Source of the DNA: Elusimicrobiota bacterium | GTDB lineage: Bacteria > Elusimicrobiota > Elusimicrobia > Elusimicrobiales > UBA9959 | DNA length: 38,826 bases | Assembly: GCA_026388125.1 (NCBI GenBank) | Contig: JAPLKJ010000303.1 | Coordinates: forward strand, 1 to 38,826 | Direction of reading: 5' to 3' | Shown here: in pieces, positions 1 to 38,826 of the stretch | How the letters are laid out: every line of letters starts with the position of its first letter | Position numbering within the stretch: the stretch's first letter is position 1 | Notes under the pieces: model-generated | Seen by the model: only the letters and a program-made list of their open reading frames with translations | The model's database searches: none | Told to the model about the DNA's origin: nothing | Made by a program: the position numbers and the translations under genes

Positions 1-1296
1 CCTGTGTCTACTGCGCAGCAGACTGCTTTAAACCTGAAGGCAAATCTGACAGGTGCTACGTTTAGCGGCGCTATTGCAGCCACGAATCTATACGGCACCA
101 ACACGGGCGACCAGACCACCATAACCGGCAACGCCGGTACTGTTACCAACGGCGTCTATACTACGGGCGACCAGACCATAGGCGGGACAAAAACGTTCTC
201 AAGCACCATCGTAGGCGGCATCAGCGGCAATGCGGCCACCGTAACAACAAACGCGAATCTTACCGGTGTAGTGACAAGCGTTGGCAACGCTACCTCTATC
301 GCCGACAGCGCGATTAGTAACGCCATGCTGGCCAACAGCGCGGTCGCGAACCTGTCCGGCACGAACAGCGGCGATAACGCCGCGAACACGACTTATGCGG
401 GCGATTATCGCGCGGCTAACTTTGCGGCCGGCACGAATTACCTGGCGCCTAACGGTAATGGTTCGGCGCTGACCGACCTGACCGCCGGGCAGGTGGGCCT
501 TGGCAGCGTGGATAACACCTCAGATCTAAACAAGCCCATTTCAACTACCACGCTGACGGCGTTGAACCTGAAAGCGAACCTGGCGGGCGCGACATTTACC
601 GGCGCGATCGCCGCCACAAACCTGTCGGGGACTAACAGCGGCGATCAGACCACGATAACCGGCAACTCCGGAACGGCTACGAGCATAGCCGGCGGCACAG
701 GCGGCGAGATCCCGTATCAATCGGCTGCTGACACAACAACCCTGCTTCCCGCCGGCACAACGGGGAAGATACTGCAGAGCAACGGTGCCGATGCTCCGAG
801 CTGGGTAACGCCAGTCAGCGGGGATGTCTATCTTGCGTCGAGCCAGACCTTCACCGGGCAGAACACCTTTATCTCTACCATTACCGCTAAAGGTTATGTA
901 AATGCGTCTCAGTCCGTGGTGCTTACCAGTGAAACATCTTTTGCGGCTGATGGCTCCGGAGTGGTTCTGCTTACATTCTCCGGCTCAGCTACCATCGGAA
1001 CCATTACCGGCTGCAGTTCAGGGGTCGTGGGGCAAGGTCAAGCGGTCACTTTCGTCGTAGCGGCCTGGACGGTCGGGGGGGTGAGTTTCACTGACACCCT
1101 GACCGAGTCTGCTGCGAACGATACGATGTTGTTGAACACAACTGCTGGGATATGGACTCCAAATGCAGGTTCCGGCCTGGCCTTAGGGTCAACCATTACT
1201 TTAATGTGCACTACGATCAATAAGGCAACCCCTGCTGCTCCGAATTTTGTGAAGCTTTGGGTTGAGATCGGGCGTTCGAAGACCACCGACGGCTAA
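1..1296 (+). CDS. Tail-fibre-like repeat protein, 3' part
   Basis: The frame is open to the left edge, so the true start is probably outside the window (a GTG at 4 is only the first possible start). About 430 residues are visible, rich in Thr, Asn, Gly and Ala. A block of about 50 residues beginning TALNLKAN and containing GTNxGDQTTITGN occurs near residues 7-56 and again near 185-225. Shorter GDQT/GTNSGD units lie between. The last 150 residues form a non-repeated domain with GQNTF and small beta-like segments. Such GTNTGDQ repeats occur in phage tail-fibre-like and bacterial surface proteins. No phage genes are visible nearby, so a cell-surface fibre is as likely as a prophage remnant. The gene ends 14 bp before ptsI. 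Specific function unknown. Confidence 0.7.
   Translation, partial: PVSTAQQTALNLKANLTGATFSGAIAATNLYGTNTGDQTTITGNAGTVTNGVYTTGDQTIGGTKTFSSTIVGGISGNAATVTTNANLTGVVTSVGNATSIADSAISNAMLANSAVANLSGTNSGDNAANTTYAGDYRAANFAAGTNYLAPNGNGSALTDLTAGQVGLGSVDNTSDLNKPISTTTLTALNLKANLAGATFTGAIAATNLSGTNSGDQTTITGNSGTATSIAGGTGGEIPYQSAADTTTLLPAGTTGKILQSNGADAPSWVTPVSGDVYLASSQTFTGQNTFISTITAKGYVNASQSVVLTSETSFAADGSGVVLLTFSGSATIGTITGCSSGVVGQGQAVTFVVAAWTVGGVSFTDTLTESAANDTMLLNTTAGIWTPNAGSGLALGSTITLMCTTINKATPAAPNFVKLWVEIGRSKTTDG
22..690 (+). repeat. Two divergent copies of a ~150-bp coding repeat, 534 bp apart
   Basis: Copies start near 22 and 556. Both encode TALNLKAN, then GAI-AATNL, then GTN-GDQTTITGN. The two differ at many third-codon positions, so the duplication is old or the units evolve under protein-level constraint. 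Confidence 0.7.
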
Positions 1297-1310
1297 ATTC
1301 GGGAGGCAGC

Positions 1311-3044
1311 ATGGTCAGGAAAAAATCTTTGGGTTTCACGGTTTTGAAAGGCATTGGCGCTTCCAAGGGGATAGGCATCGGGCGGATATTTATTCTGGAA
1401 ACTTCCGATTTACGCATAAACCGGAAAGCGGTCCCGGATAAACCAGAGGCCGAACTTCTCCGCTACAGGTCGGCCAGGGACAGGGTCAGCGTCCGGTTCA
1501 ACCAGGCCGCCGCGCATATTTTAAAAGAACTCGGCTCCGGCAAAGGGAATATCCTGGACGTGCACGCCCTTATCCTGAAAGACCAGGGGCTGAACCAGGA
1601 AATAGAGTTCCTGATCCGCGGCGGCAAAAAAGCCGAAGTGGCCGTGGAAACCGTCTTTCGCGGGATATCCGAGCGTCAGAAACTGGCGGAGAACAAATAC
1701 CTCAAAGAGCGGTTCACTGTCTCGCGCGACATAGGCCGCCAGCTGGTAATGGAACTGCTGGGCGCCCACCGCCTGGAAGTAGTGAAGGGCAAAGGGGACG
1801 TTATCCTGGTGGCGCGGGAGCTTACCCCTTTCGCGCTGGCCGATCATCCGGCGAACATCAAGGGCTTCGCCGTGGAGACGGGCGGCCCCACCGGCCACGC
1901 CGCCATCCTTGCGCGCGCCTACAACATCCCGATGGTGCTGGGAATAGCCGGTATCGAGAGCGCGGTGGAGAACGGCGCCCGGGCACTCCTGAACGGCGCC
2001 ACCGGGGAGCTCATCATAAACCCGTCGCCGGAAATTGTGGCGGACAGCCTCAGGCTTCGCGGCCTGGAAATAGACGGCGAAGCCAAAGCGGGGGCCGAAA
2101 AAGCCGTTTCAGAAACTAAGGACGGCCGCCGCATAGAACTGCTGATGAACATAGCGAACACTCACGGCCTGAACACCGCCAACACCTGCGGGGCCGACGG
2201 AGTGGGGCTTTTTAGGACTGAATTCCTGTTTCTCAACAAGGAAACCCTTCCCACGGAAGAGGAACAATTCCTGGAATTCGAAAAAGTAGCTAAAGCGCTC
2301 TTCCCGCGCAAGGTGATCATCCGTACGGCCGACTTCGGCGGCGATAAGCAGCCGCCGGCCGCGGCAGAGACCGGGGGAACCCCGGCTTACCCCGGGCTCA
2401 GGGGGATAAGATACTGCCTGGCGCACCCGGCGCTGTTCGAAACCCACCTGCGCGCCATATTGCGGGCCGGTACGGCCGGTAACGTCGGCATAATGTTCCC
2501 GATGGTGCCGGGGCTTGAAACTTTCCGCGAAGCCAAAGTGTTCCTTAAGAGGACAAGGGAGAAAATGGCATGGGAAGGCGTGAAATTAGGCAGGGCCATG
2601 CGGGTGGGAATAATGATAGAAGTGCCGTCGGCCGCCCTGATGGCGGGTGTGCTGGCCCGGGAGTCGGATTTTTTCAGCATCGGCACCAACGACCTTTTCC
2701 AGTACACGCTGGGCATCGACCGGGAGGACAACTCCTATTCAGCCTATGAGCGGTTCCTGCCCCCCAGCATAGTCCAGCTGGTGCAGCTGGTGGTGGAGTC
2801 GGCCCATAAAAAGAAGAAACCCGCGGCGGTCTGCGGCGAGCTGGCGCACCAGCTGTGGGCGCTGCCGCTGCTTATCGGCCTCGGCGTGGACGAGCTCAGC
2901 ATGGACGCGGCGCACATCCCGGCCGTCAGGCAGGCGGTGCGCGCGCTTTCCTATGCCTGGTGCCGGGAGCTGGCGCAAAAAGCGCTACTGCTGGAGACGC
3001 CGGCCGCGATCAGGGACCTGCTGAAAGGCGCGGCAGGAGAATAA
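1311..3044 (+). CDS. ptsI: Phosphoenolpyruvate-protein phosphotransferase (Enzyme I)
   Basis: Cytoplasmic Enzyme I of the sugar phosphotransferase system. It takes phosphate from PEP onto an active-site His and passes it to HPr. At 577 residues it is normal for the family (E. coli about 575). Order: N-terminal HPr-binding helical region (about 12-130), swivelling phospho-His domain (about 155-235), PEP-binding barrel (about 255-545). The phospho-His is His196 in GGPTGHAAI, and the barrel Cys is Cys508 in AVCGELA. RTADFGGDK and GLFRTEFLF are typical barrel motifs. The active-site loop reads GGPTGH, where family members usually have GG(R/K)TSH. Start chosen from the GGGAGG ribosome site just upstream. 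No HPr or EII gene is visible, so a regulatory rather than transport role is possible. Confidence 0.93.
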   Translation: MVRKKSLGFTVLKGIGASKGIGIGRIFILETSDLRINRKAVPDKPEAELLRYRSARDRVSVRFNQAAAHILKELGSGKGNILDVHALILKDQGLNQEIEFLIRGGKKAEVAVETVFRGISERQKLAENKYLKERFTVSRDIGRQLVMELLGAHRLEVVKGKGDVILVARELTPFALADHPANIKGFAVETGGPTGHAAILARAYNIPMVLGIAGIESAVENGARALLNGATGELIINPSPEIVADSLRLRGLEIDGEAKAGAEKAVSETKDGRRIELLMNIANTHGLNTANTCGADGVGLFRTEFLFLNKETLPTEEEQFLEFEKVAKALFPRKVIIRTADFGGDKQPPAAAETGGTPAYPGLRGIRYCLAHPALFETHLRAILRAGTAGNVGIMFPMVPGLETFREAKVFLKRTREKMAWEGVKLGRAMRVGIMIEVPSAALMAGVLARESDFFSIGTNDLFQYTLGIDREDNSYSAYERFLPPSIVQLVQLVVESAHKKKKPAAVCGELAHQLWALPLLIGLGVDELSMDAAHIPAVRQAVRALSYAWCRELAQKALLLETPAAIRDLLKGAAGE

Positions 3045-3064
3045 AAGTGTTGCGCCGCCGCCGC

Positions 3065-3083
3065 GTTTCTCCGCCGGAGAAAC
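3065..3083 (+). terminator. Hairpin after ptsI, no U-tract
   Basis: Perfect 8-bp stem GTTTCTCC / GGAGAAAC with a GCC loop, 20 bp after the ptsI stop. It is followed by AACGGATG rather than a T-run, so intrinsic termination is uncertain. It separates ptsI from the promoter element that starts at 3120. Confidence 0.4.
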
Positions 3084-3119
3084 AACGGATGTCAGTAGTT
3101 CCGGCCGCGCCGCATAACC

Positions 3120-3190
3120 GTAATACTACCGAGCTTGACCAGCAAAACTCCGAATAGATTTCAAACCGGTGATGGACTATACTTGAATTG
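3120..3190 (+). promoter_or_regulatory. Conserved promoter-like element, copy A
   Basis: Contains GTAATACTACC, then ACTCCGAATAG, then 20 bp, then TATACT (3178-3183). Spacing is identical to copies B (20694) and C (22844). The two CCGA cores are 21 bp apart. No TTGACA-like hexamer sits 16-18 bp upstream of the -10. A start near 3190 would leave a leader of about 38 nt before the ATG at 3228. Confidence 0.72.
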
Positions 3191-3227
3191 CGCCACTGGT
3201 GGCGGAACAGTAAAGGGGTATAAAAAA

Positions 3228-6200
3228 ATGAGATTATTATCTTGGATACTTCAAGCGAGCCGCTTATTCCTGGCAACGACGTTGCTGGCCGGCCCCTCGG
3301 TCCCGCTCAGCGCCGGGTTCGAGAGCGCGCCTTCTTTCTCTTATAAGGACGGGGCCCTGCTCCCTGATGCGGCAAAGGCCGGGGTGCAAAACCCTGTCCT
3401 GCCCGCCGGCAAAATAAAGATGCCGCTGTATTTCGAAAAGAACCACGGCCAGACCGACGCTTCGGTGAAATTCTTCACCCGCGCCGCCGGCTATAACCTT
3501 TACCTGACCGCTTCCGAAGCCGTCACTGTGCTGCCCCGGGCTGAAGCCGACAAGGCCAAGGGCGCGCTGGTAGTGCGCATGAAGCTGAAAGGCGCCAATG
3601 CCAACCCCGCGGTGGAGGGCCTGGAGATCCTGCCGGGACGCACCAGCTATTTTACGGGCAGCGACCGGGCGAAATGGCAGGTGGGCGTGGAGCAGTACAA
3701 TAAGGTAAAGCTGGCGCAGGTCTATCCCGGCATCGACATGGTATACCGCTTCGCCGACGGCAGCGTCGAATATGATTTCGTGGTGGCTCCGGGCGCGAAC
3801 CCCGGGCGCATCCTGATGGGTTTCGAAGGCAGCAAAGGCCTGCGGCTGGATGCCAAGGGCAACCTGGTGATCCGCGTAGAAGGCGGCGAGCTGACCTATA
3901 AAGCTCCCCAGCTGTACCAGATGCTGGGCAGCCGGCGGACCTCCGTGACGGGGCGCTTTGCGCTGGCGTCCAACAACCAGGCCCGCTTTGAGATAGGAAA
4001 TTATATTAAGAGCGAAGAGCTGGTGATCGACCCCGCGATAGCGTACGGCACGTACCTGGGCGGCAGCGTCGACGACGCGATCACCGCGATAGCGGTGGAC
4101 GGCACGCAGCAGGCCTATGTGACCGGCTGGTCTAATTCCGCGCAGAGCGGCGCCGGCGGCTTCCCCGCGGCCACTAAAACTTTCCCGTCCACGGCCCTCA
4201 CCGGCACGATCGGCGGCAGGGACGCGTTCGTGGCCAAGCTCAGCGCCGACGGGTCCACCCTGATGTGGCTGGCCTGGCTGGGCGGCACTCTCGCCGACCA
4301 GGCGAACGGCATCGCGCTGGATAAGTCCAGCGTGAGCGAACCCAAGGTTTTTATCACCGGCGTAACGAATTCGGCCGGCGCCGGCACTTCTTTCCCCGTA
4401 GCCGGCCCCGCGCTGCAGACCTGCGACACCAACACCGGTTCGCTGGCCTTCATCGCCGAGCTGGAACAGCCGTCCAATATCCCCGGGCTGGTCTATTCCA
4501 CCTGCTGGGGCGGCGTCAGCGGCATTCTTACCAATACCGCCACCGCCATCGCGGTGGACTCACTCGGCGCGGCTTATATGACAGGGACGACGTTCGCTAC
4601 TAATTTCCCTATCAGCGCCGGTATTGCCGCTCCTTATAACACCATGGGTTCGGCGTCTGAAGCCTCCTTCGTGGTGAAGATCGCTCCCGCCGGTGCGTCC
4701 GTGGTCTATTCCATGCTGATGGGCACCTCGGACACTACCACCAACGCCAACGCCATCGCGGTGGACGCGCTGGGCCAGGCCTGGATAGCCGGCAAAACCA
4801 CTTCCGATACCTGGCCGGCCGCGGCCCTGTCGGGGCACTTCTCGGAACTCAGGACGGCGGGCGTCTGGTCCGACGCGTTCGTGGCCCAGGTGGCCGCCGA
4901 CGGCACCAGCCTGCTGTACGCTACCTATATCAACGGCGCTACCGCCGATGAAGCTACCGCCATCGCTTTGAACAACGGCGGCGCCGCTCCCTACAACGTA
5001 TTCGTGGCCGGCTGGACGGTGTCCCCCACGGACTTCCCCTCGACCGCCTATCTGCTTTTGCCCATCGCTACGCGCCCCACCGTCTATCAGAAGTCCCTTC
5101 AGGGCGCGGACGACGCGTTCATACTCAGGCTCAATCCTTTCGAAGCCGCCGCTGACCGGTCGCTGGAGATGGTGTACGCTACTCACGTAGGCGCCGCCAA
5201 CGGCGCCGACCGCGCGACTTCCCTGGCGCTGGACTCCCGCGACGACGCTTATATCTCCGGCTGGACCCGGTCCAGCAACTGGCCTGTGGCAGGCAACGAT
5301 ACGCTGGTGGACTGCTCGCTGCCCTGCGTAAGCAGGAACGTGGCGGGAGCCGTGGAGACGAATACCTCCAGCGACCAGGCCGCCTTCGTGGCGGCTATCG
5401 GTCCCGACGGTCTGACCCGGCCCTTCTTCACTTACCTGGGCGCGTCGCCCGGCACCTACGACCTGCAGCGGGCCAACGGCATCGTTATAGACGCCGCCCA
5501 TAATATTTACGTGGCGGGCGTCACCCCGTCGAACACTTTCCCGGCTACCACCGGCTCGCTGATGGACGGCTCGGCCGGGACCGAACTGCTCAACGGCACC
5601 GGCACGGAGAACGCTACCGACGGCTTCATCACGAAGATCGCCCCGGTACTGGCGTTCGGCGGGCCGCTGGACATCAGCTCCCCTACCATCTCAATAGCGC
5701 AGCCGGCCGGCGGCAGCTTCATGAACTACACCTCTACCATGGTGATAGTCAACTTCGCCGATGAGACCGGCGGCTCGGGGATCAGCACTTCTACGCTGGT
5801 CATCAGGCTGGACAGCGTGGCCCTTGCTACGAGCACGTTCGTGCTCTATAATTCCTCGGCTACGGTCCAGCTTTCGGGGCTGTCGCAGTCCACTCATACG
5901 ATAAACGCTTCCATAGCGGACAACTCCGGCAACGTGGCTACGACTACGAACACCTTCACGGTGGACCTGGCCTCGCCTACCATCGCCATCGTCCAGCCCG
6001 CGAACGGCAGTTTCCTGAACTACACCTCTACCATGGCCGTGATCAACTACTCGGACGCCGGAGGCTCGGGGCTCAGCACTTCCACCCTGGTCATCAAGCT
6101 CGACAACGTGGCGCTTTCTACCGGCACGTTCACGCGCTATGCCTCCTCCGCTACGGTGCAGCTCTCGGGGCTGTCTGCGGCGGCGCATACGCTGGACGCT

Positions 6201-7418
6201 TCCATCATGGACCATGCGGGCAACCTGAAGAACGCCGTACAGACCGGCTTCACGGTGGACCTGACCTCGCCTACCATCGCCGTCGTCCAGCCTGCTGACG
6301 GCAGCTTCCTGAACTATGCCTCTACTATGGCCGTGGTCAATTACTCCGACGCCGGGGGCTCGGGGCTCAGCACTTCCACACTGATCATAAAGCTCGACAA
6401 TGTGGCGCTTTCCACGAGCACGTTCACGCGCTATGCCTCCTCCGCTACGGTTCAGCTCTCGGGGCTGTCGGCGGCGGCTCATACGCTGGACGCTTCCATA
6501 AGGGACCATGCGGGCAACCTGAAGAACGCCGTTCAGACCGGCTTCTCGGTGAACCTGACCTCGCCTACCATTACCATCGGCCAGCCGGCCAACGGCAGCT
6601 ATATGAACGCCACCTCTACGCTGGCGGTCGTTAATTACGCTGATAATGGCAGTTCCGGGCTCAGCACCGCGACCCTGGTCATCAAGCTCGACAACGTGGC
6701 GCTGTCCACGAGCACGTTCTCGCGCTACGCCTCTTCCGCTACGGTTCAGCTTTCGGGGCTGTCGGCGGCGGCTCATACGCTGGACGCGTCCATAATGGAC
6801 AACTCCGGCAACCTGTCCAACGCCGTCCAGGCCGGCTTCACGGTGGCCCTCAGTTCGCCTGCCATCGGCATCTCGGTGCCGGCCAACAGCGGCTTCCTGT
6901 ACTTCGCCTCCACCACGGCGGTGATTACCTACTCCGACGCCGGCGGCTCGGGGCTGAACCTGGCCAGTTTAGTGGTGAAACTGGACGGGGTCACTATAGC
7001 GCACACGGCCTTGGCAGGTAGCGCTACTGCCAGCCTCGCCAGCCTTACGGAAGGCGCGCATACCGTGTATGCTTCCATAGCTAATAACCTGGGGAATATC
7101 AGCACGACCCTGAACACCTTCACCGTGAGCCTCACCCCCGCTTGCGGAGAGGAATACTTCTATCCCTCGCCGGCCAAAGGGGCCGCGGGAACGTTCGTGT
7201 ACTGCATGTCCCGGTCCGGTACGGTAAAGATACGCGTCTACAATACCATCGGCGACCTGGTGGCCAAAATAGAGGACATCAAGGCGGCCGGCGGCCAGAG
7301 CTCGGGGCTTAATACCGGCAGGCTGGCGCCCGGCGTCTACCTCTACCGCGTGGAAAAAACATACGGCAGCGGCGATACTGTCCGCTCGAACGTGAAGAAG
7401 TTCTCTGTGCAGCATTAA
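3228..7418 (+). CDS. Large secreted SBBP/Ig-repeat surface protein with FlgD-like C-terminus
   Basis: Predicted exported protein of 1396 residues. Start at 3228 is preferred over an in-frame ATG at 3135. It follows AAAGGGG, gives a clean signal peptide (MRLLSW..., hydrophobic core, cleavage near SAG), and the 3135 start would lie inside promoter element A. Order: DUF7948-type N-terminal domain (about 50-270, FEKNHGQTD and PGIDMVYR motifs), a run of SBBP beta-propeller-like repeats (about 275-810, recurring ATAIAVD and AFVAK/ITKI units), five 98-residue Ig-like repeats (about 818-1302), and a C-terminal beta domain (1305-1396, YPSPAKG, VKIRVYN, GVYLYRVE) resembling FlgD-like or type IX sorting domains. 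The role is probably cell-surface display or adhesion. No type IX machinery is visible here, so the export route is unknown. Confidence 0.82.
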   Translation: MRLLSWILQASRLFLATTLLAGPSVPLSAGFESAPSFSYKDGALLPDAAKAGVQNPVLPAGKIKMPLYFEKNHGQTDASVKFFTRAAGYNLYLTASEAVTVLPRAEADKAKGALVVRMKLKGANANPAVEGLEILPGRTSYFTGSDRAKWQVGVEQYNKVKLAQVYPGIDMVYRFADGSVEYDFVVAPGANPGRILMGFEGSKGLRLDAKGNLVIRVEGGELTYKAPQLYQMLGSRRTSVTGRFALASNNQARFEIGNYIKSEELVIDPAIAYGTYLGGSVDDAITAIAVDGTQQAYVTGWSNSAQSGAGGFPAATKTFPSTALTGTIGGRDAFVAKLSADGSTLMWLAWLGGTLADQANGIALDKSSVSEPKVFITGVTNSAGAGTSFPVAGPALQTCDTNTGSLAFIAELEQPSNIPGLVYSTCWGGVSGILTNTATAIAVDSLGAAYMTGTTFATNFPISAGIAAPYNTMGSASEASFVVKIAPAGASVVYSMLMGTSDTTTNANAIAVDALGQAWIAGKTTSDTWPAAALSGHFSELRTAGVWSDAFVAQVAADGTSLLYATYINGATADEATAIALNNGGAAPYNVFVAGWTVSPTDFPSTAYLLLPIATRPTVYQKSLQGADDAFILRLNPFEAAADRSLEMVYATHVGAANGADRATSLALDSRDDAYISGWTRSSNWPVAGNDTLVDCSLPCVSRNVAGAVETNTSSDQAAFVAAIGPDGLTRPFFTYLGASPGTYDLQRANGIVIDAAHNIYVAGVTPSNTFPATTGSLMDGSAGTELLNGTGTENATDGFITKIAPVLAFGGPLDISSPTISIAQPAGGSFMNYTSTMVIVNFADETGGSGISTSTLVIRLDSVALATSTFVLYNSSATVQLSGLSQSTHTINASIADNSGNVATTTNTFTVDLASPTIAIVQPANGSFLNYTSTMAVINYSDAGGSGLSTSTLVIKLDNVALSTGTFTRYASSATVQLSGLSAAAHTLDASIMDHAGNLKNAVQTGFTVDLTSPTIAVVQPADGSFLNYASTMAVVNYSDAGGSGLSTSTLIIKLDNVALSTSTFTRYASSATVQLSGLSAAAHTLDASIRDHAGNLKNAVQTGFSVNLTSPTITIGQPANGSYMNATSTLAVVNYADNGSSGLSTATLVIKLDNVALSTSTFSRYASSATVQLSGLSAAAHTLDASIMDNSGNLSNAVQAGFTVALSSPAIGISVPANSGFLYFASTTAVITYSDAGGSGLNLASLVVKLDGVTIAHTALAGSATASLASLTEGAHTVYASIANNLGNISTTLNTFTVSLTPACGEEYFYPSPAKGAAGTFVYCMSRSGTVKIRVYNTIGDLVAKIEDIKAAGGQSSGLNTGRLAPGVYLYRVEKTYGSGDTVRSNVKKFSVQH
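5679..7135 (+). repeat. Five tandem 294-bp repeats encoding Ig-like domains
   Basis: Units start at 5679, 5973, 6267, 6561 and 6855, an exact 294-bp (98-codon) period. Each begins SPxI and contains STSTLVIKLDNVAL and ATVQLSGLS-type segments. Units 2-4 are the most alike at DNA level; unit 5 is the most diverged. This points to recent unit duplication or homogenisation in the middle of the array. Confidence 0.9.
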
Positions 7419-7432
7419 TCGGGAGGATTTTC

Positions 7433-8935
7433 ATGAAAATATTATCTATAGGAACAGGGTTTCTCTCCGCCGCGCTGTTCTGCGGCCCGGCCTCGGCCGC
7501 GGAAACGTACTATGACGCCGGCACAAAAGCCCTGCCTATGCAGCAGGCGGGCGGTACCGCCCGGGCCATGGCCATGGGGTCCGCCGTTGTGGCGGTTGCC
7601 CAGGGCTCGGCCTCCCTGCTCTGGAACCCGGCGGCCTTAAGCCGGATGGACTGCACGGAAGTCGGGCTGCACCATAACACCGGCCTCGGCGACACCGTTC
7701 AGGAAACCGCCATCATCGGTATCCCGCTGGGCAAGGTGACCAGGGAATGCAAGGGCGGCGCTTATGGCGGCATCGCGGCTTCCTTCGGCTACGTGGACTA
7801 CGGCAAGTTCGGCGGCAGGGACGCCGCCGGCGTGCAGACCCGCAGCTACGGGGCGCGCGACTTTAACGGCAGCCTGGGTTGGGGCATGAAGCTGCTGCCC
7901 TATTTCTCCGGAGGTATAACCCTGAAGAACAACCAGTCGCAATTCCCCAATAAGGTCTATTCCAGCTATTCCATGGATATCGGCGTTCTGTGGGCCGCTA
8001 CCCCGGCGTTGGATGTGGGCGTGACCTATTCGAACGTCAACCTGGGCAGCCTGGGCAGCAACATCGGCGGACTGGCCGCCGGCTGGCGCGTGGGCGCGGC
8101 TATGGCCGTGAACAAGCACCTGCTGCTGGCCGCTTCCGGCGAGCTGCAGAACAGCTCAATGAACCGCTTCCAGCTGGGCACCGAATATCTGATAGGCAAC
8201 ACCGAGGGCAAGGTGAGCGTGCTGGCCCTGCGCGCCGGGTACCAGGCCAACTTTCCCGATCCGCAGCTCAACGGCCTGACAGGCCTGACCTTCGGCCTGG
8301 GCTATACGTTAAGCCGCTCCATGACCGTGGATTACGCCATGCTGCCCACCGGCGACCTGGGGGCTTCACACCGGCTGAGCCTGACGGTAAAGTTCGAGTG
8401 TCCGAAGAAGAAGCGCCCGGCCGTGGCCGTGGCCATAGTGAAGGCCGCGCCGAAGCCCAAACCCGCGGTTGCGGCCTCTACTGAGCCCGTAACAGCAGTT
8501 GCTCCGGCACCGGAGCCCGCCCCGGTAGTGCTTCACGAGTTCCTCCTCGAAGATTCGCATTTCGACTTCGGCTCGGCCGTACTCAGGCCCGAGGGCATGG
8601 CGGCGCTGAGGGAGAACGTGCAGATCCTGAAGGAGAACCCGGATACCATCGTGAACGTAGCGGGGTATACCTCCAAGCGCGGTACCGAAGAGTACAACCA
8701 GAAATTAAGCGAACAAAGGGCGGCCGCGGTAGCTGATTTCTTCCTCAGCCAAGGCATTGAACCGGGCCGGATCAGCACCGTCGGCTACGGCGAGATGCGC
8801 CCGGCCGAATATGAAGAGACGGACGCGAAGGACACCGAAGCCGCCAGGGCCAACAAGCGGGTAGTCTCCACCGTCACCGAGATCCCTGCGGGAGTCGAGC
8901 TGGGCAATACTACGATCAGGACTATAAAAAAGTAG
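7433..8935 (+). CDS. PorV-like outer-membrane barrel fused to an OmpA peptidoglycan-binding domain
   Basis: 500 residues with a signal peptide (cleavage after ASA). Residues about 25-325 resemble the UPF0164/PorV family: ARAMAMGSAVVAVAQG followed by SLLWNPAAL near the start, then amphipathic strands. A Pro/Ala/Val-rich linker (about 325-370) leads to an OmpA C-terminal domain (about 372-485) with FDFGSAVL, VAGYTSKRGTEEYN, LSEQRAAAV, GYGEMRP and ANKRV. The C-terminal domain should bind peptidoglycan and anchor the barrel to the wall. The gene follows the surface-protein gene by 14 bp with a GGGAGG ribosome site. The two are probably co-transcribed and may work together, with the barrel as an export or anchoring partner (inference). 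Confidence 0.82.
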   Translation: MKILSIGTGFLSAALFCGPASAAETYYDAGTKALPMQQAGGTARAMAMGSAVVAVAQGSASLLWNPAALSRMDCTEVGLHHNTGLGDTVQETAIIGIPLGKVTRECKGGAYGGIAASFGYVDYGKFGGRDAAGVQTRSYGARDFNGSLGWGMKLLPYFSGGITLKNNQSQFPNKVYSSYSMDIGVLWAATPALDVGVTYSNVNLGSLGSNIGGLAAGWRVGAAMAVNKHLLLAASGELQNSSMNRFQLGTEYLIGNTEGKVSVLALRAGYQANFPDPQLNGLTGLTFGLGYTLSRSMTVDYAMLPTGDLGASHRLSLTVKFECPKKKRPAVAVAIVKAAPKPKPAVAASTEPVTAVAPAPEPAPVVLHEFLLEDSHFDFGSAVLRPEGMAALRENVQILKENPDTIVNVAGYTSKRGTEEYNQKLSEQRAAAVADFFLSQGIEPGRISTVGYGEMRPAEYEETDAKDTEAARANKRVVSTVTEIPAGVELGNTTIRTIKK

Positions 8936-8965
8936 TCCTGTAACCGCAGCGCCGGTCTGTTCCAG

Positions 8966-9003
8966 ATCCCCTTCCTCCGTAAAAAGTGGAGGGGGATTTT
9001 ATT
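8966..9003 (+). terminator. Intrinsic terminator after the PorV-OmpA gene
   Basis: Ten-bp stem ATCCCCTTCC (8966-8975) / GGAGGGGGAT (8988-8997) with one G-T wobble and a 12-nt loop, then TTTATT. It should close the 3228-8935 transcript. Confidence 0.75.
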
Positions 9004-9015
9004 CCACGGGTTCTT

Positions 9016-10578
9016 ATGCGCTATCTGCCCCTGCTGTTCTGTTTATATGCGATGCCGCTGGCGGCGGCGCCGCGCGCCGCGCTGCGCCTGCCCGCGGGGC
9101 TGGTCATTTCTTCCGTCACTATCGAGACGCACAACGTTTTCGAAACGGAGCTTCCCGCCGAAAATAAAATACTGTACCGGGCGGCCAACCGCATCCGCTT
9201 CGTTACGCGCGCGCCGGTGATCATGCGTGAACTGCTTTTTGCCGTGGGGGACCGCTACGACGCGGCCCTGGTGGCGGAGACCGAGCGCAATCTCCGCGCC
9301 CTGCCCTTCATAAGGCGCGCCGAGGCCGAGGCGACGGTCAATAAGAACGGCACCGTGGACGTGCTGGTGCGCACCTATGATTCCTGGACCCTCGAGCCCG
9401 TAGCCAATTTCAAGCGCGCCGGCGGTTCCAACAGCATAAAAGCCGGGGTGGGCGAGGGCAATATCCTGGGCACCGGCAAGGCGGGCTCGGCCGTTTACAG
9501 CCGCGACCTGGAAGGCGTGCGGGCCATGTCCTTCGACTACAAGGATATCCAGTTCCTGCGCTATAAGCACCTGCAGTACTCGATGGCCGCCCGTACCGCG
9601 CCGGGCAGCCGGAGGTTTTCCGTGTCCCTGGCCCGGCCTTTCTTCGCGTCTATCGCGCCGTCGTCGTTGGGAGGAACTTTCAGCTACGTGGCGGACCCTG
9701 TGGTACCGGGCAGTTCGGTCACCCGGCGGGCAGCGGATGGAAGCGTCTCCTACGGCGTTTCCCTGACGCCTTCCCCCGAGCGGACGCGGCGCGTCTCGAT
9801 CGGCCTGCTGGCGCACCGCGCCGAATCCACCGGCCCGGTCCCGGACCGGGCCCGGGCGGCGGCCGTACAACTGGGCGCGGATTGGCAGGAATTGGATTAC
9901 CTGACGGCGCGGCGCATAAAGAAATTCACGCACGACGAGGATTATAACCTCGGGTTCGGGGTGACGGCCACCGTGGGGCTGGCGCCGGCTTTGCGCGCGC
10001 TGGGGGTAGCCCAGACGCAGATCTCGCCCGCTATCGCGGCGCACAAGGGCTTCACCTGGGGCAACCAGCTGCTGCTGCTGAACTCCGGCTACAGCTCGAA
10101 GTACGCCAACGGCGAGAACAGCGAACTCAGGGCCTCGTTCGACGCGGCGTATTACCTGCGCGGCCTCAGGTTCCAGACGCTGGCCGTGCATACCAGCCTT
10201 GACCTGGGGTGGCGGCTGGACCCGCTGACGCCGCTGGTGCTGGACGAGTTCAACGGCCTGCGCGGCTACGGCCTGAACCAGTTCACCGGCACCCGCCGCT
10301 TCCTGCTCAACGTGGAGGACCGTGTTTATGTCTGGGATAACCTGTTCCAGCTGCTGGACCTCGGCGTGGTGTTCTTCTACGACTCCGGGTACGTGTGGCA
10401 GCAGGCTAGGCCGGTGAAACTGTCCGACCTTAAGAACAGCGTGGGCGTGGGCCTGCGCCTGGCGCCTTCGCGCTCGGCCAATAACAACCCTGCGCGCATC
10501 GACCTGGCCCACGCGCTGAGCGGGAACACCGGCCGCCCGAGCTGGTCGCTGTCGGTGCTGGGGGGGCAGTCGTTTTAG
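9016..10578 (+). CDS. POTRA-containing Omp85-superfamily outer-membrane protein
   Basis: 521 residues starting MRYLPLLFCLYAMPLAAA, a signal peptide. An in-frame GTG at 8986 is rejected because it lies inside the terminator hairpin. Residues about 30-125 look like one POTRA domain (AVGDRYDAALVAETERNLRAL, then FIRRAEAEATV and VDVLVRTYDSW). The rest is a beta-barrel with GNILGTGK near its start, LRGYGLNQFTG-type sequence late, and a terminal Phe (GGQSF), the usual outer-membrane targeting signal. It is shorter than BamA and has one POTRA instead of five. It may be a two-partner-secretion-like or single-POTRA assembly protein; its substrate is unknown. Ribosome site is weak. It has the same orientation as tamA at 14981, but the two share no obvious sequence. 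Confidence 0.75.
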   Translation: MRYLPLLFCLYAMPLAAAPRAALRLPAGLVISSVTIETHNVFETELPAENKILYRAANRIRFVTRAPVIMRELLFAVGDRYDAALVAETERNLRALPFIRRAEAEATVNKNGTVDVLVRTYDSWTLEPVANFKRAGGSNSIKAGVGEGNILGTGKAGSAVYSRDLEGVRAMSFDYKDIQFLRYKHLQYSMAARTAPGSRRFSVSLARPFFASIAPSSLGGTFSYVADPVVPGSSVTRRAADGSVSYGVSLTPSPERTRRVSIGLLAHRAESTGPVPDRARAAAVQLGADWQELDYLTARRIKKFTHDEDYNLGFGVTATVGLAPALRALGVAQTQISPAIAAHKGFTWGNQLLLLNSGYSSKYANGENSELRASFDAAYYLRGLRFQTLAVHTSLDLGWRLDPLTPLVLDEFNGLRGYGLNQFTGTRRFLLNVEDRVYVWDNLFQLLDLGVVFFYDSGYVWQQARPVKLSDLKNSVGVGLRLAPSRSANNNPARIDLAHALSGNTGRPSWSLSVLGGQSF

Positions 10579-10608
10579 CCGCCAGCGGGCGCGGCGTCTG
10601 GAGAGCAA

Positions 10609-10998
10609 ATGAAAAAAATACTGCTGGCGGTCTTTTGTCTGGGCGTGTTCTTAAGCTATTTTTTCGCTTTCAAGGCGGGGGATAAGGGCGTGGCCGTCAG
10701 CTTCGGCCGCACCGGGCCGCCTTTTTCGGCCGCGGAGAAACTGCCGTTCTATCCTGGTCCGGCGGGCCCGGGAGTTGCGCCCGGCAAAACGGCCGCCGGT
10801 GCAAAAAGGAAGGTCCGGAGGCGGGCCGCCGTTAAGGCGGAGGCGGGCCTGAAGGAAATGGCGGCGGCGCTTAAAAAGAACGGCCACCGGCGCAAAAAAC
10901 GGATCTCCAGCCTGCGGGACCCGGGCGAGGCGATGGGCGGCGAGGCCTATTCCGGAGTTTCAACCGGAACCACTCGCCTGGCGCGGCAGAACAAGTGA
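10609..10998 (+). CDS. Small basic protein with N-terminal membrane segment
   Basis: 129 residues. Residues 1-21 (MKKILLAVFCLGVFLSYFFA) form a signal anchor or signal peptide. The remainder is Lys/Arg/Ala/Gly-rich and looks disordered, with clusters such as KRKVRRRA and RRKKR. I recognise no family. The gene begins 30 bp after the POTRA protein with GGAGAGCAA before the ATG, so it is probably in the same transcript. A periplasmic protein binding an acidic partner is possible but only a guess. Real coding is supported by position and signal; function unknown. Confidence 0.55.
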   Translation: MKKILLAVFCLGVFLSYFFAFKAGDKGVAVSFGRTGPPFSAAEKLPFYPGPAGPGVAPGKTAAGAKRKVRRRAAVKAEAGLKEMAAALKKNGHRRKKRISSLRDPGEAMGGEAYSGVSTGTTRLARQNK

Positions 10999-11007
10999 GC
11001 TTTGCGG

Positions 11008-11078
11008 GTATCCTACCGATAGCCGCGCGTAGAAGTCCGCATAGCGGCCCGTGTCCGGCGAAGGTATAGTATGAACAC
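11008..11078 (+). promoter_or_regulatory. Conserved promoter-like element, copy D
   Basis: CCTACCGATAGC, then GTCCGCATAGC with the CCG cores 21 bp apart, then 20 bp, then TATAGT (11065-11070). The match to copy E (minus strand, 31627) covers 22 of 24 bases across ACCGATAGCCGCGCGTAGAA and the next four. The predicted leader is about 40 nt before the ATG at 11117. Confidence 0.68.
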
Positions 11079-11116
11079 GGCCGGGAGATTTGCCGGCGGG
11101 AGCGGACGGGAACAAT

Positions 11117-11653
11117 ATGAAAAATAAAATAACGCGGCTGCTGCTGGCGTGGTTTTTGCTGTGCGCGGCGGGAATTCCCGCCTTCGCGCAGGAAAGGTCC
11201 AGGGAAGAAAAGAAACTCGAGGCCGCCGCCGGAGAACTGAACAAAAGCGCGGACCGGGACGAAGGCCGGCAGCGCGTAGCCCACAAGATAAGGCGGCAGT
11301 TCGGCGTGGACGACGCCCTGCTGATCGGCCTGACCTACAGGAAGCTCAGTTACGGCGAGATCTCCATAGTGCTGGGCCTGGCCCAGGGCATGCGCGGCGG
11401 CATCAAGGACGCCAACCTGCACAAGATAGTGGCGCTGCGCCAGGGGCCGCCGGTGCTCGGCTGGGGCAGGATAGCCGGCGACCTGGGCGTAAAGCTCGGC
11501 CCGGTGCTGGGCGACGTGCAGAATATAGCCGCCGGGATCCGCCGGCAGGAAAAAGCCGACAAGGCTAAAAAAGACACGGAGGCTAAGGCCGAGAAGACGG
11601 CGCAGCTTAAAGGCAGCGAGAAGGCAGGCATGCTGTCCTTATCGCGCCCGTAA
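11117..11653 (+). CDS. Secreted SYGEIS/LRQGPPV-motif protein (paralogue of the 22261 gene)
   Basis: 178 residues. The ATG at 11117 gives a signal peptide ending PAFAQ; an in-frame ATG at 11090 would add nine non-hydrophobic residues. The mature part starts with a charged helix (EEKKLEAAAGELNKSA), followed by a compact region with FGVDDALL, LSYGEISIVLGLAQ and VALRQGPPVLGWG. The tail is Lys/Ala-rich and probably unstructured. The central block matches the product at 22261 (GYGEISIALSLA, IAALRQGPPVMGWG). I cannot name a family. The conserved core suggests a small helical periplasmic domain. It sits directly behind promoter element D, and its paralogue lies in the transcript behind element B, so both are probably induced together. 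Confidence 0.7.
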   Translation: MKNKITRLLLAWFLLCAAGIPAFAQERSREEKKLEAAAGELNKSADRDEGRQRVAHKIRRQFGVDDALLIGLTYRKLSYGEISIVLGLAQGMRGGIKDANLHKIVALRQGPPVLGWGRIAGDLGVKLGPVLGDVQNIAAGIRRQEKADKAKKDTEAKAEKTAQLKGSEKAGMLSLSRP

Positions 11654-11730
11654 TACGGCAAGCGGGGAGGGCCCCGGATAAGGCGGCGTAAATTTAAGAA
11701 AGAAAACGAGCGGATACATAAGGGAACAAA

Positions 11731-12045
11731 ATGACCAAAACTAAAAAGATGCTGGAAGTGGGCGTAGGACTGGCGGCTATCGCCGCGCTGGGCGCGTATT
11801 TCCTGTCCGGCAAAAGAGGCGTTCAGAACCGGGAAAAAATAGCCGGCTGGATGCTTAAGATGAAGGGCGAAGTGCTGGAAAAAGTGGAAGAGATAAAACA
11901 GCTGAACAAGGCGGAGTACTACAAGATAGTCGACGAGGTTTCGGCGCGTCACGCGAAGCTCGGGAAGGTGGGGGCGGCCGAACTGAAGAATTTGACCAAG
12001 GACCTCAAGGGCGCGTGGGAGCATATGAGCAGGCAGCTCAAATAA
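11731..12045 (+). CDS. Small YtxH-like membrane-anchored helical protein
   Basis: 104 residues. An N-terminal hydrophobic segment (about 9-25, VGVGLAAIAALGAYFLSG) is followed by amphipathic, Lys/Glu-rich helices (EKIAGWMLKMKGEVLEKVEEI, with more to the C-terminus). This layout resembles YtxH-type stress proteins, but similarity is in architecture only. AAGGGAAC precedes the ATG. It lies between the secreted protein at 11117 and the lmo0937-family gene, probably in one stress-related transcript. Function unknown. Confidence 0.6.
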   Translation: MTKTKKMLEVGVGLAAIAALGAYFLSGKRGVQNREKIAGWMLKMKGEVLEKVEEIKQLNKAEYYKIVDEVSARHAKLGKVGAAELKNLTKDLKGAWEHMSRQLK

Positions 12046-12091
12046 ACGCCGGATGGATTGTGCCGCTGATCGGCGGCTCAAGGAGAATAAT

Positions 12092-12241
12092 ATGCTGGGA
12101 ACTATAGCGGTAATACTGATAGTCCTGTGGCTGCTGGGGCTGGTAAGCAGCTATACGATGGGCGGGTTCATCCATATTCTGCTCGTGATAGCGATAGTCG
12201 TAGTGCTGGTCAGGGTGATCAAGGGGCGCAAGATAGTGTGA
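12092..12241 (+). CDS. lmo0937-family small membrane protein
   Basis: 49 residues starting MLGTIAVILIVLWLLGLVSS, then a second hydrophobic stretch (HILLVIAIVVVLVRVI) and a basic end (KGRKIV). Two membrane segments, a central MGG turn, and the opening match the lmo0937 family, whose members are often found among stress-induced genes. The start at 12092 follows AAGGAGAATA; an upstream in-frame ATG at 12053 has no ribosome site and would spoil the hydrophobic N-terminus. Molecular function is not established. Confidence 0.75.
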   Translation: MLGTIAVILIVLWLLGLVSSYTMGGFIHILLVIAIVVVLVRVIKGRKIV

Positions 12242-12272
12242 CCGGAGCCCGGTCCGCGGCTGGAAGCGGCTT

Positions 12273-13331
12273 ATGAATATCGGAAGGCGGCGCGCAATAC
12301 GTCTTTTACTGCTGTTCCTGGCGGCGCTGGCAGCCGGGATAGTTCTGAAAGAAGCCGTAGTTCCCGGGCTGCTGCGCCGGCGGCTCGTCGCGGCCGTTCA
12401 GGACAACTGCAAAACCTGCGAACTTTCACTGGGCCGCGTCAGCGTTTCGCTGTGGCCGCTGGCGCTGAGCTGCAAGGACGTGCGTTTTACCGGCGGGACG
12501 CCCAATGCCACCGTTATTCATGCCGAAGCCGGGCGCGTTTACGCGCCATTCTCGCTCCTCCCGCTTTTCAAGAGCCGTTTCCGTATAGGCAGAATAGAAA
12601 TAGAACAGCCGGCTGTCATTGTGACGGAAGGCGACCTTTCTGCCCCGTCTTCAGGTGAGGACAGCGCCGCCCCGGGGCTTGACCTGGAAGTGGACGGCAT
12701 CGTAGTCAGGAACAGCTCGTTCACTTACATCCGGGAGCATGCCGGGCTGAAGGGAATACTGGGCGCTTCCCGGATAAACGCCGTAGTGGGGCCCATCGGC
12801 AGTTCGGACCGTCTCCGGGACGCGGACGCCGCGGCGGCCGCGGAGGGCCTTCTGGAGCATTCCGGGCAGTTCAGCCTGCAGGTCAGGGCTAAGATCTACG
12901 CGAAAGCGCCGGACGTGGACGTGAACTTACAGATAGCGGAGCAGGACCTCGCGGCTTTAAATCCGTTCTTCAGGCCGAATTGCGGCATCCGGCTGAAGGG
13001 GGTCCTCATCGAGGGCCGCGCCTCGGCGGCGATACGCGGCGAGCGGCTGCATTCTTCCGCTTATCTGCGCTACCGGGGATTCAGCCTGAAGATAAAAAAG
13101 AACGAGGAGCGCGGCGGACTCTCCGCGTTCTTTCAGAATATAGTGGCTGCCGTCACAATGAGCGAACAGAACGCGGGCGGCGGGAATTACGACCGCCGGG
13201 CGTCGGTGGATCTGGAACGAAAGCACAAAGAGACTCTTATAAGTTTTGTCCTGAGAGGGATGAAAGAAGCCGCGCTGGAAGTTTCTTCCCGCGGCGGGAA
13301 CAGGGAAGGCGCGGCAGCGGCCGGCCGCTGA
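12273..13331 (+). CDS. AsmA/DUF748-like envelope protein
   Basis: 352 residues with an N-terminal membrane anchor (about 10-28). The following region has the pattern of AsmA-like and DUF748 proteins: LSLGRVSVSLWPLALSCKDV, then SLLPLFKSRFRIGRIEIEQP. This is an N-terminal chorein-like start of the kind found in bridge-like lipid-transfer proteins. The body is beta-rich up to about 320 and the tail (SSRGGNREGAAAAGR) is disordered. It is much shorter than TamB or AsmA (600-1300 residues). It lies 1.6 kb upstream of tamA-tamB. A role in lipid handling at the inner membrane is plausible from the family, not shown. Confidence 0.6.
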   Translation: MNIGRRRAIRLLLLFLAALAAGIVLKEAVVPGLLRRRLVAAVQDNCKTCELSLGRVSVSLWPLALSCKDVRFTGGTPNATVIHAEAGRVYAPFSLLPLFKSRFRIGRIEIEQPAVIVTEGDLSAPSSGEDSAAPGLDLEVDGIVVRNSSFTYIREHAGLKGILGASRINAVVGPIGSSDRLRDADAAAAAEGLLEHSGQFSLQVRAKIYAKAPDVDVNLQIAEQDLAALNPFFRPNCGIRLKGVLIEGRASAAIRGERLHSSAYLRYRGFSLKIKKNEERGGLSAFFQNIVAAVTMSEQNAGGGNYDRRASVDLERKHKETLISFVLRGMKEAALEVSSRGGNREGAAAAGR

Positions 13332-13360
13332 CGTTTTGCCGCAGATAGGGAGACCATCTT

Positions 13361-14545
13361 ATGCAACTTGAAGAAAGGAACGACGAGGATGTTCTGCGCG
13401 ACTCCGAGATGCGCTACCGCCGGCTGTTCGAGGCGGCGCAGGACGGTATCCTCATACTGGACGCCGTGACGGGCACGATCGCGGACGCGAACCCGTTCAT
13501 TATCGAGCTGCTGGGCTTTTCGCACGAACAGCTGGTGAACAAGAAGCTTTGGGAGATAGGGGCTTTCCTGGATTTCTTCGCCAACCTGGAAAAATTCGAG
13601 GAGCTCCGGGACCGCGGCTATGTCCGCTATGAAGGCCTGCCGCTGGTGGCGGCCGACGGCCGGAAGCTTTTCGTGGAATTCGTAAGCAACGCCTATACGG
13701 TGAACGACTGCAGGGTGATCCAGTGCAATATCCGCGACAATACAGCGCGCAGGCAGGCGGAGCTGGAAAAGGAAGCGCTCGCTGTGACGCTCAGGGAAAA
13801 GAACCGGGAAATGGAAGGTTTCCTTTATATTACCACGCACGACCTGCGCAGCCCGCTGGTGAACATCCAGGGCTTCAGCCGCAATCTCGGCAAGGACCTG
13901 AAGCGGCTGCAGGAGCTTATGGCGCACGCGGTGCTGCCGAAGGCGGCAAAAGGCGAAGCGCTGAAGCTTATGTCCGAAAGCGTGCCGGAGGCGCTGGGTT
14001 TTATAACCGGCAGCGTACTGCGGATGGACCAGCTGATAACGGCGCTGCTTAAGATCTCCCGCCTCGGCCGGCTTGAAATAACCGCCCGGCCGGTGGATAT
14101 GAACGCGGTCCTGAAAAATGTGCTGGAGACGTTCGCTTACCGGCTGGAGAAGACCGGCGTCGAGGTGAAAGTGGAATCTCTGCCCCCCTGCAGCGCCGAC
14201 GCCGGGATACTGACCCAGTTCTTTATGAACATCATCGACAACTGCCTGAAATACCGGGACAGGGGCCGAAAGCTGGAAATAACCGTAAAAGGAAAAATAA
14301 CGGACGCGCACAGCGTGATCTACACGGTCTCGGACAACGGCCTGGGCATAAAAGCCGCGGACCTGGAAAAAATATGGGAGGTCTTCTACAGCGTGCAGGC
14401 TCCGGGCGAGGCCGCGGATAAAGGGGAGGGCATAGGCCTGACCATAACGAAACGCCTGGTGGAGCGGAGCGGCGGCAGGATCTGGGTGGAATCAAAAGAA
14501 GGGGCGGGCGCGGATTTTTTCATAGAACTGCCCGCGCCGGTGTGA
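13361..14545 (+). CDS. PAS-domain sensor histidine kinase
   Basis: 394 residues, no membrane segment, so a soluble sensor. PAS domain about 17-135 (RYRRLFEAAQDGILILD, ADANPFIIELLGFSHEQL). A HisKA domain of the phytochrome-kinase type follows at about 150-245, with phospho-acceptor His160 in TTHDLRSPL. The HATPase domain is about 280-394: N box NIIDNCLKY, G1 DNGLGI, G2 GEGIGLTI. Its stop is one base from the start of a response regulator, a typical pair. It probably transfers phosphate to the 14547 product. The PAS ligand is not deducible. Confidence 0.88.
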   Translation: MQLEERNDEDVLRDSEMRYRRLFEAAQDGILILDAVTGTIADANPFIIELLGFSHEQLVNKKLWEIGAFLDFFANLEKFEELRDRGYVRYEGLPLVAADGRKLFVEFVSNAYTVNDCRVIQCNIRDNTARRQAELEKEALAVTLREKNREMEGFLYITTHDLRSPLVNIQGFSRNLGKDLKRLQELMAHAVLPKAAKGEALKLMSESVPEALGFITGSVLRMDQLITALLKISRLGRLEITARPVDMNAVLKNVLETFAYRLEKTGVEVKVESLPPCSADAGILTQFFMNIIDNCLKYRDRGRKLEITVKGKITDAHSVIYTVSDNGLGIKAADLEKIWEVFYSVQAPGEAADKGEGIGLTITKRLVERSGGRIWVESKEGAGADFFIELPAPV

Positions 14546-14546
14546 T

Positions 14547-14954
14547 ATGGAAAACAAAGACCAGCTGATCATACTTATCGCCGAGGACAACGACGGGCAC
14601 GCCCGGCTTTTACAGCGCGGTTTCGCGGAAGCGGGCGCGCGCGGCCCGGTGATACGGTTCAAAGACGGGCAGGAAGCCTGGGACTATATTTCCGGCAAAA
14701 GCGAACCCTGTCTCGACCGCGCCAGGCCCTGCCTGCTGCTGCTGGACATGCGTATGCCGAACATGGACGGCATAGAGGTGCTGAGGCGCGTTAAGGCCGA
14801 ACCGCGTTTCAAGGCCATCCCGGTGATAATGCTCACTACTACCGACGAGCCTGACGACATCAGCCGCTGCTATGCGCTGGGGTGCAGCGATTTTTTTCTC
14901 AAGCCGATCTCAGATAAAGACCTGGCCGGGATAATCGGCCGGGTGCGGTTTTAA
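14547..14954 (+). CDS. Rcp1-type single-domain response regulator
   Basis: 135 residues, one receiver domain. The acidic pair is Glu13/Asp14, the phospho-acceptor is Asp67 in LLLDMRMPNMDG, the Thr switch is in LTTTDEPDD, and the Lys is in FFLKPIS. The insert between the second helix and third strand and the LTT motif match the Rcp1/CheY-like family that pairs with phytochrome-type kinases. There is no output domain, so it must act through protein contact or a phosphorelay. Translation is probably coupled to the kinase gene just upstream. Confidence 0.88.
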   Translation: MENKDQLIILIAEDNDGHARLLQRGFAEAGARGPVIRFKDGQEAWDYISGKSEPCLDRARPCLLLLDMRMPNMDGIEVLRRVKAEPRFKAIPVIMLTTTDEPDDISRCYALGCSDFFLKPISDKDLAGIIGRVRF

Positions 14955-14980
14955 ATTACAGCGCCGCGCGGTAACCGCAT

Positions 14981-16738
14981 ATGGCTCCTAAACTTAATAT
15001 CGGTCTGCGGACCGCGGCGGGCAGCCTGGCGGTGCTGGCCGCGCTGGCGGCCGCTCCCGCCGGCGCCAAGAGCCCGCCGCATTGCCCGCAGATACAGTTC
15101 GCCGGCAGTGAAAAAATAGAGCTCACCGCTATGGAGCGCCGGCTGGTCTGCGGAGATCCCGATACCGAAGGCTGGGGACAGATCCCGTTCAACCAGGCCG
15201 AGGGATTTTTACGGGCCTTTCTTCAGCAGCGGGGCTACCAGGAGCCGCGGTTCGAGCCGGGCCGGGACGTCCTGACCGTGGACCCGGGAAAGAAGACCGG
15301 AGTGGAAGCCTTCATCGTGACCGGCCTGCCGCCCGAGATAGACCCGCGCAAGCTGCGCAGGATCAAAGGCCAGGTGATGACGCCCAGGCTGCTGGATACG
15401 GCCAAGGACGCGCTGCTGGGCGCGCTGCGCAACCGCGGCTACGCCTGCCCGGCCATAGAAATGCGCGGCAACGCCACCACGGGTGAGGTCTCGGCGGAAG
15501 TTCTGCCGGGTGACATTTACCGCTTCGACCACATTTCCCCGAAAAGAACGGCCGAGGTGTACCCCGCGGTCTTCCGCCGCTACGAGGCTTTCAGGCGCGG
15601 CCAGCGTTTCGACGCCCGGCTGCTGGACCTTACGGCGCAGCGGACCATAGCCGACTCGGTTTTCCTCAACACTTATTTCGACGTGGACTGCTCCACCGCC
15701 GGGATGGCCATTACCGAACGGGTGGTGGCCGGCAAGCCGCAGCTTTACAAGCTCGGCGTCGGTTTTGATACGGAGGGATTTTTTATCGGCAAGGCGCAGT
15801 GGCAGAACTCGCGCATCGGCGCGCGGGGCCACTCCATGCAAACCTCCCTCTACACCTCCTTCCGCGAGCAGTCGGCTGTCGCTGATTTCCGCTACTTCAT
15901 GGGGCGGGCCTCCAGGACCTACCTGATGCCGAAGCTGACCTTCGGGCGCAGCAATGAGCCGCAGTACGAATCCGTCCATTCGGAGCTGGCCCTGCTGCCG
16001 GGACTGAGCTGGGACACCCGCAGCCTGCGCGCCGAGTTTTCCGCGGGCCCGGCGCTGGAATATGTCAATACCCTCCGCGGCCTGGGGCCGGCCAAGGACG
16101 GCTACGCCGTCTTCCAGACACAACTGGAGCTGCGAGACCACCTGTTCGAATACTATGCGGGCGAGCCGCGCACCGGCGGGCGGGTCACGTTCCGGTCGCA
16201 GTCGCGCATCGCTGGTATGGATTCTTCCATAACGGCGCACCGGCTTGGCCTGCAGGGAGAGCACCTTTGGAACCTGGGCGGCTATAGTCCGCCGGCCCTG
16301 GTGCTGGCCACGCGCTACCTGGGGCAGACTACGCTGGTAAAGAATTCCCTGGTGGCCGCCGGGGCGATACCGCTGGATATGCGTTTTTTTATGGGCGGCG
16401 ATTCCGACCTGCGCGGCGCGAAGCTCAACGAACTGCCGGCCGACGCCGCCGGCCTGCTGACGGCCGTCTACGACGGCGTAGAACTGAGGCTGGGGGACGT
16501 TCTGCCGCACGGTCTGCAGCCCCTGATCTTCCTGGACGCCGCTATGGCCGGACGGAACTCTTTCCACCTTGACCCCAACGTGTATTTCTCGCCCGGTTTC
16601 GGTCTTCGCTGGAATTCCCCGATAGGTTCGCTGCGCACTACGCTGGCCCGCGGCGTCGTGTGGCGCCGTGATCCTTCGGCCGAGGTCCTGATGCGGGCCC
16701 AGTGGCGGTTCTTCCTTAGCCTGGGCAAGGAGTTCTGA
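14981..16738 (+). CDS. tamA: TamA-like Omp85 outer-membrane protein
   Basis: 585 residues with a signal peptide (cleavage near AGAK). Residues about 35-235 form POTRA-like modules (GFLRAFLQQRGYQEPRF; LLDTAKDALLGALRNRGY). From about 240 onward is a beta-barrel ending LSLGKEF, with terminal Phe. SDLRGAKLNELP at about 485 occupies the place of the conserved barrel lid motif. The gene overlaps the next one by one base (TGATG), and that next product is TamB-like. This is the classical TamA-TamB pair that spans the envelope and helps insert outer-membrane proteins or move lipids. The start is marked by a weak ribosome site and a GCGGTAACCGC palindrome. Confidence 0.8.
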   Translation: MAPKLNIGLRTAAGSLAVLAALAAAPAGAKSPPHCPQIQFAGSEKIELTAMERRLVCGDPDTEGWGQIPFNQAEGFLRAFLQQRGYQEPRFEPGRDVLTVDPGKKTGVEAFIVTGLPPEIDPRKLRRIKGQVMTPRLLDTAKDALLGALRNRGYACPAIEMRGNATTGEVSAEVLPGDIYRFDHISPKRTAEVYPAVFRRYEAFRRGQRFDARLLDLTAQRTIADSVFLNTYFDVDCSTAGMAITERVVAGKPQLYKLGVGFDTEGFFIGKAQWQNSRIGARGHSMQTSLYTSFREQSAVADFRYFMGRASRTYLMPKLTFGRSNEPQYESVHSELALLPGLSWDTRSLRAEFSAGPALEYVNTLRGLGPAKDGYAVFQTQLELRDHLFEYYAGEPRTGGRVTFRSQSRIAGMDSSITAHRLGLQGEHLWNLGGYSPPALVLATRYLGQTTLVKNSLVAAGAIPLDMRFFMGGDSDLRGAKLNELPADAAGLLTAVYDGVELRLGDVLPHGLQPLIFLDAAMAGRNSFHLDPNVYFSPGFGLRWNSPIGSLRTTLARGVVWRRDPSAEVLMRAQWRFFLSLGKEF

Positions 16739-19110
16739 TGCGCCTGTTAAAGAAGCTCAGCCTCGTATTCCTCGCCTCGGTAGGGGCGCTGGCCGCCGCG
16801 CTGCTGCTGACGGCTGTCGCGCTGATTGCCGAGCCGCAATGGTTTCTGACTACCCGCACCGTTACCCGGGCCGTTAAAGTTTTCGGCGGCGCCTACCGCC
16901 CACGCTGGAAAACCCTGAACTTCGATATCCGCTCCCTGAACTTTCCGGAAAAAGAGATCGGCCTCAGCGCCCGGGACCTTTGCTTCGAGAACGCGGCCGC
17001 GGGACTGGAGGGCTGTCTGAAGGATATTGACGTCCGGCTGAGCGTACGGCTGTATTTCTGGGGCGCGAAGCTGACTAAGATCTCCAGGTTGAACGTAGCC
17101 GGAGACCATTTCGTCCTGGACCAGGCCAGGAGCGCCCAGGACGCGCCGCCGAAAAAAAGCGCCGGACTGCCCACCAGCCTGCCCGGCCTGCTGCCGGCGG
17201 CCCTGCGCGGGCTCATAATAGAGGCGCTGCAGGTGGAACTGCCGGCGAACAGGATCTTGCAGGCCGGCGGCGGCTCTGTCCGGGCCGGGCTGCAGCTGAG
17301 CCTGCCCTCCGCCGAGCCCAGGCGGCTGGCGCTCAAGGTGGAACTGGAGGCCAGTTCAGGCACCGTTACCAGGCATTACCGCGGGGAGGGCACACTGGAT
17401 TCCGATCTTCTCAAGCGCGGGGCTTTGACCTACCTGGACGCTTCCGGGCGCCTTAAGGCGGAGGGCGTCGACGCCCGGTTCCAGGCCCGGGTAAAACAAA
17501 GCGGGACCACAGCCCTGGCTCTCGCTCTTAACGTCTCCGCCCAACTTCCCGGGCGGCGCGTGGCCGTGGACCTTAAAGGTTCGAAGGTCGGGCAGAATTT
17601 CGGCTTGAAAGGCTCGGCGGGGGTCTGGGAGACCTCGGGCGCCATTAAGAGCGTCGAACTCAAGGATTGCGCCCTGGAGATCAGGCTTAAAAAAGATTCC
17701 ACCGAATGGGACGCGCTCAAATTCGACGGCCGCTTCGAACTGGAACCGAACCCCTTCGGTATCAGGGGGGCCGGCCGCAGCCTCTCAAAAAAGCTCGGCG
17801 GACGGCTGGTGATAGGCGTCCGTTCCACGCCGGGAATGCTTGCGGCCGATCATTTTAACGCGGAGGTGGCGCTGACGGTCAAGCCCGTAAAGGATTGGTA
17901 CGAGTTCTACGGCAACCTGGACGCCAGAATTTCCGGCCGCGCCAGCCAGGTCCGGGGGCTCCAGATCAGCCATAAGCTCGACTTCGGCCTGAAAGTGGCA
18001 GAGTTCGGCGACCTGGTGGAGTATCTCTCCCGTACCCCGTATTCGGTGCCGGCGCCGGCCAACGTTTTCCATGGGCCGCTCGGCGTTACGCTTAAAGGGC
18101 TCGGCGACCCCCGCAAGGAATTTCAGGATTTCGAGTACGGGATACTAAGCGGGCTGGCCGCCGGCCGGCAGGCCCTTAAGTTCGAGATAAAAGGAAAGGT
18201 GGCCGCGGCCAGGCTTTGGGAGCCCGAGCGTTCGTTCAGGGACGAGACGGACGTCATACTCCGGGACATCGCCCTGCAGCTTCCCCGGTTCGACATAAAG
18301 GGCATGGCGAATTTCATCCCGGACAGCCGCATCAGGACCGGGGCGGAGTCGGACAAAGAGGACCTGGCCCGCGCGGCGGAGCGCCGGCAGCCGGTCAAAA
18401 GCTCCGCTGCCGTGATGCGCATGGAGATACGCGTTAAGACCGCCAAGCCCGCGCTGCTCTACTCCAACCTGGCCAAGGACCCTATTCCCGTCGGGCTGGA
18501 AGCCGGCATTAATATTCCGCCCGGCGCTTTCGAGGGGGCGGTGGAGGTCCTGCCTTTCCGCTTCGAGATCTTCCGCCGCATCGCTACAGTGGACCACATC
18601 AGGCTCACCGGCCGCGCGGGCTCGCCCAATATGGGCCTCGACGGCCTGATAGTCTATAAAACGGCCGAGGCGAAGATCTTCATCCGGCTGCTGGGGAACG
18701 TGCAGAAGCCGCAGGTCACGTTCGAAAGCGACCCGCCGATGAACCAGGCCGACATAATGGCCATGCTGCTGTTCGGCAAATCGCCCAATAAGCTTGACTC
18801 CGACCAGCAGTCGAGCGCGGCCAACGCCCAGACGGCGGTGTCCAACAGCGCTTTCGGCCTGGCCTCGCTGTACCTGCTGGCTTCCACGCCGGTGGAGTAC
18901 GTGGGCTATGACCCCGCCACCAGGACCTATTCGGTGAAATTCCGGCTGCCGGGCGGAGCTACGCTGCAGGTGGGCTCGGACGGCATCAGCAAGGGCGTGC
19001 AGCTGCGCAAGCGCATCGCCTCGAACCTGGCCATACAGACCGAGCTGACCAGCACGCAGACCCAGGGCAACGTGGTAACGACCCTGCTGGAATGGTACAG
19101 CCGGCGCTGA
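16738..19110 (+). CDS. tamB: TamB-like translocation/assembly module protein (DUF490)
   Basis: 790 residues. An N-terminal membrane anchor (about 7-30) is followed by a long beta-rich periplasmic region with AsmA-like openings (RPRWKTLNFDIRSLNF). The C-terminal DUF490 part (about 640-790) carries LLGNVQKPQVTFESDP, MNQADIMAMLLFGKS and GDGIS/ELTSTQTQG-type segments typical of TamB ends. It is shorter than E. coli TamB (1259 residues). Start overlaps the tamA stop. TamB is thought to form a hydrophobic groove that carries phospholipids between the membranes and to dock on TamA. Together with the Mla-type genes at 26066-28850 this gives the window two lipid-transport routes. Confidence 0.82.
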   Translation: MRLLKKLSLVFLASVGALAAALLLTAVALIAEPQWFLTTRTVTRAVKVFGGAYRPRWKTLNFDIRSLNFPEKEIGLSARDLCFENAAAGLEGCLKDIDVRLSVRLYFWGAKLTKISRLNVAGDHFVLDQARSAQDAPPKKSAGLPTSLPGLLPAALRGLIIEALQVELPANRILQAGGGSVRAGLQLSLPSAEPRRLALKVELEASSGTVTRHYRGEGTLDSDLLKRGALTYLDASGRLKAEGVDARFQARVKQSGTTALALALNVSAQLPGRRVAVDLKGSKVGQNFGLKGSAGVWETSGAIKSVELKDCALEIRLKKDSTEWDALKFDGRFELEPNPFGIRGAGRSLSKKLGGRLVIGVRSTPGMLAADHFNAEVALTVKPVKDWYEFYGNLDARISGRASQVRGLQISHKLDFGLKVAEFGDLVEYLSRTPYSVPAPANVFHGPLGVTLKGLGDPRKEFQDFEYGILSGLAAGRQALKFEIKGKVAAARLWEPERSFRDETDVILRDIALQLPRFDIKGMANFIPDSRIRTGAESDKEDLARAAERRQPVKSSAAVMRMEIRVKTAKPALLYSNLAKDPIPVGLEAGINIPPGAFEGAVEVLPFRFEIFRRIATVDHIRLTGRAGSPNMGLDGLIVYKTAEAKIFIRLLGNVQKPQVTFESDPPMNQADIMAMLLFGKSPNKLDSDQQSSAANAQTAVSNSAFGLASLYLLASTPVEYVGYDPATRTYSVKFRLPGGATLQVGSDGISKGVQLRKRIASNLAIQTELTSTQTQGNVVTTLLEWYSRR

Positions 19111-19118
19111 AGAATAAT

Positions 19119-19757
19119 ATGAGCGCGACGATACTGAAGAACTTTAAAAGCCGGGCCGGCTATTACGGGACAATGCTGCTCCGCACCTTTGACGCCTGGA
19201 GCGACGACCATGGTTCCCGGATGGGGGCCGCGCTGGCCTATTACGCGCTGTTTTCACTGGCGCCCATCCTGCTGATCGCCGTAACGGTAGCGGGGTCCGT
19301 TCTGGGGGATGCTGCGGCTCAGGACGCGGTGTTCAAGCAGGTGCAGACCTATGTGGGAACGCTGGGCGCGCAGACGGTCCGCGACCTTATGGGGGCCATG
19401 GCGGCCATGAAAAGCGGCTTCTGGGGCGCTGTCGTGAGCGTGTCGGCGCTGTTCTTTGCCGCCACGGGCATGGTAGACGAACTGCAGTCGGCGCTCAATG
19501 AAATATGGCGGGTGGATCCGCCGCCGCGTCCCTGGCTGGCCCTGCTGCGCCGGCGCGCCCTGACGCTGGCTTTCGTGCTCGGCAATGGCTGCCTGCTGCT
19601 GCTGGCGCTGCTCCTGGGCACGTTCGTTTCCGCGCTGGGTAAATATATGAGCGCCATCCTGCCCGTGCCGGAGGCCGCGCTGCACGCCATGAATTTCGCG
19701 CTTTCCTTCGGCGTTACCACGCTGCTGTTCGCGCTGGTCTATAAATACCTGCGCTGA
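19119..19757 (+). CDS. YihY/BrkB-family membrane protein, C-terminally truncated
   Basis: 212 residues from the ATG at 19119, eight bases after the tamB stop. Family features: GSRMGAALAYYALFSLAPILLI (first membrane helix), GFWGAVVSVSALFFAATGM, LNEIWRV, and two further hydrophobic segments. Family members usually run to about 280-300 residues with two more helices after the YK motif. Here the frame stops right after ALVYKYLR, and the next 86 bases do not encode the missing part in any frame I read. It is either a shortened family member or a decayed gene. Function of the family is poorly defined. Confidence 0.7.
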   Translation: MSATILKNFKSRAGYYGTMLLRTFDAWSDDHGSRMGAALAYYALFSLAPILLIAVTVAGSVLGDAAAQDAVFKQVQTYVGTLGAQTVRDLMGAMAAMKSGFWGAVVSVSALFFAATGMVDELQSALNEIWRVDPPPRPWLALLRRRALTLAFVLGNGCLLLLALLLGTFVSALGKYMSAILPVPEAALHAMNFALSFGVTTLLFALVYKYLR

Positions 19758-19843
19758 GCTGAGTTATTCGGCTGGTGAGAGCGTTAAAGTTCCTGCGTCC
19801 ATAATTCCAGAACGTACCGGGATGGATGATCGGGAGGAAAACT

Positions 19844-20608
19844 ATGAACATTTCTGAAGTCAAAGCCGCCGCGTTCGCTATGCCGCTGACCAGCCCGGCG
19901 TTCCCGCGCGGGCCGTATCAATTCGTTAACCGCGAGTTCCTGGTAATAACCTACCGCACGGACCCGGCCGCGCTGCGCGCGGTGGTGCCCGAGCCGCTGG
20001 AGATCTCCGAACCTCTGGTGAGGTTCGAATTCATCAGGATGCCTGATTCCACCGGGTTCGGCGCATATACCGAAGCCGGCCAGATCATTCCGGTAAGCTT
20101 TAACGGCGCGCCGGGGAGCTATGTGCACGGTATGTATCTCAACGACCAGACGGCCATCGCCGGAGGGAGGGAGCTGTGGGGATTCCCTAAAAAACGCGCC
20201 GCGCCGCGCCTTGCCGTAGAGACGGATACACTGGTGGGCACGCTGGACTATGGCACGGTGCGCATCGCCACGGCTACGATGGGTTTTAAGCACCGCCCGG
20301 CCGACCAGGCCGCGGTGCTGGCCGCGCTCGCCGAGCCCAATTTCCTGCTGAAAATAATCCCGCACGTGGACGGTTCGGCGCGCATCTGCGAACTGGTGCG
20401 CTATTACACTACCGGGGTGACGCTCAAAGGCGCCTGGACCGCGCCCGGTTCGCTGGAGCTGCATCCGCACGCGCTTGCTCAGCTTACCGACCTGCCGGTG
20501 CTCAAGGTAGTCTCTGCCCTGCACTTTCTGGCCGACCTGACGCTCGGCCTCGGTGAAGTTGTGTACGACTATCTTGAACCGCTAATAGCCGGCCCGGACC
20601 GGAAGTGA
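19844..20608 (+). CDS. adc: Acetoacetate decarboxylase-family protein
   Basis: 254 residues, cytoplasmic. Acetoacetate decarboxylase turns acetoacetate into acetone and CO2 through a Schiff base on lysine. The motif ELWGFPKK places Lys116 and Lys117 where the C. acetobutylicum enzyme has its catalytic Lys115 and Lys116. Other family marks are [21 protein letters not shown] and [22 protein letters not shown]. The start at 19844 follows GGGAGGAAAAC; an upstream ATG at 19826 has no ribosome site. No CoA-transferase or thiolase lies nearby, so a solvent pathway is not supported. It may act on a related beta-keto acid. Confidence 0.88.
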
Positions 20609-20625
20609 ATTGAACAGGAGGCGTA

Positions 20626-20697
20626 ATGGCAAAAAAACAAGTGCGCGCAAAACCCGCTGCCGCGGCGGCGATAACGGGGGATTATCCCCTTCGGTAA
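20626..20697 (+). CDS. Possible 23-residue small protein
   Basis: ATG at 20626 has a near-perfect ribosome site (AGGAGG, five bases upstream). It encodes MAKKQVRAKPAAAAAITGDYPLR and stops at TAA 20695-20697, inside promoter element B. The short Lys/Ala-rich start resembles the beginning of longer basic proteins, so it may be the stump of a broken gene. GGGGATTATCCCC near the end can form a small hairpin. Confidence 0.35.
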   Translation: MAKKQVRAKPAAAAAITGDYPLR

Positions 20698-20764
20698 TAC
20701 TCCCGAGCGGGACCCGCAGAACTACGAATGGCCGCAGGGGCCGTTCCGGACTATACTTTGATCA
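20694..20764 (+). promoter_or_regulatory. Conserved promoter-like element, copy B
   Basis: GTAATACTCCCGAG, then ACTACGAATGG, then 20 bp, then TATACTTTGAT with TATACT at 20752-20757. Spacing is identical to copies A and C. The leader before the ATG at 20791 would be about 27 nt. Confidence 0.72.
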
Positions 20765-20790
20765 GAGGCGGCGGAAAAAAGGGGAATAAC

Positions 20791-21411
20791 ATGAAAGTGC
20801 GGACTTATTTAAGTTTGGCAGGTTTCGGGATGCTTATCGCGATGTTCAGCGCGGGCTGCGCCACGACGCGGCTTACTTCGGCCTGGATGGACCCGGCGTA
20901 TCAGGGGCGGCTGCATAAGATAATGGTGGTCGGGGTTACCAAGAGCCCGGTGTATAAAAGAAATTTTGAGGACGAGTTCGTCCGGCAGTTCAAGGGCCGG
21001 GGGATGGACGCCGTGGCGAGCTATACCGTTATGCCCGACGAAAAGCAGGGCGACAACGACGTGATAGCGGCGACGATGCGCGAACAGGGCGCCGACGCGG
21101 TGCTCATCTGCATGCTGGTCAGCAAAAAGACCGTGCGCACCTATGTTCCGGGCAGCACCAACCATTTGCCGGCCAATAGCGGCAGCTGGCGGGACTACCA
21201 CAGGTCCGGGTTCGAGGCGGTGTACGCGCCCGGCTATATATCCGAGGACGAATACGCGGTGATGGAAACCAACCTGTATGACGCCGCCAACGACAAGCTG
21301 ATCTGGGCCGCCTCGTCGGAGACCGAGATCCAGAGCTCCATCAAGGACCAGATCAGGTCCTACAGCGGGGTTATGGCGGACGCCATGGCCGCCCGGAAAG
21401 TGCTGAGATAG
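20791..21411 (+). CDS. DUF4136-like lipoprotein
   Basis: 206 residues. An N-terminal signal with a lipobox (LIAMFSAGC) makes it a lipoprotein anchored by that Cys. The next segment (ATTRLTSAWMDPAYQGRLHKIMVVG) and the RQFKGRGMDAVASY / ADAVLICMLV pattern match periplasmic lipoproteins that share a DUF4136/LpoB-like alpha-beta fold. The C-terminal part includes AVMETNLYDAANDKLIWAAS, also typical. Start at 20791 follows AAAGGGGAAT. It is the first gene behind promoter element B and is followed by the broken barrel gene and the secreted paralogue. Specific role unknown. Confidence 0.75.
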   Translation: MKVRTYLSLAGFGMLIAMFSAGCATTRLTSAWMDPAYQGRLHKIMVVGVTKSPVYKRNFEDEFVRQFKGRGMDAVASYTVMPDEKQGDNDVIAATMREQGADAVLICMLVSKKTVRTYVPGSTNHLPANSGSWRDYHRSGFEAVYAPGYISEDEYAVMETNLYDAANDKLIWAASSETEIQSSIKDQIRSYSGVMADAMAARKVLR

Positions 21412-21450
21412 GCGCCGCCGGGACGCTGCGCGGGTAAGGGAGATGAACGA

Positions 21451-22227
21451 ATGAGAATAATCTTGGTTTAGTTTAGACTTCTGGCCGCCGCGCTGCCGCC
21501 GGCGGCGCGGGCGGCGGACTGGACGTTCAGTTCTTCGGCGAACTACGCCGCCGGCCGCTACGGCACGCCTGACCGCGTTGAATCGGTGTATATTCCGTTC
21601 ACGCTGAAGCGCTATTACGCCAACGCCAGCTTCTCCGCGACGGTGCCGTACCTGAGCCAAAGCTCTACCGGGCATACGGTCTGGGTGGGCGGCAGCCCGG
21701 CGCGCAACGCCCGGCCCGGCGGGGCCGCGGTGACTTCCGGGGAGTCCGGGCTTGGAGACATAATGCTGCGCGCCGCCTATACGCTGAAGCGGGAAGGGCC
21801 GAAGTCCTTCGACCTGGCGCTGACCGGCAAGCTTAAGCTGCCCACCGCCGACGAGCACAAGGGGCTGGGCACCGGCGAGATGGACGAAGGGGTGGGGCTT
21901 GAGTTCGCCAAAGAGGTGACCCCGCGCTGGAGCCTGCTCGCCGACGGCTACTACACTATTATAGGCGACCCGCGCGGCCTGGATTATAACAATCAGGTAG
22001 CGCTGGACGTGGGCTTTTACCGGCCGCTGGGCAACGACCTCAGCCTGACCGTGCTTTATGAGACCCAGAGCGCCATAGTCGACGGCAACGCCGATCCCCG
22101 CAGCCTCGGCGGCACTCTTTCGTACAGCCCGCCGGCCGGCCTGCAGCTGTTCTGCGGGCTGACGCTGGGCATGTCGGACGGCAGCCCGGACACGGGCGTA
22201 AGCGCGGGCTTCAGCCATAAATTCTGA
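21451..22227 (+). pseudogene. Outer-membrane transporter-like barrel with an in-frame amber stop in the signal peptide
   Basis: The natural start is ATG 21451 (MRIILV), but TAG at 21469-21471 interrupts the frame. The sequence then continues in frame as FRLLAAALPPAARAADWTF, the rest of a typical signal peptide. The 252 residues after the stop are intact: a beta-barrel with TGKLKLPTADEHKGLGTG and YYTIIGDPRG, ending SAGFSHKF. This resembles the PF13557 phenol-degradation MetA/transporter family. A GTG at 21586 could restart translation but would lack export. TAG is a normal stop here (8935, 10578), so recoding is unlikely. Either the gene is disabled in this strain or the base is a sequencing error. 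Confidence 0.72.
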
Positions 22228-22260
22228 TGATAAACATCGCGGAAAATAAAAGGATAACAG

Positions 22261-22827
22261 ATGAAAAACAATAAACTGCAGCTGCTGCTGGCGGGGCTCT
22301 TCCTGTTCGCGGCTGGCGTACCCGCCTTCGCGCGGGAAAAAGCGGGGGAAGAAAAAAAGCTGGAGAGCAGCGCCCGCGAGCTGGACAGAAGCGCCGCCAA
22401 GCCGGAGGGGCAGCAGCGCGTGCTCGCCATGATAAAGGCCGACTTCGACGTGAACGATGCCCGCGTACAGGGCCTGCGCGACAGGGGCATGGGTTACGGC
22501 GAGATCTCCATAGCGCTGAGCCTGGCCAGGGAGCTGCCGGGCGGCATAACGGAGGAGAACGTGCTGAAGATAGCGGCGCTGCGCCAGGGGCCGCCGGTAA
22601 TGGGCTGGGGCAATATCGCCAAGAATATCGGCGTGAAGCTCGGCGCGGTGCAACAGGGCGTTCATAAGATGGGCGAGCATGCGCGCAAGCAGGATAAGGA
22701 CGCCCGGCTGGAGAAAGAAAAAGGCGAAAAGGGCGGCAAAGCGGAGAGAACAGGCCTCCCTGAAAAACCGGAGAAGATCGAGAAGCCGGAGCGGCCGGAA
22801 AAGCCCGAAAAGGGCGGCGCGCACTAG
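22261..22827 (+). CDS. Secreted SYGEIS/LRQGPPV-motif protein (paralogue of the 11117 gene)
   Basis: 188 residues with a signal peptide (cleavage after PAFA). The charged helix EEKKLESSARELDRSAAK, then FDVNDARVQGL, MGYGEISIALSLAREL and AALRQGPPVMGWG line up along the whole length with the product at 11117. The C-terminal 50 residues are a Lys/Glu/Pro-rich low-complexity tail (repeats of EKPEK and ERPEK), different from the Ala/Lys tail of the paralogue. AAAGGATAAC precedes the ATG. It is the third gene in the run behind promoter element B. Family unknown; likely a small periplasmic helical protein produced under the same conditions as its paralogue. Confidence 0.7.
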   Translation: MKNNKLQLLLAGLFLFAAGVPAFAREKAGEEKKLESSARELDRSAAKPEGQQRVLAMIKADFDVNDARVQGLRDRGMGYGEISIALSLARELPGGITEENVLKIAALRQGPPVMGWGNIAKNIGVKLGAVQQGVHKMGEHARKQDKDARLEKEKGEKGGKAERTGLPEKPEKIEKPERPEKPEKGGAH

Positions 22828-22843
22828 CCGGACGGAGGCTTCC

Positions 22844-22914
22844 GTAATACTACCTAGCCGGACGGGCAGAATTCCGAATAGCTGCCTGCCCGGCTGCAGG
22901 CTATACTTTGATTA
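22844..22914 (+). promoter_or_regulatory. Conserved promoter-like element, copy C
   Basis: GTAATACTACCTAG, then ATTCCGAATAG, then 20 bp, then TATACTTTGAT with TATACT at 22902-22907. Thirteen bases from CCGTAATAC onward are identical to copy A. The leader before ATG 22944 would be about 30 nt. Confidence 0.74.
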
Positions 22915-22943
22915 GCAGTAATGCATAATGGGAGAGCATATCT

Positions 22944-23699
22944 ATGAAAGCGATATATTTTATTTCTCTGCTGGCGGCCGCGGCGGTGCTGCTGGCCCTG
23001 AGCGTTCCGGCGCGCGCTTCTAAAATGGACAGCCGCATCGAACTGGCCGCCAAACAATCGTATGTGTTCAGGACCTATCTTCAGGACGACGATATTAAAG
23101 TATCGTCCCTGGACGGCGTCGTCACCCTGACGGGGAGCGTCGCCGAGAACTCCCGCAAGTCGCTGGCGCAGGAGACCGTAGCCTACCTCCCCGGCGTTAA
23201 AAGCGTGGAGAACAAGCTGGAGGTGGTCGGGGCCCCCACCGCCGATTCCGACGCGTGGCTCAGCGATAAACTGAAGATCACGCTGCTGTTCCACCGCAGC
23301 GAGAGCGTAGCCAAGGCCGAGGTGGAGGTGAAGGACGGCGTGGTTACCTTGCGCGGCATAGCCGACACCCAGGCGCAAAAAGATTCTACGGGCGAATGCG
23401 CCGCGGACGTTGACGGGGTCAAGGCGGTCTATAACGAGATGACCGTGTCCGAAAACCCGGATAAGACCCCCCGGACGGTCGGCGAGAAGATCGACGACGC
23501 CTCCATTACCGCCCAGGTGAAAATGGCGCTGCTGCTCCACCGTTCCACCAGCGTCCTGGACATCTCCGTCTCCACCAGGAAGGGCGCGGTTACAGTGGGC
23601 GGCAAGGGCATCAGCGCGGCCGCCAGGGACCTGGTCACCAAGATAGTCAGCGATATAAACGGCGTAAAAAAAGTGAAGAACCGGATGGTCATCGAATAG
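22944..23699 (+). CDS. Periplasmic protein with three BON domains (OsmY-like)
   Basis: 251 residues with a signal peptide ending ARAS. Three BON domains follow at about 30-97, 105-172 and 183-250. Each has the pattern of an alpha-beta start, a central GVVTLTGSV / GVVTLRGIA / GAVTVGGKG strand, and a closing GVKSVENKL / GVKAVYNEM / GVKKVKNRM. BON proteins such as OsmY and DolP bind phospholipid or protect the outer membrane under osmotic or envelope stress. It stands alone behind promoter element C, separated from the next gene by a possible terminator. This supports the view that the element marks envelope-stress genes. Confidence 0.88.
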   Translation: MKAIYFISLLAAAAVLLALSVPARASKMDSRIELAAKQSYVFRTYLQDDDIKVSSLDGVVTLTGSVAENSRKSLAQETVAYLPGVKSVENKLEVVGAPTADSDAWLSDKLKITLLFHRSESVAKAEVEVKDGVVTLRGIADTQAQKDSTGECAADVDGVKAVYNEMTVSENPDKTPRTVGEKIDDASITAQVKMALLLHRSTSVLDISVSTRKGAVTVGGKGISAAARDLVTKIVSDINGVKKVKNRMVIE

Positions 23700-23704
23700 C
23701 CCTG

Positions 23705-23729
23705 CCGGCGCCCGGGCGGTGCCGGTCTT
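23705..23729 (+). terminator. Possible terminator after the BON gene
   Basis: Stem CCGGCGCC / GGTGCCGG (one G-T pair) with loop CGGGC, followed by TCTT. The T-run is poor. Confidence 0.4.
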
Positions 23730-23759
23730 CCACCGTGAAAGTCATCTCAGGCGGGAACG

Positions 23760-25490
23760 ATGCTTAAGCCAGGCTGCGGGATATTAACTGCAATTATAGC
23801 CGGACAGCGGGCCGGCTGTTTTTTTTGCGCGCTGTTCCCGGCGTTGCTTTTACTCTCAGTGCCGGCCAGCCCGGCTGAAGGCAGCGCCGCGGGCGCGGCC
23901 CAACCGCAGCGCCTCTCCTCAAAGGGGGAAAGCGAACTGCGCGGCATTGTAGCCGCCGGGCGCCTTAAGACCCTCCAGCAGCCCCAGTTCGGCGAATATC
24001 AGGCGGAGCTGGGCGAATTTTACAAGGCCGAGGACTATACGCTGGTCTGGGTGCGGCAGTCCAGGCCTACGGCCAAGGCCCGCGTAGTGATCAAGCGGCT
24101 GCAGGCGGCCGACAACGACGGCCTGCTGGCCCAGGATTATGACAGCCCCTTATGGGCGGCCCGCCTGGCGGGCCTGGAGCGTCCCGGCCGCCGCGCGTCG
24201 GAGTCGCAGCTGCTCCGCTTCGACCTGGCGCTCACTGTCTGCGCGATGCGCTACATCCTGGACCTGCACCTGGGCCGCATCAATCCGCAGGCTTTTCACG
24301 CCACTTTCGACTTCGAGCCGGACATACGCGGCCCTGCGGATTATCTCCGCAAACGGGTCATGTCCGCAGAGGACGTGGCGGCGGCGTTCAGCGCGCTCGA
24401 GCCTCCCTTCCCCGCCTACCGCCGCCTGGTCAAGGCCGTGCAGCGGTACCGGCAGCTGGCCCGCAAGGACGACGGAGAGCGGCTGCCGTTGGCCGGTTAT
24501 CCGATAAAAGCCGGCGCCTACTACCCCGGCGTGCCGCGGCTTACGCGCCTGCTGGGCCTGCTGGGCGACCTTCCCGCGCGGGCCGTTCCTTCCTCCAACG
24601 TGTATGGCGCCGCGCTGGTGAAAGGCGTGAAGCATTTTCAGCGCCGCCACGGGCTGGCTCCGGACGGGATACTGGGCGAACAGACGCTGCGGCAGCTCAA
24701 TACGCCGCTGGCCGTGCGCCTGAGCCAGCTGCGCCTTACGCTGGAGCGGTGGCGCTGGCTGCCGCGCCGGTTCTCCCGGCCGCCCATCATCGTTAATATC
24801 CCGGAATTCCGGCTTTACGCCGGCGACGAGCCTTCCCAGAAAGTGGTGGTCGGCATGGCCTTCGAGCACCAGACCCCGGTATTCGCCAGCCAGCTTACCG
24901 AGGTGGTGTTCCGTCCTCCGTGGACGGTCCCGATGAGCATACAGCTTGCGGAGATGGTGCCGAAGATAGAGAAGAACCCGGCCTATTTAATGAAAAATGA
25001 TTTCGAAGTGATAGACGGCAAGGAAGACATGGTCAGCTCGGGGGCTGTCAGCGCGCAGGTGTTGGACCAGCTCCGGAAAAGCCAGCTTTACCTCAGGCAA
25101 AGGCCCGGCCCCAACAATTCGCTGGGGTTGGTGAAATTCCTTATGCCCAATAACCACAGCGTCTATATCCACGGCACGCCTTCAAGAGGGGGCTTCAGGG
25201 AGGCGCAGCGGGACCTGAGCCACGGTTGCATCCGGGTGGCGGATCCAGGCGCGCTGGCGGTCTGGGCGCTGCGCGGCCAGCCTGAGTGGCCGCCTGAGCG
25301 CATCCTGGCGGCTATGAACGGGGGTGAGACCGTGACGGTCAAGCTCAGCGAGCCGATACCGGTGCTTATACAGTACGGAACGGCGGTGGTAGAGGAGGAC
25401 GGGGAGGTGCGCTTTTTTGACGATATCTACAACCACGACGCGGCGGAGGCGGCGGTCTTCGAGAAAAGAGCGCTGACCGCGGCGAGGTGA
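23760..25490 (+). CDS. YcbB/LdtD-type murein L,D-transpeptidase
   Basis: 576 residues. A signal or anchor (hydrophobic core about 20-34) is followed by the YcbB scaffold domain (about 60-270), a peptidoglycan-binding motif (about 275-320, VKHFQRRHGLAPDGILGEQT) and the YkuD catalytic domain (about 340-510). The active site is Cys490 in SHGCIRV, with the partner His in VYIHGTPSRGGF. It should form 3-3 cross-links in the periplasm, bypassing penicillin-binding proteins. E. coli LdtD has 615 residues, so length is usual. It converges on a DUF882/MepK-like gene with a one-base gap. The homologous E. coli pair ycbB-ycbK is adjacent but in the same direction. Confidence 0.88.
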   Translation: MLKPGCGILTAIIAGQRAGCFFCALFPALLLLSVPASPAEGSAAGAAQPQRLSSKGESELRGIVAAGRLKTLQQPQFGEYQAELGEFYKAEDYTLVWVRQSRPTAKARVVIKRLQAADNDGLLAQDYDSPLWAARLAGLERPGRRASESQLLRFDLALTVCAMRYILDLHLGRINPQAFHATFDFEPDIRGPADYLRKRVMSAEDVAAAFSALEPPFPAYRRLVKAVQRYRQLARKDDGERLPLAGYPIKAGAYYPGVPRLTRLLGLLGDLPARAVPSSNVYGAALVKGVKHFQRRHGLAPDGILGEQTLRQLNTPLAVRLSQLRLTLERWRWLPRRFSRPPIIVNIPEFRLYAGDEPSQKVVVGMAFEHQTPVFASQLTEVVFRPPWTVPMSIQLAEMVPKIEKNPAYLMKNDFEVIDGKEDMVSSGAVSAQVLDQLRKSQLYLRQRPGPNNSLGLVKFLMPNNHSVYIHGTPSRGGFREAQRDLSHGCIRVADPGALAVWALRGQPEWPPERILAAMNGGETVTVKLSEPIPVLIQYGTAVVEEDGEVRFFDDIYNHDAAEAAVFEKRALTAAR

Positions 25491-25491
25491 A

Positions 25492-26007
25492 TCACCACCG
25501 GCGCACGCGGCCTACATCTACATGCACGAAATTGGAGCCGGCGTAGTACCCCACGCCGCCGCGCCTGAGCGCCAGCGCCGTGTCGCGCAGGCGGGAAGTG
25601 CGCACGCCCGGCAGGCGGATGTCTATGGCCTCGGCCCGCATGTGCAGGCTGTTGCCGGCCACGGCGGAACTGCGGCTCCGCAGCCCTTTATTCGTTGCCG
25701 GAGTGCGGAAGCCGCAGATGATATGGATCTCCGCTTCCGGCCGCTTTACTTTGGCTGTAAGCTCGGTGAGCAGGTCGAAGAGCCGCGGGTCATAGTGCTT
25801 TACCTTGTCCACCCTCCAGTCGCGCAGGAACAGGTCGAGCTTGGCCAGCGCCTCTGTGTCATAGACCGCGCCGCGGCGGTAGACCACGTCCAGATGCTCG
25901 TGCGTATGAGTGTTGAAAAGCCGCAGCCGGCATTCGCTCGGCGCCGGGGGCGCAGCGTAGGCGAAAGCGCAAGGCAGGAGCAGCGCCGCCAGCAGGACAT
26001 GTTTCAT
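25492..26007 (-). CDS. DUF882/MepK-like murein peptidase
   Basis: 171 residues with a signal peptide (MKHVLLAALLLPCAFAYA). Motifs of the DUF882/peptidase M15-like family: RLRLFNTHTHEHLDVVY, IICGFRTPATNKGL, NSLHMRAEAIDIRLPG and NFVHVDVG. HxxxxxxD plus the later HVD match the zinc-ligand set. E. coli MepK cuts 3-3 cross-links, the bonds that the neighbouring transpeptidase would make, so the two are a logical making-and-cutting pair. The 58-bp upstream gap holds an inverted repeat CTATC/GATAG. Confidence 0.85.
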   Translation of the reverse strand: MKHVLLAALLLPCAFAYAAPPAPSECRLRLFNTHTHEHLDVVYRRGAVYDTEALAKLDLFLRDWRVDKVKHYDPRLFDLLTELTAKVKRPEAEIHIICGFRTPATNKGLRSRSSAVAGNSLHMRAEAIDIRLPGVRTSRLRDTALALRRGGVGYYAGSNFVHVDVGRVRRW

Positions 26008-26011
26008 ACCT

Positions 26012-26027
26012 CTATCGTACCAGATAG
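26012..26027. promoter_or_regulatory. Inverted repeat CTATC-N6-GATAG before the MepK-like gene
   Basis: A 16-bp imperfect palindrome 5-20 bp upstream of the start codon. It could be an operator or an RNA hairpin close to the ribosome site. Only one copy was noticed. Confidence 0.3.
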
Positions 26028-26065
26028 ATGTGTCAGTTTTATTGCAGGGCCGCGCTGACGCCCGT

Positions 26066-27208
26066 TCAATCCGGCTGGCCCGGTGTTGCGGGTTCGTCCT
26101 TAGCGCCTTTTCCCGTCAGGTCCTTCCAAAGCTTGCGTTCCAGCGCCACGGACTTTTCCAGGTTATCATGGGCCTGTTCTATAAGACCTTTGAATTTATC
26201 CGTGTTAACGCCGGCGCCGCCGGCCTTGCCGCTGTCGGAGTTCATGAAGATCACGAGTTCCGTCACCGAGTCGTTGAGCGAATCCGCCCCTTCGCTGAAG
26301 TCCAGCGCCGCGTTATAAATGCCGCGCTCGCGCTCTGAAGCTTTATCCGGCTTTTTCAGCAGCAGCCAGGGCTGCCAGCGGACCTGCCGGGTAAGCGCCT
26401 TGAGGTTGGCGGTAGCTTTCTCGGCGTTGGCGACGCCGCGGATGAGCGGGTCGCGGCTTTTTATCATCACCTCGTCCACGTTTTTCCCGGCCCGCGCCAG
26501 GGATTCGGAGGCGGCATGGAAGTTGACCAGGGTGTCGGCTATGCGCTCTTTGCTGCCCGCCACCGAGCCCGAGAGCTGCTCCAGGTTCTTGACGCTGTTG
26601 ACAATGCCCTGCTCCGCCGCCGGAATGGAGCGGTTAAGGGACGCCAGCACCGACTTGGCCAGCGCGCTGGTCTCCTTGAGATTTACCACGGCCTCATGCG
26701 CGGCGCCGGCCATCTCCTTGTCCGCCAGCAGGGCTACGAAATCGTCGATGCGCCTGACGATGGTGCCGGCTTTCTTGGCCAGTTCGGTAATGGCTACCGG
26801 TGCGTCCCCTGTAATTTTCTCTCCGGCCGCGAGCTTCACCGCGGCGCGTCCCGGGACTACCGTGAGCACCGTGATGCCGGTCAGCGTGCGGTCCACGGCG
26901 ACGCTGGTGTCGTTCGAGAACGGTTCCGCGTAGGTTATGCTGGCCGTCACCTCCACTGCCGCCGCCCGGCGGCCCGCCTCATCCGTGAAATGGGTCACTT
27001 CTATGCCCGTCACCTTCCCGAGTTTAAGCCCCATCACCCGGACCGGGTCCTCTACCTGTAAGCCCTGCACGTCCGTGAACAGGATATGCAGCGTCTGTTT
27101 CTTCTTGAACAGGGAGCTCCAGTTGCCGGAGGCGACAAGGATCACTCCCGCCAGGAAGAGCGCCGCCAGTATGACCGTCCCCGCCTTGATCTCGGATCTC
27201 GTTCTCAT
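26066..27208 (-). CDS. mlaD: MlaD/MCE-domain lipid-transport protein
   Basis: 380 residues. One membrane helix (about 10-27) is followed by an MCE domain (about 38-120, FTDVQGLQVEDPVRVMGLKLGKV, TLTGITVLTVVPG), then a long helical region (about 150-330) and a charged Pro-rich end. MCE proteins form hexameric rings in the periplasm that hold lipids on their way between membranes. The helical extension after the single MCE domain, with RWQPWLLLKKP, is typical of MlaD relatives outside Proteobacteria. It ends the run mlaE-mlaF-mlaD. GGAGAAAAC precedes the ATG. Confidence 0.88.
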   Translation of the reverse strand: MRTRSEIKAGTVILAALFLAGVILVASGNWSSLFKKKQTLHILFTDVQGLQVEDPVRVMGLKLGKVTGIEVTHFTDEAGRRAAAVEVTASITYAEPFSNDTSVAVDRTLTGITVLTVVPGRAAVKLAAGEKITGDAPVAITELAKKAGTIVRRIDDFVALLADKEMAGAAHEAVVNLKETSALAKSVLASLNRSIPAAEQGIVNSVKNLEQLSGSVAGSKERIADTLVNFHAASESLARAGKNVDEVMIKSRDPLIRGVANAEKATANLKALTRQVRWQPWLLLKKPDKASERERGIYNAALDFSEGADSLNDSVTELVIFMNSDSGKAGGAGVNTDKFKGLIEQAHDNLEKSVALERKLWKDLTGKGAKDEPATPGQPD

Positions 27209-27217
27209 GTTTTCTCC

Positions 27218-28039
27218 TTAAAACCGCTCCAGGAAGGGCTCGAGCAGGTCCTCGGCGTAATCCTTCTGCGACACCCGCAGCGGTATGGGCCCGTCGGCCA
27301 GGCCGTTGACGAACTGCCGCACCAGCGGGTCGGCGGAAGCGCGTATCTCGGCCGGCGTTCCCACGGCCACGGCGCGGCCCCTGAAAAGCAGTATCATCCG
27401 GTGCGCGATCTTGAAAGCGCTGCCCATGTCGTGGGTCACCACTATGGAAGTCACGCCGGTCTTTTTGTTCAGGTCCATCATCAGCTCGTCTATCATGGCG
27501 CTGGCTACGGGGTCCAGCCCCGCGGAAGGCTCGTCATAGAACATGATCCGGGGGTCCAGCGCCATGGCGCGGGCCAGGCCCACGCGTTTTTTCATGCCCC
27601 CGCTGAGCTCGGCGGGCTTGAGGTGTTCGAAGTCGCGCAGGCCGACCATCTCCAGCTTCATTTTTACCATGATGTTTATGACGTCAGCCGAAAGCTTGGT
27701 GTGCTCTTTGAGCGGCAGGGCTATGTTCTCGCCCACTGTCATCGAGTTGAAGAGCGCGCCCGATTGGAAAAGGATGCCTGTCTTTTTGCGCAGGGCGTCC
27801 AGCCCGGCCTCGTCGAGCAGCGTGAGGTCGGCGCCCAGCATCTCGATGGAGCCGGAGGTGGGGCGCATCGCGCCTATGAGCAGGCGCAGCAGGGTGGACT
27901 TCCCGCAGCCGCTGCCGCCCATGATGACGAGGATCTCGCCTTTATTGACCTGGAAGTTCAGGCCGTCGAGAACGACCTGGCCGCTGAATTTCTTGACCAG
28001 GTTCCTGACTACTATCGGTTTCGGTTCTTCTGTGTTCAT
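27218..28039 (-). CDS. mlaF: MlaF-type ABC transporter ATPase
   Basis: 273 residues, cytoplasmic. Walker A GGSGCGKST (about 38-46), Q-loop region LFQSGALFNSMTV, signature LSGGMKKRVGLARA, Walker B RIMFYDEPSAGLDP, and switch His in VVTHDM. The LSGGM signature and GALFNSMTV Q-loop region are typical of MCE-linked (MlaF/Mkl) ATPases. It powers lipid movement through MlaE and the MCE ring. Four bases separate it from mlaE. Confidence 0.93.
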   Translation of the reverse strand: MNTEEPKPIVVRNLVKKFSGQVVLDGLNFQVNKGEILVIMGGSGCGKSTLLRLLIGAMRPTSGSIEMLGADLTLLDEAGLDALRKKTGILFQSGALFNSMTVGENIALPLKEHTKLSADVINIMVKMKLEMVGLRDFEHLKPAELSGGMKKRVGLARAMALDPRIMFYDEPSAGLDPVASAMIDELMMDLNKKTGVTSIVVTHDMGSAFKIAHRMILLFRGRAVAVGTPAEIRASADPLVRQFVNGLADGPIPLRVSQKDYAEDLLEPFLERF

Positions 28040-28043
28040 AGCT

Positions 28044-28850
28044 TCAGCGGCCTAAGAGCAGCCGGAATACCGCCGCGAACAAACAATCCGCGCTGATGAT
28101 CATCACGATAGAGAACACTACCGAGCGGGTGGCCGCGCGGCCTACCCCCTCCGCCCCGGAATCGACGCGCAGGCCCTCGAAACAGGCGATGAGCACGATG
28201 AGCTGCGCGAAGAACCAGCTTTTGAAGATGCCCACCACCACGTCCGAAGTGACCAGCGTTTCAAGCATCTTCTGGGTAAAAAGAGCCGGGGAGATATGCA
28301 GGACGCCCCAGGCGATGCCCATGCCGCCCAGCACGCCCACAAAGTTCCCTACCATGGTAACGCAGGGGATCATCACCGCCGCCGCGATAAAGCGCGGGAC
28401 TACCAGGTAGCGGACCGGGGAGATGGCCAGCGCCCGCAGCGCCTCCAGCTCCTCGCTCACGGCCATCGTGCCCAGCTCGGCCGACATCGCCGCCCCGGCG
28501 TAGCCGGCCATGACCATGGCGGTCATGAGCGGCCCCAGCTCGCGGAAGATGCCCAGCCCCACCACGCTGCCCACGTATTCGCTGATGCCGAACGTTTTAA
28601 GCAGGTTGGCCAGCTGCAGGGCTATCACGACCCCGATAAATAGCTGCACGAGGCAGACTATCCCCAGGCTGGAGAATCCTACGCGCACCATCTGCTCGAA
28701 GACCGGCGCGCTGCGCACCCGGAGCCTGCGCCGGTCGAAAGGCGCGACAAAAATAAAAGAGAGAGCGTCGGCGAGCAGCCAGGCCATGCCGCCGATATAG
28801 CGCAGCCCGGAGTAAAACCGGGCGCCCAGCTCTCCCGCTGTCCTTTCCAT
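28044..28850 (-). CDS. mlaE: MlaE-type permease
   Basis: 268 residues with five or six membrane helices. Family marks: QMVRVGFSSLGIVCLVQLFIG, the ELGPLMTAMVMAGYAGAAMSAELGTM segment, and EELEALRALAISPVRYLVVPR, all typical of MlaE/YrbE permeases. It forms the inner-membrane part of the MCE lipid transporter. It begins three bases after the STAS gene, so the STAS protein sits in the position of MlaB in other Mla systems. Confidence 0.92.
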   Translation of the reverse strand: MERTAGELGARFYSGLRYIGGMAWLLADALSFIFVAPFDRRRLRVRSAPVFEQMVRVGFSSLGIVCLVQLFIGVVIALQLANLLKTFGISEYVGSVVGLGIFRELGPLMTAMVMAGYAGAAMSAELGTMAVSEELEALRALAISPVRYLVVPRFIAAAVMIPCVTMVGNFVGVLGGMGIAWGVLHISPALFTQKMLETLVTSDVVVGIFKSWFFAQLIVLIACFEGLRVDSGAEGVGRAATRSVVFSIVMIISADCLFAAVFRLLLGR

Positions 28851-28853
28851 GGT

Positions 28854-29198
28854 CTATACCCCCAGGGCCTCGCCGCGCGAGGCCGCCAGCCTGAAAAATT
28901 TATCCAGCCTGGCCAGCGCGAAGACGTCCGCTACGTTCTCGGTCATGCCGGCCAGCACCAGCGCCACTCCCGCCGCTTTGGCCAGCTTCATCGCCTCTAC
29001 CAGCGTGGCCACCCCCGAGCTGTCTATGAACGTGACCGCCGAAAGGTCCACCACCACGGCGGCCGGCCTGAGCGCGATCGCCTCCAGCAGCGCGGAGCGC
29101 AGCCTGGGCGACTCGTGCATGTCCACTTCTCCGGCCGCCGCTATCAGGGCCGCGCGGCCCAGCTTCGTGTTTTCCAGAAGTTCAGTAGTTACCTGCAT
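28854..29198 (-). CDS. STAS-domain protein (anti-sigma-antagonist / MlaB-like)
   Basis: 114 residues forming one STAS domain. The phosphorylation motif VTFIDSSGVATL places Ser60 directly after Asp59, as in SpoIIAA and RsbV. Its start overlaps the stop of the phosphatase/kinase gene by 10 bases, and it stands three bases before mlaE. It could be an RsbV-type switch protein, or the MlaB subunit that binds and stabilises MlaF, or both. MlaB of E. coli is also a STAS protein. The retained Ser favours control by phosphorylation. Which partner it binds cannot be read from sequence. Confidence 0.85.
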   Translation of the reverse strand: MQVTTELLENTKLGRAALIAAAGEVDMHESPRLRSALLEAIALRPAAVVVDLSAVTFIDSSGVATLVEAMKLAKAAGVALVLAGMTENVADVFALARLDKFFRLAASRGEALGV

Positions 29199-30745
29199 GG
29201 TTTTGTGCTCCCCCGTATCAGCATATGCAGCTCGTTGCCGTCCCAGAGCTTGTCGTCGAATTCCGCCACGTCCATTACCTCGCGTATGTAGCGCAGCCCC
29301 AGCCCGCCCGGGCGGATGTCTGCCAGGTCGCGCGAGGCGAAGCGCCCTGGCTCCTGTCTGTCGCCCCAGTCGCGGATATGCACGGCGAACTGCCCGGAGC
29401 GCCGCTCCACCCCTATGCGGATCCTGCCGTCGGGGCTCATGCGGTAGGTATGCTTTATGATGTTGGCCGCGGCCTCGGTGACCGCCAGCAGGATGGCCCC
29501 GGTCTTTCTTTCATCGAAGCCGTGCGCCAGCGCCAGCTTTTCCACGAACTGCCGGGCCGGGGCCAGGAACTTCGTTTGCGACGGGAACGTGCGTTCCTCG
29601 TAATCCCCGTAGCCGACCCCCACCACGGTGATATCGTCGGCCAGGGGCTGCCCCGCGGTGAACCGGGAGATAGCTTTCATCAGCCGCGGCACGGCCAGTT
29701 CCGGGCTGTCGGCCAATATCTCGCGGGCCTTCTTCTGCCCCAGGCGGCCGCCTCCCGGCGCTTTCGCGTCGTATACGCCGTCGGTCATGAATACGATGCG
29801 CTCCCCGCGGGCCAGCGTAAGGCCGGCGCTTTGATAGGTCTGCTCCTCCGCCACGCCGAGCGGCGGGTAGCCGGGGGTGACCGCCAGCCTGGAGCCGCCC
29901 CTGAGCGGGCCTACTATCACCGGCGGGAGATGGCCCGCGTTTACGAGTTCCACCGCGCCGGAGGCGGGGTCGATAACGGCGTCGAAATCGGCGGAGAATT
30001 TCGCCGCGAAGAGGGCCGCCGGCACGCCCTTGCCGGAAACATCCGCCACCAGCACGGCCAGCCTGCCGTCGGGAAGCCGGGTGATGTCTATCACGTCGCC
30101 CGCCACATAGCGGCAGGCCAGGCTGCGGCATTCCACGCGCAGGTCCCGGATGGACGGGATGTCGGAGGGCAGGGCCGCGCGCTGGATCTGCTCGGCGATC
30201 TGCATGTCGCGCCCGAGGCGGTCCTGCTCGATGGCTTTCCTGCGGAGCAGGGCGTTGTCTATGGCGATGGCGGCTACTGCGCAGTACCGGGCGAACAGCG
30301 CCTGGTCGGCGGGAGTAAAGGGGGTACCGTCAACTTTGTTTATGAGTTCCGCCACGCCTACCAGCCGGCCGCGCGCGGACAGCGGCAGGTAAAGCACGCT
30401 TTTCGTGCGAAAGCCGGTCTTCTGGTCCAGGGCGGGAGAGAACCGGGGGTCCTTGTAGGCGTCTTCCGCCAGCAGGGGTTTGCCGCTGGCGGCCACCCAG
30501 CCCGCCAGGCCGGCTCCGAGCTTGATCGGCGGCTGTTCCCTGGGGCGCGGCCTGGCTTTGCCCAGAGCCGCTTCGTAAGTCAGTTCGCCCGCGGCCGCGT
30601 TGACCAGCAGCATGCCGGAGGCTTCGGTGCGCAGGAGGTTCCCGGCCTTCTTGAGCACCTGGGTCAGAACGGCTTTAAGGTCCAGCGCGGAAGTGAGCAG
30701 GGCGTAAACGTCAAGCAGCCGTTCGTCTTTAGTATTAAACGCCAT
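29189..30745 (-). CDS. GAF-SpoIIE phosphatase-HATPase fusion, shortened phosphatase core
   Basis: 518 residues, soluble. GAF sensor about 12-168 (LGAGLAGWVAASGKPLLAEDAYKD-type). PPM/SpoIIE phosphatase about 205-375 with metal Asp motifs AGDVID, DVSGKGVPAALF, TDGVYDA and ADDITVVG. RsbW-like HATPase about 385-515 with EAAANIIKH, DWGDRQEP and GGLGLRYI. It thus carries both a phosphatase and a kinase-like domain for STAS proteins, and it overlaps the STAS gene. The phosphatase part looks about 34 residues short: after GVPAALFAAKFSADF it jumps straight to DAVIDP, missing the helix and strand (usually including FVT-LY) that normally lie between. All Asp ligands remain. Activity is therefore uncertain. 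Confidence 0.85.
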   Translation of the reverse strand: MAFNTKDERLLDVYALLTSALDLKAVLTQVLKKAGNLLRTEASGMLLVNAAAGELTYEAALGKARPRPREQPPIKLGAGLAGWVAASGKPLLAEDAYKDPRFSPALDQKTGFRTKSVLYLPLSARGRLVGVAELINKVDGTPFTPADQALFARYCAVAAIAIDNALLRRKAIEQDRLGRDMQIAEQIQRAALPSDIPSIRDLRVECRSLACRYVAGDVIDITRLPDGRLAVLVADVSGKGVPAALFAAKFSADFDAVIDPASGAVELVNAGHLPPVIVGPLRGGSRLAVTPGYPPLGVAEEQTYQSAGLTLARGERIVFMTDGVYDAKAPGGGRLGQKKAREILADSPELAVPRLMKAISRFTAGQPLADDITVVGVGYGDYEERTFPSQTKFLAPARQFVEKLALAHGFDERKTGAILLAVTEAAANIIKHTYRMSPDGRIRIGVERRSGQFAVHIRDWGDRQEPGRFASRDLADIRPGGLGLRYIREVMDVAEFDDKLWDGNELHMLIRGSTKPCR

Positions 30746-30770
30746 ATTTTTCCCGCCGGCCCGCAGTTGT

Positions 30771-31478
30771 TCAATAGTTTTCCGGCGGCCGCGGCCCGGC
30801 GCCCTCTTGCCGCGCCGGGCCCTCTCCCTCTTCCGGACCGCTCGTGTCCAGCACGGTGTCGACCATGTGAATGATCTGCCCGGCCGCCCTCACCGCCCCG
30901 GCAAGGTGGCGGGCTGAATCGGGCGAGAGGGTATTCTTCGGGTCTTTTATTATGAGCGCGTGAAAGTCGGAGATCCCCGTCAGCGGCGGGCGCAGGTCGC
31001 GTATGATCATGTCCACCAGGCCGTCGCGCAGTTTTTTCAGCTCGCGCAGCTCGTTGAAGTTCTCCTGCAGCAGCTGCCTCTGCCTGTGCAGCTCGAGATG
31101 GGTGGCAACGCGCGCTTCCACTTCCTCGAACTGGAACGGTTTGGTGATATAGTCCACGCCTCCGCTGCCGAAGGCTTTTACTTTGTCCATGGTCTCGTTG
31201 AGGGCGCTCAGGAAAATAACGGGTATATCTTTAAGTTTTTCGTCGGCCTTAAGCTCCCCGCAGACCGCGTAGCCGTCCATTTCGGGCATGTTGATGTCCA
31301 GCAGGATAAGGTCGGGCGGGTCGTTGCGGGCGGCCTGCAGCGCCAGCTTCCCGCTGACGGCGGCGCGCACCTTGTAGCCCCGCCCCTTCAGCATCCCGGA
31401 AAGCAGTTCGAGGTTGGCGGGCGTATCGTCCACCATCAGCACGCCCGGCGGATTTTGGGGATGGATAGGTTCGTTCAT
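30771..31478 (-). CDS. Receiver with a dead, truncated kinase DHp domain
   Basis: 235 residues. Receiver about 10-130 with Asp17/Asp18, Asp61 in LLDINMPEMDG and Lys in YITKPF, so phosphorylatable. A coiled DHp region follows (about 140-212) that aligns residue for residue with its neighbours at 31636 and 34183. Where these have His160 (HDLR), this has Arg160 (RDLRPPL; codon CGC against CAC). The HATPase domain is missing and replaced by a Gly/Pro/Glu-rich tail. It cannot act as a kinase. It is first in the run behind promoter element E, 25 bp ahead of the phosphatase gene, and may control that protein by phosphorylation-dependent binding (inference). Confidence 0.85.
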   Translation of the reverse strand: MNEPIHPQNPPGVLMVDDTPANLELLSGMLKGRGYKVRAAVSGKLALQAARNDPPDLILLDINMPEMDGYAVCGELKADEKLKDIPVIFLSALNETMDKVKAFGSGGVDYITKPFQFEEVEARVATHLELHRQRQLLQENFNELRELKKLRDGLVDMIIRDLRPPLTGISDFHALIIKDPKNTLSPDSARHLAGAVRAAGQIIHMVDTVLDTSGPEEGEGPARQEGAGPRPPENY

Positions 31479-31556
31479 AGCCGGTTTCCTCTCTTCTGAG
31501 CTTCAGCGCGTGTCATAGGGCGGCCCCGGCGGGACTGCGACCCCGCGGTCAGGCTT

Positions 31557-31627
31557 ACTTCATACTTTACCCTGCCGGCGCCCTTGACGGCAATTAGGAC
31601 TTATACGCGCGGCTATAGGTAATATCC
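31557..31627 (-). promoter_or_regulatory. Conserved promoter-like element, copy E
   Basis: Read on the minus strand: ATATTACCTATAGC, then GTCCTAATTG, then 21 bp, then TAAAGT (31564-31569), followed by ATGAA as in copy D. It shares TATAGCCGCGCGTA with D apart from one base. The -10 and spacing are weaker than in A-D. The leader would be about 80 nt before the start at 31478. Confidence 0.6.
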
Positions 31628-31635
31628 GCGCCGCT

Positions 31636-32769
31636 TTATACGCCGGCGGCCTTTACAGGCAATTCGAACCAGAAGGTGCTGCCCTTGCCCTCGACGCTGT
31701 CCACCCCGATGCTGCCGCCGTGGGCCTCCACCGCCAGTTTGCAGAAGGTAAGCCCCAGGCCGGAGGAATATCTCTGCTGCCCGGAACGGAGTTCGGCCTG
31801 GGCGAACTTCTCGAAGATCTTCTGCTTATATTCCGGGGCAACACCCAGCCCGTTGTCCTTCACGCTGACGCGTACCCGGCCGCCCGCGGGCGCCATGCCC
31901 AGCAGTATTAGGTCGCCGTCGCGTGTGAACTTCAGCGCGTTGGACAGCAGGTTCTGCAGTATCCTGAGGACGATCTCACGGTCGGCCAGGACCGTCACCG
32001 GGCTTTCGGTGGGGGTAAGCCGGATCTCCCTGCCGCCGGAGAGCGGCTGTATGCCCGAGACGGCGTCTTCCAGGATGCGGCCCAGGTCGCATTCCGCCGT
32101 CTTCAGCTTCATCCGCCCCTCTTCCATCTGGCTCGTCTCCAGAATATCGCAGGTCATAGCGATCATCTGCATTACCGCCTTCATGGCCTCGGCCACGTAG
32201 CCGGAGTGGGCCGCGGAAAGCGTGCTGTCCGCGTTGTCCCTGATGAGCTTGAGATAGGCGAAGGTTCCCGTGAGCGGAGAGCGCAGGTCGTGTACGACCA
32301 TCTGCACCAGGCTGTCGCGCAGTTTTTCAAGCTCGCGCAGTTTGTCGTAGGCCTCCTGCAGGCGCAGTTTCTGCCGGCGCAGTTCCAGGTGGGTCTCGAC
32401 GCGCGCCTCCACTTCCTCTATCTGGAACGGCTTGGTGATGTAGTCCACGCCGCCGGTGCCGAAGGCTTTTACTTTATCGATCGTTTCATTGAGGGAGCTC
32501 AGGAAAATAACGGGGATATCTTTCAGCTTTTCGTCGGATTTGAGTGCCGTGCACACTTCGTAGCCGTTCATTTCCGGCATGTTGATGTCCAGCAGGATGA
32601 GGTCGGGCGGGTCGTTGTGGGCGGCCTGCAGCGCCAGCTTTCCGTTGACCGCGGCGCGCACGTTGTAGCCCCGCTCTTTCAGCATCCCGGTGAGCAGCTC
32701 CAGGTTCTCGGGCGTATCGTCCACCATAAGAACGGTCGGCGGGTTCTGGGAATAAAGAGGTCCCTTCAT
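31636..32769 (-). CDS. REC-histidine kinase hybrid
   Basis: 377 residues, soluble. N-terminal receiver (about 10-130, Asp17/18, Asp61 in LLDINMPEMNG), coiled linker, HisKA with His160 in VVHDLRSPL, and HATPase about 255-375 (NLLSNALKF, DNGLGV, SSGLGLTF). The receiver-first layout means that an upstream kinase sets its activity. All key residues are present, unlike its two closest neighbours. It is the last gene of the signalling run that starts beyond 38826, ten bases after the cyclase gene. Its last 32 codons are almost identical in DNA to those of the 34183 gene. Confidence 0.9.
   Translation of the reverse strand: MKGPLYSQNPPTVLMVDDTPENLELLTGMLKERGYNVRAAVNGKLALQAAHNDPPDLILLDINMPEMNGYEVCTALKSDEKLKDIPVIFLSSLNETIDKVKAFGTGGVDYITKPFQIEEVEARVETHLELRRQKLRLQEAYDKLRELEKLRDSLVQMVVHDLRSPLTGTFAYLKLIRDNADSTLSAAHSGYVAEAMKAVMQMIAMTCDILETSQMEEGRMKLKTAECDLGRILEDAVSGIQPLSGGREIRLTPTESPVTVLADREIVLRILQNLLSNALKFTRDGDLILLGMAPAGGRVRVSVKDNGLGVAPEYKQKIFEKFAQAELRSGQQRYSSGLGLTFCKLAVEAHGGSIGVDSVEGKGSTFWFELPVKAAGV
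31663..31758 (-). repeat. 96-bp segment 97% identical to 34219-34314
   Basis: 93 of 96 bases match between the 3' ends of the two REC-kinase genes, and the encoded 32 residues (GLTFCKLAVEAHGG onward) are the same. The neighbouring HATPase sequence is much less alike, which suggests gene conversion or recent exchange. Confidence 0.85.
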
Positions 32770-32779
32770 AATGTTTTCC

Positions 32780-34180
32780 TTACAGCCCCTGCTGTGCCGC
32801 CCGGCCGGGTTTATGGCCCAGAACCTGGTAGATATGCACGGGTTCAGTGCGCCCCTTAACCGGCTTTTCGCCCATATATTTAAAGTCGAAATGGTCTTTT
32901 GTCGCCAGGTACACGGGCCGGCTGACTATCAGATCGGTGCCGTAATCTTTATTGGCGCCTTCCATGCGGGAGGTCACGTTAACGGTGTCGCCGATAACCG
33001 TGTACTGGACCTTCTCCTGGCTGCCGATATTGCCTGCCACGGCTTTGCCGGAATTGATGGCGATGCCGATCGCGATAAGTTTGCGGCCTTCCTTCAGCAG
33101 GGCGTCGTTGAGGACGGTCAGGCGCACCTTCATGTCCAGAGCCGCGGCCACAGCCAGCCTCTCGTGGTCCCGGTTGTATATGGGCCAGCCGAATACGGCC
33201 AGGATGGCGTCGCCGATGAACTTGTCCACCGTGCCGCCATGCGCCCCGATCACCTGCACCATTTCCGTGAAATAGCGGTTCAGCAGTTGGACCACTTCCT
33301 GCGGGGGGAGTTTCTCTGAGAACTCCGTGAACCCGCGGATGTCGGACATCAGGACCGTCATTTCCTTCAGTTCGCCCCCGCCCAGTGCCAGTGACACTTT
33401 TCCGTTCAGGAAACCGTCCACCACTTCCTTGGACATGTAGCGCCCGAACGTGCTGCGGATCAGTTCTTTCTCGCGCAGGCTGAGGACCATCTGATTGAAG
33501 GCCTGCGTAAGCTGGCCTATTTCGTCCTTCATCGTAAAAGGGACCTGCATGTCCAGCCGCCCCTCCCCGACCTGGCGCGCCGCCCGGGCCAGCACCGGCA
33601 GCGGCCGCAGCATCCATCCGACTATGAGGAGAGTTCCCAGTATGTCCAGGAGGATAGCGAAACCGGCCAGCACCAGCACCTTTCTCTTGGAGTCCTTCAG
33701 GCTGCTCGCCACCGAAGCCCAGGTGGAGCCGATGTGCACCGTCCCCGTCCTGTGTTTGCCTGAAAATACCGGGGCTGAGATGTCGAAATAAAAAATGCCG
33801 CGGCCGGAATATTGCTGGACCAGTGTGCCGCGTGACTGCGCCGCGATCCTGGCCGTCGGGCTGTCGTCTATCGCTCCGACCTTCCGGCTGTCCGTGTGGG
33901 CCAGTACCCTGCGGCTGGTGTCCAGGAACCCGGCGTACTCCACCCCTTTTTCCTTCAGCATTTCCTGAGTATTGAAATTAAGGGTAAAAAGGTCGAGCCG
34001 GCGGGAAATAGCTTCTCCGGCCGAACGGGCGTACGCGATAGACCTGAGCTTCAGCTCCGCTACCATCAGCTGCTCCCCCTGCTGTAGCAGTATGCACGTC
34101 ATCGCCACGATGATCGCCAGGACGAAGAGCGAGGCTAATAAAGACAGTTTCAGCGCTATCTTGTTCGCTTTTATTTTCAT
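32780..34180 (-). CDS. Membrane-bound class III adenylate cyclase
   Basis: 466 residues. Membrane helix about 10-32, periplasmic sensor domain about 33-165, second helix about 168-190, HAMP (about 192-245, LRPLPVLARAARQVGEGRL), then a class III cyclase domain (about 265-445). Catalytic marks: metal Asp in VLMSDIRGFTEFSE, substrate Lys and second Asp in VDKFIGDAILAVFG, and transition-state residues in YTVIGDTVNVTSRME. The Lys and Thr point to ATP rather than GTP. It should make cAMP in answer to a periplasmic signal. It lies two bases after the REC-kinase gene at 34183. No cAMP receptor is visible, but one could bind the repeated promoter element (speculation). Confidence 0.9.
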   Translation of the reverse strand: MKIKANKIALKLSLLASLFVLAIIVAMTCILLQQGEQLMVAELKLRSIAYARSAGEAISRRLDLFTLNFNTQEMLKEKGVEYAGFLDTSRRVLAHTDSRKVGAIDDSPTARIAAQSRGTLVQQYSGRGIFYFDISAPVFSGKHRTGTVHIGSTWASVASSLKDSKRKVLVLAGFAILLDILGTLLIVGWMLRPLPVLARAARQVGEGRLDMQVPFTMKDEIGQLTQAFNQMVLSLREKELIRSTFGRYMSKEVVDGFLNGKVSLALGGGELKEMTVLMSDIRGFTEFSEKLPPQEVVQLLNRYFTEMVQVIGAHGGTVDKFIGDAILAVFGWPIYNRDHERLAVAAALDMKVRLTVLNDALLKEGRKLIAIGIAINSGKAVAGNIGSQEKVQYTVIGDTVNVTSRMEGANKDYGTDLIVSRPVYLATKDHFDFKYMGEKPVKGRTEPVHIYQVLGHKPGRAAQQGL

Positions 34181-34182
34181 AA

Positions 34183-35325
34183 TTAACCGGGGCTCCGCGC
34201 GCGGCCGTTCGCCGGCAGTTCGAACCAGAAAGTGCTGCCCTTGCCCTCGACGCTGTCCACGCCTATGCTGCCGCCGTGGGCCTCCACCGCCAGTTTGCAG
34301 AAGGTAAGCCCCAGACCCGTAGAGTGTTTCTGCCGCCCGGCGGGCAGTTCCACCTGAGCGAACTTGTCGAATATTCTCTGCCGGTACTGAGGCGCGATGC
34401 CCGGCCCGTTGTCGTGCACGCTCACGCGCATACGGCCGCCGGCGGGCGCTATGTCCGCCTGGATGGTCCCGCCGTCCGCCGTGAACTTCAGCGCGTTGGC
34501 CAGCAGGTTCTGTATGACCCGGAAAATTATATCCCGGTCCGCCAGGACAACAACCGGGCTTTCAGGGGCCGCGAACCGGATCACGCGGCTTTCCGCCAGC
34601 GCCTGCAGCGCGGAGATGTTGTCTTTCACCGCTCCGGCCAGGTCGCAGTCCTCCAGTTTCAGCTTCATCTGCCCGCCTTCCATCTTGCTGGCGTCCAGCA
34701 CGTCGCTGACTATCTGGGCTATCTGGTCCGCCGCGTTCCTGGCCTCGATTATGTAGTGGCCGGACTTCTTGGTAAGCGAGTTCTGCCGGTCGTCTTTGAT
34801 GAGTTCCAGGAAGCCGCCTATTACCGTGAGCGGGGTGCGCAGGTCGTGTATGACCATGTGCACCAGTGTGTCGCGCAGTTTTTCCAGCCTGCTGAGCTCG
34901 TCGTAGTTCTCCTGCAGCTGGCGTTTCTGCCGTAGCAGTTCCAGGTGTATCTTTACGCGCGCCTCCACCTCCTCGAACTGGAACGGCTTGGTGATGTAGT
35001 CCAGGCCGCCGGAGCGGAAGGCTTTCACCTTATCCATGGTCTCGTTGAGCGCGCTCAGGAAAATGACGGGGATCTCTTTAAGTTTTTCGTCGGCCTTAAG
35101 TTCCGCGCATACCTCGTAGCCGTCCATGCCGGGCATATTGATGGCCAGCAGGACGAGGTCGGGCGGCTCGTTGCGGGCGGCCTGCAGCGCCAGTTTTCCG
35201 CTGACGGCGGCGCGCACGCTGTAGCCCCGCTCTTTGAGCATCCCGGTGAGCAGCTCCAGGTTCGCCGGCGTATCGTCCACCATCAGGATGCTCGGCATTG
35301 TTTTAGTGTTCATCGGTTCGTTCAT
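34183..35325 (-). CDS. REC-histidine kinase with a non-phosphorylatable receiver
   Basis: 380 residues from ATG 35325, chosen because GGAGGAAAC lies just upstream; an ATG eight codons earlier lacks a site. The receiver (about 10-130) keeps Asp17/18 and the Lys in YITKPF, but the phospho-acceptor is Ala61 (LLAINMPGMDG, codon GCC where neighbours have GAC). The kinase part is intact: His160 in VIHDLRTPL, NLLANALKF, DNGPGI, STGLGLTF. The receiver may serve as a fixed docking domain while the kinase works on other receivers of the cluster. Confidence 0.9.
   Translation of the reverse strand: MNEPMNTKTMPSILMVDDTPANLELLTGMLKERGYSVRAAVSGKLALQAARNEPPDLVLLAINMPGMDGYEVCAELKADEKLKEIPVIFLSALNETMDKVKAFRSGGLDYITKPFQFEEVEARVKIHLELLRQKRQLQENYDELSRLEKLRDTLVHMVIHDLRTPLTVIGGFLELIKDDRQNSLTKKSGHYIIEARNAADQIAQIVSDVLDASKMEGGQMKLKLEDCDLAGAVKDNISALQALAESRVIRFAAPESPVVVLADRDIIFRVIQNLLANALKFTADGGTIQADIAPAGGRMRVSVHDNGPGIAPQYRQRIFDKFAQVELPAGRQKHSTGLGLTFCKLAVEAHGGSIGVDSVEGKGSTFWFELPANGRARSPG
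34219..34314 (-). repeat. 96-bp segment 97% identical to 31663-31758
   Basis: Partner of the copy described at 31663; it encodes the same 32 residues at the end of the HATPase domain. Confidence 0.85.
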
Positions 35326-35367
35326 ATTATGTTTCCTCCGCGGTGCCATGAACCCCTGCGGCCGGGC

Positions 35368-36477
35368 TCAGTACGCGCCGTCGTCCAGGCGCGCGCTGAT
35401 AGCGGCGAATTCGGCTTCGATGGCCCTGAAGGCCGCCGCCGCGGAGGGATCGAATTGGCTGCCGGCGCCTTCCAGGATCAGCGCGCGGCTTTGTTCGTGC
35501 GTGAAGGCGGGCTTGTACGGGCGCCGCGTGCGCAGGGCGTCATAAACGTCGGCTACGGCCATGATCCTGGCGGCCAGGGGGATAGCCTCGCCGGCCAGCC
35601 CGTCGGGGTAGCCGCCGCCGTCCCATCTTTCATGGTGCGAGCGCGCGATGTCGCTGCCCATGTTCAGGAACAGGCTGCCCGGATATCTGCCGCGCGCGGT
35701 GCGCAGGGTGTCCGCCCCGATGGCCGCGTGGGTCTTCATGATCTCGAACTCGCCCGGGGTGAGGCGGCCGGGCTTCAGCAGGATGCTGTCCAGTATGCCT
35801 ACCTTGCCGATATCGTGCAGGGGAGCGGTATGCGAGACGCTTTCTATGAAGCTTTCAGTTATGATGTCCGCGTGGCGCGGATCGCCGCGCATTTTCCCGG
35901 CCAGGACCGTAGCGAAGGTCCGCGTGCGCTCGATATGCTCCCCGGTGTGCTTGTCCCGGGACTCGGCCAGTTTTGTCAGCGACAGGATGGCCGCCAGCCG
36001 GGAGTCGGAGATCTCCGCGGCTTTTTCCTTTACCAGCGCTTCCAGGTGCAGGTTATGCCTGGCCAGTTCCTGCTGCAGGCCGCGCAGGCGCAGATGCGTT
36101 CCCACGCGCGCGCAGACCTCGTCGAACTGGAACGGCTTGGTTATATAGTCCACGCCGCCGGCGCCGAAGGCTTTTACCTTGTCGGCGGGTTCGCTCAGCG
36201 CGCTCAGGAAAATAACGGGGATATCTTTCAGGCGGCCTTCGGCTTTCAGGCGCCGGCACACCTCGTAGCCGTTCATTTCAGGCATGTTGATGTCCAGCAG
36301 GACCAGGTCGGGCGGCTCGTTGAGGGCGGCCCGCAGCGCCAGTTCCCCGCTGACGGCGGCGCGCACCGCATAGCCCCGCTCCTTCAGCATGCCCGAGAGC
36401 AGTACCAGGTTGGCGGGCGTATCGTCCACGATAAGGATGCTCGCGGCGTGCGGCCGTTCAAGCGTGCTGGCTGTCAT
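35368..36477 (-). CDS. REC-HD-GYP cyclic-di-GMP phosphodiesterase
   Basis: 369 residues. Receiver about 10-130 (Asp18/19, Asp62 in LLDINMPEMNG), a coiled linker, then HD-GYP about 155-350. The domain keeps the metal and motif residues: HTGEHIERT, HDIGKVGI, HAAIGADTL, HHERWDGGGYPDGLAG and DVYDALRTRRPYK. It should break down cyclic di-GMP when its receiver is phosphorylated. The receiver is close in sequence to those at 30771, 31636 and 34183, so one kinase may feed several. It starts four bases after the stop of the tandem-PAS kinase. Confidence 0.92.
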   Translation of the reverse strand: MTASTLERPHAASILIVDDTPANLVLLSGMLKERGYAVRAAVSGELALRAALNEPPDLVLLDINMPEMNGYEVCRRLKAEGRLKDIPVIFLSALSEPADKVKAFGAGGVDYITKPFQFDEVCARVGTHLRLRGLQQELARHNLHLEALVKEKAAEISDSRLAAILSLTKLAESRDKHTGEHIERTRTFATVLAGKMRGDPRHADIITESFIESVSHTAPLHDIGKVGILDSILLKPGRLTPGEFEIMKTHAAIGADTLRTARGRYPGSLFLNMGSDIARSHHERWDGGGYPDGLAGEAIPLAARIMAVADVYDALRTRRPYKPAFTHEQSRALILEGAGSQFDPSAAAAFRAIEAEFAAISARLDDGAY

Positions 36478-36481
36478 GGGG

Positions 36482-38826
36482 TCAATCCTTTGCCAGCAGT
36501 TCGAGTATGCGCGGCGTGTCGAATTTGCCGGCCAGCGAGCGCAGCGCCCCCGCCAGGTGCGGAGTCTGCGCCTCCACCAGCACGTTCAGTTCTCCGAGCA
36601 GGAGGAAATCGCCGTTGATGGCGGCTTCGCGCAGCCGGGCCGCCAGCCCGGGCGGGAGGCTGGCCAGGGCGCCCTGCTTCAGCGTTCCCATGTCCTCCGT
36701 GGCGGCGGCGGCCGCTTCGGCCTCACCCTCGTAGATGTATTCCGCGCCCAGCAGGGTGCGGATCTTGTCGAACAGTTCCGCTTCCCTGAAAGGCTTGAGT
36801 ATCAGCTCGTCGGCCCCGGCCCCGAACGCGTCCCGGTTTATCTCGCCGAAGATGCTGGCTGTTACCGCGATTATTTTTACGCCCTTGCCGCCGGCGAGGG
36901 CCCGGATGCGGCGCATGGCCTCATAGCCGTCCATGACCGGCATCCGCAGGTCCATCAGCACCAGCTGCGGGCCCCACGCTTCGAACTCGGTCAGCGCGTC
37001 CGCCCCGTTGACCGCCTGCCGGACGTCGAACCCCGCCGGGCCGAGCAGCTGGCCCAGGAATTCCCGGTTGTCCTCTTTGTCGTCCACTACCAGCACCCGG
37101 TACCGCGGCTGGCCCGGCTTAAGCTCTTTCACCAGGCGCGGCTGTACCTTGCCCACCGCGTCCGCGGGCGACGTTTCGGCGAGGGCGGTGTTAAAGCTGA
37201 AAATACAGCCCTCTCCCGGCCGGCTAGCCACCGTGATATCTCCGCCCATCAGGCGCGCGTAGCCGCGGCTGATGGCCAGCCCCAGCCCGGTGCCGGTGCC
37301 GCCCGCCCTGCCCGCCTGCGCCTGTTCGAACGGATGGAACAGCCGGTCCAGTTCCTGCGGCTCTATGCCCGGGCCCGTGTCCTCTATTTCCGCCGTCAGG
37401 GTTACTCCCTGCGCGGCGCCGGGCCGCGAGGCTACGCGCAAAGTAACCGCGCCGTTCATGGTGAATTTTACGGCGTTGCTGAGCAGGTTCAGCAGGATCT
37501 GCCGGAGCTTGCCCTCGTCGGCCAGCACGTAGTGCGGCAGTTCCCTGCTCCATTCCACGTCCAGCCGCAGGCCTTTGCTTTCGGCGCGCGGCCGCAGCAT
37601 CTTTTCCACGTCGCCTATCAAAGCGTGCAGGTCGAAAGCCGACGGGTTCAGCGTGGTCCGGCCGGCTTCCGCCTTGGCCATCTCCAAAATGTCGTTTATC
37701 AGCGACAGCAGGTGTTCGCCGCTGCGGTTGATGGTCTCTATCTGCTGCCGCTGTTTGGGCGTGGCTTCCGCGTCGCGCCGCAGCAGCTGGGAAAAGCCCA
37801 GGATGGCGTTCATCGGGGTGCGTATCTCGTGCGACATGTTGGCCAGGAAGGCGCTTTTGGAGCGGTTCGCCACCTCGGCCGCTTCCTTGGCCTGGCGCAG
37901 TTCGGTCTCGAACCGCCTGCGCTCGGTGATGTCCTCGATGGACAGCAGGATGATGCGCTCTTTGCCCGACGCTCTTTGGATCTGCCGGGCGTTCAGGAGC
38001 ATGATGCGGCGGCCGATGTCGGCGAAATCGTGCGCGACCTCGTAATTGTCGAAGGTGGTCTTCTGCGGCAGGATGGTCTCCAGCAGTTCCCGCAGCTTGG
38101 GGATATCCCACTGCTTATTGCCCAGGTCGTAGATAAGCTGGCCGACGGTCTCTTTGGGGTTCACTTTGAAAACTTCATAGAAGGAGCGGCTGGCCGAGAC
38201 CACCCGCAGGTCCTGGTCCAGCGAGATCAGCGGTTCGCGTACGGTATTGATGATGCTGTCGGAGTATTCGCGGGCCGCGTCTTCGGAGATCTTGGTGGCG
38301 GCCAGTTCTTTGCGGGCTTTTTCCAGCCCGTCCTCGATCTCCCTGCGCGCGGTGATGTCCTCGATGGACAGCAGGATGATGCGTTCCTTGCCCGACGCCC
38401 GTTGTATCTGCCGGGCGTTCAGGAGCATGATGCGGCGGCCTATGGCGGTGAAATCGTGCTCCACCTCGTAGTTGTCGAAGGTGGCTTCCTGCGGCAGGAT
38501 GGTCTCCAGCAGTTCCCGGAGCTTGGGGATATCCCACTGCTTGTTGCCCAGGTCGTAGATAAGCTGGCCCACGGTCTCTTCGGGGTTCACTTTAAAGACT
38601 TCATAGAAAGAGCGGCTGGCCGAGACCACCCGCAGGTCCTGGTCCAGCGAGATCAGCGGCTCGCGCACGGTGTTGATGATGCTGTCGGAGTATTCGCGGG
38701 CCGCGTCTTCGGAGATCTTGGTGGCCGCCAGTTCTTTGCGGGCTTTTTCCAGGCCGTCCTCGATCTCCCTGCGCTCGGTGATGTCCTCGATGGCGAGCAG
38801 GATGATGCGCTCCTTGCCCGACGCCC
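36482..38826 (-). CDS. Tandem-PAS hybrid histidine kinase, 5' end outside the window
   Basis: The frame is open to the right edge (about 781 residues visible). An internal ATG at 38668 is not the true start, because the coding repeats continue upstream of it. Order in the visible part: end of one PAS unit, two complete near-identical 142-residue PAS units (REPLISLDQDLRVVSASRSF opening, DIT-RR closing), HisKA (FLANMSHEIRTPMNAILGF), HATPase (NLLSNAVKF, DTGPGI, GTGLGLAI), receiver (VLVVDDKEDN, LMDLRMPVMDG, ILKPF) and a short helical tail (LREAAINGDFLLLGEL, FDTPRILELL). The tail is of the kind often found after such receivers and has no HPt-type His motif. It is the first gene in the visible run and the likely head of the relay. 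Confidence 0.9.
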   Translation of the reverse strand, partial: ASGKERIILLAIEDITERREIEDGLEKARKELAATKISEDAAREYSDSIINTVREPLISLDQDLRVVSASRSFYEVFKVNPEETVGQLIYDLGNKQWDIPKLRELLETILPQEATFDNYEVEHDFTAIGRRIMLLNARQIQRASGKERIILLSIEDITARREIEDGLEKARKELAATKISEDAAREYSDSIINTVREPLISLDQDLRVVSASRSFYEVFKVNPKETVGQLIYDLGNKQWDIPKLRELLETILPQKTTFDNYEVAHDFADIGRRIMLLNARQIQRASGKERIILLSIEDITERRRFETELRQAKEAAEVANRSKSAFLANMSHEIRTPMNAILGFSQLLRRDAEATPKQRQQIETINRSGEHLLSLINDILEMAKAEAGRTTLNPSAFDLHALIGDVEKMLRPRAESKGLRLDVEWSRELPHYVLADEGKLRQILLNLLSNAVKFTMNGAVTLRVASRPGAAQGVTLTAEIEDTGPGIEPQELDRLFHPFEQAQAGRAGGTGTGLGLAISRGYARLMGGDITVASRPGEGCIFSFNTALAETSPADAVGKVQPRLVKELKPGQPRYRVLVVDDKEDNREFLGQLLGPAGFDVRQAVNGADALTEFEAWGPQLVLMDLRMPVMDGYEAMRRIRALAGGKGVKIIAVTASIFGEINRDAFGAGADELILKPFREAELFDKIRTLLGAEYIYEGEAEAAAAATEDMGTLKQGALASLPPGLAARLREAAINGDFLLLGELNVLVEAQTPHLAGALRSLAGKFDTPRILELLAKD
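37917..38826 (-). repeat. Tandem 426-bp repeat encoding PAS units
   Basis: The marker TCCTCGATGG recurs at 37932, 38358 and 38784, an exact 426-bp (142-codon) period. Two full copies and the start of a third are visible and are nearly identical at DNA level, so the duplication is recent. More copies may lie beyond the edge. Confidence 0.9.

Follow-up and report, generated by a model that had tools for sequence, protein, structure and literature searches.

The gene run and its surroundings

The window analysed here is a stretch of 38,826 nucleotides from a metagenome-assembled Elusimicrobiota genome (G000; 3.47 Mb in 311 contigs, 95% complete). ORF calling placed a run of six genes on its minus strand, with intergenic gaps of 25, -10, 3, 4 and 9 bp in the order of the run. 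The first gene (30771-31478) encodes an accessory REC-HisKA protein consisting of a REC domain (Pfam Response_reg, 6.5e-29) and a DHp domain with a weak HisKA match, without an ATPase domain. It is followed by the gene for a 518-aa protein (29189-30745) in which a GAF domain, a coiled coil, a SpoIIE domain of the PP2C type (1.2e-30) and a HATPase_c_2 domain (2.2e-21) are combined, and which is predicted to be a bifunctional STAS phosphatase and kinase. The start of the third gene overlaps the end of this SpoIIE gene by 10 bp and belongs to a STAS-only protein of 114 aa (28854-29198; Pfam STAS, 1.9e-21) in an MlaB-like position. The remaining genes code for an MlaE family permease (28044-28850; Pfam MlaE, 1.7e-71), an MlaF ATPase with a C-terminal extension (27218-28039; Pfam ABC_tran) and an MlaD/MCE-domain protein with a long C-terminal region (26066-27208; Pfam MlaD, 3.9e-9), so that permease, ATPase and MCE-domain protein of an Mla/MCE lipid ABC transporter are encoded in one operon. 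Genes for MlaC and MlaA were detected neither in the operon nor elsewhere among the window ORFs scanned with Pfam, and the same scan yielded no sigma factor gene. The sequence-only reading, which had described a tight six-gene run in a window devoid of sigma factor genes, was borne out: the ORF coordinates and gaps were the same, the Pfam domains agreed and the scanned window ORFs included no sigma factor.

Upstream of the run, a Cache-HAMP-class III nucleotide cyclase is encoded on the minus strand at 32780-34180 (Pfam Guanylate_cyc, 3.9e-26). It lies within a cluster of four REC-bearing genes at 30771-36477 (REC-DHp, two REC-HisKA-HATPase and REC-HD). Aligned stretches of the REC-DHp and REC-HisKA proteins share about 65% identity, and the cluster apparently arose by local expansion. 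Tandem PAS repeats occupy positions 36482-38668, and since several copies with 90-93% DNA identity occur on contig C175 of the same genome, the window contig probably ends in a repeat. At 14981-19110, an Omp85-family and a TamB-like gene adjoin each other, surrounded by genes for OmpA, BON-domain and L,D-transpeptidase proteins, and constitute another candidate lipid-transport system in the window.

The REC gene lies directly upstream of the other five genes in six of eight Elusimicrobiota loci and is absent from L039 and L139, which leaves a core of five genes; in Pseudomonadota, its place is taken by pssA, and the REC gene was ruled out as part of the core. All six REC proteins at these loci lack an ATPase domain. 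The DHp histidine is replaced by R in the window and by N in L034 and is retained in the other four loci, so that the sequence-only designation as pseudokinase, in the sense of a lost histidine, describes the window allele rather than the gene. Conservation of the full six-gene order, proposed as a check, was observed for the five-gene core, which recurs in two phyla, and not for the REC gene.

Distribution of the core in two phyla

The sampling covered 341 genomes of Elusimicrobiota and 398-genome samples of Pseudomonadota. Six relatives from the same genus keep the order SpoIIE-HATPase, STAS, mlaE, mlaF, mlaD, and a relative from another family (G230, locus L139) has the same five genes with 53-79% identity. 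A profile of the module MlaE matched with E < 1e-120 in eight of the 341 genomes, while the other MlaE proteins listed for the phylum scored about 1e-59 or weaker, and the SpoIIE-HATPase profile gave full-length matches in the same eight genomes, the window copy being matched in two pieces. In 8/8 of these genomes the two genes are adjacent. Genome G010 of the same genus has no module, and nearly all of positions 23760-38668 is missing from it at the DNA level. In G000, STAS matches were limited to the operon protein and one within a frame of 763 residues that presumably encodes a SulP transporter. The RsbW-type ATPase of the operon is the sole strong one in this genome. Three same-genus genomes without the module had no strong RsbW-type ATPase, and their STAS matches all lay in long frames. 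The relative G002 contains further pairs of an RsbW-type ATPase and a STAS gene (contigs C123 and C97; L295 and L296), with no mlaE detected alongside.

In a sample of 398 genomes from the phylum to which a Gammaproteobacteria MAG belongs, one of the 30 loci inspected had the module, that of G498, in the order pssA, GAF-SpoIIE-HATPase, STAS, mlaE, mlaF, mlaD and a gene for an ABC auxiliary lipoprotein. A relative of its switch protein (the GAF-SpoIIE-HATPase protein) was present in 74 of the 398 genomes sampled from the taxonomic order of G498. In the best 30 of these loci, STAS and mlaE follow the switch gene without exception (30/30), and pssA precedes it wherever the contig reaches. Twenty further loci were read, eight of which have the module (two of them repeats), with phosphatase and kinase as separate genes in four of the eight; the other 12 keep pssA and the switch gene with neither STAS nor mla alongside. 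Altogether, the succession SpoIIE-HATPase, STAS, mlaE was present in 36 Pseudomonadota loci, and longer stretches, where read, also contained mlaF and usually mlaD. As the core recurs in eight Elusimicrobiota and 36 Pseudomonadota loci, the gene order in the window is not a matter of chance.

Relatives in which the mla genes lie apart from the phosphatase/STAS pair had been named beforehand as evidence against the proposed switch. The 12 split loci are such relatives, yet in 8/8 examined genomes of this group the sole small STAS gene is situated at another site immediately upstream of mlaE-mlaF, indicating that the STAS gene stays with the transporter when switch and transporter separate. At L213 (G635; 1372-3591), GAF-SpoIIE, HATPase and STAS are encoded by three genes on a 6.7-kb contig without mla genes, from which it follows that the switch can operate in other contexts or act in trans. 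The STAS protein of this locus is about 60% identical to the transporter-linked STAS of L212. In Pseudomonadota (L212, 4705-10670; L216-L245), the switch gene directly follows pssA, which suggests that phospholipid synthesis and transport are linked. In the Elusimicrobiota loci, the ORFs read around the switch gene were other genes, and pssA was not detected among them.

In a tree of 47 MlaE proteins that carries a long-branch warning, the module MlaE of both phyla clustered with a support of 93/84, which is below the strict threshold. They stood apart from canonical MlaE, represented by the E. coli protein and by the canonical-type second MlaE of two genomes that bear the module, and ordinary Elusimicrobiota MlaE were separate from them as well. 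The module MlaE of the two phyla likely share ancestry, although this is not firm because of the long branches. The same tree speaks against direct descent of the operon from the ordinary mla genes of Elusimicrobiota.

Properties of the STAS, MlaF and switch proteins

In the STAS protein, Ser60 is the first serine of the motif D59-S60-S61-G62 and occupies the SpoIIAA phosphosite, at which serine is kept in 52/52 STAS relatives. Both the presence of this phosphorylatable residue and the location of the protein at the MlaB position had been pointed out from the sequence alone and were borne out; the protein is the MlaB-position partner of the operon MlaE and MlaF and the sole small STAS protein of G000, in which a second MlaB-like STAS able to pair with MlaF was looked for and not found. 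It scored 74 bits against TIGR00377 (anti-sigma factor antagonist), above the cut-off, and 31.7 bits against the MlaB equivalog NF033618, the cut-off of which is 90. Because the TIGR00377 score exceeds the MlaB score, the STAS protein could also act on behalf of a sigma factor. In E. coli, assembly and ATPase activity of MlaF depend on MlaB, and the T52E variant of MlaB weakens MlaF binding (PMC5016091, PMC7367683). T52A abolishes ATPase activity without release of MlaB (PMC5016091), indicating that this residue does not act simply as a binding switch and may also affect catalysis. Whether MlaB is phosphorylated at this residue is a question that both papers raise and leave open, and no kinase for it is known (PMC5016091, PMC7367683).

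The C-terminal extension of E. coli MlaF contacts the MlaF-MlaB interface (PMC7367683), and the window MlaF carries the corresponding residues Y261, L265 and L266. In the Pseudomonadota loci read to the end, the tyrosine and the first leucine are kept and the second leucine is replaced by Thr or Val. A second mlaE-mlaF pair of G000 (contig C69; L033, 5485-7082) immediately follows alr; no STAS gene was seen next to it, and the MlaF of this pair aligns only to about residue 239 and has no MlaB-docking tail. The docking tail of the module MlaF lends indirect support to the proposed STAS-MlaF binding.

The PP2C aspartates, the N-box Glu and Asn and the G1 Asp of the HATPase domain are invariant in 56/56 relatives of the switch protein, and the HATPase domain is predicted to be a GHKL kinase of the RsbW type; the closest solved architecture is the RsbU-RsbW protein Rv1364c (3ke6). 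Compared with the other copies, the window gene has an in-frame deletion of 102 bp (junction at 29981-29986, minus strand) that removes 34 aa and is absent from the aligned relatives. The metal-binding Asp of the SpoIIE domain is kept in the window copy despite the gap in the fold, which is intact in the relatives; according to the predicted structures, the missing segment comprises a helix and part of a strand. Ten-residue means of model confidence in the PP2C region were about 76-95 for the intact L034 protein and about 46-85 for the window protein, the two models being built from slightly different alignments. Among the top 50 PDB matches, the L034 model retrieved phosphatase structures of RssB, SpoIIE and SiaA, whereas the window model retrieved the fused Rv1364c and no stand-alone PP2C. 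The deletion probably disables the phosphatase in the window, or it reflects an assembly flaw.

A GAF profile built from eight loci had its best PDB matches in cyclic-nucleotide GAF proteins, namely a cyanobacterial adenylate cyclase (8.9e-37), PDE5 (2.3e-35), PDE2 (3.1e-33) and Lcd1 with cAMP (3.5e-28). These scored far better than most other GAF domains, but that of an HD-GYP protein reached 8.2e-29. In the NKFDE motif of these module GAF domains, N, K, F and D are invariant and the last residue is Gln. The class III cyclase is encoded two genes upstream in the window, L037 and L038 have a gene with about 80% identity to it in the corresponding position, and it is a possible source of a GAF-domain ligand. 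We hypothesize that cAMP or cGMP is the signal.

A probable partner switch with a transporter as output

We consider it likely that the kinase/phosphatase acts on the MlaB-like STAS protein in a partner-switching mechanism, the output of which is the MCE/Mla-type lipid ABC transporter and not a sigma factor. Conservation of the operon in two phyla points to direct on/off control of lipid transport by the switch. For the biochemical steps and the direction of the switch, we infer that the unphosphorylated STAS protein would be the MlaB subunit, docked on the helical subdomain and the C-terminal extension of MlaF, and that it would let MlaF join MlaE and hydrolyse ATP. Phosphorylation of Ser60 and/or sequestration of STAS by the HATPase domain would take STAS off MlaF and stop transport, and dephosphorylation by the SpoIIE domain of the same polypeptide would restart it, with the balance of kinase and phosphatase set by the GAF domain, which probably binds a cyclic nucleotide. 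The proposal of the sequence-only reading that a STAS switch controls Mla is retained insofar as the STAS protein is the MlaB-position partner and has a dedicated kinase/phosphatase linked to it in two phyla; it is weakened by the apparent damage to the phosphatase in G000, the exclusion of the REC gene from the core and the existence of L213 without mla genes.

Classical transcriptional partner switching, in which the HATPase protein would be an anti-sigma factor antagonised by STAS, with the mla genes simply co-transcribed or part of the regulon, could account for the proximity of the STAS protein to anti-sigma factor antagonists (TM1442, SpoIIAA), for an RsbW-type HATPase with Rv1364c as closest solved relative and for the nine genes with sigma-70 region 2 in G000. 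However, the scanned window ORFs include no sigma factor gene, neither in the operon nor next to it, and the set of sigma factors in G000 resembles that of G010, which has no module. The persistence of STAS with mlaE instead of the HATPase gene in split lineages and the MlaB-docking tail of MlaF also argue against this mechanism, which we regard as improbable. Still less probable is a constitutive, structural MlaB with a vestigial phosphosite, sharing an operon for expression with a switch that targets PssA or envelope enzymes. It would agree with the Pseudomonadota SpoIIE-HATPase genes being tied more tightly to pssA than to mla, as in the 12 loci with pssA and no mla, but the invariance of the serine (52/52) and of the kinase and phosphatase sites (56/56) argues against it. 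Moreover, neither G000 nor the eight split-lineage genomes yielded a further small STAS substrate, and pssA was not among the ORFs read around the Elusimicrobiota switch.

A different question is whether the module of G000 is decaying, such that a broken phosphatase fold leaves STAS permanently phosphorylated or the operon non-functional. The restriction of the 102-bp deletion to the window copy, the lower confidence of its PP2C model and the lack of stand-alone PP2C structures among its top 50 PDB matches, of which the intact copy has several, speak for decay. On the other hand, the reading frames are open, the kinase domain, STAS, MlaE, MlaF and MlaD look intact and an assembly error may account for the deletion, so that we rate decay as somewhat unlikely. 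It is compatible with control of the transporter by the switch in the other genomes.

We found no description of this operon in the open-licence PMC literature; plasmid records contained weak matches to the module or none, and a contig scan with narrow patterns recovered close relatives and weak GAF matches. Tentatively, and with some doubt, we propose a widespread, apparently undescribed second Mla-type class in which MlaB is a true phospho-switch. In this class, a signal would pass from a cyclic nucleotide via GAF, PP2C/kinase and the STAS serine to MlaF, coupling second messengers, and in Pseudomonadota also phosphatidylserine synthesis by pssA, to inter-membrane phospholipid transport without transcription. 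If this is true, partner switching would extend to the post-translational control of an ABC transporter, and the lipid balance of the outer membrane could answer a signal without new transcription.

The output of Rv1364c and of the RsbU/RsbV/RsbW modules is a sigma factor. Rv1364c of Mycobacterium tuberculosis (RsbU-RsbW, PDB 3ke6) and RsbU/RsbV/RsbW resemble the module in the fusion of a SpoIIE phosphatase to an RsbW-type kinase and in a STAS domain with the DSSG motif, but here STAS and switch are associated with an ABC transporter for lipids. Phosphatase/kinase control of a small phospho-protein is also reported for SypE-SypA of Vibrio fischeri and for HsbR-HsbA-HsbD and SiaABCD of Pseudomonas aeruginosa (PMC8457831, PMC5085249, PMC8256260), and SiaC activates the diguanylate cyclase SiaD, an enzyme output in place of a sigma factor (PMC8457831, PMC5085249). 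The targets reported for these systems differ from that proposed here: an unknown factor, the control of RpoS or diguanylate cyclases. None of the systems found is reported to act on an ABC transporter. The E. coli MlaFEDB complex shares with the module a STAS-only protein encoded together with MlaE and an MlaF with docking extension (PMC7367683, PMC5016091), and MlaB likewise has Ser or Thr at the position of the SpoIIAA phosphosite. In contrast to the window STAS gene, which lies upstream of mlaE and adjoins its own kinase/phosphatase gene, with MlaC and MlaA missing from the scanned window ORFs, E. coli mlaB is the last gene of mlaFEDCB, has no kinase or phosphatase alongside, and its phosphorylation has only been hypothesised. 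Because the operon offers candidate kinase, phosphatase, substrate and transporter together, in many genomes of two phyla, it makes the question of MlaB phosphorylation directly testable.
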